DNA of 64,000 nt, from the NCBI GenBank assembly GCA_026415395.1, contig JAOAHD010000007.1, forward strand, positions 496,001 through 560,000, written 5' to 3'. The DNA comes from Candidatus Binatia bacterium (GTDB taxonomy: Bacteria > Desulfobacterota > Binatia > HRBIN30). Below, piece by piece: positions 1 to 64,000 of the stretch (position 1 is its first letter; every line of letters begins with the position of its first letter). The position numbers were made by a program, and so were the translations under genes. The notes beneath the pieces were generated by a model. The model ran no database searches. It saw only the letters and a list, made by a program, of their open reading frames with translations, and was not told the origin of the DNA.

Positions 1-133
1 CATTGTCGACGATGAGGACTTCGACCCCACCGGCCACGTTGTCGAGGGCGACTTCGAGCGTACGCAGGGTGCGCGCTAGCGACTGAGCGCGGTTCCGAGT
101 GGCGATGATGATGCTCAACAGAGGCTCAGCCAT
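1..133 (-). CDS. Glycosyltransferase family 2, N-terminal fragment
   Basis: Only the first 44 codons lie in the window; the gene runs off the left edge. The predicted N-terminus (MAEPLLSIIIATRNRAQSLA) is the classic first beta strand and nucleotide-sugar-binding turn of GT-A family 2 enzymes, followed by an LIVDN segment where the family begins its donor-binding acidic motif. The ATG overlaps the end of the upstream glycosyltransferase by 8 bases, so the two are probably translated together and act in one polysaccharide or glycolipid pathway. The sugar specificity cannot be told from this fragment. Confidence 0.8.
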   Translation of the reverse strand, partial: MAEPLLSIIIATRNRAQSLARTLRTLEVALDNVAGGVEVLIVDN

Positions 134-1181
134 GACGACTGTGCGAAAGAGCTGGGGCGGTGGCGTTCAGCGCCATGTCGCCACGGGGCTCCGCGAGTGT
201 CGGGTTGGCCTTTGCGATTGCAGCGGCGTAGTGGCGCGCGTAGCCTTCTGCCATGTGGCGGTGGGTGAAGTGATCGAGAACGCGCTGCCGGCACGCATGC
301 GGGGCGAGCTCTTCCACCCGAGCGATGGCACGGCAGAATTCGTCAAACGAGCCGCAGAGAAAGCCTACGTTCGGGGTAACGATTTCCGGCATGGCTCCCA
401 GTGGCGCGGTGATGACGGGTGTCCCGCTCACTAAGGCCTCGATGACCGCGAGTCCGAACGGCTCCTCCCAGCGAATCGGAAAGAGGAGTGCGCGTGCGTT
501 GGCAAGGAGCTCTGCTTTGGCGGGGCCGTCGACTTCGCCCAAAAACTCTACGCGGCACCCCCAGCTTGTCCACCAACCACCGGTTTTGCGCAAATCCCAG
601 CGTGTTCCTCCCGCCACCACCAACCGAAACCCAAGGTGCCTTGCGAGCTGCAGGGCAAGATCGATCCCTTTGCTGCGCCGGCTTACCTTGGCGAGAAAGA
701 GGAAGTAATCGTCTTTGCGCTCTCGGTAGAGGTACTCGGTAGGATCGAGGCCGTTGTAGACGTACGCCTGACTATCGGCGCGCTCCGCATGGCTGCGGCT
801 AATGAAAATCTTTTGCGGGTGCGGCGCCAACTCGCCGGGGGAGTTTCCGTGCACGGTGACCACCCAAGGCAAAGGAAAACTGTGAACGGGTGGGAATTGC
901 TGCAGGTGAAGCACACTGGCGTCGTCCGGAAGCTGTTCGAACACGCGTTCGAAAAAGGCTCTTGTATTCGTTCGCCCCGAGATTTCCACTACCCGCACGC
1001 CAGGAAGAACCGTCCCCTCCGGGGCGAATACGGTGACCCGCGCGCCCAATTCGCACTGAGCCCGCACAAGCCAGGTGAGGACGCGCTGCGACCCGCCGTA
1101 CCCCCGTACCGGCAAGCGCCACGGGCTCACGTGCACAACGTGGAGGTTCGCAATATTCATGAGGCCGTGGGCCGTCTTCAT
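126..1181 (-). CDS. Glycosyltransferase family 4 (GT-B)
   Basis: Predicted sugar-nucleotide-dependent glycosyltransferase of about 351 residues. The N-terminus shows the GT4 acceptor-side glycine loop (GYGGSQRV), and the C-terminal half carries the donor-binding E-x7-E motif in EEPFGLAVIEALVSGTPVI. The reading frame stays open upstream to 1439, but that extension is low-complexity and Arg/Pro-rich, so I place the start at Met 1181. Met 1160, just before NIANLHVVHVSPW, is an equally good alternative, and neither has a clear Shine-Dalgarno. The 3' end overlaps the next glycosyltransferase by 8 bases, indicating an operon for cell-surface glycan synthesis. Substrate unknown. Confidence 0.85.
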   Translation of the reverse strand: MKTAHGLMNIANLHVVHVSPWRLPVRGYGGSQRVLTWLVRAQCELGARVTVFAPEGTVLPGVRVVEISGRTNTRAFFERVFEQLPDDASVLHLQQFPPVHSFPLPWVVTVHGNSPGELAPHPQKIFISRSHAERADSQAYVYNGLDPTEYLYRERKDDYFLFLAKVSRRSKGIDLALQLARHLGFRLVVAGGTRWDLRKTGGWWTSWGCRVEFLGEVDGPAKAELLANARALLFPIRWEEPFGLAVIEALVSGTPVITAPLGAMPEIVTPNVGFLCGSFDEFCRAIARVEELAPHACRQRVLDHFTHRHMAEGYARHYAAAIAKANPTLAEPRGDMALNATAPALSHSRHG

Positions 1182-1520
1182 AGCCGGGCCGGCTAAAGCA
1201 GGTAAAGGGTTGGCGAGAATGGCGATGGCAGAGCGACGGGTGGCTCCGGTCTCAAGGACCACGGTGGACGTGGCAAACGCTGCAGGCTGTGAAGCTGCGG
1301 CTTCCTTGCGACCAATAGGAGGTCGGAGGCAAGCGAGCGCCTTGTTCCCTGGTAAAGGAACGGTGTCCAGTAGGCGGGAGGGTGCATGGCGTGCGGGCCC
1401 CGGGCAGTGAGTGCTCATGGGCGTCCGAGAACAATACAAGATCTGGCAATGCTTTCGCGCACTTGCGGGTGGAGCGGCATGATGTTAACCACGGCGGTCG
1501 AACTTAAAGTTGGAGGAAAG
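1182..1520. other. Divergent intergenic region, GT4 / rpsO
   Basis: This stretch separates the leftward glycosyltransferase operon from the rightward rpsO gene and must hold both promoters. Open frames cross it on both strands, but none looks like a known protein. I could not identify convincing -35/-10 boxes by eye. Confidence 0.4.
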
Positions 1521-1790
1521 ATGGGACTGGCTCCCGAACAGGTGAAGGAGCTGATCGGAACGTACCGGCGCCACGACAAGGACACGGGGTCTCCCGAGGT
1601 CCAGGTGGCTTTACTCACGGCTCGGATCGAGTCGCTCACGCAGCACTTACAAACCCATAAGAAGGACCACCATTCGCGGCGTGGCTTGCTCATGCTGGTT
1701 GGCCAACGCCGGCGACTGTTGGAGTACTTACGGCGTGAGGACTTTGACCGTTACAAAAGCCTGATCGAGCGGTTGGGGCTCCGAAAGTAG
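1521..1790 (+). CDS. rpsO: 30S ribosomal protein S15
   Basis: An 89-residue protein of the usual S15 length. It contains the family signature [19 protein letters not shown] followed by the [17 protein letters not shown] helix, which binds the 16S rRNA three-way junction and helps assemble the 30S platform. The start is set by the strong GGAGG at 1512-1516, five bases before the ATG; the open frame extends further upstream without S15 similarity. It lies 87 bases before pnp, the same pairing found in E. coli and many other bacteria, where S15 regulates its own translation and the pair is cotranscribed. Confidence 0.97.
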
Positions 1791-1799
1791 CAAGTGTGC

Positions 1800-1872
1800 A
1801 TTCGTGCGAAATCTCTCGGCACGAGTGAGCACGTCTTTCCCTCCCGCTAAAGGGGCAACGAGGCCCGGGAGG
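1800..1872 (+). promoter_or_regulatory. Two hairpins in the rpsO-pnp intergenic leader
   Basis: The first hairpin pairs TCGTGC (1802-1807) with GCACGA (1819-1824) and extends by one wobble and one A-T pair. The second pairs CCTCCCG (1840-1846) with CGGGAGG (1866-1872), so the pnp ribosome-binding site GGAGG (1868-1872, five bases before ATG 1878) is inside the stem. In E. coli a leader stem between rpsO and pnp is cut by RNase III and is the target of PNPase autoregulation. The position matches, but the mechanism here is inferred. Confidence 0.5.
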
Positions 1873-1877
1873 TTGTC

Positions 1878-4022
1878 ATGTCGTATAAGAAACTGGAAAC
1901 CGTGTATCACGGCCGCCCGCTGTGGATGGAAAGCGGGCGAATGGCCAAGCAGGCCGACGGCGCCGTGGTGATTGGCTACGGCGAGTCGATGGTGTTGGTC
2001 ACCGTGGTGGCGGAGAAGAAGACGCGCGAGGGCGTGGACTTCTTTCCCCTCACTTGTGACTACCAGGAACGCACGTTTGCTGCGGGGAAGATACCCGGCG
2101 GCTTTTTCAAGCGTGAGGGACGGCCCACGGAGAAAGAAACGCTGACGTCGCGGCTGATCGACCGGCCGATTCGCCCGTTGTTTCCCGAAGGCTTCCGTTC
2201 GGAAACCCAGATCATCGCCACAGTGCTCTCGCACGATAAGGAAAATGACCCCGACGTGCTGGCGGTGACCGCGGCGTCGGCTGCGTTACAGATTTCAGAT
2301 GTGCCGTTCCTCGGTCCGATCGGCTGTGTGCGCATTGGCCGGATCGACGGTGCGTTCGTGGTGAATCCCACCGTCAGCGACCTCGAACGGAGCGAGCTGA
2401 ATCTCATCGTTGCTGCAGGACGGGAAGGCATCGTGATGGTCGAGGGCGGTGCGAAGGAGCTGCCGGAAGACGTTATTCTCGACGCGCTGTTTCTGGCTCA
2501 ACGAGAAATCCAAACGTTGCTCGATCTGCAAGACGAGCTTCAGCGGGCTGTCGGGAAGCCAAAGCGCTCGGTGGTCGCACCACAAGTAGACCAGGAGCTT
2601 TTTTCTCTCTTCGAACAAGAGGCCGCTCCGCGCATGCGAGCGGCCTTTCAAATTCCAACCAAACAAGAGCGAGCTCAAGCGGTCAAGCAGGCAGAAGAGG
2701 AAAGTATTCTCAAGTTGGCAGAGCGCTTTCCGGATCGCATTGCCGAGCTGAAAGCATTCAGTGAGGAAGTGAAGTCGCGGGTGATGCGCTCGGCCATTGT
2801 CAAAGAGGGCCGGCGCGTGGATGGTCGCGGCCTCGAAGACATACGTCCGATCACTTGCGAGGTTGGCCTGCTGCCTCGCGCCCATGGGTCGGCTCTGTTC
2901 ACGCGGGGCGAAACCCAGGCGCTCGTGACCACAACCCTCGGAACCTCATCGGACGAGCAAAAGATCGATGCCCTGATTGGGGAGCAGTTCAAAAAGTTCA
3001 TGCTCCATTACAATTTCCCTCCATTTAGCGTCGGAGAGGTGCGGTTCCTGCGTAGTCCGGGCCGGCGGGAGATTGGCCACGGTGCGTTGGCAGAGCGCGC
3101 GATTCAAGCGGTCCTGCCGCCGGAAGAGAGTTTCCCGTACACGATCCGTGTGGTGTCGGAAATCTTGGAGTCGAATGGCTCATCCTCCATGGCGACGGTG
3201 TGCGGCGCGACGTTAGCGCTCATGGATGCCGGCGTGCCCATTTCCGCGCCGGTTGCCGGGATCGCCATGGGTCTCATTATCGAAGGGGAGGAGGTCCGCA
3301 TTCTCTCCGACATTCTCGGAGACGAGGATCATCTCGGCGATATGGACTTCAAAGTGGCGGGCACGGCGCGGGGGATCACTGCACTGCAAATGGACATCAA
3401 GGTGGGTAAAGTCACCCGCGAGATCATGCAGGCGGCGCTGTATCAAGCGCAGCGCGGCCGGCTGAAGATCCTCGAACAGATGAAGCAAACGATCGAGGTG
3501 CCGCGGCCGGAGGTGTCGCAGCATGCACCGCGGATCGTGACCTTGAAGATCAAGCCTGAGAAGATTCGTGAGGTGATCGGTCCGGGCGGCAAGGTCATTC
3601 GCGGGATTATCGAAGAGACCGGTGTGAAGATCGACGTGGAAGACGATGGCACCGTGATCATCGCGTCGAGCGATGCCAAGGCGATGAACCGGGCCATCGA
3701 AATTATTCAAGGAATTACCGCCGAGCCGGAGGTCGGCCGGATTTACAAGGGGATCGTGCGCAGGATCGTGGATTTTGGGGCATTCGTGGAAATCCTGCCG
3801 GGAGTGGATGGGCTCCTGCACATTTCCCAGATTGGGCCGGGCCGCGTCGCCAAAGTGTCGGACGTGCTCAAAGAGGGCGACGAAATCTTGGTGAAGGTGC
3901 TGGAGATCGATAAGTCTGGCAAGATTCGCCTGAGCCGCCGCGAGGCGATGCAGCAAGGCGAAGCGGCGAAGGAGAGCCGGCCGAGTAGCAAGACAAAGTC
4001 GGGCAGCGGCGACGCCTCGTGA
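1878..4022 (+). CDS. pnp: Polyribonucleotide nucleotidyltransferase (PNPase)
   Basis: PNPase degrades RNA 3' to 5' by phosphorolysis and is a core component of RNA turnover. The 714-residue product has the full family layout: an N-terminal RNase PH-like core, the helical linker, a second catalytic RNase PH core (residues about 315-545), a KH domain with GPGGKVIRGI near residue 567, and an S1 domain from about 620. The extreme C-terminus is a short Ser/Lys tail. The SD GGAGG is five bases before the start and can be masked by a hairpin. The stop overlaps the beginning of the following M16 peptidase frame, so all three genes are likely one transcript. Confidence 0.97.
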   Translation: MSYKKLETVYHGRPLWMESGRMAKQADGAVVIGYGESMVLVTVVAEKKTREGVDFFPLTCDYQERTFAAGKIPGGFFKREGRPTEKETLTSRLIDRPIRPLFPEGFRSETQIIATVLSHDKENDPDVLAVTAASAALQISDVPFLGPIGCVRIGRIDGAFVVNPTVSDLERSELNLIVAAGREGIVMVEGGAKELPEDVILDALFLAQREIQTLLDLQDELQRAVGKPKRSVVAPQVDQELFSLFEQEAAPRMRAAFQIPTKQERAQAVKQAEEESILKLAERFPDRIAELKAFSEEVKSRVMRSAIVKEGRRVDGRGLEDIRPITCEVGLLPRAHGSALFTRGETQALVTTTLGTSSDEQKIDALIGEQFKKFMLHYNFPPFSVGEVRFLRSPGRREIGHGALAERAIQAVLPPEESFPYTIRVVSEILESNGSSSMATVCGATLALMDAGVPISAPVAGIAMGLIIEGEEVRILSDILGDEDHLGDMDFKVAGTARGITALQMDIKVGKVTREIMQAALYQAQRGRLKILEQMKQTIEVPRPEVSQHAPRIVTLKIKPEKIREVIGPGGKVIRGIIEETGVKIDVEDDGTVIIASSDAKAMNRAIEIIQGITAEPEVGRIYKGIVRRIVDFGAFVEILPGVDGLLHISQIGPGRVAKVSDVLKEGDEILVKVLEIDKSGKIRLSRREAMQQGEAAKESRPSSKTKSGSGDAS

Positions 4023-4039
4023 TGGCGGAGGGTAGAGCG

Positions 4040-5317
4040 ATGGGGCGTGATAACGAGCCGCGGGTCCGCCGCTCGCAGTTGGACAATGGAATTCGCGTCG
4101 TCACCGAGGAAATGTCCGGCATTCCGTCGGTGACGATCGGGCTGTGGGTGGAAAACGGATCCCGGCACGAACGCCCGGAACAAGCTGGCATCTCTCATTT
4201 CCTCGAACACCTGTTCTTTAAAGGAACGGAGCGCCGCTCGGCTGCGCAAATTGCCGAGGAGGCCGATTCTGTCGGAGCAGTGCTGAATGCCTTCACGGGT
4301 AAAGAGCACACTTGCTACTACGCAAAGGTCCTGCGCGAACATTTACCCCTCGTGCAAGATTTGCTGAGCGACATTTTTCTTCGCTCCGTGTTTGCGCCAG
4401 AGGAGATCGAACGGGAACGCTCCGTTGTGCTGCAGGAAATCTTGCAAGTGGAGGACACGCCCGACGATTACGTTCATGACTTGTTCGCGTTGCGCTACTG
4501 GCCAGGACATCCATTGAGTTTCCCGGTTTGCGGCACGGTGGAAACGGTTAGCCGTTTCCGTCAAGAGGATTTCAGGGAATTCGTCGACGCCCGGTATCGT
4601 CCGAACTCTATCGTTGTCGCCGCGGCTGGCGACGTAAATCATGAGGAAATCGTCGGATGGGTTGCGTGCGATTTCGACCAACTGCGGGGAGAGGCTACCA
4701 GCACAAACGGCGCGCCGCCCAAGCCCTCGTGCGGCGTTCATTACGTGGAAAAGCCGTTGGAACAGGTGCATCTGTGCCTCGGCACCCCTGGCATCTCGCA
4801 AACCGCGCGTGAGCGCTACGCCGGGTACTTGCTGAACACGGCTTTAGGGGGAGGAATGAGCTCGCGCTTGTTCCAAGAAATCCGCGAACGTCGTGGCCGC
4901 GCTTATTCGGTGTACTCGTTCCTGTCGTCTTACAGCGACGCCGGTTACTTGGGGATTTACGTCGGCACAAGCCCTGAGTGGGTCGCGGAAGTGGTGGACA
5001 TCATCGTGAGCGAGCTGGAGAAATTGCAGCGCGAGGGGCTGACGCCGGAGGAGCTACGGCGGGTCAAAAATCAGTTAAAGGGCAACTTGTTACTGGGTCT
5101 GGAGACGAGCGATAACCGGATGACCCGTATCGCGAAAAACGAGCTTTACTTTGGCCGCCACGTGCCGGCGAGCGAACTCGTAGCTGCAATCGACTCGACG
5201 ACGAATGACGAGATTGTGTCCTTAGCGCAACGGTTGTTTGATCCATCGGCGATGGCCGTGGCCTTGTTGGGCGACATGCGCGGCCATCCCTTGCCAGTAC
5301 TGGCAGGGTGCTCCTAA
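4040..5317 (+). CDS. M16 family zinc peptidase (processing peptidase-like)
   Basis: Zinc metallopeptidase of the pitrilysin/MPP group, 425 residues, as in the bacterial YmxG-like proteins that often follow pnp. The inverted zinc motif HxxEH is present as HFLEH (His53, Glu56, His57), with a downstream acidic helix (EEIERERSVVLQEI) supplying the third ligand. The C-terminal M16 half carries GGGMSSRLFQEIRERRGRAY. I chose ATG 4040 because GGAGG sits eight bases upstream; in-frame starts at 4019 (GTG) and 4022 (ATG) would overlap the pnp stop. There is no signal peptide, so a cytoplasmic role is expected. Substrate unknown. Confidence 0.9.
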   Translation: MGRDNEPRVRRSQLDNGIRVVTEEMSGIPSVTIGLWVENGSRHERPEQAGISHFLEHLFFKGTERRSAAQIAEEADSVGAVLNAFTGKEHTCYYAKVLREHLPLVQDLLSDIFLRSVFAPEEIERERSVVLQEILQVEDTPDDYVHDLFALRYWPGHPLSFPVCGTVETVSRFRQEDFREFVDARYRPNSIVVAAAGDVNHEEIVGWVACDFDQLRGEATSTNGAPPKPSCGVHYVEKPLEQVHLCLGTPGISQTARERYAGYLLNTALGGGMSSRLFQEIRERRGRAYSVYSFLSSYSDAGYLGIYVGTSPEWVAEVVDIIVSELEKLQREGLTPEELRRVKNQLKGNLLLGLETSDNRMTRIAKNELYFGRHVPASELVAAIDSTTNDEIVSLAQRLFDPSAMAVALLGDMRGHPLPVLAGCS

Positions 5318-5661
5318 CCCGAACCCACACCTGAAAAGCTCCTGAGCTCCGTTTGGGCTGGGAGCGCAGCGCAGGGTCCGGCAAGCGAGCTCGCCGGCCG
5401 CCTTGCCTGGCAGCGGCGAGTCCTTCAGCCAGCACAGTGCCAGTGTGCTGCAGGAGCGCGACAAGCTTGGTCGAGGTTGCTCGTTTCCCTCCGCAGCTCT
5501 GAAGCGTGGCGATTTGGGCGCGCTGCTTTTGCGCGGCATTAACGGCGACAACAATCCGTGCTCCTGCCGTGCCTTCCTCCGGTCACAAAGGGCTCTGTGC
5601 CGCTCTCGGTACTGCCATCGGCTTTCCAACTATGCCTCGACCCTGTTAGAGGAAGGACGTG
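5318..5661. other. Intergenic region without supported gene
   Basis: No open frame here looks like a protein. The most visible structure is an inverted repeat GGCAAG (5380-5385) / CTTGCC (5402-5407) enclosing the palindrome CGAGCTCG. It lies about 65 bases after the peptidase stop but has no following T-run, so it is at best a weak terminator. Confidence 0.35.
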
Positions 5662-6636
5662 ATGTGGCACCGGTATTCGCTTGCCGTGGTCGCAGGAGTC
5701 TTGCTTGGGCTGCTGGGCGGCTGCGGCGGTGACGGGGAAACTTCTGCGTATGTGGTGCGCCGCGAATTTGTAGCAGTCGACCCCACGCGCCGCACTCCTC
5801 CGAATGGCAGCTTTCCAGGCGCTGCGGAGCGCACGATTCGCTTTCTTGTCTGGCAGGACGAATCGGAAGCAGCTCGAAGCACGGTGCGCCCGCTGTTAGT
5901 GCTCGCGCACGGTTTTGGTGGCCTGCCGGAAAAGTTCGAAGCGTTTGCGCGCGCGATCGCTGGGGAAGGAATCGTGGTTGCTGCCCCGGCGTTTCCTCTG
6001 ACAAACCAAAACGCGCCTGGCGGACATGAAACCGGACTGCGGGACCTGGTCCATCAGCCCGCCGACGTGAGCTTCGTACTCCAGGCGTTGCTTGCCGCTG
6101 ATGCGGATCCGGCAAGTCCGCTGTACACTGCGTTTTCCGCGCGGCAAATTGCCGTGCTGGGCCACTCGCTGGGAGCCGTGACCTTGCTTGGGCTGACGCG
6201 GAAACAGTGTTGCTTCGATGAGCGAATCCGCGCTGCCATATTCGTTGCCGCTCCAAGTGCGCTCGACGCTGCTTTTGGTGCGGATCGGGTGGAACCACTG
6301 GCGGCGCCGAACTTATTCATCCACGGCACAGCCGATAATGTTGTGCCGATTGCGGTGGGGCGCGGTCTTTACGCCACTGCCCGGCCGCCGCGTGCATTCA
6401 TTGGTGTACTCGGGGCGGGCCACAGTGACTTGTTGGAAAGCCAGATCGAGCCGCCGATTGCAGCACGGCGCGTTATGCAGGAAGCGGTGGTTGCGTTCTT
6501 GCGAGCGGTATTCGCTGGCGGCGAGGAGGACTGGATGGTGACTTTGGCAAGGTTGCGTTCCGAAGGACATGACGTGGACTTCGTGGGGCTAGCCGGCGCA
6601 CAAGCCGCTGGTGAAGATGTCGGAGAAAAGCGGTGA
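5662..6636 (+). CDS. Alpha/beta-hydrolase lipoprotein (dienelactone hydrolase/PAF-AH-like)
   Basis: Secreted lipoprotein of 324 residues. The N-terminus is a lipoprotein signal peptide with the lipobox LLGGC (Cys21). The body is an alpha/beta hydrolase: a HGFGG oxyanion-type turn after the LLVLA strand, the nucleophile elbow GHSLG (Ser near 168), a probable acid in HGTADNVVP (near 222) and the catalytic His in GAGHSD (near 253). This arrangement resembles chlorophyllase, PAF-acetylhydrolase and predicted dienelactone hydrolases. The true substrate is unknown. ATG 5662 is preferred over GTG 5659 because GGAAGG lies five bases before it. It appears monocistronic. Confidence 0.88.
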   Translation: MWHRYSLAVVAGVLLGLLGGCGGDGETSAYVVRREFVAVDPTRRTPPNGSFPGAAERTIRFLVWQDESEAARSTVRPLLVLAHGFGGLPEKFEAFARAIAGEGIVVAAPAFPLTNQNAPGGHETGLRDLVHQPADVSFVLQALLAADADPASPLYTAFSARQIAVLGHSLGAVTLLGLTRKQCCFDERIRAAIFVAAPSALDAAFGADRVEPLAAPNLFIHGTADNVVPIAVGRGLYATARPPRAFIGVLGAGHSDLLESQIEPPIAARRVMQEAVVAFLRAVFAGGEEDWMVTLARLRSEGHDVDFVGLAGAQAAGEDVGEKR

Positions 6637-7143
6637 CCCGTCGCCCGGGGCTGGGCTAGTCCTCGTGGGGACTGGAGAGAATAACCCCGTGCCTCCCGCG
6701 TACGGGACTCAGGACCTTGCATTTCACCGTACCGGAGCGGAAGCCGGTGACTCGAGGTTCAGGGGTGGGCTTCCGGCAGGAAGGGTGGGGAGAAACCACG
6801 TTGGCTTGATCCGCCTGGAGCAAGATTCAGCTTTCTCTGCAACCTTCTGTCGGATGCCTTTCGCTTCGTTGCCGCTAGTCCATCGGAGACTGCGAGTTCG
6901 GCAGTACATCCTCGCTGTGGCCTGTGGAGTTTGAGAATGTGTGTGCTTCTTAGTTCCAGTGAGCTGCGCGGGGCCGAGTCATGGCGGGGACTGCGGCTTG
7001 TTGTTTAGGTCGTCGGTGTCGATTGAATCCCACCCCGTCAGCGCCGGCAGGTGCAAGCCGGTTGCGTGAGCTCGACGGGCGGGCCGCTAGGAGTAGGAGT
7101 AAGCAGCGTCCCTTGCCGCTTCCGTTGTACTTCTCGCGCCCTT
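6637..7143. other. Intergenic region with three hairpins, no supported gene
   Basis: This gap lies between two converging genes. It contains AGTCC (6658-6662) / GGACT (6669-6673), CCCGT (6686-6690) / ACGGG (6702-6706), and a perfect 7-bp stem GGAAGCC (6739-6745) / GGCTTCC (6768-6774). The first lies 22 bases after the hydrolase stop but lacks a T-run. The open frames crossing the gap resemble nothing I know. The hairpins could be terminators or a small structured RNA. Confidence 0.35.
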
Positions 7144-8004
7144 CTACTCGCCCAGGTTCAACCCGAGCTGGCCCGTCAGGCGAATGGCAGCCGGTGGTTG
7201 CCCAAGCTTGCCGGTGGCATCGCCCTCGGTGCCCGGGTTTACGGGCTTTGAGGGTTCTGCTCCGGGCGCCACTCCGGCGGTCACCACTTTCTCGCTGGAC
7301 AAACGTGCGACTGCCGCACCCGAAGCCAGCGAAGCGGTTTGCACCAGCCCCTCGGGGCGACCGCGGCTGATAAAGTCGAAGCCTTCGATGCGCTCGCGCA
7401 GCAAGGGTTCGTCGAGCCGTCGCGGGCGCGTGGGCGGTCGATCTTCTTCGACCAGGGTCACCTCATGTGCAGTGACCAACACCCCAGGCGCTTGCGGATC
7501 GCGCAAACTGTGCACTTGCACACTGCCCTCGATGCCGATCACTTCGGTAAGTTGCGCAGCCGGGTCAAAGCGCACGGCGAATTCTGTGCCGCGCACGCCG
7601 GCAACTGCCGTTTCAGTACGAATTTCGTATGCGTTGCCCCGGCGGCGGTAGTATTCGCTAACTGCGGCGTTCACCTTACCGCGCAGCAAACCGAACAAAG
7701 AACGTGCCTCACCGGCCCCAGCGTCGAACACGTTTTCATCCACCGTCACGCGGGAGTTCTCGGCCAGAATCAGCACGCTGTCATCCTGAAACACGACGCG
7801 AAGTTTCCCGTCCGTGCCCGTGACCAGGATGTCGCCGACGGCCACCGGGTTACCAATCGCCGCAGGAATTTGCTGCCCGCTTCGATCGATGTGCACCTCG
7901 CCGCTGACCGCCGCAATCGTCCCCACCTCGCTCATGCTAGCGTGCGCCACGCCACAGCAGAAGAACACAAGCGTTATGAACGTGCCCACTCCCGGTCGAC
8001 TCAT
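7144..8004 (-). CDS. Secreted FecR-domain protein
   Basis: A 286-residue exported protein: signal peptide (cleavage near VAHAS, residue 23), then a FecR domain at about 30-165 (GEVHIDRSGQQIPAAIGNPVAVGDILVTG, split by the usual glycines, and TAVAGVRGTEFAV), followed by a Pro/Gly-rich tail with no recognisable fold. Unlike anti-sigma FecR proteins it has no cytoplasmic N-terminal domain or internal membrane helix, so it more likely acts in the periplasm as a ligand- or envelope-binding module. ATG 8004 begins one base after the stop of the TPR-barrel gene, with GAGG placed inside the end of that gene, so the two are translationally coupled. The third gene of this operon. Confidence 0.85.
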   Translation of the reverse strand: MSRPGVGTFITLVFFCCGVAHASMSEVGTIAAVSGEVHIDRSGQQIPAAIGNPVAVGDILVTGTDGKLRVVFQDDSVLILAENSRVTVDENVFDAGAGEARSLFGLLRGKVNAAVSEYYRRRGNAYEIRTETAVAGVRGTEFAVRFDPAAQLTEVIGIEGSVQVHSLRDPQAPGVLVTAHEVTLVEEDRPPTRPRRLDEPLLRERIEGFDFISRGRPEGLVQTASLASGAAVARLSSEKVVTAGVAPGAEPSKPVNPGTEGDATGKLGQPPAAIRLTGQLGLNLGE

Positions 8005-8005
8005 C

Positions 8006-9550
8006 TTAGTACCTCGCTTCGATTGTGATCGATCCAATGTGCCGCTCGTACTCGAACAATTTTTCCTCGCGCAAACCGATGAGCTGCGTAGAGTTCGTGA
8101 AGTTCAGTTGGCCGAAGTAAGCGGCAGTGACACTAATATGACCGGTGAGGGCCCGGCGAGCAAGCAAAATTATGCGGTGCTCTTGGTCTTTCCGGTTGTT
8201 GCTCGGCTCGCGCTCGTACACCTTGTGGCGAAAGGCGTAGTCGAATTGGGTTTCGACAGACCACGGCAAAGCCCAGGCCAAGCCAGCGCCAATCTGGTTT
8301 GCCGTATACGCGAAGGCGCGTGAGGCGCGACCAGGAGCGGTGTCCTCCACTTCGAAGAAATAAGAAACGGTCAGGTACCGCTGCCGGTTGCTTTGTAGGA
8401 AGAAGACTTGTGCGGCACCGGGGACGTAATTGATCGAGTCACGAATGTGGAACTCTGGTTTTAAGAAGTCTCGCCGGCGCAGTTGGAAGGAAAGCTCGGT
8501 CCAACCGAGATTCCCTTCGTCGATCCGTGCAAAGGGCAGGAGACTACCTTCGCGTAAGAAGTCGTCGGTGTCGAGCAAGTAATAGTCGTACCGGCCGAGG
8601 GCACCCCACTCTCCCCATTTGCGGCGGTCCGTATAGGCCACTTGCGCGCGGTGGTCTTGGAGGTCGAACGGCCGCAGTTCAAAGTGCAGGCTTTGGTAAA
8701 ATTCATAGCCTGCGGCCAACTGTGCGGTGGGCGTCCGCGCGATTTGGTAGGAGCCGCCAAACTGGAAGGTGGCACGCCCGTCGGCCTGACGGGTAACTCC
8801 TACGTCGCTCTTGGCGAAACTTGCGCCGAAATCGCTGGAGGGTGCGAGAATGACGTTGCTGTCGTACTGCAGGCCGAGGCTGCCGAACAACGTCCACCGC
8901 TCCCGCTCGATCTCGGCGATGCGCGCGAGGAACTGCTGCGATTGCTCGGCGACCGGAGTGCCAGGTTTGAGTTCGCGGACCCGCTCGAACTCTCGTTTCG
9001 CCCGCTGCCAAAATCCCTGCTGGTAATCCAGTACCCCGAGGTGATAGCGGGCAACGGCTTCGAGTTCGGGATCCTTCTCCAGTGCAGCCCAGAAGTAAGA
9101 GCGGGCCTCGTGAGCGCGATCGAGGCGGAAGAGGGCGATGCCAAGGTACAACAGCGCTTGAGCTTCGAGCTCCGCAGCGTTGCGCGCGTACTCGAGCGGT
9201 TGGATGGCCTTGCTGAACTCTCCGGCTTCTGCCAACGCGATCCCTAGGTCCAGTGCGGCATCGAAGAGCTTCGGATTCAACTCCCACGCTTTGCGCAGGG
9301 CCTGGATCGCCGCCGCACGGTCACCGGTGCGACTCAGCGCCACGCCTCGGTAGTACCACGCGAGGGCATCGAGCGGATCGGCTTCCACGGCATCGCCGAA
9401 CGACTTGAGTGCTTCTTGCAATTGGCCTGCGTGAAATTCCACCAAGCCCTTATTGTACAGGCGTTTGGAGCGTTCGCTTCCGCCGCTCGGAGAAACCAGG
9501 GCAGCAATCGCTGCCAACACCACCGCCACCCAACCAGACAGTTTCTTCAC
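8006..9550 (-). CDS. TPR plus outer-membrane beta-barrel protein (Slam-like architecture)
   Basis: A 514-residue exported protein. After a signal peptide (residues 1-24) come about five tetratricopeptide repeats (29-215), for example a repeat ending in [20 protein letters not shown]. The rest (about 225-514) alternates aromatic and polar residues with short turns, and the chain ends in EARY, an aromatic C-terminus typical of beta-barrels inserted by BamA. N-terminal TPRs joined to a C-terminal barrel is the layout of Slam/DUF560 proteins, which move lipoproteins to the cell surface. I infer only architectural likeness, not homology. The start is GTG 9550, overlapping the TGA of the upstream lipoprotein gene by 4 bases (GTGA). 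Confidence 0.75.
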
Positions 9551-11748
9551 CGTCGTACTCCAATGGCGATGTCGACCGGTGTAACGCCGACGCCGAAGAT
9601 CGCCGTCGCTAACAAGTCACGAGGGACATCGATCACGCTCACGCTATTGGTGAACGAGTTTGTGACATAAACGAACGTGCCGTCTGGACGGATTGCTAAC
9701 GAAGTCGGTTCTGAGCCGACCGGAATGCGTGCCCGTAAGGTCAACGTGGCCGTATCCACCACAGCGACTTCGTTTGAGCCACGACTGACCACGTAGGCGA
9801 CCGTTCCATCCGGTGTTACGGCGACCGATTGCGGTGAACGCCCCACGGATACACGACCGACCGTCTCCGGCGTGGCGAGTTCGACCACGGTCAGTGAATT
9901 GTCTCCGCCGTTGGCAATGTAAAGGCGTGCATCGTCAGGCGACACGGCAACATCTTGCGGCCGCGACCCAGCCGGGACGAATCCGAGCGTTGAGCCCGCT
10001 GGAACGGCGATGATGCGCACACGATTGTCGAATTGTTCGGCGACAAAGGCGCGCGCCGATCTTTGATCGAATGCCACGCTAGTCGGCATGAACCCCACGG
10101 GCGCCTCGGCCACGACCCGCAGGGTCGATCGCTCGATAATGCTGAGCGACCCACTCAGTTGGTTTACCACGGCAATCCAGCGGTCGTCCGGCGAAACCTG
10201 GAGAGCGTTGGGACGCGAACCTACCGCAACCGTGGCTGCAAGGCGGCCCGAATCGAGATCGATCGCCGAGATCTGATTGGCGAACTGATTTGCAACGTAG
10301 GCCCAGCGAGCATCGGCACTGAGGGCGATGGCTGTCGGGTAGTCGCCGGCGGGGATGCTGCCGATCAGCCGATTGGTTGCCGTATCGATCACCGCCAGCG
10401 ACGCATCGTTCAAGTTCGCGACATAAGCCAGCGTTCGCGGCTCTGGGGTAGGAGATGGGGTCGGTGTCGAGCTTGCAGTCGCGGTTGCAGTCAGCGTTGG
10501 CGTTGCCGTCGGGGTAGACGTGGGGCTCGGAGTGGCTGTGGACGTGGGAGTCTCCGTCGGTGTGGCGGTAGGAGTGAGGGTGGAGGTCGGGGTTGCCGTA
10601 GGAGTTGATGTGGGTGTGTTCGTCCAAGTGGTGGTCGCGGTTTGTGTCGGCGTTTGTGTGGGGGTCTCTGTTGGCGTCGTTGTGGGTGTGTTCGTGGGTG
10701 TAAACGTGGGGGTGCTGGTTGGGGTGAAAGTGGGAGTCGACGAGGACGTCGCTGTTCGGGTTGGCGTTGAAGTAGCGGTGTACGTGGGGCTGGCCGTTGG
10801 AGTAACGGTGGGCGTGGGAGTCGTAGTCGCTGTTGGGCTAGAGGTCGGCGTTGGCGTGCCGGGGGTCACTTGGAAGGAATACGTAAAGTCGACTGTTCGA
10901 GGGTTTGCCCCGGTTGTGCTCGCATTCACGCGCAGGCTGCCCGCGCCCCCCGTGCTGGTGTGCCAGACGCCAGTGCCCCAGTAACCGCGCACGCCCAAAT
11001 TGGGCTGAGTGCTGCACGGAGAAGCCGAGGTATCGTCGCAGGCCTCCCACGACATCGGCAGAACGTTGGAGGCACCACCCGCAGATGCAACGACGCGGAG
11101 GCTTGCGAGGGCGATCTCGTTGGCGGCATCAGCCACGAGCACTTCTACCTGGACGGGTGCAACCGCAGTGCTCCCGGGGCGCGGGGAGAACGGAAGCACG
11201 AATGGTTGGGCGAGCATCGAAATCACCCCCGAGCCGCTGCGGCTACCGGCAAGGATGTGCACCTTAGTCGGGCGACTTTCGTAGGTCGGAGCTGCCGGCC
11301 GATCGTTCGCGCATGCTGTTCCGATGCCCGGCGGATCGGTGCCGCAGATGTTCGGGGAGGCGAGCCCAGGTGGTGCAGGTGCAAATTGCTCCGCAAACGT
11401 GGCCAACTGCACGGTTGCCTCGCCTTCGGCCAGCGCATCGAGCACGAGTATCCTCGACCCAGTGACAGGGTCGGCGGGAACGTCGCCCGGCTGCACTGCC
11501 AGACAACAGTTGCGATTTGCTGCGTCTGTCACCACCACGCGCACGGTGACCGCCGCCTTCGGTAGGCGAGAAGCAAAGCTGCCATCCGCCTGTTCCCACT
11601 GCGCTTGCACAGCAAGGCGTCCTACGTTGGGCGACGGCTGGCCGTTCCCTCCTCCGGAGCAGCTTGCGGCCGCAAGTGCGACGGCAAGCACGCCGGCGCG
11701 CATGAGCCACCCGATTGGCCCCGTTTCGATCTTCGACCTCCCACCCAT
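9547..11748 (-). CDS. Lipoprotein with Thr-Pro linker and YVTN-type seven-bladed beta-propeller
   Basis: First gene of the coupled trio. The 733-residue product begins with a lipoprotein signal peptide ending in LAAASC (Cys30). It has an N-terminal beta-rich region (30-295) of Ig/Big-like character, a 140-residue Thr/Pro/Ser linker (about 295-437), and a C-terminal propeller of seven roughly 42-residue blades (437-733) with repeated YVAN, VSPD and VAVVDTAT elements, typical of surface-layer YVTN proteins. The frame is open to 12180, but only Met 11748 (or 11703) gives a proper signal peptide. The stop overlaps the next start by 4 bases. Likely an envelope-anchored, perhaps surface-exposed, binding protein of unknown ligand. 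Confidence 0.82.
10440..10860 (-). repeat. Low-complexity Thr-Pro coding repeat
   Basis: About 420 bases encode degenerate PT, TPT, TPTxTPT units in the lipoprotein above. On the plus strand the tract is almost purely G/T with few A or C (units like GTnGGnGTnGG), a very strong strand asymmetry. Such linkers are extended, probably O-glycosylatable spacers that hold a domain away from the membrane. Confidence 0.85.
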
Positions 11749-12355
11749 GGACAAGCCCTTGAACCCCGGCTCCCAAACCTCGTGCTCGGCTTTAGAACGG
11801 CCTGGCGTGCAAGTAAAGCAGATTTTCGCCACCAGCATGAAAAGTCCCTCCGCGGGCTCGGCCCCGTCGCAACCACCGCGAGTGGCCGCCTGTGGGTAAT
11901 CTTGTCGTCCTCTCGAACGGTTCTCGCGATTCACGCAGGTTGGCCAATTGGGTTCGCAGACTTGCGGCGGAAAATTTCTCTTGGGGCAGCTCGCCGAGCC
12001 CGCGCGGAGATCGCGTGCCCGCCGGTTGGAAGAACGAGCATACTCACCGCTCCAAGCAGGTGGTGCCGGGTATAATCGCGCCGGCGGGTGAGCCGGGGGG
12101 AAGGTCGGCCGTGAAGCGAGCGTTGCCGCTCGCTGGGGAGACAGGAGACCGCTCGGCGAGCGAAGCACCTGCAGTTCCATGCTCCGCGAATCTAAAAGCT
12201 AGTTGCGAGTCGGGCCTTGGCGTGTTGTGCACCGCGCCATCACAGGAGAGCTCCGGCTATTTTTCATCACCAATACTTTTTCTGCTTTTAGAGGAATTCC
12301 AACTGGGACTTGTTGCACGAACGATGGTGTTCTGACTAAAAGGCGCGCTTGCCGC
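11749..12355. other. Divergent control region between lipoprotein operon and respiratory operon
   Basis: This 600-base gap must hold the promoters of the leftward lipoprotein operon and the rightward actA operon. Open frames cross it (the lipoprotein frame stays open to 12180) without protein-like content. An AT-rich patch at about 12255-12300, unusual for this window, is the best place for the actA promoter. No box could be fixed by eye. Confidence 0.4.
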
Positions 12356-13015
12356 ATGTCACAGATCTTCCATCGAAGTGCAAACGCGCTGGCGCGCGCA
12401 ACAATATTTGGTGCTGTGTTTGTGATCGGACTGCTCGGTTACGCGGGCATGCTGCTCAATCGCTCCGGGTATGTCACCGGCGCGCACGTAGCCATCGAGC
12501 AGCCGGTGCCGTTTAGCCACAAGCACCACGCGAACGAGCTCGGGATTGATTGCCGGTATTGCCACACCACGGTCGAGGTTTCTGCTTCGGCCGGCATTCC
12601 GCCGACGAAAACTTGCATGAATTGTCACGCCCAAATTTGGGCAGACAGTCCCACTTTGGAACCCGTGCGGGCGAGTTTTCGCACCGACCAGTCGATTCCA
12701 TGGATCAAGGTGCACGACTTACCGGATTTTGTGTACTTCGACCACAGTATCCACGTGGCTAAGGGAATTGGCTGCGCGAGCTGTCACGGTCGGATCGACC
12801 AGATGAATCTCACTTGGCAGGAAAACTCCTTACAAATGGAGTGGTGCCTCAATTGCCACCGGCACCCTGAGCAATTCATTCGGCCCAAGGAAGAAGTCTT
12901 CAACATGGCGTACAAGGTGCCGGCGCGCACTCAGGAGGAGTTGGGGGTTCGTCTGGTATCGCAATACCAGGTCCACAAAGAGCAGCTCACGAATTGTTCC
13001 ATCTGCCACCGGTGA
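12356..13015 (+). CDS. actA: Alternative complex III pentaheme cytochrome subunit ActA
   Basis: Pentaheme c-type cytochrome of alternative complex III, the quinol:electron-acceptor oxidoreductase that replaces cytochrome bc1. The 219-residue product has one N-terminal membrane anchor (about 17-34) and exactly five CxxCH sites at residues 66-70, 87-91, 140-144, 164-168 and 214-218, the number known for ActA. The remaining chain faces the periplasm and passes electrons towards the monoheme subunit or the oxidase. ATG 12356 is the only start that places the anchor at the N-terminus; the SD is weak. It is the first gene of a 12-gene respiratory operon, six bases before actB. Confidence 0.93.
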   Translation: MSQIFHRSANALARATIFGAVFVIGLLGYAGMLLNRSGYVTGAHVAIEQPVPFSHKHHANELGIDCRYCHTTVEVSASAGIPPTKTCMNCHAQIWADSPTLEPVRASFRTDQSIPWIKVHDLPDFVYFDHSIHVAKGIGCASCHGRIDQMNLTWQENSLQMEWCLNCHRHPEQFIRPKEEVFNMAYKVPARTQEELGVRLVSQYQVHKEQLTNCSICHR

Positions 13016-13021
13016 TTGAGA

Positions 13022-16000
13022 ATGAAGGACGAGAGCCAAGACCATTCCGCGCTTGCATCCGGGGAATTTCCACCTGAAGCACCCGCCTACGATTGGGAAG
13101 CACTGCGCGCCAAGCTCGCTGCGGCTACCGGCCGGCGATACTGGCGCAGTTTGGAAGAGCTTGCTGACAGCGAGGGCTTTCGGGCGTTTTTGGAAGCCGA
13201 GTTTCCACGGCAGGCGTCGGTGCTTGATGCTTTAGGGCGGCGACAGTTCCTGCAGCTGATGGGTGCTTCGCTCGGCCTCGCAGGCCTGAGTGCGTGCACG
13301 AAACAACCGGTCGAGAAAATCTATCCTTATGTAAAAGCGCCGGAAGAGGTCGTGCCGGGGCAGCCGTTATACTTTGCCACCGCGCTCCCGCTCAGTGGTT
13401 TTGGCCGCGGTGTTTTAGTGGAAAGCCACATGGGCCGCCCGACAAAGATTGAGGGTAACCCGGACCACCCTGCGAGCCTCGGTGCGACAGACATCTTTGC
13501 GCAAGCCGATATCCTCACCTTGTACGACCCCGATCGTTCGCAAGCAGTGCGGTTTGGCGGCGTGATTCGTCCGTGGCAGGCGTTCGTGGACGCTGCGCAA
13601 CGCGAGTTCGAGCGCCTCAATGGGAAACGCGGCGCGGGCTTTCGGATTTTGACGGAAACGGTGACGTCGCCGTCGCTCCTCGCGGAAATTCACCGGTTGC
13701 TTGCTGCCTGGCCCGAGGCGCGCTGGCATCATTTCGAACCAGTGAACCGCGACCACGCTCATGCCGGCGCCAAAGCGGCGTTTGGGGAGGTGGTCGACGC
13801 AGTTTACAACGTAGAAGCGGCCGATGTGGTGCTTTGTGTGGAGGCCGACCTGCTCGGGCCGCACCCAGGTGGCGTGAGGTACGCGCGGGAATTCGCCCGG
13901 CGGCGCAAGGTGGATGACGGCAACGACCGCCAGATGAACCGGCTGTACGTTGTGGAGTCGGCACCTAGCATCACAGGTTCGGTGGCCGACCATCGCTTGG
14001 CTTTGCGGCCGAGCGAGTGCGAAGCGTTTTTGCGTGCCCTCGCGGGGGCCTTGGGTTTGCCGGTGCAAACGCCGGCGAGCATGGAGCCGCGCCGTGCGTT
14101 CATTGTCGCATTAGCGAAGGACCTCGCGCGCAGCCGCGGAAAAAGCTTGGTGGTGGTGGGCGAAGCGCTTGGGCCCACGGCGCACGCGCTGGCGTACGCA
14201 ATCAATGAGTCGCTCGGGAACATCGGCGAGACGGTATCGTTCGTCGAGCCCATCGCGCCGCACCCAGAGCTGCAGCTCGAGTCACTCCAATCGCTGGTGG
14301 CCGATATGGATGCTGGCAAGGTGGAGGTGCTCGTCATCCTCGGCGGTAATCCTGTGTACACGGCACCGGCAGACCTGAAGTTCGGGGAACGGCTGCAAAA
14401 GGTGGGACTGCGGATCCGCCTCGGGTTGTACGAGGACGAAACTTCACTGTTTTGTCACTGGCACATTCCGGAAGCGCATGTATTGGAGTCGTGGGGCGAC
14501 ATTCGAGCGCACGATGGCACGGTGACGCTGATTCAGCCGCTCATCGCGCCTCTGTATGACGGCAAGACGGCGTTCGAAGTGCTCGCGGCGTTCAGCAGTA
14601 AGCCCAGCCGCAAACCGTACGATGCGGTTCGCGAATATTGGAAAGGCGTGTGGAGCGGTGCGGATTTCGAAGCCCAGTGGCGGCGTGCCTTGCACGATGG
14701 TGTGGTGCCGGGCAGCGGGGCGGCAGTGCGCCCGGTGACGTTGCGGAGCGATTTCTTCCAAAACTTGCGCCCACCTGTGGCTGCGCCGGCGGGGCTGGAG
14801 ATTGTGCTGCGTCCGGATCCGACAGTTTACGACGGCCGCTACGCGAACAACGGCTGGTTGCAAGAGCTGCCCAAGCCGCTCACCAAGCTCACGTGGGACA
14901 ATGTGGCGTACGTGGCTCCGGCAACGGCCGCGCGCCTCGGGTTGAAGAACGGCGATGTCGTCGAGGTGGTGGCGGAAGACCGCCGCGTGGACGCTCCGGT
15001 TTGGATTCAGCCGGGTCAGGCCCACGACACCGTGTTGCTCCACTGGGGCTATGGGCGCCCGCGAGCCGGTCGTGTAGGCGGCGGAATTGGCGTCGATGCC
15101 TTTAGACTTTGTTCCTCGCGTGCCCCCTGGGGCATGGCTGGCGGAGAGATACGGAAGACGGGGCGGCGTTACCGCTTGGCCTGCACGCAGGATCACTTTA
15201 GCCTCGAAGGGCGAGATATCCTGCGCAAAGGCACCCTAGAAGAGTACCGGCACGATCCGTCGCTCGCGCCTCATGGCCACGGAGGCCACAAAGGAGAACT
15301 CCCCTCGATGTATCCGGGCTTCCCGTACACTGGGTACGCGTGGGCCATGTCCATCGACTTAAATGCGTGCATTGGTTGCGGCGCGTGCACGATTGCTTGC
15401 GTGGCCGAGAACAACATCGCGGTGGTTGGCAAGGATCAGGTGGCGCGCGGGCGCGAAATGCATTGGATCCGGGTGGATCGGTACTACGAGGGCGATCTGG
15501 ATGCTCCGGAGTTTGTCCACCAGCCAATTCCGTGTCAGCAGTGCGAAAATGCCCCCTGCGAGTTGGTCTGCCCCGTGAACGCGACGGTGCACAGTGCCGA
15601 GGGCCTGAACGACATGGTGTACAACCGCTGCGTGGGCACCAAGTACTGCGCGAACAACTGCCCGTACAAGGTTCGGCGATTCAATTTCTACCTGTACCAA
15701 GATTGGTATACCGAGAGCTTGAAGCTGTTGCGCAACCCGGATGTGACTGTACGCAGCCGCGGCGTGATGGAAAAGTGCACGTACTGTGTACAGCGCATCA
15801 ATGCGGCGCGAATCCAAGCCAAACGCGAGGGACGCAGCATTCGCGACGGGGAAATCCTCACAGCGTGCCAACAAGTTTGTCCCACTGAGGCAATTGTATT
15901 CGGCGATATGAACGATGCGGAAAGCCGCGTGGCAAAGTTGCGTCAATTGCCGCGCACGTACCAGTTGCTCGAAGAACTGAACACGCGCCCGCGCACAACA

Positions 16001-16060
16001 TACTTGGCGGCGGTTCGCAACCCAAACCCAGAACTCAGCTCAGGAAAGGGTCACGCATGA
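13022..16060 (+). CDS. actB: Alternative complex III subunit ActB (molybdopterin-like plus 4Fe-4S fusion)
   Basis: ActB is the large peripheral subunit of alternative complex III. The 1012-residue chain starts with a cytoplasmic-type segment, then a Tat-like signal (RRQFLQLMGASLGLAG, residues 73-88) followed by a Cys. The middle is a complex-iron-sulfur-molybdoenzyme fold that in this family lacks the cofactor. The C-terminal ferredoxin-like domain (about 780-970) holds CIGCGACTIAC, CQQCENAPCELVC, CVGTKYCANNC and CTYC-plus-CQQVC motifs for up to four iron-sulfur clusters. ATG 13022 is chosen over TTG 13016, which abuts the actA stop. The stop overlaps actC by 4 bases. Confidence 0.94.
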   Translation: MKDESQDHSALASGEFPPEAPAYDWEALRAKLAAATGRRYWRSLEELADSEGFRAFLEAEFPRQASVLDALGRRQFLQLMGASLGLAGLSACTKQPVEKIYPYVKAPEEVVPGQPLYFATALPLSGFGRGVLVESHMGRPTKIEGNPDHPASLGATDIFAQADILTLYDPDRSQAVRFGGVIRPWQAFVDAAQREFERLNGKRGAGFRILTETVTSPSLLAEIHRLLAAWPEARWHHFEPVNRDHAHAGAKAAFGEVVDAVYNVEAADVVLCVEADLLGPHPGGVRYAREFARRRKVDDGNDRQMNRLYVVESAPSITGSVADHRLALRPSECEAFLRALAGALGLPVQTPASMEPRRAFIVALAKDLARSRGKSLVVVGEALGPTAHALAYAINESLGNIGETVSFVEPIAPHPELQLESLQSLVADMDAGKVEVLVILGGNPVYTAPADLKFGERLQKVGLRIRLGLYEDETSLFCHWHIPEAHVLESWGDIRAHDGTVTLIQPLIAPLYDGKTAFEVLAAFSSKPSRKPYDAVREYWKGVWSGADFEAQWRRALHDGVVPGSGAAVRPVTLRSDFFQNLRPPVAAPAGLEIVLRPDPTVYDGRYANNGWLQELPKPLTKLTWDNVAYVAPATAARLGLKNGDVVEVVAEDRRVDAPVWIQPGQAHDTVLLHWGYGRPRAGRVGGGIGVDAFRLCSSRAPWGMAGGEIRKTGRRYRLACTQDHFSLEGRDILRKGTLEEYRHDPSLAPHGHGGHKGELPSMYPGFPYTGYAWAMSIDLNACIGCGACTIACVAENNIAVVGKDQVARGREMHWIRVDRYYEGDLDAPEFVHQPIPCQQCENAPCELVCPVNATVHSAEGLNDMVYNRCVGTKYCANNCPYKVRRFNFYLYQDWYTESLKLLRNPDVTVRSRGVMEKCTYCVQRINAARIQAKREGRSIRDGEILTACQQVCPTEAIVFGDMNDAESRVAKLRQLPRTYQLLEELNTRPRTTYLAAVRNPNPELSSGKGHA

Positions 16061-17421
16061 GCGCCCCAGCACGCGATCTCGGGCCGATCATTGGCCCAGG
16101 CCATACGTTCGAAACCGTTACAGATAAAATTGCGGCCGTCGTGCTCTCCGAGACCCGGCGCGGCTGGATGCTCGGGTTCGGTGTGTCGTTCGTGTTGTTG
16201 ACGATTTTTTTGCAGTGCGTGGCCGTGTTGTTGGTCCGCGGTATCGGCATCTGGGGTATCAACATCCCAGTCGGTTGGGGTTTCGACATTATAAACTTTG
16301 TTTGGTGGATCGGGATTGGACACGCCGGGACCTTGATCTCGGCCATTTTGCTCCTGTTCCGGCAAACCTGGCGGACCTCCATTAACCGATTCGCGGAAGC
16401 CATGACGTTGTTTGCTGTCGCCTGCGCCGGATTGTACCCAATCCTGCACTTGGGGCGCCCGTGGTTGTTTTACTGGCTATTGCCGTACCCTAACGCCATG
16501 GGGATGTGGCCCAACTTCCGCAGCCCGTTGATGTGGGACGTGTTTGCGGTGTCGACCTACGCCACCGTTTCGGCGCTGTTTTGGTTCGTGGGGCTGATCC
16601 CCGACTTGGCCACACTTCGCGATCGCTCCACGAGCAAGGTTGGGCGGGTGATCTACGGAATCCTGGCGATGGGCTGGCGCGGCTCGGCGCGGCACTGGAA
16701 CCGGTATGAAACGGCGTACCTCCTGTTGGCGGGTCTTTCGACGCCTCTGGTGGTTTCCGTGCACAGCGTGGTGTCGTTTGACTTTGCGGTCGGCATTATT
16801 CCGGGTTGGCACGCGACCATTTTTCCTCCGTATTTCGTGGCGGGAGCGATTTACGCCGGGTTTGCCATGGTGCTGACGCTGACGATTCCGCTGCGCCGTT
16901 ACTATGGACTCGAGGATTTCATCACCATGCGCCACATCAACTACATGGCGCGGGTGATGCTCGCCACCGGCTTGGTGGTCGCATACGGGTACTTCATGGA
17001 AATTTTCATGGCCTGGTATAGCGGTAACCCTTTCGAGGAGTTCATGGTGAAGAACCGACTCACCGGGCCTTATCAGACTTTGTATTTCGCGCTCATCCTC
17101 ACCAACGTGGTTATTCCGCAGTTGCTCTGGTTCCAACGCGTGCGGACGAACATTCCGCTGCTCTTTATGGTGGCGATGTCGATCAACATCGGGATGTGGC
17201 TCGAGCGATACGTCATCATCGTGGTGAGCTTGCACCGCGACTTCCTGCCTTCCTCGTGGGGCATGTATGCTGGAACGATTTTCGACTACGGCACATTCAT
17301 CGGGACCATTGGTTTGTTCTTGACTCTGCTGTTCCTGTTCATTCGGCTGTTGCCGATGATCTCCATCTTTGAGATGCGGACGCTTTTGCCTGAAGCCAAG
17401 GTGAAGGAGAAGCACGCATGA
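16057..17421 (+). CDS. actC: Alternative complex III membrane subunit ActC (NrfD-like)
   Basis: Polytopic NrfD/PsrC-family protein of 454 residues with about ten hydrophobic helices, one of two quinol-binding membrane subunits of alternative complex III. Visible family segments include WWIGIGHAGTLISAILLL, LGRPWLFYWLLPYPN and the long run of helices to FLFIRLLPMISIFEMR. It overlaps actB by an ATGA and actD by another ATGA, which indicates stoichiometric, coupled translation. The N-terminal 40 residues are soluble, as in other ActC proteins. Confidence 0.93.
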   Translation: MSAPARDLGPIIGPGHTFETVTDKIAAVVLSETRRGWMLGFGVSFVLLTIFLQCVAVLLVRGIGIWGINIPVGWGFDIINFVWWIGIGHAGTLISAILLLFRQTWRTSINRFAEAMTLFAVACAGLYPILHLGRPWLFYWLLPYPNAMGMWPNFRSPLMWDVFAVSTYATVSALFWFVGLIPDLATLRDRSTSKVGRVIYGILAMGWRGSARHWNRYETAYLLLAGLSTPLVVSVHSVVSFDFAVGIIPGWHATIFPPYFVAGAIYAGFAMVLTLTIPLRRYYGLEDFITMRHINYMARVMLATGLVVAYGYFMEIFMAWYSGNPFEEFMVKNRLTGPYQTLYFALILTNVVIPQLLWFQRVRTNIPLLFMVAMSINIGMWLERYVIIVVSLHRDFLPSSWGMYAGTIFDYGTFIGTIGLFLTLLFLFIRLLPMISIFEMRTLLPEAKVKEKHA

Positions 17422-17957
17422 CGGCGCGTGTCCCGCTGTATGGCTTGATGGTGGAATTTGCCGACGTGAACCACCTGGTTGCGGCCATACGGAAGCTGCG
17501 CCAAATGGGCTACCGGCGCATGGATGCATTCACTCCCTTCCCCGTCGAGGAGGTGTGGGAGGAACTGGGCATTCACCGCAACATGGTGTCGTTCTTGGTG
17601 TTTTGCGGCGGCCTCGCAGGTGCCTTGTTCGGCATCGGCTTGCAGTACTGGACTTCGGTGATTGATTACCCGATCAACGTCGGTGGTCGCCCACTCTTCA
17701 GTGTTCCGGCGTTCGTGCCGGTGACTTTCGAGTGCACAGTGCTGTTTGCCGCCCTCACCGCAGTGCTCGGCATGCTAGCGTTGAACGGCCTTCCAGCCCC
17801 GTACCATCCAGTGTTTAACGTGCCGCGGTTTGCGCTGGCATCGCGTGACCGGTTCTTCCTGTTGGTCGAGAGTACGGACCCGCTGTTCGACCGCGAGGGT
17901 ACGCGACGGGTCTTAGAATCTTTGTCACCTGTTTCTCTTGCCGAGGTGCCGGACTGA
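17418..17957 (+). CDS. actD: Alternative complex III subunit ActD (DUF3341)
   Basis: A 179-residue membrane protein matching the DUF3341 family: an N-terminal soluble ferredoxin-like part that begins YGLMVEFADVNHLVAAIRKL and includes GYRRMDAFTPFPVEE, then two transmembrane helices (about 55-75 and 95-120) separated by a periplasmic loop containing the conserved NVGGRPLFSVPAFVP. ActD packs against ActC and ActF in known structures of the complex. Overlaps actC by 4 bases and touches actE by one base. Confidence 0.92.
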   Translation: MTARVPLYGLMVEFADVNHLVAAIRKLRQMGYRRMDAFTPFPVEEVWEELGIHRNMVSFLVFCGGLAGALFGIGLQYWTSVIDYPINVGGRPLFSVPAFVPVTFECTVLFAALTAVLGMLALNGLPAPYHPVFNVPRFALASRDRFFLLVESTDPLFDREGTRRVLESLSPVSLAEVPD

Positions 17958-18580
17958 TGACCGCACACAGACTCCGCTGGAGCTGCGCCTTGGGATTGGT
18001 GGGGGCGCTCTTATTCTCCGCCGGCTGTCGCCGGGACATGCAGGATCAGCCGAAGTACAAGGGATTTCGCCCGAGCGAGTTTTTCGCCGATGGTCGTTCG
18101 GTGCGGCCGCTAGTCCCAGGCACTGTGGCGCGGGGCCATTTGCACGATGACACCCTGCTGTACACCGGCAAGATTGGCGAGAACTTCAGCCCTGAGTTTC
18201 CGTTTCCGGTCACGCGAGCCGTTCTCCAGCGGGGGCAAGAGCGATACAACATTTATTGCTCGCCGTGCCACGACCGAGTTGGCACTGGCAATGGAATGAT
18301 CGTGCAGCGTGGCTATAAGCAGCCCCCGTCTTTCCACCAGGATCGTTTGCGCCAGCAGCCGCCGGGTTATTTCTTTCACGTGATTGGCAATGGCTTCGGT
18401 GTGATGCCCGACTACGCAGCGCAGATTCCCGTGCGCGACCGTTGGGCAATTGTGGCTTACATCCGTGCATTGCAACTGAGCCAACACGCAACCTTGGCGG
18501 ACATTCCTGAAGCGGATCGGCCGAAGCTCGACCAAGCCGCACCGACCACGAAGTCTAAGGCAGGAAATTCCCATGAGTAA
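17957..18580 (+). CDS. actE: Alternative complex III monoheme cytochrome c lipoprotein ActE
   Basis: Periplasmic monoheme cytochrome c anchored as a lipoprotein: signal peptide with lipobox FSAGC (Cys24), one heme site CSPCH (residues 101-105) and an axial Met candidate in GFGVMPDY (Met150). ActE is thought to carry electrons from the ActA hemes to the terminal oxidase. Here a caa3-type oxidase with its own cytochrome domain follows, so direct transfer within a supercomplex is plausible. Its last 8 bases overlap the actF start. Confidence 0.92.
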   Translation: MTAHRLRWSCALGLVGALLFSAGCRRDMQDQPKYKGFRPSEFFADGRSVRPLVPGTVARGHLHDDTLLYTGKIGENFSPEFPFPVTRAVLQRGQERYNIYCSPCHDRVGTGNGMIVQRGYKQPPSFHQDRLRQQPPGYFFHVIGNGFGVMPDYAAQIPVRDRWAIVAYIRALQLSQHATLADIPEADRPKLDQAAPTTKSKAGNSHE

Positions 18581-19766
18581 CGCTATCCCGGATCGCAGTC
18601 GATTCCTGTTGCGCGACGACCACCCACTGGCACGTTTGCGGCCTGTCGCGTTAGGCGTGGGGGCAGTCGGTCTGCTAGTCTCGGTGGCGGGTGCCTTGAT
18701 CGACACTACCCAGTTCTTCCATTCGTACCTGTTCGGCTTTTTGTTTTGGTTCGGAATCGCGATGGGTTCGTTGGCATTGCTGATGATTTACCACGTGACG
18801 GGTGGTGCCTGGGGATCCGTGATCCGGCGGAGCCTGGAATCGGCGGTGCGGACGATCCCGTTGCTCGCAGTGCTGTTTGTGCCCGTCGTGGTTGGTGTGC
18901 ACTCTCTCTACGAATGGGCGGATGCTGCCAAAGTAGCGCACGACCCGCTTCTGCAACACAAGAGCGTGTATCTGAATGTGCCGTTTTTCGTCGGTCGCGC
19001 CGTTCTGTACTTTGTCGTGTGGACTCTGTTGGCAAACTTTTTATCCCGTTGGTCGGAGGCGCAGGAGAACGGCGAGCCGAGGGCCATCGGTTGGTTGGAA
19101 AACCTCAGTCGCGGTGGTCTCGTAGCGCTGGGACTGACTTTCACCTTCGCGGCGGTCGACTGGGCGATGTCACTGGAGCCTCACTGGTACTCTACGCTGT
19201 ACGGGGTGCTGGTGATGGGCGGCTGCCTCCTGAGTGCCATGGCATTCATGATCAAGGTCACAGCCCTGCTGGCTGACGATGGACCGCTCAGTGGCGTCGT
19301 GCAACCGATGCAGTTTCACGACCTCGGCAAGCTCATGTTCGCCTTCGTGATGCTGTGGGCGTATTTCTCCTTGTCGCAGTTGCTCATCATTTGGTCGGGC
19401 AATTTGCCGGAGGAGACGCCTTGGTATCTCAAGCGGATGAGCGGCGGGTGGCAGTACGTGGGCTTGTGCCTGATCTTGTTCCACTTTGCCCTTCCATTCG
19501 TGATTTTGTTGTCGCGCGATATCAAACGGAGCGCACGACTGGTTTCCCGAGTGGCCCTGTTCATCCTCTGTGTGCGGGTGATCGAGGTGTATTGGTTGAT
19601 CACGCCGGCGTTTTCCCCGCACTACGCGCGGGTTCACTGGCTCGATGTCACGACCTGGCTCGGTGTCGGCGGAGTATGGCTGTGGGCATTCACGGGAGGA
19701 TTGCGCGGTCGGCCACTCATCGTATGGAATGACCCATCGCTGCCCGCTGCAGGAGGTCACTCATGA
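18573..19766 (+). CDS. actF: Alternative complex III membrane subunit ActF (NrfD-like)
   Basis: Second polytopic subunit of alternative complex III, 397 residues with about ten helices, a paralogue of ActC. Family segments include FHSYLFGFLFWFGIAMGSLALL near the N-terminus, HPLLxHK-type loop residues (HDPLLQHK), and MLWAYFSLSQLLIIWSGNLPEE in the middle. Together with ActC it forms the membrane core. The gene overlaps both neighbours (8 bases with actE, 4 bases with the next small gene). Confidence 0.92.
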   Translation: MSNAIPDRSRFLLRDDHPLARLRPVALGVGAVGLLVSVAGALIDTTQFFHSYLFGFLFWFGIAMGSLALLMIYHVTGGAWGSVIRRSLESAVRTIPLLAVLFVPVVVGVHSLYEWADAAKVAHDPLLQHKSVYLNVPFFVGRAVLYFVVWTLLANFLSRWSEAQENGEPRAIGWLENLSRGGLVALGLTFTFAAVDWAMSLEPHWYSTLYGVLVMGGCLLSAMAFMIKVTALLADDGPLSGVVQPMQFHDLGKLMFAFVMLWAYFSLSQLLIIWSGNLPEETPWYLKRMSGGWQYVGLCLILFHFALPFVILLSRDIKRSARLVSRVALFILCVRVIEVYWLITPAFSPHYARVHWLDVTTWLGVGGVWLWAFTGGLRGRPLIVWNDPSLPAAGGHS

Positions 19767-20170
19767 GCCATCCACAGACGGGAAGCGCCGGCCATACTGC
19801 GGGCGCCCACGAAACGCGAGACCTACCGAGCCGCCCGATCGTGGTGACGATCGTTGGGGGCGTGGTGGTCACGGTCGCGATTTTTGCGGCCTTGTACGTC
19901 TTCACGGCGGCATTGGAGCGTTATGTGCAACACACATCGCCGCCGCCGAATCCACTCGCTGGGGTGGTGCCGAAGGAACCGCCGGCACCGCGGCTTCAAC
20001 CCGCACCCATCAAGGATTTGCAGGAACTGCGGGCATGGGAAGATAGCCAACTGCACCACTACGGTTGGGTGGACAAGGCAAACGGTATCGTGCGCATTCC
20101 GATCGAACGAGCGATCGACCTGTTGGCAGAAAAAGGATTGCCGGCGCGACCGGAGGAGCCACAACCATGA
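19763..20170 (+). CDS. Small single-pass membrane protein of the ACIII-caa3 operon
   Basis: A 135-residue protein of unknown function. It has a polar N-terminus, one transmembrane helix at about 27-50, a Pro-rich stretch (NPLAGVVPKEPPAPRLQP), and a C-terminal part with the segment HHYGWVDKANGIVRIPIERA, which I recall as a recurring motif of small proteins encoded beside actF or cox genes in several phyla. The helix is followed by a periplasmic domain. Starts and stops overlap with actF and sco by 4 bases each, so it is almost certainly made with the complex. It may be an accessory subunit comparable to ActG or an assembly factor. Confidence 0.75.
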   Translation: MSHPQTGSAGHTAGAHETRDLPSRPIVVTIVGGVVVTVAIFAALYVFTAALERYVQHTSPPPNPLAGVVPKEPPAPRLQPAPIKDLQELRAWEDSQLHHYGWVDKANGIVRIPIERAIDLLAEKGLPARPEEPQP

Positions 20171-21030
20171 GCCTTCGTGGAGTGGTGGTCACGGTTGCCG
20201 TATTTGCGGTGGCGGGTAGTGCTGCCGCGACTCGCTTACCCGGACCGGCCGGGGAAGGCACAGGAGCAACCCCGATTCTCCAAAAGGTGGATTTCGAGCA
20301 GCGCTTAGGTACCCAAGTGCCTTTGGATTTGATGTTCCGCGACGAAAGTGGTCAGACAGTTCGGCTGGGTGACTACTTTCAAGGAAAGCCGGTGGTACTC
20401 ACGCTTTCCTATTACGAATGTCCGATGTTGTGCACGCTCGTGCTGAATGGGCTTGTGAGCGCTCTGCGAGCGTTGCGCTTCGATCTCGGAAAGGAATTCG
20501 TCGCGATCAATGTTTCGTTCAACCCGCGAGAATCTGCTGAACTCGCCGCCGCCAAGAAGGCAACCTATTTGAAGGAGTACCGCCGCTCAGGTGCGGAAGC
20601 TGGTTGGCACTTCCTTACGGGCGGGGAGGCGGCAATCCAGCGCCTCACCGAGGCAGTGGGGTTCCGGTATGCGTGGGACGAGAAGAATCAGCAGTATGCA
20701 CACGCAACCGGTCTAGTGGTGTTGACGCCGGGGGGCCAAATTGCCCGGTATTTTTATGGCGTGGAATTTTCGCCGCGGGACTTGCGCTTTGCCCTGATCG
20801 AAGCGGCTGAAGGAAAAATCGGCTCACCGGTGGATAAGCTCCTGCTTTACTGTTTTCACTACGATCCAGCCACCGGCCGTTACAGCGCAATCGCCCTGAA
20901 TTCGATTCGCATCGGTGGAGCGATTACGGTGCTGGCTCTTGCCACCTTCATTATCGTGATGTTGCGGCGCGAGCGTCGTGCTGGGGTAGTGGGTGGGCAC
21001 TCGTGGGCCGGGGGCGGAGCGTCATCTTGA
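20167..21030 (+). CDS. SCO1/SenC-family copper chaperone
   Basis: Thioredoxin-fold copper chaperone that metallates the CuA centre of cytochrome c oxidase subunit II. The 287-residue product has an N-terminal signal peptide, the copper-binding CPMLC motif (Cys85, Cys89) after the LTLSYYE strand, a conserved His in AHATGLVVLTPGG, and an unusual C-terminal transmembrane helix (IGGAITVLALATFIIVML) with a basic stop-transfer end, so it is membrane-tethered at the C-terminus. ATG 20167 overlaps the previous stop by 4 bases; an earlier in-frame start lies inside that gene and is rejected. It precedes ctaC by 26 bases. Confidence 0.9.
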   Translation: MSLRGVVVTVAVFAVAGSAAATRLPGPAGEGTGATPILQKVDFEQRLGTQVPLDLMFRDESGQTVRLGDYFQGKPVVLTLSYYECPMLCTLVLNGLVSALRALRFDLGKEFVAINVSFNPRESAELAAAKKATYLKEYRRSGAEAGWHFLTGGEAAIQRLTEAVGFRYAWDEKNQQYAHATGLVVLTPGGQIARYFYGVEFSPRDLRFALIEAAEGKIGSPVDKLLLYCFHYDPATGRYSAIALNSIRIGGAITVLALATFIIVMLRRERRAGVVGGHSWAGGGASS

Positions 21031-21056
21031 TTTCAAACGTGGAGTAGCGACCAAGC

Positions 21057-22043
21057 ATGGCTTCGAACTTTGCTCTCTTTCCAGAACGTGCATCGACGGT
21101 GGCTGGCGAAGTCGATGCGTTGTATCTGTTCTTAGTTGCGGTGAGCGGTTTCTTTGCCGTGCTCATCGCCGCGTTGGTCGTAGTGTTTGCGATTCGCTAC
21201 CGCCGCCGCAGCGAGGATGAACGTCCGGCCGCAATTCATGGTTCGCTCGCCCTCGAACTGGCGTGGACAATTATCCCCTTCGGCTTGGCCATGATCATGT
21301 TCTTTTGGGGGGCGAAGGTTTACATCACGCTCGCGGTGCCACCGCCGGACGCCATGGAAGTGTTCGTGGTGGGGAAACAATGGATGTGGAAGCTGCAACA
21401 CCTCGAAGGGAAGCGCGAAATCAACGAGCTGCACGTGCCAGTTGGACAGCCGATTAAGCTGACGATGACCTCGGAAGACGTCATCCACAGCTTCTACATT
21501 CCCGCGTTCCGAATCAAACAAGACGCCATCCCGGGCCGCTACACCACGGCTTGGTTCGAAGCGACGAAAACGGGAACCTACCATTTGTTCTGTGCCGAGT
21601 ATTGCGGCACAGAACACGCCAAAATGATCGGCCGGATCGTCGTGATGGAACCGGCCGAGTATGAAGCTTGGCTTTCCGGAGCGACAACCACCGCGGTTGC
21701 GGCAGTGCCGGCTGCAAAACCAGAGGATCAGCAGGCGGCGATGGCCCAGGCCGGGGCGGAGTTATTCAAAAAGCTCGGCTGTGTGAGTTGCCACCGTGCG
21801 CAGGCGGGAGCCTTGGGTCCTTCCCTTGCAGGTCTTTTTGGTCACAATGTGTCCCTGCAAGATGGCAGCACGGTGGTGGCAGACGAAGATTACATTCGCG
21901 AGTCGATCCTGAACCCGCAGGCGAAAATTGTTGCCGGTTACCAGCCGATCATGCCGACGTTCAAGGGGCTGGTCAACGAAGAGCAGTTGATGCAGCTCAT
22001 CGCGTACATCAAAACCGGGAAGGCTGGGACGGAACTCCAGTGA
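21057..22043 (+). CDS. ctaC: Cytochrome c oxidase subunit II with fused cytochrome c (caa3 type)
   Basis: Electron-entry subunit of the aa3/caa3 oxidase. The 328-residue chain has two N-terminal helices (about 20-46 and 64-86), the cupredoxin domain with CuA ligands His144, Cys179, Cys183, His187 and Met190 (FCAEYCGTEHAKM), and a C-terminal cytochrome c domain with heme site CVSCH (242-246) and axial Met299 in IMPTFKG. The fused heme lets the oxidase accept electrons straight from alternative complex III without a mobile cytochrome. There is no Cys lipobox. Confidence 0.95.
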   Translation: MASNFALFPERASTVAGEVDALYLFLVAVSGFFAVLIAALVVVFAIRYRRRSEDERPAAIHGSLALELAWTIIPFGLAMIMFFWGAKVYITLAVPPPDAMEVFVVGKQWMWKLQHLEGKREINELHVPVGQPIKLTMTSEDVIHSFYIPAFRIKQDAIPGRYTTAWFEATKTGTYHLFCAEYCGTEHAKMIGRIVVMEPAEYEAWLSGATTTAVAAVPAAKPEDQQAAMAQAGAELFKKLGCVSCHRAQAGALGPSLAGLFGHNVSLQDGSTVVADEDYIRESILNPQAKIVAGYQPIMPTFKGLVNEEQLMQLIAYIKTGKAGTELQ

Positions 22044-22077
22044 TGCGCGGTCGGTGCGCAGTTAGGTGGTTTAGACC

Positions 22078-23688
22078 ATGAACGGCGTAGAAACTCGAAC
22101 CAATTACCTGAACGCGGAATACGGCTTGTTATCGTGGCTGCTCACGCGCGACCACAAACGGATCGCCATCCTTTATCTCATCTCCGTTACGATCATGTTT
22201 GCCATCGGCGGGCTGTTCGCGGCTGCCGTGCGCCTCGAGCTGCTGACGCCGCAAGGCGACCTCTTGGCTGCCGACACTTACAACAAGATGTTCTCCATGC
22301 ACGGCATCATCATGGTGTTTTTCTTTCTCCTGCCCGCCATACCAGCGACGTTGGGGAACTTCTTGATTCCCATGATGATCGGTGCGCGCGATCTCGCCTT
22401 CCCGAGGATCAATCTCCTGAGTTGGTACCTGTATGTGCTCGGCGCGCTCTTTGCGTTGTACGCGATGGTCACCGGCGGGGTGGACACGGGTTGGACCTTT
22501 TATACCCCGTTCAGCACCACGGCCTCGAACACCAACGTGGTGCCGACGGCCATTGGCATTTTCATTAACGGCTTCTCCGGGATCCTCACGGGGCTCAACT
22601 TTATCGTGACCATTCACCGCATGCGGGCGCCGGGCCTCACTTGGTTCCGTTTGCCCCTCTTCGTCTGGGCCCACTACGCCACGAGCCTGATCCAAGTCTT
22701 AGGCACGCCGGTGCTTGCCATTACCTTGGTCATGGTGGCGCTGGAGCGGGCTTTTCACTTCGGCATTTTCGATCCGAATTACGGTGGCGACCCGCTCCTG
22801 TTTCAGCACTTGTTCTGGTTCTACTCGCACCCCGCCGTCTACATCATGATCTTGCCGGCCATGGGCGTCATTAGCGAGTTGGTTACGTGCTTCTCCCGCA
22901 AGAGTATCTTCGGGTACAGTTTCGTGGCGTTGTCTTCGGTGGCCATCGCTGTGCTCGGTTTCCTAGTGTGGGCGCACCACATGTTTGTGACTGGGATGTC
23001 GGTGTATGCCGCCATGATCTTTTCCTTCATTAGCTTTGGCGTGGCCATCCCGTCGGCGGTGAAGGTGTTCAATTGGACCGCAACGCTCTACAAGGGTTCG
23101 GTCTCCTACGCGGCACCAATGTTGTACGCGTTGGGGTTCATTGGCTTGTTCACCATCGGCGGATTGACGGGATTGTTCCTGGCTACGCTGGGAGTGGATG
23201 TGCACGTGACCGACACGTACTTCGTCGTGGCACATTTCCACTATGTCATGGTGGGTGGAACCATCATGGCGTATCTCGGCGGGCTGCACTTTTGGTGGCC
23301 CAAAATGACCGGTCGGCTGTATCCGGAAATCTGGGCGCGCATTTCTGCGGCAATTGTGTTCCTGGGTTTCAATCTGACCTTCTTCCCGCAGTTTATTCTC
23401 GGCTACTTGGGGATGCCGCGGCGTTACCACGTGTATCCGGATGAGTTTCAGGTGCTGAATGTTCTCTCCACGGCGGGCGCGTCGATCCTCGGGGTGGGTT
23501 ATTTGTTGCCGTTTATTTACCTCGCTTGGTCCATGCGGTACGGCGAACAAGCCTCGCCGAATCCCTGGGGTGCAACTGGCTTGGAGTGGGAGACCCCATC
23601 ACCACCGCCGACGGAAAACTTCGAGACGCCGCCGGTGGTGACCCGCCCGGCTTACGCTTACGACTTGGAGGAGGTTGCCGTTGGCTAG
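22078..23688 (+). CDS. ctaD: Cytochrome c oxidase subunit I
   Basis: Catalytic heme-copper subunit, 536 residues with twelve transmembrane helices. Diagnostic segments are [17 protein letters not shown] (heme a ligand His), [19 protein letters not shown] (CuB His, cross-linked Tyr, and the Glu at the end of the D-channel in A1-type enzymes), WAHHMFVTG (two CuB His) and [12 protein letters not shown] (heme a and a3 His). It reduces oxygen to water and pumps protons. SD GGAGG-rich sequence at its own 3' end serves the next gene. Confidence 0.96.
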
Positions 23689-24346
23689 CACAGCATCTGC
23701 CGTGGCCACGAGCCACGCACACGTGCATCATCAATTCGATGACGCCGAGCAGCAGTACAGTGCTGCCGTGCTCGGCATGTGGGCTTTTCTCATCCAGGAA
23801 ATCATGTTCTTTGGCGGCCTGTTTCTGGCCTACGCGTTATACCGATCTTCCTATCCTGATGCTTTCGCCCACGCGAGCCATCATTTGGATGTCACGTTGG
23901 GTGCGTTCAACACGGCTGTGCTGATTGCTTCCAGCCTGACAATGGCCCTCGCGGTTCATGCGGCGCAAACCGGCCACCGTGCCCAACTTGTCTTGTTTTT
24001 GTTCCTGACGCTGGCGTTGGGTTCTACCTTCTTGGGCGTGAAAGTGATCGAGTACAGTCACAAGTGGCACGAGGGGCTGGTGCCAGGACTGCAATGGCGG
24101 GTGGACGCGCCGGACGCACGGCAGCAATTGATTTTCTTCTCGCTTTACTTCGCCATGACGGGCATGCACGCCCTGCACATGATTGTCGGGGCAATCGGGC
24201 TCATCGTTTTGCTGTTCTTTGCGGTGCAGGGGAAGTACACCGCTGAGTACAACACCCCGGTGGAAATGTTTGGCTTGTACTGGCACTTCGTCGATATCGT
24301 CTGGATTTTCCTCTTCCCTCTGCTGTACCTGTTTGCGCATCATTGA
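23681..24346 (+). CDS. ctaE: Cytochrome c oxidase subunit III
   Basis: Membrane subunit III, 221 residues with about five to seven helices, containing the conserved C-terminal segment [20 protein letters not shown] and the mid-protein TLGSTFL-like [23 protein letters not shown] set the start at TTG 23681, six bases after the strong GGAGGAGG (23667-23674) inside the end of ctaD; TTG 23675 would sit on the SD itself. The His-rich N-terminus ([11 protein letters not shown]) is typical of subunit III in this lineage. Overlaps ctaD by 8 bases. Confidence 0.93.
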
Positions 24347-24360
24347 GGAGAGGCCGTTCT

Positions 24361-24666
24361 ATGGCATCGCACGTGGTTCCTACGCGGGTGTACTTTGCCA
24401 TCTTTCTCGCGCTGATGGTGCTGACCGCCATCACTGTGGCGGTGGCCTATGTGGACCTCGGGATCTTTAACAACGTGGTCGCGCTCGGGATTGCCTGCAC
24501 CAAAGCCAGCTTAGTGATTCTGTACTTCATGCACGTGCGCTACAGCGACCATTTAGTGAAGCTTTCCGTCCTGATCGGCATCCTGTTCCTCGCCATCCTG
24601 TTCGGCTTCACCCTTGCTGACCCCCTCACCCGCGACTGGATCCGCCCGATGCAATACTTGTGGTGA
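24361..24666 (+). CDS. ctaF: Cytochrome c oxidase subunit IV
   Basis: A 101-residue protein with three transmembrane helices and the prokaryotic subunit IV signature KASLVILYFMHVRYSDHLVKL. It stabilises the oxidase and is not catalytic. ATG 24361 follows a GAGGAGAGG tract; the longer TTG frame from 24343 overlaps the ctaE stop region and is less likely. It is the last gene of the respiratory operon. Confidence 0.93.
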   Translation: MASHVVPTRVYFAIFLALMVLTAITVAVAYVDLGIFNNVVALGIACTKASLVILYFMHVRYSDHLVKLSVLIGILFLAILFGFTLADPLTRDWIRPMQYLW

Positions 24667-25055
24667 CGACATGCCCCGCCGCACGGCGAACGGGGTGTCT
24701 CACGCCTCACAGCCGAGGGTCCAGCTAGGCCGGCTCTGAACGCTCAACACCACCCTCGACGCCGAGACCGGGCTGCAGTCCGCCTGCCCCTTTTTCACGG
24801 TCGCGATGCCCGCTCGAAGAACCCGTCCGAGAACGTAGGGAATGGATTCTTGATTTGTCCTCCTGGCCCCTTGGAGGCTTCCATCGAAGGACCGCTTGGC
24901 CCCTGTCCGCTCAAGAAGACACGTTAAGGCTGGCGAATTCCGGCTCTTCGTCAGGCCGCGGCTCGGAAAGGCCGCTGGCGGTACTCGACTGCATTGGGCC
25001 GATGTGCCAGTAACGCGTCAGCCGATCTTCGATAGGCCGTGAGGAGGAGTTTACG
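24667..25055. other. Intergenic region, ctaF / CoA transferase
   Basis: Apart from the hairpin just after ctaF I see no gene or RNA here. The CoA-transferase ribosome-binding site (GAGGAGG about ten bases before ATG 25056) closes the gap. The CoA-transferase promoter must lie within it. Confidence 0.4.
24674..24695 (+). terminator. Possible terminator hairpin after ctaF
   Basis: CCCCG (24674-24678) pairs with CGGGG (24691-24695), and an inner CCG/CGG extends it with a four-base bulge. It lies eight bases after the last gene of the respiratory operon. No T-run follows, so Rho-independent activity is doubtful. Confidence 0.3.
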
Positions 25056-26267
25056 ATGCCGATGCCGTTGGAAGGCGTGCGGGTGATTGATTGGACCATT
25101 TGGCAGCAGGGACCGGTGGCCTCGGTGATGCTGGGCGACTTGGGGGCGGAAGTCATCAAAATCGAGCAGCGGGAGAGCGGCGACCCGGGGCGGGGCATCT
25201 TGAAAATGAGCGGGATCGATTTGAGCGATCGACCGAATTTTTATTTCGAGGCCAACAACCGTAATAAGCTGGGAATCGCCATCGATCTAAAGAAACCTGA
25301 GGGGCGGGAGATCGTGTACCGGTTGGTGGAGAAATCAGATGTCTTCGTGCAGAACTTCCGCCTCGGTGTGGCCGAGCGCTTAGGCCTCGGATACGAGGAT
25401 CTCGCGCAGCGGAACCCACGCCTGATTTACGCATGCGCGACCGGGTACGGCCCGCGCGGTCCGGAGGCGGAAGATCCCTCGTTCGATCAGATGGGCCTTG
25501 CGCGCTCTGGGTTTATGTACGCAGTGGGTGAGCCCGACATGCCGCCGTTGCAAGTTGCCGGAGGCATTGCCGACCAGATGGGCGCCATCATGCTCGCCTA
25601 CGGAATTCTCGCTGCCTTGCTGGCGCGCGAACGGTTTGGCGTTGGCCAAAAAGTGGATGCTTCGCACCTGGGAAGCATGATTTGGCTCCAAGGTCTTTCG
25701 GTGTCCTCGCGCGCGATGATGGGTTTTGCGATTCCTCGGCTCCCCCGGAAGTACGCGGCCAACCCCTTGTGGAACCACTATCGATGCCAGGATGGTTTGT
25801 GGATTTGCTTGGGAATGCTGCAGCCAGACCGCTATTGGGCCGACTTCGTCCGCGCCCTTGGCCATCCGGAACTGGCCACGGATCCCCGCTTTGTCGACTT
25901 GCGCGCCCGCGCCGCTCACGCCGCGGAAGCAGTAGATCTCCTCGATCGCATCTTTGCCACACGGCCACGCGCAGAGTGGGTCGAGATTCTCCGCAAGGGG
26001 GGCGATTTTATCTTTACTGTCGTGAATACGGTCGACGACTTACCTGATGATCCCCAAGTGGTTGCCAACGACTACATCGTTCCCTTCGACCACCCGCGGT
26101 TTGGGCCCACGAAAGTCGTTGGCTTGCCGGTGCAACTGAGTGCGACCCCAGGAAGCATTCGCTTGCCGGCTCCAGAATTCGGACAACACACGGAGCAGGT
26201 GCTGATCGACCTGCTCGGGTACACCTGGGACGAGGTGGCCGCTCTCAAGGAACGGGAGGTGATCTAA
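25056..26267 (+). CDS. Family III (CaiB/BaiF) acyl-CoA transferase
   Basis: A 403-residue CoA transferase of the formyl-CoA/carnitine-CoA type, which exchanges CoA between a thioester and a free carboxylic acid through an aspartyl-CoA thioester. Family signs are the N-terminal GVRVIDWTIWQQGPVASVMLGDLGAEVIKIE (interrupted segments), the VFVQNFRLGVAERLGL helix, and a candidate nucleophile Asp173 in GGIADQMGA. A strong SD precedes ATG 25056. It stands alone, so its acid cannot be assigned. Many such genes in related genomes serve degradation of aromatic or branched acids. Its stop overlaps the stop of the convergent nucleotidyltransferase. Confidence 0.92.
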   Translation: MPMPLEGVRVIDWTIWQQGPVASVMLGDLGAEVIKIEQRESGDPGRGILKMSGIDLSDRPNFYFEANNRNKLGIAIDLKKPEGREIVYRLVEKSDVFVQNFRLGVAERLGLGYEDLAQRNPRLIYACATGYGPRGPEAEDPSFDQMGLARSGFMYAVGEPDMPPLQVAGGIADQMGAIMLAYGILAALLARERFGVGQKVDASHLGSMIWLQGLSVSSRAMMGFAIPRLPRKYAANPLWNHYRCQDGLWICLGMLQPDRYWADFVRALGHPELATDPRFVDLRARAAHAAEAVDLLDRIFATRPRAEWVEILRKGGDFIFTVVNTVDDLPDDPQVVANDYIVPFDHPRFGPTKVVGLPVQLSATPGSIRLPAPEFGQHTEQVLIDLLGYTWDEVAALKEREVI

Positions 26268-27610
26268 TCCGCCTGCGCAGGATAGTGCTCCCGCACCCAA
26301 GCGAGCGCCTCCTCGCGAGTGTGGAGCTGCCCGTCGAGTTGCAAGTCGCGCACGATCCGCAAAATTTCGCCGATTCTGGGCCCCGGAGCGTAACCTTCCT
26401 GCAAAAGATCCCGCCCGCGGAGCAAGGGCGGGGGAAGGTGGCCTTGGTTGCGCAATTCCTCGAGCTTACGCCGGCAAAATTCCCAAGTTTCGAGGTTGCG
26501 GTTGGAGGCCAGAATATCCATGCGCACGAGTTCGAGGAGCTCGTCGATTCCCTCCTGGGCAAGGAAGCGCTTCAGCGTACTCGGCCGCATCTCGCGGGCA
26601 TGGATGTGTCGTAAGTGCTCGCGCACAAGAAATGCCACACGCTCCCAGGTTTCGCGGCTCCGGCGCAAGCGCTGGCAAATTTCTACGGCCATTTCCGCCC
26701 CGCGTTCGCAGTGGCCGTAAAATGTAATCCGGCCGTTGTTGTGGGCTTGCGTGACGGGTTTTCCCACATCGTGCAGCAAAGCGCCGAGCGCCAGCGAGAC
26801 GGAGGCGTGATCGAGCTGTTCGAGGAGGAGCAACGTATGGGTCCAAACGTCGCCCTCAGGATGGTAGTCGGGCGACTGCTGGACCCCTTTCATCGCGGCC
26901 ACCTCGGGAAGCACGTGCACGAGCAGCCCCGTCGCGTCGAGCAACTCGAAGGCGCGCCGCGCCGCACCTCGCTCGCCTTCCGTGAGCATGCGCGCAATCT
27001 CGTCGCCAATTCGCTCCCAGGCGATGCCGGTGATCAACGCCGCGTTGGACCGGATCGCCTCGAACGTGTTCTGTTCGATCTCGAAACCGAGCACAGCAGC
27101 AAACCGTACGGCACGGAGCATCCGCAGGCGGTCTTCCGCAATGCGGCTCGCCGGGTCGCCAATCGCACGAATCACCCGGGCCTCCAAATCGGCCCGCCCG
27201 CCGACATAGTCCACCACCTGGTTTGTTTCGGGATCGAGAAACATGCCGTTGATCGTGAAATCCCGACGCTGAGCGTCAGCCTCCGGCCCGGCATAGCGAA
27301 TTGCCGACGGTCGCCGGCCATCGAGATACACTTCGTCCTGCCGGAAAGTGGCGACTTCGATGGGCGGACCATAGTCGGTCACCAACACCACCCCAAACTG
27401 TGCACCCACAGGAATGGTGCGCCGGAACAGCCGCTGGACGACTTCTGCGGGGGCATCGGTAGCCACATCGAAATCCTTTGGCTCCCGCCCGAGGAGCAAG
27501 TCGCGCACACAGCCGCCAGCCAACAGAGCCGTGTGCCCTGCTTGCCGGAGCCGTTGGGCAATTTTCCGTGCGGCGCGTTCCTTGTTCGACACAACCAGCG
27601 ATGCTCGCAA
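26264..27610 (-). CDS. CCA-adding / poly(A) polymerase-type tRNA nucleotidyltransferase with HD domain
   Basis: Class II nucleotidyltransferase of 448 residues. The catalytic head has GGCVRDLLLG (32-41), the metal-binding DFD (46-48), and RRDFTINGM (115-123). The neck follows with the RRSVRFAA-like RMLRAVRFAA, and the tail includes an HD phosphohydrolase domain (LLHDVGKP near residue 290). This layout fits enzymes that repair tRNA 3' ends. CC-adding, A-adding, full CCA-adding and poly(A) polymerase cannot be told apart by eye. The last base triplets overlap the convergent CoA-transferase stop: the sequence CTAA serves as TAG on one strand and TAA on the other. Confidence 0.92.
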   Translation of the reverse strand: MRASLVVSNKERAARKIAQRLRQAGHTALLAGGCVRDLLLGREPKDFDVATDAPAEVVQRLFRRTIPVGAQFGVVLVTDYGPPIEVATFRQDEVYLDGRRPSAIRYAGPEADAQRRDFTINGMFLDPETNQVVDYVGGRADLEARVIRAIGDPASRIAEDRLRMLRAVRFAAVLGFEIEQNTFEAIRSNAALITGIAWERIGDEIARMLTEGERGAARRAFELLDATGLLVHVLPEVAAMKGVQQSPDYHPEGDVWTHTLLLLEQLDHASVSLALGALLHDVGKPVTQAHNNGRITFYGHCERGAEMAVEICQRLRRSRETWERVAFLVREHLRHIHAREMRPSTLKRFLAQEGIDELLELVRMDILASNRNLETWEFCRRKLEELRNQGHLPPPLLRGRDLLQEGYAPGPRIGEILRIVRDLQLDGQLHTREEALAWVREHYPAQAD

Positions 27611-27715
27611 CGCTCGAGGAAGGCTGCAAGCGCGGGCTGCTTGGCGACGGCAGCAACCTGCGCTTGCAGGACGTATGCGCGCGGCCAGCGACGCGCAGGG
27701 GTGCTCTGAATTAGC

Positions 27716-30487
27716 TCAACGCGAACGCAAGAATACGGAGCGCGTCCGGCGCCGGTGGCGCCACCAAAGCGCTAGAGCGCCAGAAAGCCACAAGAGGCCG
27801 GCGCTGCGCGAGCGGGGAGCGTGAGGGTCGAGGTCGCACGTGCACGCATCGCGATCGAGTGGCCCAAGGATTGTGGACGTCGGCGTGGGGCTGGTGGGAG
27901 TCTTTGGCGGCTGCGTTGCCGTGGGAGTTGGCGTCACCCCGGTGCCGGCAGTGGGCGTGGCACAGAGGTCTTCCGCTTCGAGGCAAACTTCACCGCTAGA
28001 GCACGGCGTCTCGGCTGAGACACATTGCCGTGAATTTTCATCACACGCTTCCACGCCGTCACAAAACAGCCCATTGTCGCAATTGCGGCTTTGCCCGCCC
28101 CCGCAGAAGCCACCCGTGCAGACCTCGTCAACCACGCAGAAGAGCCCGGTTGAACAAGGGGTGCCATCTGGACGCTGGTTGGGGCACTGGCCGGTACGCG
28201 GGTCGCAAGTGCCAACATCGTGGCACCCACCACCAGTGGTGGAACAGTCGCGCGGTGTTCCTACACAAACACTCTCAACGCACCGATCGTTGATCGTACA
28301 CAGGTTGGCATCGGAGCAGGGCGTGCCATCGGGCCGCGGGTTGGGGCAGAGCCCGGTGGCCGGGTTACACACCCCCACGTCGTGGCAGCCATCGGTCACG
28401 GAGCAGTCCTTGGGGGTGCCCACGCAAATGCTCTGTTCGCAGCGGTCGCCGGTGGTGCACAAGTTGGCGTCGGAGCACGGGGTGCCGTCCGGCCGGGGAT
28501 TGGGGCACAGGCCCGTACTGGGGTCGCATGCTCCCACGTCGTGGCAGCCATCGGCTTGCGAGCAATCGACCGGCGTGCCGCGGCAGCGGCTTTGCACACA
28601 CTGGTCGTTGCGGGTGCACAAATCGCCGTCGTCGCACGTGGTCCCATCCGGCTGAGGATTCGGGCACAGCCCGGTTTCCGGATTGCAGGCACCAGGGTCG
28701 TGGCAACCGTCCGCCGTGGAGCAGTCGATCGCTTCGCCACGACAACGGCCCGCAACACAACGGTCGTTTTCGGTGCACGGGTTGCCATCCGAGCAAGGGG
28801 TGCCGTCGGGCCGCGGGTTGGGGCAGAGCCCCGTTCGCGGGTCACAGGCACCCGCGTCGTGGCAACCATCCGCACCGGTACACTGGACTTCCTCACCGAT
28901 ACAAGTGCCAGCCACGCAGCGGTCGTTCTCGGTGCACGAGTTGCCGTCGTCGCAACTAGCGCCCTCAGGTTTCGGCGGGTTGGAGCACAAACCCGTTGCG
29001 GGGTCGCACACCCCAGTATCGTGACAGGCGTCCAGGGGCGTGCACACCGTGGGTGTGAAAATACAATTTCCGTCGGCACCGCAGCGCTCCGTCGTGCACA
29101 GATCGGCGTCGCGACAATCGGCGTCGACGCGGCAAGTCGGGAGCAGGTTGGTTTGCACGTAGACGTCGCTGTGCTCGTTCAAATCTCCAGGGGTGAGATT
29201 GGAAGCCAACGTGGAATAAGCCGCATACAGCGGCTGGCAGGACAATCCCGGCGCGATATCGAGCACAGCCGCATTGGCCTGCTCTCCATTGGCATTGCGG
29301 TCGATCAAGAAGGTGCGTTGCGAGCCTAAGTCGCGCACGAACAAGCTCGCGACTTGGTTATAATCGTCGCCCACAAGATTCGTTGCCTCGCTGCCAAACG
29401 CGACATAGCGACCACTGCAGTCGATCGTCGGGGCGAAGGAAGCAGCATTGCTGTCGCGCCCGAGGAAGCTCACGCTGACACGCTGCGTCTGCTTCGTCGA
29501 ACGGTCGTGTACGAAAACGTCGACGAGACCGTTACGATCATCGGCAACCAAGTTCGTAGCGATCGACTTGAAGGCGACGAACCGGCCATCGGCACTGATG
29601 CTGGGAAGGATACTGTCGCCGTTGCCAATTTCGCCTGAGGAGCTGCGGCTCACGAGTTCGAGGGTGCCGGTTTCGCGATCGCACACGAATACGTCCAGCG
29701 CACCATTGGTATCGTCGGCCGCGAAGTTATTTGCTGCCGACACGAACGCGACGAAGCGGCCGTTGGCGCTGATTGCGGGTTGGGACGACGGACCGTTCCC
29801 TTGCACCGCAGAGCAAATGCGCTCGGTCACACCGGATTCACGATCCCGAACGAAGATGTCGGCAACCCGGTTGGTGTCGCCCTCGACCAGGTTGGTGGCG
29901 AGCGACTGAAAGGCGACCAGCCGCCCAGCAGCATCGATGCTCGGGGACGAACTTGCGCCATTGCCTTGCTCCCCGGAGCTACTCACGCTCACCCGCTCGG
30001 TCCGGCCTACCGTGCGCACGCGCACGAACACGTCGGTGACTCCATTGGTATCACCGGCAACCAGGTTGGTTGCGTCCGAGTCGAACGCCACAATCGAGCC
30101 ATCGCTGCTGATCGCAGGGTTATCCCCGCCGCGATGGCTAGGGCCGTTTGCTTGCTCGCCTGAGCTGCTCACACTCGCCCGCTCCGTGTGGCCAGCCTCA
30201 CGGTCGCGCACGAAAATGTCTCGCGCCTCGTTTGTGTCGCCGGTCACCAGGTCGAACGCGTCCGAAAAGAAAGCGACAAAGCGTCCGTCAGCACTCATCG
30301 CCGGGCCGGCACTGGCAGCTCGGCCCGCTTGTCCGCTCCGGCTCACACTCACGAGTTCGGGAGCCGATCCGCCTAACTGCCCGAGCGAGGTCGTGGCCCA
30401 CATCGCGATTGGCAACCACAGTGCATACGACCATCGTGGCAAACGTCGCTGTGTGTCATGCCCAACCCATCCCTTAACCGAACCCAT
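27716..30487 (-). CDS. Large surface protein: WD40-like repeats, Cys-rich repeats and MYXO-CTERM-like tag
   Basis: A 923-residue exported protein. After a signal peptide (about 1-37) come roughly nine TolB/PD40-like blades of about 50 residues with the recurring elements GRFVAF, SxATNLVxGDTN and DIFVRDR. They are followed by about five tandem 53-residue Cys-rich modules (each with CTxNDRC, DGCHDxGAC, TGLCPNPxPDGTxC), a Thr-Pro linker, and a C-terminal tail with a CxC (ACTCD), a hydrophobic stretch (AGLLWLSGALALWW) and RHRRR. Such a tail is what MYXO-CTERM sorting signals look like. I chose ATG 30487 because the open frame to 30757 lacks a signal sequence. Probably a cell-surface or secreted binding protein. 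Confidence 0.82.
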   Translation of the reverse strand: MGSVKGWVGHDTQRRLPRWSYALWLPIAMWATTSLGQLGGSAPELVSVSRSGQAGRAASAGPAMSADGRFVAFFSDAFDLVTGDTNEARDIFVRDREAGHTERASVSSSGEQANGPSHRGGDNPAISSDGSIVAFDSDATNLVAGDTNGVTDVFVRVRTVGRTERVSVSSSGEQGNGASSSPSIDAAGRLVAFQSLATNLVEGDTNRVADIFVRDRESGVTERICSAVQGNGPSSQPAISANGRFVAFVSAANNFAADDTNGALDVFVCDRETGTLELVSRSSSGEIGNGDSILPSISADGRFVAFKSIATNLVADDRNGLVDVFVHDRSTKQTQRVSVSFLGRDSNAASFAPTIDCSGRYVAFGSEATNLVGDDYNQVASLFVRDLGSQRTFLIDRNANGEQANAAVLDIAPGLSCQPLYAAYSTLASNLTPGDLNEHSDVYVQTNLLPTCRVDADCRDADLCTTERCGADGNCIFTPTVCTPLDACHDTGVCDPATGLCSNPPKPEGASCDDGNSCTENDRCVAGTCIGEEVQCTGADGCHDAGACDPRTGLCPNPRPDGTPCSDGNPCTENDRCVAGRCRGEAIDCSTADGCHDPGACNPETGLCPNPQPDGTTCDDGDLCTRNDQCVQSRCRGTPVDCSQADGCHDVGACDPSTGLCPNPRPDGTPCSDANLCTTGDRCEQSICVGTPKDCSVTDGCHDVGVCNPATGLCPNPRPDGTPCSDANLCTINDRCVESVCVGTPRDCSTTGGGCHDVGTCDPRTGQCPNQRPDGTPCSTGLFCVVDEVCTGGFCGGGQSRNCDNGLFCDGVEACDENSRQCVSAETPCSSGEVCLEAEDLCATPTAGTGVTPTPTATQPPKTPTSPTPTSTILGPLDRDACTCDLDPHAPRSRSAGLLWLSGALALWWRHRRRTRSVFLRSR
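28155..28950 (-). repeat. Five tandem 159-bp repeats encoding Cys-rich modules
   Basis: Each unit encodes 53 residues with eight to nine Cys and the core DGCHDxGAC...TGLCPNPxPDGT. The units differ at many third positions and some residues, so they are diverged rather than recently copied. A degenerate unit flanks the array at each end. The plus strand shows long mirror open frames here, which are shadows caused by the repeat and GC bias. Confidence 0.85.
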
Positions 30488-30764
30488 ACGACCTCCGTCA
30501 CCATCGTTGTGCCCCGCCGCGTTTTGCGGGTGCCGAGCAGCTCGCCGCTGCCTTTTACCGCAAACCAGTACAAATCCCAACAGCGAAGTGCCCGTTCCTA
30601 GCCCGTTTTTCCTGGCCCCGATGGACGCTTGATGTATTGACAACGCGTGCCAAACGCCGAGAACGGGCGTTTGCGGGAGGCCGGCCTTCGGACAGAAACG
30701 TACGATCTGGTGCTCTTCAGAAGCGCAAGGCTCACTCCGAGCTGTCCCGGAGCACACCGACTGG

Positions 30765-31685
30765 TCAATAAATGCCCAGAGTTTCCTCGAGAGAGCGGAG
30801 CCGGCGTTTCAGACGATGGACGTCTCGAATTTGCCGTTCAGGACATACACGGATGGAGCGAACAAACTGGTCGTCGGATTGAGTGAGGTTGCGCTCCACA
30901 AAAGTCACGTCCTCCCCCCCGACGACAATGCATGGTCGCGCCGCCCACCGTTCGTGAGCAATCCGGAGACGGTCAAGCGCATTTGTAGTCACGCCGGAAA
31001 CTTCCACTTCAAAAGCGATTGTAGGTACGCCACCCAATTCGCGCTTCCAAACAACGTCCAGCTTTTCGGAGTCGTCATCTAAGGGGAATTCAATTTGTGA
31101 ATGATAGTGCTGGAGGCGGCCCATTTCTGCAACGAGTTCTTGTAAGCTACGGTGGAGCGAGACCATTGCTTCGTCGTTACGGTCCGCAACTTTAGGTGTC
31201 CAAACGGTAGGACCTCCGTCAAGAGACGCTTCGGGTGGCAAGCCGAAGGCTCCGTTGAACTCTTCGCGGAGCCAGAGGTGTTGTTGCGAGCTGAGACGTT
31301 GAAAGCCCCTTTGCATGTACAGGCGAAAGTGGCTCACTGGGATCGCGCGGTCAGCCCACCTCCGTTCAGGGAAAATGCGAATGATTTCGAGCCGAAAGCG
31401 CAAGGGCCAAATGACTTTGTTTTCCTCTAGTTCCTCTGGCCAGAGGGGTGTGTGCTCATCGATATACTTGTCGCGAATCATCGCGAGGCCAACCACACCT
31501 GCAATAGGTTTATTAACGTAAACCCAAGCCAGACTGCCCGGGGAGAGAGAAGCGAACTCCGCACGGTAACTCGGTTTCAGTCCCCACAATGGCAAGGGCT
31601 GGTTCAAAGCTTTGATCCAGTTTTCGTATCGGCCGATGATGATCCACGCTGTTTTGTTAAGCGTATCCTCTTCCAACGTAGGCAC
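30765..31685 (-). CDS. EVE-like domain fused to a predicted PD-(D/E)XK-type nuclease domain
   Basis: A 306-residue orphan. The N-terminal third (WIIIGRYENWIKAL, then SPGSLAWVYVNKPIAGVVGLAMI) looks like an EVE/PUA-type fold, which in other systems reads modified bases or RNA. The C-terminal part has EKLDVVWKRELGGVPTIAFEVEVSG (interrupted segment), an arrangement of Asp, hydrophobic strand and E-x-E that resembles restriction-endonuclease-like folds, though the canonical Lys is not obvious. Base composition is clearly more AT-rich than the neighbours, and the start is GTG 31685 without a good SD, so recent transfer is likely. It could be a modification-dependent defence nuclease; catalytic ability is unproven. 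Confidence 0.7.
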   Translation of the reverse strand: MPTLEEDTLNKTAWIIIGRYENWIKALNQPLPLWGLKPSYRAEFASLSPGSLAWVYVNKPIAGVVGLAMIRDKYIDEHTPLWPEELEENKVIWPLRFRLEIIRIFPERRWADRAIPVSHFRLYMQRGFQRLSSQQHLWLREEFNGAFGLPPEASLDGGPTVWTPKVADRNDEAMVSLHRSLQELVAEMGRLQHYHSQIEFPLDDDSEKLDVVWKRELGGVPTIAFEVEVSGVTTNALDRLRIAHERWAARPCIVVGGEDVTFVERNLTQSDDQFVRSIRVCPERQIRDVHRLKRRLRSLEETLGIY

Positions 31686-31789
31686 CTACGCGAGTCTATG
31701 AAGCAATTCCACACATATGCAACGTTGAGGTCTGTTAGGCAAGCCTATGTCAAATCGCTGGAGGCAGGCGAACTTGTTAGGTTACCCGC

Positions 31790-32327
31790 ATGAGCGGAAG
31801 GTCAAATGGCCCCGAGCAGCGTCCGTACCGGCTTTGTGTGGGGATAGCGGTGTTTCGGTACGATGGGTGCGTGTGAATTGGCAAGCGTATGGCCGCTGCC
31901 GACGTGGAGGAGGGCTTCGGAACATGGTGGCAAATGCCTCAAGGTGGCTTGGAAGAAGGTGAGGATCCGCGCGAGGCCGCACGCCGTGAGTTATGGGAGG
32001 AGACTTCGATCCGTTTGGTCCATTTGCTCGGCGAACTGCCAGGATGGTTTACCTACGACCTTCCGGAACACTTGCGCGCAACTGCTTGGCGCGGCCGCTA
32101 CCGTGGCCAAAAGCAAAAGTGGTTTGCCTTCCGTTTCATCGGCAGCGACGATGAGATTGACGTTCGCCGGCCGGGCGGGGGCCAGCATAAAGCCGAATTT
32201 GGCCGCTGGCGCTGGGAGAAAGTCGAACGTCTGCCACGAGCTCGTGGTGGACTTCAAACGCGGCGTCTATGAGCAACTGGTGCCGCACCTCCGCCAATTT
32301 GCCGAGTTGGTGCGCACCGCCCGATAG
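31790..32327 (+). pseudogene. rppH: rppH (RNA pyrophosphohydrolase, Nudix), broken
   Basis: Translating through two lesions restores a complete Nudix protein of about 178 residues of RppH type. The N-terminus runs from ATG 31790 (YRLCVGIAVFRYDGCV), then an in-frame TGA at 31874-31876 stands where Trp or Phe is usual. Next come IGKRM, WQMPQGG and the Nudix box (Gly, Glu, then REL-EE, with Ser in place of the last Gly). Around 32243 one extra base shifts the frame, after which [18 protein letters not shown] continues in another frame to the stop at 32327. RppH normally removes pyrophosphate from mRNA 5' ends. Two independent lesions argue for a pseudogene; a programmed mechanism or sequencing error is less likely but possible. 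Confidence 0.72.
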
Positions 32328-32584
32328 TGCCCTCCGGGACCACTTCGCGTCTGGTACTGGGTTGTGTGGCTGTGAGTAGGCCACGGCTCGCTGAGCCGAC
32401 GAGGCCCCTGTGGGACTTCGGCTGTGGGTGCCCGCAGTCTTGGTGGTGCTCAACCGGCCTCCCTCGGAGCGGCGTTGGCGCCCGTGGTAACGCACGATTC
32501 CGAACCCCGAAGCCGCGCCCTCCTCGTGACGGTCGGTTAGCGGTGGGGATGCCCATCGGGGCAAACGCGAGTGGCGGCTGGCCC

Positions 32585-32917
32585 TTAGGTGTAGCGCGGC
32601 ATCGTGGGGTCGACCTCGCGTGCCCAGGCATCGATGCCGCCGGCGAGGTTCAGAACCGACTGGAACCCTCGCTCCACCAACCACTCCGCTGCCATGGCGC
32701 TGCGCATGCCATGGTGGCAGTACACCACGATTGTTGCCCGCGGATCGAGCTCCCCCACCCGTGCGGGTAACGATCGCAGGGGAATGTGCACGGCACCGGG
32801 GAGCGCCGCAAGGGCAACCTCTTCTGCTTCACGCACGTCGAGCAGGCAGACGGGCTCTCCGCGCGCTAGGCGCTGAGCCAGCTCCGCTGGCGAGAGCTCC
32901 TGCGGCAGCGGTGTCAT
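32585..32917 (-). CDS. Rhodanese-domain protein
   Basis: Single-domain rhodanese of 110 residues with the active-site loop CHHGMRS (Cys and the following loop) and the conserved LLDVREAEEV and GGIDAW segments, which fit sulfurtransferases of the GlpE/PspE type that move sulfane sulfur. ATG 32917 follows a strong GGAGGAGG-like SD. The gene overlaps the 3' end of fur by 89 bases in a different frame, so it belongs to the same transcript. The small size and lack of a signal peptide suggest a cytosolic role. Confidence 0.9.
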   Translation of the reverse strand: MTPLPQELSPAELAQRLARGEPVCLLDVREAEEVALAALPGAVHIPLRSLPARVGELDPRATIVVYCHHGMRSAMAAEWLVERGFQSVLNLAGGIDAWAREVDPTMPRYT

Positions 32918-33401
32918 CGATTCCTCCTCCACTTTTGGTTGGCGAGCGCTGGCATTGGGCACAGATACCGTACAATTCCATACGATGGCCAGTGAACACA
33001 AAGCCCGCCCGCCGAGCCACTTCGGCTTGAAGACGCTCGATCCGCTCTTCCTCGAATTCCACGATCTTGCCGCACTGCACGCAGATCAGGTGGTCGTGAT
33101 GATGTCCCTCTGTGCTCTCGTAACGCGCCTCGCCGTTGAGGAAGTGGCTCTCCGACGCCAAGCCACACTCCTTGAGCAGCTTCATCGTGCGGTAAACCGT
33201 GGCGTAGCCGATCCGCGGGTTGACTTTTTTTACCTCGCGGTAAAGTTCGTCCACGCTAATGTGGCGCTTCGCTGAAAAGAACACCTTGGCGATGTCGTCG
33301 CGTTGGGCAGTCCATTTGAGGCCGATGCGGTGCAGATGTTCCCGGAAGATTTTGAAGCGCTCCTCCACGGACTCGTCGCGCCCCGCTGCTCGCTGACCCA
33401 T
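32829..33401 (-). CDS. fur: Fur-family metal-dependent transcriptional regulator
   Basis: A 190-residue ferric-uptake-type repressor. The winged-helix half has WTAQRDDIAKVFF and the recognition-helix region NPRIGYATVYRTMKLL. The metal-sensing half has the His-rich HHHDHLIC, the structural-zinc CVQCG, and a second pair CAQC near 148. The last 35 residues after CAQCQR are a low-complexity Gly/Ala/Arg extension that overlaps the rhodanese gene by 89 bases. Typical Fur proteins stop about there, so the extension is unusual. The start ATG 33401 lies ten bases after the small gene upstream. Candidates for control include iron or peroxide response; no Fur box could be picked out by eye. Confidence 0.92.
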   Translation of the reverse strand: MGQRAAGRDESVEERFKIFREHLHRIGLKWTAQRDDIAKVFFSAKRHISVDELYREVKKVNPRIGYATVYRTMKLLKECGLASESHFLNGEARYESTEGHHHDHLICVQCGKIVEFEEERIERLQAEVARRAGFVFTGHRMELYGICAQCQRSPTKSGGGIDDTAAAGALASGAGSAPSARRARLPARRA

Positions 33402-33411
33402 GAGACTCCCG

Positions 33412-33738
33412 TCAAGCAGCTTCGTCCGTACCGCCGATACGCAGCCGCCGCTGCCGAAACAGGTTCCGTGCGTGAGGCGACATGTAGACTTGCTCGATGG
33501 CATCATCCGACAGCACGTCCACGAGCACGTCGAGCTGGGCCTCGGGCGTGGCCTCACGGTCGAGGAAGATCATTTTTGTGCCCCGGACCACACAACCCCC
33601 ACCGCGGACTCGGTAGCCCACCTCGCGCAGCAGCTTCTCTTCGCGCACCGTGTAACCGAGTTGCTCTGCAACGCTGCGCAATTCCGCGACGAGGAGCCGC
33701 ACGCTGGTTGCATTGCGTCGTCGGTGTGTGGCTGCCAT
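33412..33738 (-). CDS. Small conserved protein of unknown function, upstream of fur
   Basis: A 108-residue soluble protein with no recognised domain. It starts [20 protein letters not shown] and continues with [29 protein letters not shown], a beta-hairpin-like stretch with a Cys, then a hydrophobic MIFLDREA strand. The chain resembles a small all-alpha/beta protein that I recall near fur in other deltaproteobacterial genomes, without a known role. It starts at ATG 33738, because the longer frame to 33834 overlaps the phosphoketolase promoter region. It is the first gene of a three-gene unit with fur and rhodanese, divergent from phosphoketolase. Confidence 0.65.
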
Positions 33739-33832
33739 TGCATTTTCTTCTATCTGGGCAGACGCGACAACACAACTCGTCCGCTTCGCAGGCGCACACA
33801 AGTCGGGCATACGCAAAGGAGGGAGTCCAGCC

Positions 33833-36193
33833 ATGGCCGCAGTGCTGAGTGAACCGTTGCGGGAAAAAATCGATGCTTATTGGCGTGCCGCGAACTACCT
33901 GACGGTGGGGCAAATTTACCTGCTCGACAACCCGCTGTTGCGCGAACCCTTGCAGCCGGACCACATCAAGCGCCGGTTACTGGGCCATTGGGGGACGTCG
34001 CCCGGCCTCACCTTCATCTACACCCACCTCAACCGCGCCATTGTTGCTCACGACCTCAACATGATTTACGTGATCGGGCCAGGGCACGGTGGTCCGGCAA
34101 TCGTAGCGCATACCTACCTCGAAGGGACCTACAGCGAGCTTTACCCGGACGTATCGGAAGACGAAGAGGGGCTGCGGCGGCTGTTCCGGCAGTTTTCTTT
34201 CCCCGGCGGAGTGCCGAGCCACGTCGCCCCGGAGGTTCCTGGATCGATCCATGAGGGGGGAGAGTTAGGGTACTCGTTGGCACATGCTTTCGGTGCGGCG
34301 TTCGACAACCCCGACCTGATCGTTGCTTGCGTCGTTGGGGATGGCGAAGCGGAAACGGGTCCCTTGGCCACGAGTTGGCATTCGAACAAATTCCTCAACC
34401 CGGCTCGGGACGGCGCTGTGCTGCCGATCCTGCATTTGAACGGGTTTAAAATTGCCGGACCCACAGTGCTCGCGCGCATTCCGCGCGAAGAGCTGGAACT
34501 TTTGCTGCGTGGCTACGGGTGGGAGCCGCGGTTCGTTGTCGGCAGCGATCCAGCACGCATGCACGAAGAAATGGCGGCTGCGCTCGACTGGTGTGTGGCG
34601 CGCATTCGCGAAATCCAAGAAGAGGCGCGCCACCGCGGTGTGTTGCGGCGGCCAGTGTGGCCGATGATTGTTTTGCAGACCCCGAAGGGGTGGACTGGTC
34701 CGAAGCAACTCGCCGGCAAACCCGTCGAAGGTTCTTTCCGCTCCCACCAGGTGCCCTTGGCGCGCGTGCGTGACGACCCAGAACAATTGCGCATGCTGGA
34801 AGACTGGCTGCGCAGTTATCGCCCGGAGGAACTGTTCGACTCCACGGGTCGTCTGCGCGCCGACCTGCGCGCCCTTGCACCCCGAGGGCCCCGGCGCATG
34901 AGCGCCAATCCGCACGCCAATGGCGGCGTGCTGCTGCGCGACCTGCGTCTGCCGGACTTCCGTGCCTACGCTGTCAGCGTGCCTACTCCCGGAAGCACGA
35001 CGGCTGAGGCCACCCGCGTACAAGGCGCTTACATCCGCGACGTGCTGCGGCTCAACGCCGAGGCGCGGAACTTTCGCGTGTTCAGCCCGGACGAAACGAC
35101 CTCCAACCGTTGGAACGATGTGTTCGAGGTGACCACACGGTGTTCCGTGGCCGAAATCACGCCGGAGGACGAAGCGGTGAGCCCCGACGGTCGGGTGATG
35201 GAAATTCTCAGCGAACACCAATGCCAAGGCTGGCTCGAAGGTTACTTGCTCACGGGCCGCCACGGCTTCTTCAATTGCTACGAGGCATTCATCCACATCG
35301 TCGACTCGATGTTCAACCAGCACGCCAAGTGGCTTAAAGTGGCGCGCCACATCCCCTGGCGCCGGCCAATTGCTGCATTGAACTACTTGCTCACCTCGCA
35401 CGTGTGGCGGCAAGACCACAATGGATTCACCCATCAAGACCCAGGCTTTCTCGACTTAGTGGTGAACAAGAAGGCGGAATTGATCCGGGTGTACTTGCCG
35501 CCCGATGCAAACACCTTGCTGTGTGTGACCGATCGTTGCCTCCGCAGCCGCGACTGCATCAACGTGATCGTTGCCGGCAAACAGCCTGCCCCTCAGTGGT
35601 TCGACATGGATGCAGCAATCAAACACTGCTCGACCGGTATCGGGATCTTGCCCTGGGCGAGCAACGATCAGGGCAGCGAGCCGGATGTCGTGCTTGCCTG
35701 CTGTGGTGACGTGCCCACACTGGAGACGGTGGCTGCTGCCTGGCTGTTGCGCCGTTACATGCCGGAACTCAAGGTGCGCGTGGTCAACGTGGTCGACTTG
35801 ATGACGTTACAGCCGCGCAGCGAGCACCCCCACGGCCTTACGGACGCCCAATTCGATGTGCTGTTTACCACGAGCAAGCCGATCATTTTTGCTTTCCACG
35901 GCTATCCTTGGCTCATCCATCGGCTGGCTTACCGGCGCACGAACCACCCCAACCTGCACGTCCGCGGATACAAGGAAGAGGGGTCCACAACCACGCCGTT
36001 CGACATGTGCGTGCGCAACGACTTGGATCGCTTCCACTTGGTGGAGGACGTCATCGACCGCGTTCCGTTTCTCGGTGCGCGCAAAGCTTACGTGAAGCAA
36101 GCAATCCGCGATAAGCTGGTCGAACATCGCGAATACATCACCAAGTACGGCGACGACTTGCCCGAAATTCGCGACTGGAAGTGGCAAGGCTGA
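33833..36193 (+). CDS. Xylulose-5-phosphate/fructose-6-phosphate phosphoketolase
   Basis: TPP-dependent enzyme of 786 residues, the usual length. It cleaves xylulose 5-phosphate or fructose 6-phosphate with phosphate to acetyl phosphate and an aldose phosphate. Clear signatures are [45 protein letters not shown] (long conserved run), and [19 protein letters not shown] for TPP and Mg binding. The start ATG 33833 follows AAAGGAGGG. The next gene, formyl-tetrahydrofolate synthetase, is 34 bases downstream, suggesting a functional link between acetyl phosphate formation and one-carbon metabolism. Confidence 0.95.
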
Positions 36194-36227
36194 GCGGGGG
36201 ACTCACGGCTATCACGAGAAAGGGTGT

Positions 36228-37892
36228 ATGACGATGCTGGAGCGAGAGCTTTACCAGGTACGACCGTTGGACGAAGTCGCTGCGGATCTGGGTTTGGGCA
36301 GCGATGACCTGATGATGTTCGGGCGCCAGATGGCCAAAGTCGAGGCCCACGCTTTGCGTCGAGGGCGGCGACGAGAGGGTCAGCCTCGGCTCGTGCTGGT
36401 GTCGGGCATCACGCCGACCGCGGCCGGCGAAGGCAAAACCACCGTGAGCATTGGCCTGGCAGATGCCTTTCGGCTGCTGGACAAGTCCGTGTGCCTGGCA
36501 CTGCGCGAGCCCTCGTTGGGACCGTGTTTTGGCGTGAAAGGCGGTGGGACGGGCGGAGGAGCTGCAAGCTTGGTCCCAGCCGAGCGAATCAATCTCCATT
36601 TCACCGGCGACTTTCACGCCGTCACCGCTGCGAACAACTTGCTGGCCGCATTGGTGGACAACCACATTTACTTTGGAAACTCCTTGGGGATCGATAGCCG
36701 GCGGGTCACCTGGAAGCGGGTGATGGACATGAACGATCGCAGCTTGCGCTTTATCGTTACCGGCCTCGGCGGGCCTGCGCATGGCGTGCCGCGCGAGGCG
36801 GGCTTCGACATCACTGCCGCTTCGGAAGTCATGGCCATGTTATGTTTGGCGCGCGATGCCGAGGATTTGCGTCAGCGGTTAGCGCGCACCTTGGTCGGCT
36901 TTACCTACGGGGGCGAACCCGTCTTCGCCGAGCAGCTCGAGGCAACCGGGGCGATGTTGGCCCTCCTGCGCGACGCGCTCTTGCCGAACCTGGTGCAAAC
37001 CCGCGCTGGAACCCCTGTCCTCGTCCACGGCGGGCCGTTTGCCAACATTGCGCACGGTTGCAACAGCATCATCGCTACGCAGTTGGCGCTCGACTGCGCC
37101 GACTGGGTGATTACCGAGGCCGGCTTTGCCTTCGATCTGGGCGCGGAAAAATTTTTCGACATCAAATGCGTCACTGCTGGCTTCGACACCGCCGCGGTCG
37201 TGCTCGTCGCCACGGTGCGCGCGCTGAAGCTTCACGGCGGTGTGTCCCCTGCAGAGGTCGCTCGTCCCAACCCAGCGGCGGTTGCCCGTGGCCTGCGGAA
37301 CTTGGACAAGCATGTCGAGAACATCCGCCAATTTGGCGAGCCGCCGGTGGTAGCGATCAATCGCTTCGCGACCGACACGGAGGAAGAAATCGAGGTTGTG
37401 CGGCGTCGTTGTAGTTATCTTGCGGTGCCCATGGCGGTGGCCGAGCCTTTCACTCGAGGTGGCGAGGGCTGCGTGACCCTGGCCCAAACCGTGATGGCGC
37501 ATGCTGAAAAGCGCAGCAAGCCGTTTCGCCCGCTTTACGATTGGAGCGAGCCGGTGCCCACGAAGATTTTGAAAGTGGCGCAAGCGATGTACGGAGCGCG
37601 CGGCGTGATTTACACGAAAGAGGCAGAGCGGGACTTGGAACTGATTGCACGCTGCGGCTTCGACAAGCTTCCGGTCTGCCTAGCGAAGACTCCGACTTCG
37701 TTGTCCGATGACCCGAAACGGGTGGGACGGCCGACGGACTTCGACGTGACCGTGCGTGCGATTTATCCGGCAACTGGGGCCGGCTTCTTGGTGGTGTTAC
37801 TCGGCGACATTTTGCGTATGCCCGGGTTGCCGAAAACACCCTTGGCCGCCCGCATCGACCTGCGCGGAGGGGAAATTGTGGGGCTTACCTGA
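36228..37892 (+). CDS. fhs: Formate-tetrahydrofolate ligase
   Basis: FTHFS activates formate with ATP onto tetrahydrofolate to give 10-formyl-THF, the entry into one-carbon metabolism. The 554-residue product has the family P-loop PTAAGEGKTT (about 63-72), LREPSLGPCFGVKGG and GFDITAASEVMA. The C-terminal domain ends in PGLPKTPLAARIDL, a conserved closing motif. The start is ATG 36228; ATG 36234 is also possible. It follows phosphoketolase closely, which fits a bacterium using formate or other C1 units. It is convergent with pyrF, 18 bases away. Confidence 0.95.
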   Translation: MTMLERELYQVRPLDEVAADLGLGSDDLMMFGRQMAKVEAHALRRGRRREGQPRLVLVSGITPTAAGEGKTTVSIGLADAFRLLDKSVCLALREPSLGPCFGVKGGGTGGGAASLVPAERINLHFTGDFHAVTAANNLLAALVDNHIYFGNSLGIDSRRVTWKRVMDMNDRSLRFIVTGLGGPAHGVPREAGFDITAASEVMAMLCLARDAEDLRQRLARTLVGFTYGGEPVFAEQLEATGAMLALLRDALLPNLVQTRAGTPVLVHGGPFANIAHGCNSIIATQLALDCADWVITEAGFAFDLGAEKFFDIKCVTAGFDTAAVVLVATVRALKLHGGVSPAEVARPNPAAVARGLRNLDKHVENIRQFGEPPVVAINRFATDTEEEIEVVRRRCSYLAVPMAVAEPFTRGGEGCVTLAQTVMAHAEKRSKPFRPLYDWSEPVPTKILKVAQAMYGARGVIYTKEAERDLELIARCGFDKLPVCLAKTPTSLSDDPKRVGRPTDFDVTVRAIYPATGAGFLVVLLGDILRMPGLPKTPLAARIDLRGGEIVGLT

Positions 37893-37910
37893 GCCGAGAG
37901 CCGGCGGGTA

Positions 37911-38843
37911 TTAGCTGATGCGCTGGACCGCAGCGTGCAGCGCTGCAATGGTGCGGTCGCGAGCGGTGTCGATCGCCTGCTCCCACGCCCGTGCGTTGTC
38001 GGTGTTGCTCCCGGATGGGAAAAGTAACGCCCGCGAAGAGTTGACAATGCCGCCCTCGCGCCCGTGCGGACCAGCGACGAACCCGGCGAGGGCGGCGTGG
38101 GCATCGGCCCCCTGCGCGCCAAAGCCCGGCACGAGGAACAAAGCATGCGGAAGAAGCTCGCGCACTCGTTGGGCATCCTCGGGATAGCGTGCTCCGACCA
38201 CGGCACCGAAGGACGACCAACCACTCGCACCTCGAAACGCTAGCGACCTTGGGGCAAGCAACGATGCCACCCGTTCGAACAGGCGCTGGCCCCGGCACTC
38301 GAGATCTTGCAGGTCCGCAGCACCTTGGTTGCTGGTTTTGACCAGCACGAACACGCCGGCCCCGCACTCGCTCGCTGCTTGCGCGAAGGGCTCGAGTGCG
38401 TCGTTGCCGAGATAGGGGTTCACGGTCAATGCATCGCATCGCAGCGGCGACTCAGGCCTCAGGCACTGCGCATACGCTGCGGCAGTGGAGTTGATATCTC
38501 CTCGCTTGGCATCCAGCACGACCAAGAAATCGTGCGAGCGGGCGTGAGCAATCACCTGTTCCAGTGCCGCAAACCCGCGTGCCCCCATTTGTTCGAAAAA
38601 GGCCACTTGCGGTTTGACGGCGGCAACAAAGCCACGGTAGCGATCCAACACGGTGCAAAGGAACTGGGCCACTTGCGCAGCAGTGGCCGGGTCGTGCGCC
38701 TCCATCGTGCCGCGGCGGAAAAGCGGCGGAATGAGCGGCAAATGGGGGTCCAACCCGAGGCAGAGCGGGTGTCCGAGCTCGCGCACACGTGCGATCAGGC
38801 GGTCGGCGAAGTTTGCGGGGCGGTCGGGGCGGGCCGTGCTCAT
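37911..38843 (-). CDS. pyrF: Orotidine 5'-phosphate decarboxylase (type 2)
   Basis: Pyrimidine biosynthesis enzyme of 310 residues, the length of the longer type 2 (PyrF2) family. It decarboxylates OMP to UMP. The catalytic D-K-x-x-D array is DAKRGDI (Asp111, Lys113, Asp116), preceded by LCLGLDPHLPLIPP at the phosphate end and KPQVAFFEQMGARGF. The start is ATG 38843, seven bases after the yjbQ stop; an in-frame TTG upstream is less likely. Confidence 0.94.
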   Translation of the reverse strand: MSTARPDRPANFADRLIARVRELGHPLCLGLDPHLPLIPPLFRRGTMEAHDPATAAQVAQFLCTVLDRYRGFVAAVKPQVAFFEQMGARGFAALEQVIAHARSHDFLVVLDAKRGDINSTAAAYAQCLRPESPLRCDALTVNPYLGNDALEPFAQAASECGAGVFVLVKTSNQGAADLQDLECRGQRLFERVASLLAPRSLAFRGASGWSSFGAVVGARYPEDAQRVRELLPHALFLVPGFGAQGADAHAALAGFVAGPHGREGGIVNSSRALLFPSGSNTDNARAWEQAIDTARDRTIAALHAAVQRIS

Positions 38844-38850
38844 CGGCGGA

Positions 38851-39246
38851 TCATCGAACCGTGACAATCACCCGGCGTTCGCGCGGACCGTCGAGCTCCG
38901 CCAGCATGATCGCTTGCCAGGTGCCGAGCACCAGCCGCCCGGCGTGCACCGGAACCGTTTCGCTCGGCCCCAAGAGCGCTGCCTTGATGTGGGCGGCAGC
39001 GTTGTTGTCGATCCGGTCGTGCCGCCAAATGCCGTGGGGGATCAGCTTGTCGAGACACTCGAGGAAGTCCGTGCACACGTTGGGGTCGTCGTTTTCGTTG
39101 ATCACCAAGGCAGCCGTGGCGTGGGCCACGTAAACGTGGCAGATACCTTCCTCGATCCCGCTTTGGCGCACGATGTCCGCCACTCGTCCGGTGATGTCCA
39201 CCAGCTCGGTTTTGCGCTGTGTGCGGATGCGAAATTCGTGCTGCAT
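38851..39246 (-). CDS. yjbQ: YjbQ / UPF0047 family protein
   Basis: A 131-residue protein of the UPF0047 family, whose members show thiamine phosphate synthase-like activity in vitro. Conserved features are SGIEEGICHVYVAHATAALVINEND (interrupted), and W-x-x-D-R-x-D-N-N-AAAHIKA with His and Asp residues that bind the ligand in related structures, then GRLVLGTWQAIMLAELDGPR. ATG 39246 is chosen since the open frame upstream has no protein-like content. It lies between pyrF and the short-chain dehydrogenase and may be cotranscribed with pyrF. Confidence 0.92.
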   Translation of the reverse strand: MQHEFRIRTQRKTELVDITGRVADIVRQSGIEEGICHVYVAHATAALVINENDDPNVCTDFLECLDKLIPHGIWRHDRIDNNAAAHIKAALLGPSETVPVHAGRLVLGTWQAIMLAELDGPRERRVIVTVR

Positions 39247-39332
39247 GGTTTGCTCCAGCGAACCGTTGCCCGGCGATGTTACTCGACCGTATCCGCCCTC
39301 GCCACTGCGAGCCGCGCTAAGGCCGACGCAAG

Positions 39333-40082
39333 TCACATCCAGGCGCCACCGTCGATGCGCAAAATTTTTCCGGTGATGAAGGCCGCGTCGTCGCTAGCCA
39401 AAAACACCGCGGCTTTGCCGATTTCTTCCGGCGTGCCAGCCCGTCCGAGGGGAATGGTGGACAGAATTGCGTCGCCGTGGGCGCGGAGCATCCGTTCGCC
39501 CATGTCGGTGTGGATAAGGCCAGGGGCAATGGCGTTCACTCGGACTCCTGCAGGCGCACACTCCTTTGCCAGAGTCTTGGTGAGCGCATTCACCGCAGCT
39601 TTGGCGGCGTAGTACGGTGCGCCAAACGGCGCACAGAGATCGGCACCGACTGACGAAACTAAAATCACGGCTCCAGAGCCTTGGCGCACGAGATAGCCAA
39701 CGGTGGCGCGGCAGGTATAGAAAGCGCCGTGTAGGTCGACGGCAATTACCCGGTGCCAGTGGTCGATATCCATCTCCCAAACGGGTGCTGGACGAGATGC
39801 AACGCCAGAGTTGACCACCACGATGTCCAGCCGGCCGAACGCGGCAAGCACTTGCTCCGCCATCGCTTGCACTTGCGTCCATTCGCTCACATCGGCCCCC
39901 ACCACGACGGTCTTTCGCCCGAGGGCTTCGATGTCGCGCGCCGTTGCCTCTGCCGCCTCCCGTTCGCGGCGATAATGAACGGCAACGTTGGCTCCCGCAC
40001 GGGCTAATTCCAAGGCAATGCCCCGACCGATGCCGCGCGAGGATCCGGTGACCAAGGCAAACTTTCCACTGAGGTCCGCCAT
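39333..40082 (-). CDS. Short-chain dehydrogenase/reductase (FabG-like)
   Basis: Classical SDR of 249 residues. Motifs are TGSSRGIGRG for NAD(P) binding (residues 12-21), NSGVA at the NNAG position, the catalytic Ser in VSSVGAD, and Tyr-x-x-x-Lys in YYAAKAA. It ends with IPLGRAGTPEEIGKAAVFLAS and ITGKILRIDGGAWM, as in 3-oxoacyl-ACP reductases, but many SDRs share this ending, so the substrate is open. ATG 40082 follows a purine-rich region. Confidence 0.93.
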   Translation of the reverse strand: MADLSGKFALVTGSSRGIGRGIALELARAGANVAVHYRREREAAEATARDIEALGRKTVVVGADVSEWTQVQAMAEQVLAAFGRLDIVVVNSGVASRPAPVWEMDIDHWHRVIAVDLHGAFYTCRATVGYLVRQGSGAVILVSSVGADLCAPFGAPYYAAKAAVNALTKTLAKECAPAGVRVNAIAPGLIHTDMGERMLRAHGDAILSTIPLGRAGTPEEIGKAAVFLASDDAAFITGKILRIDGGAWM

Positions 40083-40152
40083 CGCATCGTCTCCTTGCTG
40101 CCTCCGCTCGCACGGTGCACGGGTGGAAACAAGTCCCGCTGCGAGGCGAGAA

Positions 40153-40293
40153 TTGCCGTCTCGGGCCCAAGGCTTCTCCTGCGGGGACGGCAAAGATCCG
40201 CGGTCCGTATACGCCGCGCGGAGGAGCTGTTCCGGGTAGCGTTCGCGCTAGCGGGCTCGTTGGCCACGAGTCCCCCGCACCCGGTGGTGTGCG
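40153..40293. other. Hairpin-rich intergenic segment
   Basis: Four inverted repeats occur in 140 bases between nagZ and the SDR gene: TTGCCGT/ACGGCAA (40153-40159, 40187-40193), TAGCG-TTCG-CGCTA (40237-40250, a UUCG-type tetraloop on the plus strand), CTCGT/ACGAG (40256-40270) and CGCAC/GTGCG (40276-40293). None is followed by a T-run. They may be a structured RNA, a weak terminator for nagZ, or chance in GC-rich DNA. Confidence 0.35.
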
Positions 40294-40320
40294 GCCGCTC
40301 TTCTCGCCCTCCGCCGCCAC

Positions 40321-41358
40321 TCACGCAAGCGACTCGGCAAGACGGCGATGCTCGGCGCACGGCAGCGGGCAAGGGTGGCGCGGTAGCTTCGAACGTCGCT
40401 CGCGCAGCGCGTGCCAGCGTTGCCATGCGGATTCTGCACCCGTGCGCAAGGAAGGCTGGCTCTCGATCGCTGCAGTGAGGGCCTTTACAGCCTCCAAAGC
40501 TGCCGTTCCGCTCTGGCAGATCAGCACACCGTCGGCTCCGGCAGAGATGGCACGGACTGCGGCTTCCGCTGGACGCATCCGTTTCGTTACTGCGCCCATT
40601 TCCAAGTCGTCACTGACGACGACTCCGGGAAAGCGGAGATGGTCGCGCAAGACGGTGCGCAGCCAAAAGGAATCGAAGCTTGCTGGCGTGTCGTGGCCAA
40701 TTGCCGCGTAAAGCACGTGGGCGGTCATGAGCATCGGCACCCCGGCTTCGATCGCGGTGCGAAACGGCACGAGTTCGCGCCGCCGGAGCACGTCGATGTC
40801 GGCGGTGACGCGCGGCAGGTCAAAGTGCGAGTCGACGTCGGTGTCGCCGTGCCCAGGAAAATGTTTGCCGCAACAGAGGATACCCGCAGCGAGAAATCCC
40901 CGCACTTGCGCCGCACCGAGACGAGCCACCCGTTGGACCTCGCTGCCGAAAGCACGGTCGCCAATCACGGTATTCGCCGGGCAACTGAGAGTGTCGAGGA
41001 CCGGTGCATAGACCAGGTCCAATCCCACGGCGGCCAGTTCCCGTCCCATGGCGAACGCGACATCGTGGGCGAGCGCGGGGTCGTTTCGCGCTCCGACCAC
41101 GGCCATCGGCGGAAAGTGCGTGAATGGTTCCCCCAAGCGCACCACCCGGCCACCTTCGTGGTCGATGGCCACAAGCGGCTCCCAGGGCAGCGCGTGAAGA
41201 TCGGCGATGAGGCGCTGCAGCGCATCGAAGCCTGCATCCACGTTGCGGCGGAACAGCACGATGCAACCCGGCTTCACCCGCTCGAGGAGCTCCCGCGTGG
41301 CGCCGTCCAGTTGCGGGCCGGGGATGCCCATCGTGATCAAGGCGCCAGCAGTGTGCAT
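40321..41358 (-). CDS. nagZ: Beta-N-acetylhexosaminidase (glycoside hydrolase family 3, NagZ)
   Basis: GH3 hexosaminidase of 345 residues that removes GlcNAc from peptidoglycan fragments in the cytoplasm during cell-wall recycling. Family signs are IDHEGGRVVR, KHFPGHGDTDVDSH (165-178, including the catalytic His and Asp of the NagZ loop) and the nucleophile Asp250 in VSDDLEMGA. It has no signal peptide, in line with cytoplasmic recycling. The C-terminal 30 residues are Pro/Arg-rich and not conserved. It is 34 bases downstream of the Rieske gene. Confidence 0.93.
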   Translation of the reverse strand: MHTAGALITMGIPGPQLDGATRELLERVKPGCIVLFRRNVDAGFDALQRLIADLHALPWEPLVAIDHEGGRVVRLGEPFTHFPPMAVVGARNDPALAHDVAFAMGRELAAVGLDLVYAPVLDTLSCPANTVIGDRAFGSEVQRVARLGAAQVRGFLAAGILCCGKHFPGHGDTDVDSHFDLPRVTADIDVLRRRELVPFRTAIEAGVPMLMTAHVLYAAIGHDTPASFDSFWLRTVLRDHLRFPGVVVSDDLEMGAVTKRMRPAEAAVRAISAGADGVLICQSGTAALEAVKALTAAIESQPSLRTGAESAWQRWHALRERRSKLPRHPCPLPCAEHRRLAESLA

Positions 41359-41392
41359 GGTTGTTCAGGTCAGTCCGCGCTGGCGGGTGCCT

Positions 41393-41701
41393 TCAGACAC
41401 GCACCCAAATGTTGTCACCTTCGACTTTGACTTCGAAGCGTTCGACCGACGACTCGGGATCCTCGAGGCACTCGCCAGTGACGACGTCGTACGCCCATCC
41501 GTGCCACGGACAAAACACGGTGTGGTCGTCCAAATCCCCTTCGGCAAGTGGACCACCTTTGTGCTTACACGTGTTCTCGATGGCGTAAAATTTACCGTCG
41601 CGAGTGTGAAACACGGCAATGGAGCGGCCGTTGATTTCGAATGCTTTGCCTCGTTGCGGAGGAATTTCGCTCACCGATGCCACCCGCACGAATTCGTTCA
41701 T
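41393..41701 (-). CDS. Rieske 2Fe-2S ferredoxin-like protein
   Basis: A 102-residue Rieske ferredoxin with the two cluster motifs C-K-H (Cys45, His47) and C-P-W-H (Cys64, His67) around GGPLAEGDLDDHTVFCPW (part). Such single-domain proteins either pass electrons to Rieske oxygenases or to nitrite-reductase-type enzymes. No oxygenase gene is adjacent; the neighbours are the thiolase fusion upstream and nagZ downstream on the same strand. The start ATG 41701 is inside a longer frame that has no further similarity. Confidence 0.92.
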   Translation of the reverse strand: MNEFVRVASVSEIPPQRGKAFEINGRSIAVFHTRDGKFYAIENTCKHKGGPLAEGDLDDHTVFCPWHGWAYDVVTGECLEDPESSVERFEVKVEGDNIWVRV

Positions 41702-41778
41702 GGTTGGTACTCCTTCGTAACGCCCCTCTCTAGAGCCCACCGCAAAAGCAGTCCAGTTCCCGCAAGACCCGCTGACGG

Positions 41779-43446
41779 TTATCCGCGCGTGAGCAGCATG
41801 CAGCCAGCCACGGGGCCGCCACCGACCGCCACGACCGCCACCTCGCAGTCCGATACCTGCCGCGTTCCGCACTCGCCGCGCAGTTGGCGGATGGCCTCAG
41901 CGACGAAACCAAAGCCGTGCAGTCGGCCGCCGGATAACTGCCCGCCCCAGGTGTTCAGCGGCAGCGAGCCTCCCAGCCGAATGTGGCCCTCCTCGACGAA
42001 GGGGCCACTCTCTCCTTTGCCGCAAAATCCTAGGGCCTCGAGCCAAGCCAAGGTCAAAAAGCTGAACCCGTCGTAGAGCTGTGCCGTGTCGACGTCGCTG
42101 GGTTTGAGGGTGGTGCGGCTCCACAAGTGCTGCGCGGCGTCGTGGGCCGCCATGGTCGTGAGGTCGGGCCACTGATCCCAAATCGGCCGGCGGCCCAATG
42201 CTGTACCTACCGCTTGAATGTGCACGGCCGGTTTGGCGAGGTCGCGCGCGCACTCCGCTGCGGAGACAATCACCGCAGTGGAGCCATCCACCGGGGCGTC
42301 GCAATCGTACAGGCAAAACGGCTCGCTCACGAGACGCGCACTCCAATAATCTTCCCAAGTCAGTGGCTCGCGGTACACCGCGGCTGGGTTCATGCGCGCG
42401 TGTTCGCGTTCCGTGAGTGCGATCATGCCTAAGTGCTTGCGCTGCGTGCCGTACTCGTGCATGTGCCGCCGCGCATACAGCGCTAGCCAGTTGGCGGCAG
42501 ACATGGCCCCGAAAGGCACGAGGAAGGCGGCAAAGCCAGTGATTTCCCGCGCCCCAGCGCCGATACCACGGCGGCCGGTATCCGCGGCCGCCGTGGCCTC
42601 GGTGACAGTGCGGTACACGAGCACGTGGCGGGCGAGTCCAGACGCCACCGCCAGTGCCGCAGCGATGATCGGCATGATTTGACCCGGACCCTCCAGCCCG
42701 GCCAAATGCCAACGCACCGACAGCCCGAGAGCATCCTGCACATCGTAAATACTCGGCCCGGCAAATCCGGGGACATTGGACACCGGCCCGGGATACGCGG
42801 CAATTCCGTCGATGTCGCGCACCTCGAGCCCAGCATCGCAAATGGCCGCTAAAGCTGCCTCGCAGGTAAGGTCGAGATCGTCACGAAATAGCCTCCGCCC
42901 AATCGCCGATTGCCCGACACCCGAGAGCACCGCACGACGCTCGAGGGGTTCGCCGCGCGTGTTGACCGCTGGCGCAGGGGTCGGCTCCGAAACAGGTTGC
43001 GGTGGAGACGGGGCAGTCCCGTGCGCGGATGCGAGCTGCGCCTCGCGGTCGATCACAAACAACGGCAAACCAACCTCATCGCTCAGAGGCTCGAATTTCG
43101 CCTGCACAGGAAGACCAATTCGAACCTCGTCGGGTGCACACTCAACGAGGTTCGTCGTGAGGCGAAGCCCCGGTTGTTCGACGAGTTCCACCAGCGCAAT
43201 TACGTAGGGCACCTCTTGCCCGGGGAACCAAGCTTTGTGGTTAACCGTGAACGAGTATACCCAGCCTTTGCCCGAGACGCTGCGAACCGTGAGATCGCGC
43301 GAATGGCAGTGCGGACAAAGTGGACGCGGCGGGTGGATATACCAGCGGCAGCGAGGGCAGTAGCGAAACTCTAAGCGGCCCTCGCGACAGGCACGCCAGA
43401 ACGCGGCAGTGGGTGGCTCGACGGCTGGCAGCGGACGGAATCCCAC
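41779..43446 (-). CDS. DUF35/OB-fold protein fused to thiolase-like (Ltp2-type) protein
   Basis: A single 555-residue chain with two parts. Residues 1-135 are a DUF35 unit: zinc ribbon with Cys30, Cys33, Cys44 and Cys47 (YCPRC...LCPHC), then an OB-fold. A Pro-rich linker (136-168) follows, then a thiolase-superfamily domain (170-555) with [27 protein letters not shown] and [17 protein letters not shown]. In actinobacterial sterol degradation a DUF35 protein (ChsH2) and a thiolase-like aldolase (Ltp2) are separate chains that form a complex to cleave the steroid side chain. Here they are one gene. The natural substrate is unknown. The start is ATG 43446. Confidence 0.85.
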
Positions 43447-43757
43447 GTGTCCTCCTTTGCAGTCGCGTTCTACTTGGTCACAAATGCATCGCCAATTCCA
43501 GCCCGGCGGAGGGGGCCGTGCAAGGAATAACCGGACGGAGTTTGACTGCTGTGGTCGGGCGTGAAACTCGCTCCCGCTTCACCGCGAGGATGAAGACCCT
43601 GCCCGTGCAGAGAGTACCGTTTCGCTTTCGCAAATACGGAACCGTCCCAAACGCGGAAACCACGGTGAGGAGATTTGTGCCGGACTTCTACTTGCTTTGG
43701 CAGCGGAAGGTGCGATCGTTGGACCGAGGATGTCGAGTCCTCCGAAAGGACGAGCGC
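43447..43757. other. Divergent region, thiolase fusion / YyaL-type gene
   Basis: About 310 bases lie between the two start codons. The YyaL frame is open back to 43320 across it, but that extension looks unlike the family. I can point to no promoter boxes with confidence. Confidence 0.35.
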
Positions 43758-45827
43758 ATGACCCACCACACCAACCGATTGGCAAAGGAAACGAGCCCTT
43801 ACTTGCGCCAGCACGCGCACAATCCCGTGGATTGGTACCCGTGGGGCCCCGAAGCCTTCGAGCGCGCTCGCCGCGAAGATAAGCCGATTCTTCTCAGCAT
43901 CGGCTATTCAGCCTGCCACTGGTGCCATGTGATGGAGCGCGAGTCGTTCGAAGATGAGGAAACGGCGCGGCTGATGAATGAACTGTTCGTGAACATCAAA
44001 GTGGATCGAGAGGAGCGCCCGGATGTCGACCACATCTACATGACCGCGGTGCAGCTCCTCACCGGTCGCGGAGGTTGGCCCTTGACGGTGTTCTTATGTC
44101 CCGACGGGCGGCCGTTTTACGGTGGAACTTATTTTCCGCCGGTGGATCGTCACGGCTTGCCCGCCTTTCGCCGCGTGCTCTTAGCGGTAGCGCAAACCTA
44201 TAGGGAAAAGCGCGGCGAGGTCCTCAAAACAGCCGATCAGCTTGTACAAGCGCTGCAGCGAGTGGAAGTGCCGGAAGCGAGCGATGCAGCGTGGGGGCGG
44301 GAGCTCCTCGATCATGCTGCTGCTCGACTGTCCGCGCTCTACGATGCGCAGTACGGCGGATTGCAAGGGGCGCCGAAGTTCCCCAACGCCTCGGTGTTCG
44401 AGTTTTTGCTGCATCATTTCTTGTTGTCTGGCGACTCGCGCTATCGCGACATGGTGCTGCACACGCTCAGGAGCATGGCGCGCGGTGGCATTTACGATCA
44501 GCTCGGGGGTGGGTTTCACCGTTACTCGGTCGACGAGCGCTGGCTCGTGCCCCACTTTGAAAAGATGCTGTACGATAACGCATTGCTCGCCAGCCTCTAC
44601 CTGCACGGGTTTCAAGCCAGCGGGGAGCCGCTGTTTGCTCGGATTGCGCGGGAAACTCTAGATTACTTGGTACGTGAGATGCGCTCTCCGGAAGGAGGTT
44701 TTTACTCCGCGCAAGACGCGGACAGCGAGGGCGAAGAAGGCAAGTTCTACGTCTGGACGCCCCAAGAGGTCATGGACTTGCTCGGCCCAGACGTCGGGGC
44801 CCTTGCCTGTCGTTACTGGGGGATCAGCGAGGTGGGCAACTTCGAACACGGCCGCAGCGTGCTCCACGTTACGTTGGATGTGGGGCAATTAGCGAAGTTG
44901 TTCGGGCGGCCGCCGGAAGAGGTGGCGCGGGCGCTCGAGGTTGCCCGTCAGCGCTTGTTTGCCGCTCGTCAGCGGCGTGTGCCGCCCGCTCGCGACGACA
45001 AGATCCTGTGCGCATGGAACGGCTTGGCAATTTCTGCCTTTGCCTTGGCTGCGGAGGTGTTGGGGGAGGAGCGTTACGCCCAGATTGTGCGGGATGCGTT
45101 AGGGTTTATTGAAGAACGGCTTTGGCTCCCGAGCGGTCTCCACAGCACTTACGCGGAAGGCATGGCGAAATACCCTGCCCACCTCGACGACGTGGCGTTC
45201 TTGTGCGCCGCGTACGTGGATGCGTTTCAAGCCGTGCAGGAGCTTGCTTACCTCGAGCGCGCTGAACGCTTAGCCAACGAGCTGCTGGAGCATTTTTGGG
45301 ACCACGACCGGGCTGGTTTCTACTTCACCAGCGATCGTCACGAGCAACTCATCGTACGCAGCAAGCCGGCGTTTGATGGCGCCATCCCCTCGGGAAATTC
45401 CGTGGCTTGTCAGGCGCTGCTGCGCCTGGCGCATTTGACCGGAAACGACATCTACGAGCAACGCGCCAAGGCGTTGCTCGATGCCTACGCGGCCACCATG
45501 CGCGTTCAGCCTTCCGGCTTTGCGAACCTCCTGAGCGCAGCGGCGATGTATCTGACTGGGCCCTGCGAGGTGATCGTGGCGGTGGCGAGTCGCGGCAGCG
45601 GCGACGAGCTCGCCGGCGTGGTGCGCGCGCGCTACCTGCCGCACCGGTTGCTGGTGGTCACCTGGCCGGGTGACGGGAAGAATCGTTTGCCCGTCGTGGA
45701 GGGAAAATCCCTTGCCGAAGGCAGCACCGCAGTGGCCTACGTTTGTAAGGGGTTTACGTGTTCGGCACCGGTCAGCGCCCCCGATGCCCTCGCTGCCTTG
45801 CTTCCGCAGCCTGGTCAGCTCGCGTAG
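43758..45827 (+). CDS. Thioredoxin-domain (DUF255, YyaL/SSP411-type) protein
   Basis: A 689-residue member of the YyaL family: N-terminal thioredoxin-like domain with CHWC (53-56) in the signature [16 protein letters not shown], followed by a large six-hairpin (alpha/alpha)6 barrel like N-acylglucosamine 2-epimerases, with conserved [15 protein letters not shown] and [11 protein letters not shown]. The molecular function is not settled. It starts [20 protein letters not shown] as in the family, so ATG 43758 is firm. There is no signal peptide. Confidence 0.93.
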
Positions 45828-46007
45828 TTCGTGCGATCGCTTCATTCCTGGTTTAAGATCGCATTCCCGAATTTGCGTAGGCTTGCAAGCATGCGGCTTA
45901 CTGCCGGTGTGCGGGCACGGGACTTGACGAGAGAGTATCCGGGGTGAGCGCAACGCTTGTGTGCGTGGCATCGGGGGTAGTCCCGCCACAGCGCGGCGGG
46001 CGAGCGG

Positions 46008-46643
46008 TTAGATGAAATCCGCGAGCGGAGCCAAGCGCTCTACCCATTCGTCGGGGATGTACGACACCGTGCCGCCGAACTGCTTGACGTACAGCACGAT
46101 TTTTGCCGTCTCCTCAATCATCATGGCGCGGGTGGCGGCTTTCCGCAGGGTTTTGTCGACGGTCATGAGCCCGTGATTTTGCAAGATGCACCCACGGCTT
46201 TGCTTCAGGGCTTCGTGTACTGCGTCGGCCAATTCCTTGGAGCCTGGCATGTACCACGGCACGAGCGGCGTATCGCGGAGGAAAATCGCATCGGTGTTAA
46301 TCGGGGGAAACACTTGGTTGGTGATCCCAAAGGCCGTGGCCACGGGGGCATGCGTATGTACGGCACCGGTTGTGTCGGGCCGGGCTTCGTAAGCTCCCCA
46401 GTGCATTTGCCACTCGACCGATGGCGGCCGTGCGCCCTCGACGACGGAGCCGTCGCGGCGGATCCGCACTAAGTCCTCCTCGTGGAGGCCGCCCTTGTAA
46501 AGCTGACTGGGTGTAATCCAAATCGTCTCGCCGTCCGCGGCCCGCGCACTAATGTTGCCACCGGTAGCGGTAAGCAAACCGTGGGCGAAGAGCTCGTTGG
46601 TGATTTGGATGATTTGCTCCTTGGCTTCCTGATCAGTCCACAT
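46008..46643 (-). CDS. Class II aldolase/adducin-family protein
   Basis: A 211-residue zinc enzyme of the fuculose-phosphate aldolase type. Features are TGGNISAR at the phosphate-binding start, the zinc motif HTHAP plus a later His in LQNHGLMTV, and Glu in PSVEWQMHWGAYEA. The most likely reaction is retro-aldol cleavage of a sugar phosphate or a decarboxylation. ATG 46643 is preceded by GGAGGG, whereas the longer TTG 46664 frame is less likely. It is adjacent to ggt on the same strand but 60 bases apart. Confidence 0.9.
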   Translation of the reverse strand: MWTDQEAKEQIIQITNELFAHGLLTATGGNISARAADGETIWITPSQLYKGGLHEEDLVRIRRDGSVVEGARPPSVEWQMHWGAYEARPDTTGAVHTHAPVATAFGITNQVFPPINTDAIFLRDTPLVPWYMPGSKELADAVHEALKQSRGCILQNHGLMTVDKTLRKAATRAMMIEETAKIVLYVKQFGGTVSYIPDEWVERLAPLADFI

Positions 46644-46704
46644 GGCCGAACCCTCCGCTGGCAACTTGGACTAGAAGCCCGCGCCAAATCAAGGCGTTTG
46701 CGGC

Positions 46705-48336
46705 TCAGAAGCCGAGGGCAAGGCCGTCTTTGCGGCGGTCCGAGCCACCCCAGTACGCTCCCGTGTGCGGAGCGATCATGATCCCCTGCCCGCCGCCGAA
46801 GCCACCGCGCAGGCGAACTTCGTTGGGGTCGGCAAGTGCGTGGCCGCGCTCCGACAAGGCTTGGCCAAGCGCCGGCTCGAACTCTTCTTCCAACGCCACG
46901 CGGTTTCTTTCGAGCACGTGAAAGCGAGGGCGGTCGAGTGCTTCTTGAATGTTCGCCCCGAAATCGACCAACTGGGAAACGACTTGCACGTGAGCTTGCG
47001 CTTGGTGGTCGCCACCCATGACGCCGAACGACACCACGGGGCGACCATCGCGCAGCAGCATGGCGGGAATGATCGTGTGCAGCGGGCGCTTGCGCGGGGC
47101 CACGCAATTGGGGTGGTTGCGGTCGAGGACGAATCCGGCGCCGCGGTTTTGCAACACCACGCCAGCATCGGGCACGGCAACGCCTGAGCCGAACGGAAAG
47201 AACAAGCTGCTGATCATCGACACGACGTTGCCGCTCCTGTCCGCGGCGGTGAGGTATACCGTATCGCCCTGCGACAACAGCTTGCCGGTAAGAGCATGGG
47301 CAAGGGCCCGCGTGGGTTTGAGCAGCGCGGCGCGACCTTGCGCGTAGTCCTTGCTGAGCAACCTTTGCACGGGAACGGGGGCGAACTCCGGGTCGGCGAG
47401 ATGGGCATTGCGATCGGCAAACGCGAGCTTGACGGCTTCGATGCGAAAGTGATGCACTTCGGGAGCGCCCGGCTCGTAACGGGGGAGGTCGAAGTTTTCG
47501 AGGATGTTGAGGGCGAGGAGCGCAGTTAGTCCCTGCGTGTTCGGTGGCAGCTCAACGAGCACATAGCCGCGATAGCTCGTCTCCACGGGATCCACCCATT
47601 GCGATGCATGGTCGGTAAAGTCTGCCGCCGTGAGCACGCCCCCTTGCTCACCCACGGCGGGAGCGGCTGCGTGGGCAAACGGCCCGCTGTAAAACCAGTC
47701 GGGTCCGCCTTGTGCCAATTCGCGCAGCGAACGAGCTAGAGCCGGGAGTCGCACAATCTCGCCGAGCTCCGGTGGCCGACCGTGGATGGAAAACCATTGG
47801 CGCGCGTGCTCGTCTTGCAGGATGCCGGCATGCAAAATCGTTTGCCATTCCCAAGCGATTACTTCGGTGACGGGAAATCCGTTTTGGGCATAGTCGAGCG
47901 CTCCTTCGAACAGGCGTGTCCATGGCATGCAGCCGAAGCGCGCGTGCGCATCGGCCCAGGCGCGCACGGCCCCGGGCACGGTGATGCTGAGGGGCCCGAT
48001 CAACGGCATTGCCGTGTAACCGAGAGCCTCAAGGTGGTCGGCGGTTAGGCCTTGTGGGGCACGTCCACTTCCATTTAGGGCATAGAGCTTTTGTTCCCCG
48101 GCATGCCAGTAAAGGAGCATGCAATCGCCGCCGAGGCCAGTGTTGTAGGGCTCGACCACGCACAGTGCGAGGTTTGTGGCAATCGCCGCATCGAGGGCAT
48201 TCCCTCCGCTGCGCAGCACTTGCAGCCCGACGCTCGCTGCAAGTGGCTGGCTTGCGCACACCATGCCGCGCTGGGCCAACACGAGGGAGCGCTGGGCGCA
48301 AAATCCAATTCCGAATGGCCGTTGGCTGCGGAACAT
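46705..48336 (-). CDS. ggt: Gamma-glutamyltransferase (Ntn-hydrolase)
   Basis: A 543-residue gamma-glutamyltransferase-family protein. The self-cleavage/nucleophile Thr is Thr359 in GDTVYLTAADRSGNVVSM, corresponding to the first residue of the small subunit in E. coli. Conserved sections include RSGGNALDAAIATNLALCVVEPYNTGLGGD (partial), SGRAP, PPNTQG and GGDHQAQAHVQVVSQL. The N-terminus shows no signal peptide, unlike periplasmic Ggt, so it may be one of the cytoplasmic Ggt-like acylases such as cephalosporin acylase or YwrD types. The start ATG 48336 is 11 bases after proC. Confidence 0.9.
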   Translation of the reverse strand: MFRSQRPFGIGFCAQRSLVLAQRGMVCASQPLAASVGLQVLRSGGNALDAAIATNLALCVVEPYNTGLGGDCMLLYWHAGEQKLYALNGSGRAPQGLTADHLEALGYTAMPLIGPLSITVPGAVRAWADAHARFGCMPWTRLFEGALDYAQNGFPVTEVIAWEWQTILHAGILQDEHARQWFSIHGRPPELGEIVRLPALARSLRELAQGGPDWFYSGPFAHAAAPAVGEQGGVLTAADFTDHASQWVDPVETSYRGYVLVELPPNTQGLTALLALNILENFDLPRYEPGAPEVHHFRIEAVKLAFADRNAHLADPEFAPVPVQRLLSKDYAQGRAALLKPTRALAHALTGKLLSQGDTVYLTAADRSGNVVSMISSLFFPFGSGVAVPDAGVVLQNRGAGFVLDRNHPNCVAPRKRPLHTIIPAMLLRDGRPVVSFGVMGGDHQAQAHVQVVSQLVDFGANIQEALDRPRFHVLERNRVALEEEFEPALGQALSERGHALADPNEVRLRGGFGGGQGIMIAPHTGAYWGGSDRRKDGLALGF

Positions 48337-48346
48337 GGGGGACCGG

Positions 48347-49216
48347 TTATTTGCGCCCAAGTTCTTGCGAGCGGCGCGTGGCGGCCACCACTGCTGCGAC
48401 CAAGGCGTCTTTGAATCCGCGACGGTGGAGCTCACTCAAGCCCGCCAGGGTCGTGCCGCCCGGAGAGGTTACTTGTGCCCGCAGCGCTTCGGGCGGCTGT
48501 CCGGTTTCTTGCATCATAGCTGCGGCCCCGGCGATCGTCTGGAAGGTCAGGCGTGCCGCCAGAGCTGCCGTGAGCCCGGCGGCCACCCCGCCGGCAATCA
48601 ATCCCTCAGCGAGCAAATAGACATAGGCGGGACCACTGCCGCTGAGGCCGGTGACCGCATCGAGCATGCGCTCGTCTTGCACGTCGACAGCGTCACCGAC
48701 TGCCGAAAACATTCGCACGGCAAGTTTGAGATCGGCGGCGGTGGCAAAGCGGCCGCGCACGAGTACGGTCATGCCTTTTCCCACCAGCACCGGTGTGTTC
48801 GGCATGGCGCGCACCACCCGTACCTCTTCGCCGAGCAGATGCTCGATTTTCGTCGTTCCTACGCCGGCGGCGATACTGATGAGCAGGTGGCGCGGAGTCA
48901 CGACACCGCGGAGGTCGTTGAGCACGGTGTCGATGTCTTGAGGTTTCACCGCCAGCACGATCACGGTTGCGCGGTCGGCCACTTCGGGATTCGAGGCCGC
49001 TGGTTGGATTTTCAGTTGCCGTTTCAGCGCGGTGAGTTTGGCTGTGTCGACATCGCTTGCCACGATTGCAGAGGGCGATGCCAGCCCAGCGCTGAGCAAG
49101 CCTCGCATGATCGCACTCGCCATGTTGCCAGCGCCAATGAAGCCGAGGTTCGGTAACTGCTTTTTCTCGGGCTTGCTTCCCGCTTTCGTTCGGCTGTTTG
49201 CTCGCGCTTGCGCCAT
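48347..49216 (-). CDS. proC: Pyrroline-5-carboxylate reductase
   Basis: The last step of proline synthesis: NAD(P)H reduction of pyrroline-5-carboxylate. The 289-residue chain has an N-terminal Rossmann fold with GFIGAGNMASAI after a Lys-rich leader (residues 1-22), VILAVKPQDI, and the C-terminal helical domain with AVTGLSGSGPAYVYLLAEGL and SPGGTTLAGL, the ProC signatures. The start ATG 49216 gives a leader about 20 residues longer than usual; no better Met lies inside. Confidence 0.95.
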   Translation of the reverse strand: MAQARANSRTKAGSKPEKKQLPNLGFIGAGNMASAIMRGLLSAGLASPSAIVASDVDTAKLTALKRQLKIQPAASNPEVADRATVIVLAVKPQDIDTVLNDLRGVVTPRHLLISIAAGVGTTKIEHLLGEEVRVVRAMPNTPVLVGKGMTVLVRGRFATAADLKLAVRMFSAVGDAVDVQDERMLDAVTGLSGSGPAYVYLLAEGLIAGGVAAGLTAALAARLTFQTIAGAAAMMQETGQPPEALRAQVTSPGGTTLAGLSELHRRGFKDALVAAVVAATRRSQELGRK

Positions 49217-49281
49217 GGTGTTTTGCCTCCTTCCGTGCTCGATCTCCTCGCGCCTGACTGGCTTCGGCTCTAGTGGAAGAG

Positions 49282-49983
49282 TTACCTCGCCGAGCGCCGC
49301 TCGCCGAAAATCGCCCGCCCGATCCGCAACAACGTCGCTCCCTCTTCCACCGCCACCGCGAAATCATCGCTCATTCCCATCGACAATTCGTGCAATGGCG
49401 CGTTGGGAAGCTGCCGCTGCCAGTAGTCGCGCAGCTCGCGCAGTTGCCGAAAATAGGGGCGGCTATCCTCGGGCTTGGTGGGCGGTGGGGGAATGCACAT
49501 GAGCCCACACACGCGCACATGGGGGCAGCGGAGCGCAGCGGCAAACAGCGCTTCAAGAGCGTCCGGCGCCACCCCGGCCTTGCTCGCCTCACCGGCAAGA
49601 TTGACCTCGAAGAGCACGTCCACCGAGGTCCGTCCTGCGTCCCGTGCCCGCGCTTCCAAAGCGTTCAACAAGGCAACGCTGTCGACACTGTGGATCAGGG
49701 AGAAAAGCTGCAGGGCAGCTTTCACTTTGTTCCGTTGCAGACGGCCGACCAGGTGCCAGCGCACCGTGCCGTGAACGCTCGCAGCCTTGGCTTGTGCCTC
49801 CTGCACGTAGTTTTCTCCGATGTCTTCGATCCCGGCATCCACTGCCGCCTGCACCGTGGCTGGCGGTTGGGTCTTGGCGACAGCGACGATCCGCACATCC
49901 TCCGGGGCGCGATCAGCGCGAGCAGCCGCTCGAGCAATTTGGTCGCGAATCGCACGGATGCGAGCGGGGATGTCCTGGGTCAT
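49282..49983 (-). CDS. yggS: PLP homeostasis protein YggS
   Basis: A 233-residue PLP-binding protein (PLPBP/YggS) that controls vitamin B6 levels and amino-acid balance. It carries the PLP Lys in VAVAKTQP (Lys37), GENYVQEAQAKA, WHLVGRLQRNKV, the H-SVDS motif and SMGMSDDFAVAVEEGATLLRIGRAIFG (partial). It overlaps the 5' neighbour maf by 4 bases and precedes proC by 65 bases, the same gene order seen in many bacteria. Confidence 0.95.
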   Translation of the reverse strand: MTQDIPARIRAIRDQIARAAARADRAPEDVRIVAVAKTQPPATVQAAVDAGIEDIGENYVQEAQAKAASVHGTVRWHLVGRLQRNKVKAALQLFSLIHSVDSVALLNALEARARDAGRTSVDVLFEVNLAGEASKAGVAPDALEALFAAALRCPHVRVCGLMCIPPPPTKPEDSRPYFRQLRELRDYWQRQLPNAPLHELSMGMSDDFAVAVEEGATLLRIGRAIFGERRSAR

Positions 49984-50579
49984 TCCCCCACTGCAGGCCA
50001 GACGGCAGCCCGGAGCAGCCCGTGGCGCCGCAACAAGCGCGCGACTTCCTCAACCGGCAAGCCGATCACATTGGTCACGGAACCTTCGATGTGCTCGATC
50101 AACATCCGGCCTTGCCCCTGGGCTCCGTACGCTCCGGCTTTGTCGAGCGGTTCGCCGGTGGAGACATAGGCTCGAATCGTCGCGCCATCCAGGTTCTTGA
50201 AGGTCACGAAACTCTCCACGGCAAAGGATTCGAGGACCATCGCACTGCGAGCAAGGCAAACACCCGTGCACACCCGGTGAGTACGACCCGCTAGGCGGCG
50301 CAACATCGCTGCCGCTTCTTCTTCTCCGCTCGGCTTGCCCAAAATGTCGCCGTCGAGTTCCACTTCTGTGTCGCAACCGAGCACGAAGGCTTCCGGGAAT
50401 CGGTGTGCGATCGCCAACGCCTTTTCGCTGGCGAGTCGCACCACATAGTCGTTGATCCGCTCTCCGGTGCGGGGCTGCTCGGCAAGGTCGGCGGGAGCGA
50501 TGGTGAAGTCCACGCCGAGCGACGTCAAGAGTTCCCGCCGGCGTGGCGATGCAGAAGCCAATACGAGTCGCGTCGACAT
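49980..50579 (-). CDS. maf: Maf-family nucleotide pyrophosphatase
   Basis: A 199-residue Maf/YhdE-type pyrophosphatase that hydrolyses dTTP, UTP or modified pyrimidine nucleotides. Signatures are SASPRRRELL (residues 9-18), the conserved Asp70 in GCDTEV, GKP-S, and GAYGAQGQGRMLIEHIEGSVTNVIGLPV. The start ATG 50579 is divergent from the lytic transglycosylase and 66 bases from it. It overlaps yggS by 4 bases. Confidence 0.95.
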   Translation of the reverse strand: MSTRLVLASASPRRRELLTSLGVDFTIAPADLAEQPRTGERINDYVVRLASEKALAIAHRFPEAFVLGCDTEVELDGDILGKPSGEEEAAAMLRRLAGRTHRVCTGVCLARSAMVLESFAVESFVTFKNLDGATIRAYVSTGEPLDKAGAYGAQGQGRMLIEHIEGSVTNVIGLPVEEVARLLRRHGLLRAAVWPAVGE

Positions 50580-50645
50580 GTCGAAACTTTGTTCGCAAAC
50601 TCGGTGGATCGCTGCAAGCGAAGCACTTTGCTAACGCCAGCGCTC

Positions 50646-52700
50646 ATGTGGCGCTTGGGGTTGTTGGCGTTGGCAATCGCCAGTGTCGGTTGCCAGTGGA
50701 CCGGGGCGCTCCGTTGGAGCGACCCCCGGGTGGTGTGGCTGCGCTGGCAGGGAGAGGAAGTCAAGCAGCAAGAGTTCCGCTCGGCTTGGCAGGCGTGGCA
50801 GAAAAAGCGCGAGCGTGAGGCCTACTCAGCGTTCTTGCGGCTCGCGTACGCGTATCCCGAGTTGGCGGATCACAGTTGGTTTCACGCCGGCCTGGCGGCT
50901 GAACGCTTGGGTCGGCGAGGCGATGCCAAGCGAGCGATGGCGCGTGTGGCCGAAGACTATCCGGCCAGTGTGTTCTTCGCTGAAGCCGCAACCTTGCTGG
51001 CGGAATGGAACGAAGAGGCGGGTGCGTGCGAGCGAGCACAGGGCTGGGCTTGGCGCGTGCAATCGTCGGCGTCTGCCCCCGAGCTTCGCCAGCGCGCAGC
51101 CCTGGTGTTGGCCCGCTGCGACGAACGTGCTGGCAACTACGCGGCCGCGGCAAGATCCTATCGCGAGGTGTGGGAGCAGGCGCGAGTTGCCGGCGTGCGT
51201 GAACGGGCACGCCGGTATTTGTCCGCCTTGCGCACCACCTTCCCCACTTTGCAGCCAGCCGCGGGTGACGCATTGGCCGAAGCCGAGTGGGCGCTTCGCG
51301 ACCGCGACTGGCAACTCGCGCGTGCGCTCGCCGAGCCGTTGGCCAAGTCGGCGGACGCCGAGGTTGCGGCGCGGGCCGTCCTGCTGCTGGCGGAAGTGGC
51401 CTATGGTCTCGGCCAGTGGGAGGACGCTCTCCGTGGCTGGTGGGCGGTTGCACGGCGGTTTCCGGACACGCGGACCGCCCCGGCGGCGCTGTTCCGCATG
51501 GGCTCGGTGTTGTGGAACCGAAACCGTGATGCCGCGGCCGACCGTGTGTTTGCCGAGCTCGTGCGTCGCTACCCAGCGTCGGACCAGGCACCGAAGGCTT
51601 TAGTCGCCCGCGCGCGGATTGCTTACACCAGTGGAGACTTCGATCGGGCGCGCACGCGGCTCAAAGAGGGCGAACGCCTCGTTTTGAATCCTGACGCCCG
51701 CCGCGAGATCCGCTGGTGGGAGGGGTGGATCGCGTATCGCTCGGGCGATTTTGCTGCGGCTGCAAGCCATTTCGAAGCGCTGGGCGCTGACGACGAGCGC
51801 GGGCGCTACTGGCTCGCGCGGGCGCGCGAGGCCCTCGGCGAAGAGCGGCGAGCCCATCAACTTTATCGCCAACTGGCGGGAGGGCGCCCGCGTTACTACG
51901 CCTACCTGGCGGAACGGAGACTCCGTGGCCAAGGATCGCTGCCGTTCCGCCTGGCTGGACTCAGTGTGCCCCCGCCAGCGGAGCTGGTTGCAGAGGCGCC
52001 GGCGGGTGCGAATCCATTTCACTTGCTACGCTGGCGGCACTTGTTGGCCGTAGGAGTTGAGGGGTTGGCTCGCAAGGAGCTCCGGGCCGTTACTGGAGAT
52101 GCAGTACCGAGCGATCCCGCGTGGCGGCAATTTCTGATTGCGGCGTGGTCGAAAACCAATGCATGGGCCGATGCCCTCTGGGCGGTGGGCTACTGGCGCG
52201 ACTTTACTGGCGAGGAACGGCAGTGCATAGAATATCCACTAGCGTTTTACCCGTTGGTCGCCGAAGCGGCGCGCATCCAGCGCTTGGATCCCTTGCTTGT
52301 TTGGGCGGTCATGCGGCAGGAAAGTCTCTTCGATCCGCAAGTCTGCTCATCTGCGGGAGCGTGCGGGCTCATGCAACTCTTGCCCAGCACGGCAGCGCAA
52401 GTTGCGGGAGCCGTGGGGCTGAGCCCCGAGGCGATCGACCTGTTCGACCCCGCGCAAAATATCGCGCTCGGCGCGCGCTATTTGCGGGAGCTGCTCGACC
52501 GTTTTGCCGACGACCCGCTCCTGGCGATGGCGGCATACAACGGCGGGGAAGAAGCTGCACGGCGCTGGGCCGCTCGGACCCGTGGCCAGCCGCCCGACGA
52601 ATTCGTGGAAGAGATCACCTACCGGGAAACCCGCGACTACGTCAAACGCGTCTGGACCCACTACCTGCGGTACCAGGCCGTGTATCGGCGCGGGGTATAG
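50646..52700 (+). CDS. Soluble lytic transglycosylase-like lipoprotein (Slt-type)
   Basis: A 684-residue protein that cleaves peptidoglycan strands to 1,6-anhydro products. The N-terminus is a lipoprotein signal peptide with IASVGC (Cys16). The bulk is a superhelical array of TPR-like helices (about 60-530), and the C-terminal SLT domain has the catalytic Glu in VMRQESLFDPQV (near 559), GLMQLLPSTA and YNGG. This layout matches Slt70. The start ATG 50646 is the first that gives the lipobox; upstream in-frame sequence covers maf on the other strand. Confidence 0.93.
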   Translation: MWRLGLLALAIASVGCQWTGALRWSDPRVVWLRWQGEEVKQQEFRSAWQAWQKKREREAYSAFLRLAYAYPELADHSWFHAGLAAERLGRRGDAKRAMARVAEDYPASVFFAEAATLLAEWNEEAGACERAQGWAWRVQSSASAPELRQRAALVLARCDERAGNYAAAARSYREVWEQARVAGVRERARRYLSALRTTFPTLQPAAGDALAEAEWALRDRDWQLARALAEPLAKSADAEVAARAVLLLAEVAYGLGQWEDALRGWWAVARRFPDTRTAPAALFRMGSVLWNRNRDAAADRVFAELVRRYPASDQAPKALVARARIAYTSGDFDRARTRLKEGERLVLNPDARREIRWWEGWIAYRSGDFAAAASHFEALGADDERGRYWLARAREALGEERRAHQLYRQLAGGRPRYYAYLAERRLRGQGSLPFRLAGLSVPPPAELVAEAPAGANPFHLLRWRHLLAVGVEGLARKELRAVTGDAVPSDPAWRQFLIAAWSKTNAWADALWAVGYWRDFTGEERQCIEYPLAFYPLVAEAARIQRLDPLLVWAVMRQESLFDPQVCSSAGACGLMQLLPSTAAQVAGAVGLSPEAIDLFDPAQNIALGARYLRELLDRFADDPLLAMAAYNGGEEAARRWAARTRGQPPDEFVEEITYRETRDYVKRVWTHYLRYQAVYRRGV

Positions 52701-53432
52701 CCTCGCAATGCCCGGATCGCCGATTAGCCGTGAGGGGTCCTAGGTGCGAAAGTCGGCGCTGCGATGTAGGGATGGCTACGGAGGGATTGTGCCGGTGGGC
52801 GCAGACGCACCGTCATGCGATGGTGCGGTTAACTTTCAAGAGTGAGCGAATGGGTGCGCGGGTTTTCGCCGAGCGACTTTACGCCGCGACATGCTTGATC
52901 CTTTCACCGCGTGGAGCCGGACGAGAATCCGGCAACTCTGTGAAGCCGAGTGCCGAGCTGAGTTTCGCTAACTTCGTGGAGAGCCTCGTTGGCCGTGCGT
53001 TGGCACATGCGTGGAGACGCAGATAGTTCATGGACGCGGAACCGCGACCTGACTTTTATCGATGTTCCCGGTGGCCGCTCGACCGGAATCGTCATCTTTC
53101 GCACCACCTCCTTGCCGGACGGCTTCTGGCGGTGAGGGGCGGCCTCGTCATAACTTTGGAAGTTGACACGTGGCCTTCGCTTGGGAGCAGAGACCAACAA
53201 GGCTTCGGTTTCCGCATCAACCCAACCGCCCGTGGGGATCGGTGGGGACCAGAAACGCCCAAAGCATAAGCTCGGCATTCGCGACCACCGCGTTGCCGCG
53301 AATGAGTGGCGTGGATCACTGTGTGCTGTCCAACCCACTGCGCAACGATGCCGTGTGCGGGAACGAAGAAAGCGGCCTAGGGCAGCCGCGCACACGTGGA
53401 GACACATCGAAAGTGCAGCCGCCCGTGCCTGC
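52701..53432. other. Long intergenic region, no supported gene
   Basis: More than 700 bases lie between slt and the marR gene. Frames on both strands are short, Arg/Trp-rich and unlike proteins. One perfect hairpin GCCGGA-CGAGAA-TCCGGC occurs at 52916-52933. It sits 215 bases after the slt stop and lacks a T-run. The stretch could be a remnant of a decayed gene. Confidence 0.4.
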
Positions 53433-53861
53433 TCATGGGCGGCGGGGGCCGCGGGTGGAGACTTTCTCGATGTCCAAGATGTCCATGCGGCGGCGCATGA
53501 ACTGCAATTCACGCCGGTGCTCCGTGGCCAATTGGCGAAGCTTGCGCAGGCCTGCTGGGGTGACGACCACGAAGACTTCCCGCTTGTTGCGGGGGTTTTC
53601 TTTGCGGATCACGTACCCCTGAGCTTCGGCTCGATCGACAAGCTCGACCACGGTGTGGTGCCGGAGCTGGAGAAACTCAGCGAGGCGCGAGATGGTGACC
53701 CCCTCGGTGCCTCCGAGGCCAGCCGCGCCGACCAGCAGCAGGTGTTGTTGGGGAGTAAGACCGATTTTCCGGGCGGCGAGCTCGGTGGCGCGGAACAACT
53801 TGCGCAACGCCTCACGGTAACGGGCCAAGTTCCTCAGTTCGCTCGAAATTTGCGTCGACAC
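53433..53861 (-). CDS. MarR-family transcriptional regulator
   Basis: A 142-residue winged-helix regulator with LTPQQHLLLVGAAGL, the recognition segment TISRLAEFLQLRHHTVVELVDRAEAQGYVIR (partial) and the wing NKREVFVVVTPAGL. The start is GTG 53861. MarR proteins respond to aromatic compounds or oxidants, but no target gene is adjacent: the nearest genes are an unrelated small gene and slt. Confidence 0.9.
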   Translation of the reverse strand: MSTQISSELRNLARYREALRKLFRATELAARKIGLTPQQHLLLVGAAGLGGTEGVTISRLAEFLQLRHHTVVELVDRAEAQGYVIRKENPRNKREVFVVVTPAGLRKLRQLATEHRRELQFMRRRMDILDIEKVSTRGPRRP

Positions 53862-54162
53862 GGGCGCAGTGTTTATCGCGATTCGTTTGCCTACTCAATG
53901 TGGCGCAGGACTTTTGCAAAGGGTGACGGCACGAAAACCGGCGTTCCTCGGCGGCGAAGGCCTCGTTACTCTCGGGGCCCTGGCGGTTCACCGCAGTTCT
54001 CGCCTCGCACGAGGACCTTTCCAGCCAGGTACGACGGCTCGGGTGACGAGGAGTAGAGCCGAGACCCCAAGCGGCGCCCATGCCAAGGACCCTCTGGCGA
54101 CACCGCGTCTGGTGGCTGGCTGCTTTATCTGTTGCAGAATCTGGGAAGGAACGACGCCCCGC
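53862..54162. other. Intergenic region before marR, no supported gene
   Basis: Three hundred bases between the start of marR (53861, minus strand) and the stop of the next small gene (54163, minus strand). I see no gene or RNA here; it should hold the marR promoter. Confidence 0.35.
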
Positions 54163-54351
54163 TCAACTGTTTTGGTCGGTGAGCGCGCGCAGCCGTTCGA
54201 TCAGCGCTTTGGTGCGCTCCTCTTCCTCTTCGAGGCGTTTGCGGAACTCGCGTGTCGCCGTCTTGTGGATCTCGTGAGACAGCGTGAGTGCGTGTGCTTC
54301 CAAGACGGAAAGCAACAACCGAACATCCGCTTCATCCACCGCAAGCTGCAT
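54163..54351 (-). CDS. Small conserved alpha-helical protein
   Basis: A 62-residue acidic protein: MQLAVDEADVRLLLSVLEAH followed by a helix rich in Glu, Arg and Lys (KRLEEEEERTKALIERL). I recognise the pattern ELALDExEVRLLxxxLE as a small protein family common in Delta-type genomes, without known function. The start ATG 54351 lies 69 bases from the UPF0104 gene. It may form a coiled coil. Confidence 0.65.
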   Translation of the reverse strand: MQLAVDEADVRLLLSVLEAHALTLSHEIHKTATREFRKRLEEEEERTKALIERLRALTDQNS

Positions 54352-54420
54352 ACGCGTTCCTCGCGCGCTTGCTCTTACTCGAGGCTGCCAAGCTTGTAAA
54401 GCAACAGTTCGGCAGCCGGG

Positions 54421-55572
54421 TTAGCGCGAGCTCGACTCGCGAAGTACTGGCGGCGCGTCGGTTCCATTGCCGCTTGCAGCCACTGCGGCTGGCGGCTGGA
54501 TGCGAACCGCAGGGCGATAGGAGGCATCCCGCATGAGGTAAAAAATTCCGCCGGTGAGGGTGGGTGCCTCTGCCACCCAAAATCCGAGGGCGGCAGACAA
54601 AATCGACGTCTCCAAACCAATCCGGTGGGCCAGCAGGAGCGCTTGGACAATCTCCCGCACCCCCTCACCGGCAATCGTAAACGGGCTCATGACCGTGGCG
54701 AAGATTTGGATGGTGGAGGCGAAGATTACCTCCCAGAATTCCGCGTGGTGTGCTCCCACGGCGATGGCCGTGAAGAAGTACGTCACCGCTGTCAGGAAGT
54801 GCACGAAAAAACTCAAACCCGCGGCTATCGCCAGCCGTTGTTTTTGTCCTCGGTAAGCTGCAGCGGCGGAATGCAGCCGCGTGACGAAGCCTCCAATGCG
54901 GCCTTGCTGCAATCCAGGGATCAGATCGAGCCACCAGAGTAACCAGCGGGGATGGAAAAGGACGGCAAAAAACATGAGCGTCAGCGCCGCGGCGACGGGG
55001 ATAGTCACCCACCCCACCATCGCCGCACGCGCTCCGAGGATGGTTTGGCCGAGGGGGAAGGTGACGAGAAAGCAAAGAAAAATCCCGACGATGCCCAGAC
55101 CTTTTTCCACCACCGTGGCCGCGGCGGCTTCCGCGCTTCGGCCACTGTACTTGGCCGCATCGTAAAGCTTGTAGCCATCCAAGCCGATAGTCGAGGGCAA
55201 GAAGGTCCCCAGAAACCGGCCAATGAGGAAGGTCGTCACCACGTGCCAGAAGGGAAAGCACAGCCCTTGCCCGCGGAGCAACAAATTCCACCGCAGCATG
55301 GAGCAGGCCATCCCGCTTGTACGCACCACGAAGGCGAGCAGTGCAAACCACCAAAACGTGGCTCGATCGATGCGCGGGAGATAGTTTAAGATCGCCTGCA
55401 GCGCGGAAACTTGTTCGCCGCTCGACGAGTGCACCGGATGCTGCAGCAGCACGTAGAAAGCAGCAATCGTGACCGCGAACTTGAGTGTGAAAGAGAGTAG
55501 CGAGCGCAGTCGCTGGCGTTGGTTTCCCGTTGGCACCAAAGGCTTACTCTCTCCCCTCGATCTTGCGTTCAA
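54421..55572 (-). CDS. UPF0104 / lysylphosphatidylglycerol synthase-like membrane protein
   Basis: A 383-residue integral membrane protein with about eight helices. It resembles the flippase-like UPF0104 half of MprF, with FLIGRFLGTFLPSTIGLDGYKLYDAAKYSG and STIQIFATVMSPFTIAGEGVREIVQALL (partial). There is no aminoacyl-transferase domain, so it is not a full MprF; lipid or glycolipid transport is more likely. It overlaps the 3' end of the OB-fold gene by 29 bases, which marks a shared transcript. Its last 25 residues are a soluble Pro/Ala tail. Confidence 0.88.
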   Translation of the reverse strand: MNARSRGESKPLVPTGNQRQRLRSLLSFTLKFAVTIAAFYVLLQHPVHSSSGEQVSALQAILNYLPRIDRATFWWFALLAFVVRTSGMACSMLRWNLLLRGQGLCFPFWHVVTTFLIGRFLGTFLPSTIGLDGYKLYDAAKYSGRSAEAAAATVVEKGLGIVGIFLCFLVTFPLGQTILGARAAMVGWVTIPVAAALTLMFFAVLFHPRWLLWWLDLIPGLQQGRIGGFVTRLHSAAAAYRGQKQRLAIAAGLSFFVHFLTAVTYFFTAIAVGAHHAEFWEVIFASTIQIFATVMSPFTIAGEGVREIVQALLLAHRIGLETSILSAALGFWVAEAPTLTGGIFYLMRDASYRPAVRIQPPAAVAASGNGTDAPPVLRESSSR

Positions 55573-56242
55573 GTTGCCGCAGCCGGAACTCCACCTTGCG
55601 CAAGCGTTCCTCGCAAATCTGCTCTATTCCGGCCGCCGCAGAAGGGACCATCGGCGCAGGCGGAGACTGCAACGCTTCCAGCCTCGCTTCCAAGAGCTGC
55701 AGCCGAGTTTGCAACTCAGCGTACTTTTGTTGCCAGTCGGGTGCCGGAACACCGGGCGACGCCTGCACCGTGGACTCCTTGGTCGGCAACGCAGCCGTTC
55801 CTCGACCGCTGCTGAGAACGGCTGCGATATTTTGCGGGTCACGAACGACAATTTCCCATTTGCCGCGGAACTCCCGCACTCGGCCACTGGCGCGAATCGT
55901 TTTGCCCACAAAGTACTCCTCGGCATGCGGAGGAAAACGACTCAGCAGCCCTTCGACAAGCACCACATCCACCGCCGTGGGGGCGTGGCCGACCTCAAGC
56001 CGCACGACGTTGGCCTCGCGCCGACCCGCTTTCACAAGGGCTTCCACGGTCACTTCTTCGCCGACGTACAGCGGAACAACACTTACGTCGATCAGTGGTG
56101 GCGCAGCAAACACTGCCAGGCCGGTAACGCAGAATCCGGCCACAACGAGAAGGCGACCGAGGAGCCTCGCGAACCCTTCCCGCGCCTTAGAGCTTGAACC
56201 CACGGTCGACCTCTTCTTCGTCCTCCGAGGGAGACAACTCAT
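55544..56242 (-). CDS. Exported protein with OB-fold-like domain and C-terminal coiled coil
   Basis: A 232-residue protein with an N-terminal signal anchor (about 28-47) after a basic leader. The middle has an OB-type segment, EEYFVGKTIRASGRVREFRG followed by KWEIVVRDPQNI, that recalls small OB-fold proteins that bind nucleic acid or ligands. The last 65 residues form a coiled coil (YAELQTRLQLLEARLEALQ and ERLRKVEFRLRQLERKIEG). It overlaps the UPF0104 gene by 29 bases and a small ORF upstream by 56 bases, so the three are probably one transcript. Confidence 0.7.
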   Translation of the reverse strand: MSCLPRRTKKRSTVGSSSKAREGFARLLGRLLVVAGFCVTGLAVFAAPPLIDVSVVPLYVGEEVTVEALVKAGRREANVVRLEVGHAPTAVDVVLVEGLLSRFPPHAEEYFVGKTIRASGRVREFRGKWEIVVRDPQNIAAVLSSGRGTAALPTKESTVQASPGVPAPDWQQKYAELQTRLQLLEARLEALQSPPAPMVPSAAAGIEQICEERLRKVEFRLRQLERKIEGRE

Positions 56243-56354
56243 CGAGCTTGCGGAACACCACTTCGATGAGCTTCTCCAGGCGGCAGTACTCCCCAGAGCG
56301 CGCCGCCGCGCGCGCCACGCTTACGGCTAAACGGAGTTTTTCATCTCGCGTCAT
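56187..56354 (-). CDS. Small acidic/basic protein, 55 residues (too short for routine ORF calling)
   Basis: The frame encodes MTRDEKLRLAVSVARAAARS continuing with GEYCRLEKLIEVVFRKLDEL and an acidic tail EDEEEVDRGFKL. An in-frame ATG at 56363 gives three more residues. It overlaps the start of the OB-fold gene by 56 bases. It has a plausible single amphipathic-helix composition and normal codon usage, but I know no homologue. Moderate confidence. Confidence 0.45.
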   Translation of the reverse strand: MTRDEKLRLAVSVARAAARSGEYCRLEKLIEVVFRKLDELSPSEDEEEVDRGFKL

Positions 56355-56586
56355 ACCATTCATCCTCGCTGCGATTGCCGCGGCTTATAGCGCGGGTGCC
56401 GGGCGAAGTCTGCAAACCATTGGCGCGCGCGCGAACTCAGCGGCACGGGCTTGCGCGGGCATGTGCGTTTGCGAGCGAAACGGAATGGTGGTAACGTCTC
56501 GCCTGCTCGGAGTCCGCAGCGCAGTCCGGTGTCCCTGTGCTGGGACGGTATCGGTAGATCGCGGGCACGGAAAGGAGCACCCCAGG

Positions 56587-56760
56587 ATGGCAGGCGGAAG
56601 GACGTTCAAGCGAGACCAGAAACGCCGCAAGGAAATGGCGCGCAAACTTAAGCAAGAGGAGAAAATGCGCAAGCGCCTGCAACGGCGGGAAGCCAAGAAA
56701 ACGGGTGCAACCCCAGAGGACGAGGAAATCGAGCTGCCGCCGGGAACATCCACCGACTGA
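56587..56760 (+). CDS. Small basic protein, 57 residues
   Basis: MAGGRTFKRDQKRRKEMARK, then a Lys/Glu/Arg-rich helix (KLKQEEKMRKRLQRREAKK) and an acidic tail. It is preceded by AAGGAG about ten bases before ATG 56587. Short highly charged proteins of the MAxxFKRxQKExARxxKQEEK type are frequent and conserved in delta-type genomes, with unknown role. It is the only plus-strand gene between slt and the right end. Confidence 0.6.
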   Translation: MAGGRTFKRDQKRRKEMARKLKQEEKMRKRLQRREAKKTGATPEDEEIELPPGTSTD

Positions 56761-57009
56761 ACGGCGTGTGCAGGCGTTGTCCTACCTCGGGAGAAACAAG
56801 GGCGCGTGGAAGCATTGTGGTTGTTCGTCCTGTGCTTCTCCACACGGGCAGACCGCTGGGAAGCCCCGGTGTTTGATCGTGTGAGCTGCTAGGCCGAACG
56901 ACGTTGTCCCCAACGGTGGCTAGCGCCCCGCTCTCCGGCTTTGGCGTGGGTAGCGGCGCGGGCGAGCTGATTGCTGGGGTGCGCGGGATCAGCGTTCGAA
57001 CCGGGACAG

Positions 57010-58164
57010 TTATCGAATCGGGTAGTGGTATCCCAGGTCCACTGCCCCTACCCGCACGCATTCGAGCTCGGTGCCTGGCGCGCAGCCCGGCGGGCAGCAG
57101 CCGAGCCCCGTGCAATCCGGTTTGTTGTCCACCTGTGTAGTGCGTTGCGCCAGGATACCGACCAGCTCGGCATCGGTGTTTGGATCGCCAGCATCCATAA
57201 TCGCGCTGCCGCCCAAACATTCGTCGTTCGTTGCGGGGATGCGGAATCCATCTTGTGCCCCAGGGTTGATCCAGAAGGGATCGACGTTCAGGTCGTTGGG
57301 CCCTGGACTGACGTTGAAGACACCATCGCGGTTCAGGTTGTAATTCCCATCGAAGCCCACGCTCGCGGCATCGGCGACGATGCCGAAGGGGGTGTTGGCA
57401 ATGAAAATGTTGTTGCGGGTAAACACATCGGAAGCGGGTAAATCCGGCGCACCGAGTTGCAAGCCACTGCCGAGGTTGCCGTAAAACGTGTTGTTGAGCA
57501 CGGCGACGGTGGAACAGTTGAGCAAGGCCAAGCCTGCCCCGCCGTTGCTCAGCAGCAGGTTGTTCCAAACCCTCACTTGGGTGGAGCCAATAATGCGGAT
57601 GCCGTCGCGCGTGTTGTTGCGAACAATCAAATTGACCAGGGTCAAATCGCTGCTGTTGCGCACCTCGATGCCGGCACGCGCGGCATTGCGGACCGTAAAC
57701 CCGTCCAACGTGATTCCTTGAACGCCGTCTAGGCTGATCGCTGTGGCGCCTCCAGCGGCATTGATCACCACCTCGCCAGCGCCGGAGCCAGTGAGTTGCC
57801 CGGTCACGTCGGCAACGATGCGAACCGAGCCGTTGACATCCCCCGCGCCCAACTGGAAGGGTTCGTACACCCCGGCAGGCACAGCCACGAGCGCCCCCGG
57901 CGGAGCGATGCGAACCGTGTCGACGATACTGCGCGTGCCAGGCAACACCTCCACCGGCGTGAGCGTTGGTGTAGGTGAAGGCGGCGGCACGGTGCGCGTG
58001 GGGGTGAATGTGGGCTCACCGGGGCGCAAGGTACGCGTGGGTGTCCGCGTCGGTGTTGCGGGCGTAACCGCCGGGCCACCGTTGCCCCCACCTCCGCAGC
58101 CTTCGAGGAGAACGAGCAAGTAAAGCGCTGAACCGAGTAAACTCCAGCTCATCCGTGCCGGCAT
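57010..58164 (-). CDS. Right-handed beta-helix lipoprotein with Thr-Pro linker
   Basis: A 384-residue exported lipoprotein with lipobox LLEGC (Cys23), a Gly-rich stretch and a TPTRTPTRT-type linker up to about 75, then a parallel beta-helix (about 90-290) with right-handed ladder repeats such as GITLDGFTVRNAARAGIEVRN, LVNLIVRNNTRDGIRI and VWNNLLLSNGGAGLALLN. The C-terminal part has Cys-rich loops (DCTGLGCCPPGC) and ends in LGYHYPIR. Parallel beta-helix folds usually bind or cut polysaccharides (pectate-lyase-like), but no catalytic residues are evident. The start ATG 58164 follows AAAGGA. Confidence 0.85.
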   Translation of the reverse strand: MPARMSWSLLGSALYLLVLLEGCGGGGNGGPAVTPATPTRTPTRTLRPGEPTFTPTRTVPPPSPTPTLTPVEVLPGTRSIVDTVRIAPPGALVAVPAGVYEPFQLGAGDVNGSVRIVADVTGQLTGSGAGEVVINAAGGATAISLDGVQGITLDGFTVRNAARAGIEVRNSSDLTLVNLIVRNNTRDGIRIIGSTQVRVWNNLLLSNGGAGLALLNCSTVAVLNNTFYGNLGSGLQLGAPDLPASDVFTRNNIFIANTPFGIVADAASVGFDGNYNLNRDGVFNVSPGPNDLNVDPFWINPGAQDGFRIPATNDECLGGSAIMDAGDPNTDAELVGILAQRTTQVDNKPDCTGLGCCPPGCAPGTELECVRVGAVDLGYHYPIR

Positions 58165-58335
58165 GATTGTTCCTTTCGCCGATGGGTTCACCCGCGCCGT
58201 TTAGCCATAGGGCGCGAGCGAAGTCCACCGCTGAACTCCGGAGCGCGAGGGAGGGCGACTGGTAGGCCGCTTGCCCCGACACGCGTGCACGCCGTCCGAC
58301 TCCCACAGACTGCCTCCGGAAGCCCCATCCCCCAG

Positions 58336-58824
58336 TTACGGCTGTGCCACTTGCGGGCGGATCATGTACGTGGTGGTGGCTCGCGCTGCGAGCTGCCCGT
58401 TCGCCCAGATGTCCACTTCTGCGTATGCACTGCGCTTGCTTGCCCGCAGCACGAACGCTTCAGCGATTGCGACCCCTAGGGGGATCGGCTCGAGGTAGTT
58501 GATCTTCATCTCGATCGTCAGAAACACGGTTCCCGGCTCATAAACGGTGGCCAAGGCGGCTGCGACTGCCGTGTCGGCAAGGCCAAAGCTGGCGCCCCCG
58601 TGCATGACCCCGGCGGGCTGCATGAGTTGCTGGCGATTTTCGAGTTCGAGACGAGCGTATCCTGCCCGCAACTCCACAACGCGGATGCCGAGAAGGGCAG
58701 GGAAGAAGCGATTGTCCTCGTTGAAACGAGCAGCAATGGCGCGCGCCTTGTCCGGATTGAGCGGTGGATAGTCGTGCCCGTGCCGCCCCGAATAAAGCTC
58801 TTGTTGTATGCGAATATGGGCCAT
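58336..58824 (-). CDS. PaaI-like thioesterase (hotdog fold)
   Basis: A 162-residue hotdog-fold protein. The family signature GVMHGGASFGLADT (residues 72-85, His75 and Asp84) is present, and VFLTIEMKINYLEPIPLG follows as the second strand. It probably hydrolyses an acyl- or aryl-CoA. The start ATG 58824 is in a longer open frame. There is no signal peptide. Confidence 0.9.
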   Translation of the reverse strand: MAHIRIQQELYSGRHGHDYPPLNPDKARAIAARFNEDNRFFPALLGIRVVELRAGYARLELENRQQLMQPAGVMHGGASFGLADTAVAAALATVYEPGTVFLTIEMKINYLEPIPLGVAIAEAFVLRASKRSAYAEVDIWANGQLAARATTTYMIRPQVAQP

Positions 58825-58973
58825 GGCCTCGCTCTCTAACTGGCTGCATCGTTTCAAGCCAGCGAGGGGAAGCACGGGTGGTGGCCGACGAGACCTCGAT
58901 GAGAGCTGCGCTACGCGCCACGGTCAAGCCTTGGCGGGCTCGCACATCTTGAGGCGCGGTGGTTCGGGGGATT

Positions 58974-59546
58974 TTACTGCGGAAGAACGACATGCCAGCG
59001 GATTTGGCTTTCCGGCGGAGGCCGGTAACAGCACTGAACGCCGCAGTGCACAGTGGCCCGGAGGTGAAGCGCGAGCGCCTGACAATGATTGCTCAGCCTT
59101 TCGATGGCCCGCCGGATGCTTTTGCTTACGGCCTGTCGAGCCCGTTCCGCCTCGGGGGACGTCACGCGGGCCCGTTGGGCACGCCCGAGCTCGTGCAACA
59201 GCCACTCGCGTTCCTCGGTTAGCGCTCGAAGCAGTCCAAGGTCGTTGTGCCGTTCGGCACTGTCGAGTTCCGTGCCAATGTCGTGCAGCCGCCGGCGAAA
59301 CTCGGCAAGGGCACGGCTGTCGAGTGGCGGGTCCACCGTCTGGCATTGCTCCCTCTCGGCGAGCTCGGACGGTTGTAACGCCGCGCGAGGCTCTGTGCCG
59401 CGATGTTCCGCGGCAAACAATTCCCCAACATAAATCGGTTGCCAGGGCCGACTTAACAAATGGCCTAGTTAACGTAATCCGATAGAGTCCCTGGCATGGA
59501 TTACCTCGGCTCCAAACGTGATCAGCCAATGTTCCTTTTCCCTCAC
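58974..59546 (-). pseudogene. Winged-helix DNA-binding regulator, interrupted by an in-frame TAA
   Basis: One frame reads VREKEHWLITFGAEVIHARD then SIGLR, a TAA at 59469-59471, and continues with LGHLLSRPWQPIYVGELFAAE, then a helix-rich tail AERARQAVSKSIRRAIERLS. This is the small winged-helix domain often found after AAA/TPR regions, where a Tyr or similar is normal at the TAA (GLRYL). Only GTG at 59546 offers an N-terminus, without an SD. It looks like a decayed regulator. Alternatives are a nonsense mutation in one strain, a sequence error, or a shorter protein from the TTG after the stop (59459). Confidence 0.55.
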
Positions 59547-59916
59547 CCATTTGAAAACGGCCCCGCTAGCGTGCGAGCGGGCTGACCAGCCGAGGCCTGC
59601 ACGAAAACGTCCCTCCGTCGCCGCCCGCCGGTCATGAGCGTTTCCAGCCTTTCCAATACGAGATGGAGCAGCCGGGTGATGCGCCTCAGCTTCGCAACTG
59701 CCTCGGGGCCGACAGGCGAGGAGGTCGCTGCGGGGGCACTGCTTCGATGCCGCCATCGGAGAAGATTTTCGCATGCGGAAGACCGACGGGAGACGAACTT
59801 TTGTGCACTGGCCGCAGCCCACTATTTGTCCTGCTACTCTTGCCGCGCACTGGAGTGCAAGGAGACTCGTGCACGCCTTGTCGTTTCGGCACAGCTCGTC
59901 CCTAAACAGTCTGTGG

Positions 59917-60423
59917 TCAACCACAACCAACCAGGGCACACCGTACCGCCGCAATCAGTTCTTCGATGGTGGCGCTGTCGCTGCCATCTTGATCGATCGC
60001 GGGGCACAAATCGACGCTCTCGCCCGCCAAAGCAATGCTCACGGAACGAGCTATCTCCTCCACGGTCACTTCGGAGTCTGCGTCGCAGTCGCCCACCGGC
60101 ACGCTGGCCTCGGGGCAAGGGCCCACGATCTCGACCAATGGGCCTGCGTCACGCCACGAGCCGAAGCTCGCGACAATGTCGGAATCCCGACTTGCGGCAT
60201 CGACGCGGACAATTTCCGTGGTCGGTTTTCGACCTGAGAACCAGGGGCTCGACCTGGCCACCAGCACTGTTCCTCCGTCTGTCGAAGGGGCCGCTCCCAA
60301 CGCGAAGCTCTCGGGTTCGCTTTTCCAAACAACGCCCAAGGTACCGTCAGGCTCCAGCGCCAGCAGTTGGGAGCGTTTTCCTGACCCGATGGGAGGACAA
60401 CAGGTGAGCAGGAGGGCTTGCTC
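59917..60423 (-). pseudogene. In-frame continuation with dockerin-like EF-hands
   Basis: After the TAA the same frame reads EQALLLTCCPPIGSGKRSQL, propeller-like strands, then two EF-hand-like calcium loops: D-C-D-A-D-S-E-V-T-V-E-E and D-Q-D-G-S-D-S-A-T-I-E-E, each with Asp at positions 1 and 3 and Glu at 12. Such pairs are the hallmark of type I dockerins. Without the stop the whole gene would encode about 479 residues. An alternative is that the second part starts again at ATG 60339 as its own protein. Confidence 0.5.
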
Positions 60424-61356
60424 TTAGGCCGGCGCGACGAGCCATTGCCACGGGGTGAGCGGGAATTGTGTCTCCACACGCAGTGATCCGGATAGATCGA
60501 CAACTCGCCAACGCGAATTCGAGGTGAAGAAATGCAAGAGCTTCTGTCGTGAATCGAATCTCGCAAGGATGAGCCGAGTGGCTGACGGTAGAGCGAACTC
60601 GTTCGCGAGCGTCACTTCGAAGGTCGCCCTCCGCAGCACCAGCAAGCGCACGGATTCGAGTTCGCTTTGTGCGACCACGTAAATCGCCTCTGGTTGGTCT
60701 GGGTCCACAAAGACGGCCGCAACGGTGTCCGGCCTCGTGAGCTCGCGAAGCACCTGACCTGTAGCGGGATCGATGGCGGCCACGGCCTTTGGACCAAAAC
60801 TGTAAATTAGCCCATCGACGGGGTCGCGCACGACTCCGCGCCCCACCCGATCCTCAGCCCAAATACGCCACAGTCTTCGGAGAGAGGGCCACTCGTAAGC
60901 GGCTAAAAATCCGGCAGCTTCTCCCGACTCAATGTGATCTCCGACGTCGAACGGCGTCCGAGAGACGACCGCGGAAACGTACACACGCTGAAGTTGCTCA
61001 TCGTAGTTCAGCTCCGTGACCGTGTGGGACGCTGCCCACATCAATTCACGAGACACTTGCCGGAAGAGCGCTAGACGCCAAAAGGCACGATCCGGATGGG
61101 CGGGGTCGACTGCAGTCAACGTGCCGTTGAGGATGCCGGCCACCAAAAGGCAGCAGGCGGTAGCCGAGGCGTGCAAGCGGGCAGGTGCTGTTCCTCGCTG
61201 ATCCTGTGCCTCGTCGACGGAGCTGCCTTGCGCACTTGAGACAGGCACGTCGACAGCCGACAGCTCTCCATCAGCTGATGTTCGCCGATCTGACGGCAGC
61301 GGCAAGACCGTAGCGGATGCCCAGCCGGCCACGGCCAGGCAAACGAATGCGAGCAA
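60424..61356 (-). CDS. Exported beta-propeller-like protein, N-terminal part before TAA
   Basis: A 310-residue exported protein starting at TTG 61356 with a signal peptide (MLAFVCLAVAGWASA). Then come irregular beta-propeller-like repeats, for example VDGLIYSFGPKAVAAIDPAT and LREVTRPD-type strands with VFVDPDQPEAIYVVA. Sequence in the same frame continues in the family pattern past the TAA at 60424-60426, so this is probably the N-terminal two thirds of one longer gene. Function unknown; it may be a dockerin-bearing cell-surface protein. Confidence 0.6.
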   Translation of the reverse strand: MLAFVCLAVAGWASATVLPLPSDRRTSADGELSAVDVPVSSAQGSSVDEAQDQRGTAPARLHASATACCLLVAGILNGTLTAVDPAHPDRAFWRLALFRQVSRELMWAASHTVTELNYDEQLQRVYVSAVVSRTPFDVGDHIESGEAAGFLAAYEWPSLRRLWRIWAEDRVGRGVVRDPVDGLIYSFGPKAVAAIDPATGQVLRELTRPDTVAAVFVDPDQPEAIYVVAQSELESVRLLVLRRATFEVTLANEFALPSATRLILARFDSRQKLLHFFTSNSRWRVVDLSGSLRVETQFPLTPWQWLVAPA

Positions 61357-61495
61357 ACACAGGAACCTCAGGCGCTTTGGGTTTCGCGGCGTCGCTCCTA
61401 CCTGTCGCGCCAGGCTCTTGCGCTCTCCGCTCGAGGGCCCTCACCGTAGCAGCTCCATCATCGGCTCCGAGTGGCGACAGCAGAATCGACCACCA

Positions 61496-62913
61496 TCAAA
61501 TTGCCACAACCGGAGGCAGGGGACAACGATAGAGCCGAAAGTTGACTGCGGAAATGAGCTCGTCAATGGTTGGTATGCCATCGCCGTCGGCATCCAAAGG
61601 CGGCCAGTGGCTAAGCGCGAGGATTCCCAGGAGAATACGCGCGCTTCGTGTAAGCTCCGCGCTGGTCACGATCCGGTCGTGGTTGCAGTCACCGATGAAG
61701 TTGGGCCTCGTGCCGGCCGCCGCGGCGAGATCCAGGCGGGGAACACTTTGACCGGTGCGGTGATCCACCACTCTCACGCCCGTCCGCACGATGCGCGCCA
61801 GCGTGCACTCTGGCCGGTCATCCTCAACTCCACCTTGCCCGCGCAGTGCGGCAATTGCCCCACTCACATGCGGCGCCGCAGCCGAGGTGCCGCTGCCCCC
61901 TCCGGGCGCGCCGACACCGGCGTTCACGAATGCATCCCACAGGATTCGTGCTCCCGGCGCGAGAACTGTGAGGAACGGGAATGTGCTCGACCGACACCAC
62001 ACGCGGTCCGGGGCACTCGGGTCACCAGGACAGGCGCTGTTCTCTTGCCCGGTCAGCACAGCATCGTATACCGCTCCCACGCTCACAACCCCTGGGATGC
62101 AGGCCGGGATTGTGACTCCCGCGAGACCGGAGCTCCCGCTCGCCGCTACCGGCAGAATACCGAGCCGCCAGAGGTCGACGATGCGCCTGCTCAAATCAGC
62201 AAAGCCCGCACAGGGTTCAGAGTGAAGCGCAGGCGACCCGTCTGTCGGGACAAGCATGAAGCTCATGTTGACGGCCGCCACGCCAAGCGCGGCACCGTGG
62301 TCCAAAATCCAGTCTAGGGCATTGAGGACGCGCGTGAGGGGTTCGTCCGAGGGTTGACACTCTGCGGGAGGAAAAGCCCCCTCCAAAACCCTGAGTCCAA
62401 TAATTCCGGCTGCCGGTGCCACACTGCTGGCAATTCCTGCGACGTAGGTATCATGGAAGGGGGGAGGTCTACGGAAATGTTGTCTGGGTGGGGACAAAGG
62501 AAGTCCTTCGTCCAGAGAACCCTGCAGCCCGACCGGCCCGAACCGTCACGGCACCCCTCTCCGAAAAGAAACTGACTACCGAAAAGGTCGAAGATGAGGC
62601 CGGTCTCAAGAACGGCTATCGACCGCCCCCCGGCCAAGCGCCCCGAAACCTCGGGCTGACGGATGAGAGGGAGGCTTTCGCTGAGCAACGGCTCGATACG
62701 AAAAGTTCGCTGAAGCCCCACCGCGCGGACGTCCGGGAGATCGAGAACTGCCCCCAGATCCTGGAAGGATCGGAGCACCACCGGAATTCCGTTGCGATTC
62801 GGTGGCCCCGACGGTGTGGAAACCACCCCGATCCCGAGTGCCGCAAGCTGGCTCGTGAGCGTAGCACGCTGCTCCCCCAGCAGCCGGCGTTTCAGCGCCG
62901 ACGCCTCGACCTC
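61496..62913 (-). pseudogene. S8 (subtilisin-like) serine protease with dockerin-like EF-hands, frameshifted
   Basis: Joining two frames restores a subtilase. The N-terminal part, in one frame, carries GRSIAVLETGL where VLDTG normally contains the catalytic Asp (here Glu). The His motif is FHDTYVAGIAS, the Asn site VNMSFM, and the Ser site GGGSGTSAAAPHVSGA; the last three are in the other frame. The switch falls at the run of six G at 62459-62464 (C6 on the coding strand); one more C would restore the frame. The C-terminus has EF-hands D-C-N-H-D-R-I-V-T-S-A-E and D-A-D-G-D-G-I-P-T-I-D-E. The altered Asp site suggests the enzyme may be inactive even if the frame were restored. Confidence 0.6.
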
Positions 62914-63504
62914 TTAGGAGCGTATCCAGGCCGGGCTCGTTTTGTCGCGGAAGCGTAAGCGAAGCTTGCCATCCACGAGAGTGGTGTCCAAGTGCAGGAA
63001 CACAGTGGGCTGTTCCCCTCTTTGCAAAGCATCAAGCACTTCTCCTGGAGCCTGCTTAGCGAGTACCCGAAGCTGCTCGAGCTGCCAAATGTAACGGGAC
63101 CCGTCGCGCCAACGGAGCGAGCCTGACGGTCGAGCCTGCAGGGCGCTGCCATTCGCAACCACCTTTCCGGCAAACACTTCCTTCAGCGTACCTTGCGGTG
63201 CCCGCAAGCGCCCCTCGCGAAGAGCGCCTCTCCGTAGTGGTACGGAGAGATTCACGGTTTCCATGCGATCCTTCAGCTCGATTTGAATCGAGCCGCTCAC
63301 TCCGCCTTTAACGAAAACGGCCACCTCTCCCCGAAACAGGCCGCTTTCCGAGGAATCCGCGCGGCGTACCGAACCAGCGATGGCGAGGACTTGAGCCCTG
63401 CTGCCAGTGCCTGCAGGAACTTGAGGATGCATTGAGGAGGGGCTGACCGCCAGCGCAACGAAAGCCGCTGCGCCGCCGAGCGGCCATTTTCGCCGTGTTG
63501 TCAA
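62914..63504 (-). CDS. Exported hypothetical protein; probably the N-terminal segment of the S8 protease
   Basis: A 196-residue frame from TTG 63504 with a signal peptide (MTTRRKWPLGGAAAFVALAV) and a beta-rich region. It ends at TAA 62914-62916 and then, in the same frame, runs into EVEASALKRRLLGEQRATL, which reads like the propeptide of the S8 protease. So it is probably the front of that protein, split by an in-frame stop. It overlaps an upstream frame that ends in a hydrophobic stretch. If the stop is real, this is an orphan secreted protein. Confidence 0.45.
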   Translation of the reverse strand: MTTRRKWPLGGAAAFVALAVSPSSMHPQVPAGTGSRAQVLAIAGSVRRADSSESGLFRGEVAVFVKGGVSGSIQIELKDRMETVNLSVPLRRGALREGRLRAPQGTLKEVFAGKVVANGSALQARPSGSLRWRDGSRYIWQLEQLRVLAKQAPGEVLDALQRGEQPTVFLHLDTTLVDGKLRLRFRDKTSPAWIRS

Positions 63505-63605
63505 ACCGGCCCGCCACGCCAGCCACGGGAGTAGGGCGCATAGCGGCCAGCGGGCCCAGCCGCCGGGGACAATAGCGCAGCCCCCACCGCCCCCGCCGGC
63601 AGGGT

Positions 63606-64000
63606 TCACGACGCGGACTCCGCCCCCGAAATGCTCGGGCACGAGTTCGAAGCCGTCAGGTTCGCCGCATCCGCGTAATCGCTAGCCACAGCATGCAAAC
63701 CTGCGGGCGCGTGCGGCGAGACTTTCACGCGGCAGGTGAATAGAGGCCCGTCGGGAATCGGTTGCGTATTTTCGAAACTCAAGATCACCGCGGCGACCAT
63801 GTCGCAGGTCTCCGGCCATTGCCAGCAGCCGCCGGGCCAGAAGGCGAACCTGCCCTCCTTGCCGATGGCGGGGTTTACCCAGCACTCAGGCTCTCCGGCT
63901 GAGCTTTGCGCGTTGGGCGTGTAGCGGGAATCGAAGAAAATGTTGTGGCTCACGGCTGCAACGGCTGACCCGTTCGCCAAGAAAGTGACAGGTAGCTCCA
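63606..64000 (-). CDS. Cohesin-like domain protein, partial at window edge
   Basis: The frame is open to the right edge and reads ELPVTFLANGSAVAAVSHNIFFDSRY (partial). It then has a hydrophobic VILSFENTQPIPDGPLFTCRV, a pattern I recognise from cohesin/Ig-like domains of secreted proteins in this lineage. The frame stops at TGA 63606. Shifting frame near 63650 gives DGFELVPEHFGGGVRVVN, a run of Gly, then CAIVPGG and a hydrophobic stretch with basic end (WARWPLCALLPWLAWRAGLTTRRK), like a sorting tag. That suggests a single-base lesion, as in the neighbours. Confidence 0.55.
   Translation of the reverse strand, partial: ELPVTFLANGSAVAAVSHNIFFDSRYTPNAQSSAGEPECWVNPAIGKEGRFAFWPGGCWQWPETCDMVAAVILSFENTQPIPDGPLFTCRVKVSPHAPAGLHAVASDYADAANLTASNSCPSISGAESAS

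Follow-up and report, generated by a model that had tools for sequence, protein, structure and literature searches.

A conserved lipoprotein, TPR-barrel and FecR operon in Binatia: a candidate Slam-like lipoprotein display module

The window analysed here, a 64,000-nucleotide stretch of DNA from a Candidatus Binatia bacterium, carries three minus-strand genes in the order lipoprotein (9547-11748), barrel protein (8006-9550) and FecR protein (7144-8004). The lipoprotein stop codon overlaps the GTG start of the barrel gene by four bases, and a single base lies between the barrel stop and the FecR ATG at 8004; coordinates and junctions bear out the coupling described in a first-pass annotation made from the sequence alone. 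The features of the locus are as follows.

7144..8004, minus strand: secreted FecR-domain protein, 286 aa, start ATG 8004
7519..7830, minus strand: FecR domain (PF04773, 1.3e-14)
8006..9550, minus strand: TPR and outer-membrane barrel protein, 514 aa (GTG start; AlphaFold model; Slam profile match)
8012..8896, minus strand: predicted barrel, residues 219-513, 14 strands by our count (AlphaFold model)
8903..9475, minus strand: TPR region, residues 26-216, eleven helices (strong Pfam TPRs; model helices)
9547..9550, minus strand: 4-base overlap of lipoprotein stop and barrel-gene GTG start (coordinates)
9547..11748, minus strand: lipoprotein coding sequence, 733 aa, with signal peptide, lipobox Cys30, conserved N-terminal domain, Thr/Pro stalk and YVTN propeller
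9550..10443, minus strand: YVTN-type beta-propeller head (TIGR02276 and PF10282 matches)
10444..10866, minus strand: Thr/Pro/Ser-rich stalk, 141 residues (composition)
10873..11661, minus strand: conserved N-terminal domain, which we label LIPON (25-sequence alignment, predicted model, genome linkage)
11659..11661, minus strand: codon of the predicted lipidated Cys30 (lipobox-like LAAAS-C in the sequence)

The large flanking genes that we scanned encode PNPase, an M16 peptidase, a hydrolase, a cytochrome and respiratory subunits, with neither glycosyltransferase nor sigma factor genes among them. An Rfam scan of the whole window returned no match, and promoter and terminator scans stayed at or below chance level.

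For the lipoprotein we took ATG 11748 as the start in preference to 12180, where the longer open frame of 877 aa begins; the ORFs of two same-genus homologues open alike (MGVGMGG..). Beyond the conserved N-terminal domain, residues 295-435 form a stalk that is 81% Thr, Pro or Ser (67 Thr, 31 Pro and 16 Ser of 141), and YVTN-type repeats fill the last 298 residues (TIGR02276, E 1.1e-47; Pfam Lactonase, 1.4e-19), so that, together with the lipobox-like Cys30, the lipoprotein with Thr-Pro stalk and propeller recognized at first pass holds up.

LIPON comprises some 265 residues directly after the lipid cysteine and is predicted to fold as two Ig-like sandwiches (pLDDT 82.3, pTM 0.80). It carries no Pfam name: scans at E<=1 (best E 0.021) find no family in more than 2 of its 25 members. 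As a common domain it becomes visible only through comparison of relatives, and the first-pass annotation does not contain it. Across the family this anchor is constant and the stalks variable, while the heads, in the nine of 25 members scanned in Pfam, range from none through propeller and beta-helix to an unrecognized type. By eye, a lipobox-like Cys precedes LIPON in 23/25 members, L042 and L046 being the two without. In E. coli, Asp after the lipid Cys is an inner-membrane retention signal; L045 has Asp at this place, which, like the missing lipobox of L042, weighs against a display module. Fold searches with Foldseek and VIA-align gave weak matches only, the best (Z 8.6) being of the second half to a Thermus sulfite dehydrogenase, with the first half reaching Z 7.8 and 7.5 to the Bacteroides proteins 4qdg and 3gf8; we do not take any of the three as a homologue and keep them as leads.

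The AlphaFold model of the barrel protein (pLDDT 91) places TPR helices before a C-terminal barrel. The first-pass annotation had staked its reading on a barrel in such a model, having proposed a barrel-like half ending in Tyr, and the model shows one with high confidence at residues 219-513, Tyr514 being the last residue. Our count of 14 strands derives from 17 listed elements, with 329-337/340-344 taken as one broken strand and the short pair 488-491/494-497 omitted. In structure the barrel matches porins best, namely CymA (Z 22.5) and OmpG (Z 20-21), superposed over the whole barrel; Foldseek ranks the cellulose exporter BcsC first (TM 0.35, rmsd 15.5), and no solved Slam structure appears among the matches listed in the structural searches, an absence that carries no weight as evidence. 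Sequence matches in the PDB, among the best 60 of 135 and the best 60 of 202, cover the TPR part. On the window barrel Pfam finds no family at E<=1, hence neither SlipAM (PF04575) nor BBP2_2 (PF10082), and TPR_Slam reaches 18.4 bits on the protein, under its cut-off of 35.2.

Profiles built from relatives carry the comparison further. Aligned with 14 Slam-family proteins, 29 family members give a probability of 99.6 over 387 columns, from the TPRs through the C-terminus; restricted to the barrel, the comparison still yields 97.7, 97.8 and 99.1%, against 4.0 and 3.9% with the Slam profile reversed and no more than 0.2% with any of three column-shuffled profiles (of five made). Both families keep an R-x-D motif in the barrel that is invariant or almost invariant (R453/D455 in A1, R395/D397 in A4). 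The chief competitor is BBP2_2, whose profile matches the wide family at 92-93%, confined to the second half. At equal depth, with the Slam profile reduced to three sequences and whole open frames used for the BBP2_2 genes, Slam triples (n=5) score 63-92% with the near family and 95-98% with the wide family over 207-274 columns, and three BBP2_2 proteins score 42% (87 columns) and 92% (154 columns), respectively, a comparison that narrows the gap between the two. Pfam scans of single relatives find BBP2_2 more often than SlipAM (16/29 versus 6/29, and 10/26 versus 7/26 in a second set), with one relative, G008:C28, passing the SlipAM cut-off of 22 at 30.2 bits. At E<=1e-10, PF10082 exceeds its cut-off in none of 44 relative genomes, and searching the relatives with PF13609 and PF10082 yielded no control barrels. 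Judged by these profiles, the barrel protein's likeness to Slam goes beyond architecture, and BBP2_2 is a weaker second match. The interpretation made at first pass is supported in part: its resemblance to Slam is seen in the end-to-end profile alignment and in scattered SlipAM matches among relatives, none of which extends to the protein of the window.

The third gene product was described at first pass as a secreted FecR protein, and a hydrophobic leader, identified by eye, accompanies its FecR domain. This gene is a near-constant companion of the barrel. The first-pass annotation had looked to linkage of the three genes in other genomes, which we find: FecR follows the barrel on the same strand in 40/41 near loci, and a LIPON lipoprotein is present in 25/41. 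Since the genes stay linked even around barrel proteins that share no more than some 30-50% identity with that of the window, this linkage is more than chance. For the 16 near loci that lack a LIPON lipoprotein, contig ends may account for L040, L050, L060, L061 and L070, not for all. Versions of the gene set recur in distant bacterial phyla, the FecR gene adjoining the barrel gene also in Nitrospirota, Geobacteraceae and Mariprofundus. Our distant set comprises 36 loci, five of which (L096-L100) share contigs with the near loci L039/L038, L040, L041 and L065; L120 and L125, two of the distant loci that show no FecR, end at the barrel.

Viewed from the lipoprotein, a genome search recovers at least 27 LIPON copies in at least 16 of 58 related genomes, all 16 of which carry the barrel. 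In some genomes (44 in this search, 26 in that for the barrel) the number of candidates scored was capped, and an absence is therefore not final. Of the 27 copies, 25 adjoin a barrel gene and two run off contig ends; the seeds of the LIPON model were themselves picked beside barrels, leaving as independent evidence for linkage only two non-seed matches, the two cut by contig ends. A second lipoprotein domain, which we label VPNG, occurs in Nitrospirota and Mariprofundus, with 13 of its 16 genome-wide matches near a barrel gene; its seeds were likewise chosen beside barrels, and of the nine non-seed matches six have a barrel gene nearby, two are unlinked and one begins at base 9 of its contig. 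For VPNG against LIPON, hhalign gives 22.6% over 22 columns, which does not establish a relation. Distances among barrel proteins and among their LIPON domains correlate (r 0.825, equalled in 0/2000 permutations; 21/25 loci), a pattern that shared descent alone could give.

Downstream of the operon, on the same strand, CHASE2-like cyclase genes occur in 8/41 near and 9/36 distant loci, as counted with our own four-sequence model of whole CHASE2-cyclase proteins, some matches to which may be cyclases without CHASE2. Pfam confirms CHASE2 in L106 and L113 and at the positions of L043, L050, L056, L069 and L070. In genome G009 (locus L151), lipoprotein, barrel, FecR and CHASE2 genes form a tight set of four, and CHASE2 is present in 15/16 barrel-bearing versus 0/4 barrel-less genomes searched, with barrel status taken from the genome search for the barrel. 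The window genome's own CHASE2 gene lies on a separate contig, among neighbours that include neither FecR nor barrel. The association with CHASE2-cyclases leaves room for a signalling role of the operon.

Computation shows the gene set, its conserved linkage, the TPR-barrel architecture, the profile similarity to Slam and an anchor-side domain with variable heads. From these we propose, with the chances close to evenly balanced, that the gene set is a Slam-like (type 11 secretion-like) lipoprotein display module. The lipoprotein would be exported, lipidated and carried to the outer membrane, where the barrel protein, through its periplasmic TPR domain, would recognize LIPON; the lipoprotein would then reach the outer face by way of the barrel, and the Thr/Pro stalk would hold the variable head, here a propeller, off the cell. 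The FecR protein may be the barrel protein's dedicated partner in the periplasm—chaperone, gate or reporter—and, in those lineages whose operon includes a CHASE2-cyclase, may relay the state of the gate to the cyclase. On our best reading, the module uses a cargo signal of a new kind and may be coupled to signalling. A more ambitious version would be a hitherto undescribed envelope-spanning system, spread across several phyla, with a Slam-like gate that displays stalked lipoproteins recognized through the lipid-proximal LIPON and a secreted FecR protein that reports on gate or cargo to a CHASE2-cyclase, so that display is coupled to a second messenger; this we regard as speculative and rather unlikely.

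The same genes could instead form a trans-envelope sensor, with the barrel as receptor, the lipoprotein as surface ligand-binder, FecR as periplasmic relay and an inner-membrane CHASE2-cyclase as the source of the cytoplasmic signal, display being a side effect or absent. The downstream cyclase genes, the four-gene set of L151 and the co-occurrence of CHASE2 with the barrel favour this arrangement, for which a FecR-CHASE2 biofilm operon described in Burkholderia offers a precedent (PMC5192318). Against it stand the placement of the window's CHASE2 gene, apart from FecR and barrel, and the 33/41 near loci without a same-strand CHASE2 gene nearby; a sensor alone also leaves the Slam profile match and the changing heads unexplained, and we hold it to be a minority possibility, if a serious one.

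Two further readings dispense with lipoprotein display altogether. The barrel protein might be a plain BBP2-type outer-membrane protein, a chance member of a conserved operon with no part in lipoprotein transport, as the more frequent BBP2_2 matches in single-sequence scans and the high BBP2_2 profile match would allow; this seems improbable, for the Slam triples align over far more columns than BBP2_2, which is held to the second half, and the tight linkage to one lipoprotein domain would go unexplained. That the protein is a porin or a BcsC/PgaA-type exporter, its TPRs and barrel moving polysaccharide while the lipoprotein and FecR play accessory roles in the envelope, draws on BcsC leading the Foldseek list and on the resemblance to CymA and OmpG. 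The BcsC match is weak, however, the scanned neighbourhood offers no glycosyltransferase, and the window model has 14 strands where the PgaA barrel is described with 16 (PMC8406197); such an exporter likewise seems improbable.

Returning to the proposed display module, its interest lies in the fact that passage of lipoproteins to the outer face of the outer membrane is solved in few systems. The Slam-type literature that we found deals chiefly with Proteobacteria and with cargo that has an eight-stranded barrel, and a FecR protein within a Slam system did not appear in it. A 2025 survey of cargo describes a distant Slam cluster that rarely adjoins eight-stranded-barrel cargo and raises other targeting domains as a possibility (PMC12282271). 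With a gate encoded next to it, a near-constant FecR partner and a link to cyclase signalling, LIPON is a concrete candidate for such a domain.

Among known systems, BBP2_2 (PF10082), CymA and OmpG share with the window barrel a general outer-membrane barrel class; the two porins have no TPRs (their chains, as aligned, span the barrel only), and the match to BBP2_2 is shorter than that to Slam and limited to the second half. In FecA-FecR-FecI cell-surface signalling an outer-membrane barrel is likewise paired with a periplasmic FecR domain, and a cognate ECF sigma factor gene lies beside fecR. Here, by contrast, the flanking genes scanned include no sigma factor, and the barrel carries TPRs and is not recognized as a TonB-dependent receptor. 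The Burkholderia operon, too, pairs an extracytoplasmic FecR protein with a CHASE2 sensor, joining a LysM-FecR protein to a CHASE2 histidine kinase, whereas the present set has a cyclase, a TPR barrel and a lipoprotein (PMC5192318).

Closest is Slam/DUF560 (SlipAM, PF04575; type 11 secretion), described as an N-terminal TPR domain followed by a C-terminal 14-stranded barrel (PMC5449769): the window protein has the same predicted order of periplasmic TPRs and 14-stranded barrel, a collinear profile match to the C-terminus and a lipobox protein encoded adjacent, in the family mostly upstream. The gene order recurs in 5/12 named Slam loci, where the gene directly upstream is annotated as a TbpB-like or Slam-dependent lipoprotein. 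The common feature of known Slam cargo is given as an eight-stranded C-terminal barrel (PMC5449769, PMC8406197). Pfam finds no such TbpB-type domain in the window lipoprotein, made up of two predicted Ig-like sandwiches, stalk and propeller, and the conserved part of this putative cargo lies instead at its lipid end, which counts against a display module. Unlike Slam, moreover, the window barrel falls below Pfam recognition, and the family occurs in Binatia, Nitrospirota and Geobacteraceae, among others. New here are the FecR gene that follows the barrel, the LIPON domain with its variable heads and, in several lineages, the CHASE2-cyclase that joins them.

The three-gene layout described in the first-pass annotation is borne out in the window, where the lipoprotein and barrel genes overlap by 4 bases and a single base separates the barrel and FecR genes:

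9547-11748, minus strand: lipoprotein of 733 aa; a lipobox with Cys30 is followed by a domain that ends at residue 294, then by a Thr/Pro/Ser stalk (141 residues) and a YVTN propeller (298 residues)
8006-9550, minus strand: barrel protein of 514 aa
7144-8004, minus strand: FecR protein of 286 aa

Neighbouring genes on the plus strand encode a cytochrome, an iron-sulfur/molybdopterin-type protein and an NrfD protein, with COX1 further away, so that the set looks like a unit of its own. These divergent respiratory genes (12203-23688; the cytochrome of c7/c3 type) are probably those of alternative complex III with an oxidase. In named relatives the barrel protein, here from an assembly of 3.69 Mb, is most similar to those of Bacterium HR30 (86% identity) and a Candidatus Binatia MAG (83%). 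The FecR protein also matches models of the LapA retention module (4.3e-7) and of leptospiral Lsa33 (3.4e-15) and LipL45 (5.6e-12), each below its cut-off.

The set is real and conserved, and was not found in print within the literature searched. The barrel family is present in 21 of 58 genomes (E <= 1e-12), among them all 15 from the window's taxonomic order, and the window's own genome holds a second complete lipoprotein-barrel-FecR set (L037, G000:C16:242000-258000), whose barrel is 36% identical and whose own lipoprotein likewise has a propeller head. The near loci number 41, the window and L037-L076; in all of them except L074, which has no FecR gene, one lies 3' of the barrel gene in the same orientation (40/41). 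FecR adjoins the barrel in 22 of 36 distant loci from named genomes, five of the 22 being contigs already counted among the near loci; in three of the 22, from Nitrospinaceae/Nitrospinota (L101:4229-8251, L104 and L105), it lies upstream, in L101 as a 531-aa protein whose gene comes after that of a cNMP-binding/PAS/GGDEF/EAL protein. The remaining 14, including Myxococcota and alphaproteobacterial members, have no FecR, and two end at the barrel. Barrel relatives of this kind (L115-L118, L121-L127, L129 and L131, from Myxococcota, alphaproteobacteria and others; the L125 contig ends at the barrel), several of which carry a YDDN-like motif and not YDSN, indicate that parts of the wider family lack the barrel-FecR pair.

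The lipoproteins share their lipid-proximal part. A domain comprising the first ~265 residues past the lipid cysteine is common to 25 loci, its gene lying upstream of the barrel gene in 22 and downstream in three; beyond it the members carry almost nothing, a short tail, or a stalk, mostly Thr/Pro or Thr/Ser rich, and a head, which is a propeller, a beta-helix or unrecognised (head types from a Pfam scan of 9 of the 25). Exceptions are L042, without a lipobox, L046, where the domain begins later, and L045, with Asp after the Cys. A search of 58 genomes, scoring at most 44 candidates per genome, found 27 copies in 16 genomes, all 16 with the barrel; 25 copies, which are the model seeds, adjoin it, and the other two run off a contig end. 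Pfam recognised no family in the window copy (lowest E among the 25 members, 0.021). The predicted structure (5 sequences; pLDDT 82.3, pTM 0.80) is all beta, and weak matches to solved folds suggest two Ig-like sandwiches. The domain is missing from 16 near loci, five with a contig end just upstream (L040, L050, L060, L061 and L070) and others, such as L051, L058, L066 and L068, with none there.

Other lipoproteins accompany the pair elsewhere. In Nitrospirota loci and in Mariprofundus, genes 3' of barrel and FecR encode exported proteins whose lipobox-like Cys stands mostly in CGG or CGS; these carry another N-terminal domain, and some have Ig, fn3 or beta-helix parts. Searched in 18 barrel-holding genomes, this second domain gave 16 matches in 8 genomes, seven of them seeds: 13 share a contig with a nearby barrel gene, one sits at a contig start and two are unlinked. 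Compared by hhalign, the two domains score 22.6%, and a relationship between them is no more than possible. In three Geobacteraceae loci it is small CGGG proteins, encoded upstream, that accompany the pair; in one of these (L106), a 171-aa CGGG lipoprotein lies between an upstream 2455-aa YVTN-propeller protein (L106:629-7996) and the barrel-FecR-CHASE2 genes. Barrel, FecR and lipoprotein thus co-occur repeatedly despite differing lipoproteins.

The AlphaFold model of the barrel protein (26 sequences; pLDDT 91.0, pTM 0.68) has eleven helices (residues 26-216), which superpose on TPR proteins by VIA-align, and a barrel (residues 219-513) of 14 strands, counted from 17 listed elements with a broken strand taken as one and a short loop hairpin omitted. 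By the same method the barrel fits CymA (Z 22.5, rmsd 3.4, 279 residues) and OmpG (Z 20-21), both porins; the best Foldseek match, the TPR-barrel protein BcsC, superposes poorly (TM 0.35).

Two families, Slam (PF04575, SlipAM) and BBP2_2, were compared with this barrel. Our Slam alignment comprised 14 proteins: 12 from plasmid records, every one annotated 'surface lipoprotein assembly modifier', and two above-cut-off PF04575 matches from one genome of the window's class. Against it, HHalign scored 29 near members of the barrel family at 99.6%; the alignment spans 387 columns, starting inside the TPRs and reaching the C-terminal residue. The barrel alone gave 97.7% in a first run and, on repetition, 97.8% with the near members and 99.1% with 26 diverse members, against 4.0 and 3.9% for a reversed Slam profile and at most 0.2% for three column shuffles. 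A BBP2_2 profile had given 45% (near) and 93% (diverse). In a fairer, equal-depth control with profiles of three sequences, five Slam triples scored 92, 91, 63, 78 and 84% against near and 98, 97, 98, 95 and 98% against diverse members over 207-274 columns, and three BBP2_2 proteins 42% (87 columns) and 92% (154 columns), covering the barrel's second half. Single-sequence Pfam scans, which found nothing in the window barrel, matched BBP2_2 in 16/29 near and 10/26 diverse members (lowest E 1.4e-5 and 7.3e-7) and SlipAM in 6/29 and 7/26 (2.9e-7 and 4.9e-7). We conclude that the window barrel is a distant homologue, with Slam the nearest of the families compared, but we do not count it as a Slam member: on testing, the barrel falls short of the Pfam cut-off and the lipoprotein lacks the cargo hallmark. 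Slam-type genes do occur in this class: G036 has a tandem PF04575 pair (L082:1012-2361 and L082:2385-3776; 90.3 and 85 bits), with an ORF upstream that by eye resembles Slam cargo, and the Slam literature consulted speaks of Proteobacteria.

The main rival to lipoprotein display is a sensor with a CHASE2 cyclase as output, and a single system could do both. Downstream of the set, Geobacteraceae and Nitrospirota carry genes for CHASE2-guanylate cyclases (Pfam-identified in L106 and L113); by our own model, a same-strand CHASE2-type gene is present at eight of the 41 near loci and nine of the 36 distant ones, and in G009 (L151) lipoprotein, barrel, FecR and CHASE2 form one tight set. Across 20 genomes CHASE2 is present in 15, namely 15 of 16 with the barrel (G003 excepted) and none of four without; in the window's genome its gene (L148) is on a different contig among unrelated neighbours. 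FecR-CHASE2 pairing has been described in a Burkholderia biofilm operon (PMC5192318). Our literature search, which covered neither subscription papers nor preprints, returned no paper combining FecR, CHASE2 and tetratricopeptide, and no title on FecR with Slam systems was among the matches listed (best 15 of 46 and 15 of 29); FecR and CHASE2 are absent from the main text of a 2025 T11SS cargo paper (PMC12282271), and FecR from that of a 2021 T11SS paper.

For display, Slam1, a demonstrated translocon for TbpB that is aided by the chaperone Skp (PMC9090332), offers the analogy: the barrel protein would receive the lipoprotein from the periplasm and move it to the outside. A conserved part by the lipid and a variable far end fit a gate that would read the lipid-proximal domain and tolerate many heads. 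FecR, the near-constant third part, may act as the barrel's periplasmic partner. This arrangement of the window-type lipoprotein is the reverse of that proposed for Slam-type cargo, in which the C-terminus would target secretion (PMC8406197); the set is Slam-like, with a different type of cargo and a FecR partner.

Follow-up and report, generated by a model that had tools for sequence, protein, structure and literature searches.

What is a cohesin-like gene doing beside two dockerin-like genes, one of them joined to a protease, in a bacterium outside the Clostridia? The question is raised by one end of a 64,000-nucleotide stretch of Candidatus Binatia bacterium (GCA_026415395.1 JAOAHD010000007.1:496001-560000; G000:C7:496001-560000 in our numbering, assembly size 3.69 Mb), here termed the window. 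It was originally predicted that these genes encode a novel surface complex that displays proteases and propellers. The analysis described below indicates that the window probably holds a decaying copy of a cluster from a large, order-specific, non-cellulosomal cohesin–dockerin surface display system.

The window cluster and the identity of its domains

The cluster is read from the minus strand in the order cohesin-like gene, MYXO-CTERM-like tail, S8 protease-dockerin gene and propeller-like-dockerin gene (Table 1). The predicted arrangement, a cohesin-like protein next to two proteins with paired dockerin-like domains, one being a protease, is present, while the single open reading frames do not stand as intact proteins, since all three genes are interrupted. 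The sole match in a PHROGs search was the protease. Searches with the sequence of the propeller-like protein gave no Pfam or PDB match, and its propeller identity is a guess from the sequence. In the same window, positions 57010-58191 (minus strand) encode a protein that combines a right-handed beta-helix with a Pro/Thr-rich linker and has no dockerin.

Table 1. Parts of the cluster in the order of transcription (positions counted from the first nucleotide of the window)
Feature	Position	Strand	Evidence
Cohesin-like domain protein with signal peptide (full ORF L022:9606-10250, 214 aa)	63606..64000, on to 64250 beyond the window	-	ORF, own-family profile, AlphaFold/Foldseek
MYXO-CTERM-like anchor tail: Gly run, Cys, hydrophobic stretch, basic end	63487..63597	-	Three-frame translation
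Whole S8 protease gene	about 63504 to 61496	-	
S8 protease gene start: signal peptide and propeptide-like region	62914..63504	-	Ends at in-frame TAA 62914
Protease middle part, frame unchanged past the stop	62461..62913	-	Translation, alignment of relatives' proteins
S8 catalytic His/Ser part, then dockerin-like pair	61496..62497	-	PF00082, 32.2 bits
Dockerin-like paired Ca-binding loop-helix domain of the protease	61523..61696 (C7:557523-557696)	-	E 1.3e-23, genome's own 14-row profile, of which the pair is a member
Whole propeller-like gene	61356 to 59917	-	
Propeller-like secreted protein, N-terminal part	60424..61356	-	Ends at in-frame TAA 60424
Remainder of the propeller-like gene	59917..60423	-	Own profile
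C-terminal dockerin-like pair of the propeller-like gene	59923..60096 (C7:555923-556096)	-	E 2.5e-22, same 14-row profile, of which the pair is a member

Own-family profiles were built for both domains, since Pfam alone misses most of the system. The alignment of the dockerin-like family reveals two loop-helix repeats in 58 residues together with conserved Cys, and the layout is that of type I dockerins (PF00404), a tandem pair of Ca loops with a helix behind each one, within about 60 aa; an AF2 model of the domain places helices after both loops with low to moderate confidence. PF00404 matches 12 of the 14 aligned copies at E<=1 (best 4e-4), and the Pfam dockerin cut-off is reached by some members only, most matches in the genome falling below it. 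When set against the PDB, the dockerin profile finds dockerin chain 6kgc_B at 5e-4, and generic EF-hand proteins score better than the solved dockerins. One solved complex is matched on both chains, 6kgc_A by the cohesin profile and 6kgc_B by the dockerin profile.

The window cohesin-like domain scores 13.4 bits against Pfam Cohesin (PF00963; cut-off 24.1) and E 7e-51 against its own-family profile, of which it is itself a member. Matches to PF00963 at E<=1 occur in nine of the 24 family members, and most of the cohesins score under the cut-off; it is exceeded by the copy on contig C16 of the same genome and by a family member in another genome, G044 (28.2 bits, end to end). The family has conserved cysteines in its alignment, and the five best PDB matches of the 24-member profile are cellulosomal cohesins (E 3.5e-4 to 8.4e-4). 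The structural prediction for the domain near 63.8 kb is cohesin-like: the piece inside the window, short of the first and last strands, was modelled with AlphaFold (pLDDT 66), and the 12 best PDB folds found for it with Foldseek are all cohesins (probability up to 0.93, E 0.095 upward). For the adaptor of the genus mate HRbin30, the middle protein of the operon described below, every one of the 50 Foldseek matches listed is a cohesin or a complex containing one (E 7e-9; target TM up to 0.78), and the jelly-roll cohesin fold is thus recognised by Foldseek in both models.

Cohesins, dockerins and passengers across the genome and the order

The proposal to search the whole genome for more genes of both kinds proved fruitful, as the own-family profiles found 54 dockerin-like domains at E<1e-12 and 15 cohesin-like matches, mostly in open reading frames. 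The dockerin lies at the C-terminus in 28 of 55 reading frames, near the N-terminus in 19 and internally in 8. Nine of ten cohesin loci are found within 3 kb of a dockerin, whereas 7.7% of the genome qualifies (P about 9e-10), and six of seven remain so once same-ORF fusions are removed (P 1.3e-6), both values being measured against uniform placement, a lenient null because genes for secreted proteins may cluster anyway. The pattern is repeated more weakly in two other families (genomes G044 and G029), where 8 of 19 and 5 of 14 lie within 2 kb among the dockerins listed, fusions included.

The two domains are also paired in an operon with the order FG-GAP propeller-dockerin, cohesin-dockerin and cohesin-anchor. 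Three species of the genus have kept it, and so has G044 from another family, where the anchor protein contains two cohesins. The operon is intact in HRbin30 (BEIG01000084), with a cohesin at L076:10001-10441 and the two dockerins at 8622-8804 and 9603-9785. Multi-cohesin scaffoldins carry 5 to 7 cohesin copies; the one of HRbin30 is an open frame of 1974 aa with one dockerin and seven cohesins, and the corresponding gene in this genome has five cohesins. In this gene (L056; G000:C7 about 609-613.6 kb, minus strand) the five cohesins lie in successive different frames when compared with the HRbin30 orthologue.

The passengers of the dockerins are diverse. Pfam families in 49 dockerin ORFs include FG-GAP, NHL, PD40 and YCF48 propellers, S8 and trypsin-like proteases, DUF3604, MauG, MbnP and an MtrC-like cytochrome. 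No cellulase was recognised among the 25 most frequent of the 39 Pfam families in these proteins, and one lectin/glucanase-superfamily match is present among the families listed. The dockerin-tagged MtrC/MtrF-like outer-membrane cytochrome (L084:1958-4705; G000:C2 about 301.0-303.7 kb, minus strand) has 10 CxxCH motifs and is possibly a docked electron-transfer protein. Elsewhere, three genes lie side by side (L106:8206-11273; G000:C3 about 243.7-246.8 kb, minus strand), for a MauG-like di-haem enzyme with a dockerin, for an MbnP that matches the dockerin in part and for another dockerin protein.

In a class sample of 145 genomes, both profiles match an identical set of 15, every member of which belongs to a single order; the genomes without a match are listed in part, and a member of the order may therefore lack the system. 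In a phylum sample of 395 genomes matches come from the two sampled members of that order only. Both domain families are therefore found only in this order of Binatia among the sampled genomes, and such co-occurrence inside one order is phylogenetically a single event. The genus also includes HRbin30 (BEIG01) and CALAMI, a MAG of Candidatus Binatia, and through this link the host order appears to be HRBin30 of Binatota/Binatia, whose genomes come from thermal springs (PMC8262859). A Gemmatimonadota candidate (L077; 43% over 33 residues) was rejected, since no cohesin or dockerin profile matched it.

Probable surface anchoring and display, and the lesions of the window copies

How could such proteins be held at the cell surface? 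Two cohesin proteins (C7:918 kb and C17:139 kb) end in a C-terminal MYXO-CTERM (TIGR03901) over the cut-off, at more than 20 bits, and they account for two of the four matches over the cut-off in the genome; no dockerin ORF of this genome matches the model. The tail of the window cohesin is out of frame and has no model match. A PD40 protein with a MYXO-CTERM tail is homologous to one with a dockerin tag (41% over 398 aa, E 3e-56), and two further homologous passenger pairs carry either tag. The window itself (27716-30757, minus strand) encodes a Cys-rich repeat protein that has a dockerin-tagged homologue in this genome and a MYXO-CTERM-like tail of 17.8 bits, just under the cut-off. An MrtX-like CPBP protease is encoded in 7 of 7 genomes of the order tested and in 0 of 7 other class members, with scores of 75-106 bits over the C-terminal half only, under the curated MrtX (NF040593) cut-off of 180 bits. 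The MrtX of Myxococcus carries out both the cleavage and the anchoring of a MYXO-CTERM protein (PMC11980579).

Secreted passengers (propellers, proteases, a decahaem MtrC-like cytochrome, MauG/MbnP) carry the 58-residue paired F-hand dockerin with its conserved cysteines, mostly at a terminus. In the most likely mechanism, cohesins, whether single, strung together on scaffoldins or joined to dockerins as adaptors, would bind these tags in a calcium-dependent manner. The MrtX-like intramembrane protease would process the MYXO-CTERM of some cohesin proteins and thereby fix them to the outer surface, and the dockerin would then serve as an indirect surface-attachment tag, an alternative to a direct MYXO-CTERM tail. 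In its widest form, which we consider evenly balanced between true and false, the model is an order-wide two-tier display, where the dockerin is a sorting tag interchangeable with MYXO-CTERM and the anchored cohesins present dozens of proteins, from propellers and proteases to multihaem cytochromes and copper proteins, on the outer surface of a Gram-negative cell.

One may ask if the paired loops bind cohesins at all, or if they are ordinary Ca-stabilised modules and the two families merely share secreted-gene neighbourhoods. This is unlikely, even though the dockerin profile prefers generic EF-hand proteins to solved dockerins, a conserved Cys pair is not known as a typical trait of clostridial dockerins, and dockerins are several-fold commoner than cohesins in the genome, since tight operons pair both domains, cohesin-dockerin fusions resembling adaptor scaffoldins exist along with tandem-cohesin proteins, MYXO-CTERM is borne by cohesin and not by dockerin proteins, and both domains occur in the same 15 genomes. 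A conventional cellulosome shares the domain logic and the multi-cohesin scaffoldins and is nevertheless highly improbable, given that the sequence type and the anchor differ and that the frequent Pfam families of the dockerin proteins include no recognised cellulase. A display system of non-cellulosomal type is therefore preferred, and the remaining question concerns the state of its copy in the window. The TAA stops at 62914 (protease) and 60424 (propeller-like gene) were confirmed, and the proteins of relatives align across both, in a single frame at the propeller-like gene. A frame change near 63.64 kb splits the window cohesin from its anchor tail; the G076 orthologue aligns through the cohesin end, the tail and the next gene in frame -2 throughout, which is not the frame of the window cohesin. 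Alignment of relatives' proteins to the window places the frame change of the protease between 62461 and 62503. At the catalytic Asp site the window protease has ETG (Glu) where relatives, including G076, have DS, so that the S8 Asp/His/Ser triad is incomplete in a copy that also bears a stop and a frameshift; D, H and S are all present in the G076 C7 relative. A full-length product of the window copies may thus be absent.

Are these lesions real? The cluster might be intact in the cell, with stops and frame changes being assembly errors or the genes being recoded, and some data speak for this. The dN/dS between cluster copies is about 0.10-0.25, compared with 0.04-0.13 for the intact operon (synonymous sites being near saturation), therefore the proteins were formerly under selection, as the values of about 0.19-0.25 show; in addition, the scaffoldin gene of this genome changes frame twice when set against the open HRbin30 copy, as would be expected from an indel-prone assembly. 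Yet single indels do not account for two of the four breaks, both being in-frame TAA stops, the catalytic Asp of the protease is lost, and the neighbouring genes, which we take from reading their sequences to be leuA, leuB, truA and lysS, are open at full length. Moreover, further copies of the same cluster type, one on C20 of the present genome and two in G076, which is a different assembly, are all broken, at other positions. Assembly error or recoding is hence rather doubtful, and the lesions point to recent decay. The junction between the genes varies as well: in L064, L065 and the window (63487-63600) the frame of the cohesin anchor tail runs on into the next (protease) gene with no intervening stop, and in the C20 copy a stop separates the two.

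Relation to known assemblies

The type I cellulosome of clostridia and the Binatia set have in common the cohesin fold, the duplicated Ca-loop/F-helix dockerin, multi-cohesin scaffoldins, cohesin-dockerin adaptors and surface-anchored cohesins, a location that in Binatia is deduced from the tails. In contrast to the cellulosome, the Binatia set is without recognised cellulases, its dockerin has conserved Cys and is often N-terminal, the host is Gram-negative, and the anchor is MYXO-CTERM instead of SLH or sortase. Non-cellulosomal cohesin and dockerin modules were reportedly described by Peer et al. in 2009, and such sets are not new as an idea. Ca. Stygibacter has a cellulosome-like complex with a dockerin-tagged S8 peptidase (PMC8542988). 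It is likewise a non-clostridial uncultured bacterium, and its scaffoldin also has a C-terminal surface-anchoring domain, this being a conserved CTD anchor accompanied by CBMs, whereas the Binatia set uses MYXO-CTERM and comprises about 54 dockerins, mostly on propellers, proteases and cytochromes. The closest known systems are thus non-cellulosomal sets such as that of Ca. Stygibacter, and the Binatia system would work like a cellulosome without recognised cellulases. With MYXO-CTERM/myxosortase anchoring (PMC11980579, TIGR03901, NF040593) it shares the Cys motif, the hydrophobic segment, the basic tail and an MrtX-like CPBP protease; it differs in that the tail is also borne by cohesins, which may carry other proteins, and in that MrtX is below the curated cut-off.

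Of the predicted novel surface complex, a genome-wide non-clostridial set with propeller and protease passengers holds, while the intactness of the window copies does not and the novelty of non-cellulosomal sets yields to the Ca. Stygibacter precedent. Within the collection of papers searched, no mention of dockerins together with Binatota was found, which is weak evidence for novelty. If the display system proves true, cohesin-dockerin assembly would reach beyond biomass degradation and serve general display at the outer surface in an uncultured phylum, and would be linked to myxosortase-type anchoring. It would also offer new Cys-bearing cohesin-dockerin pairs for protein engineering, possibly thermostable ones, since HRBin30 comes from thermal springs (PMC8262859).
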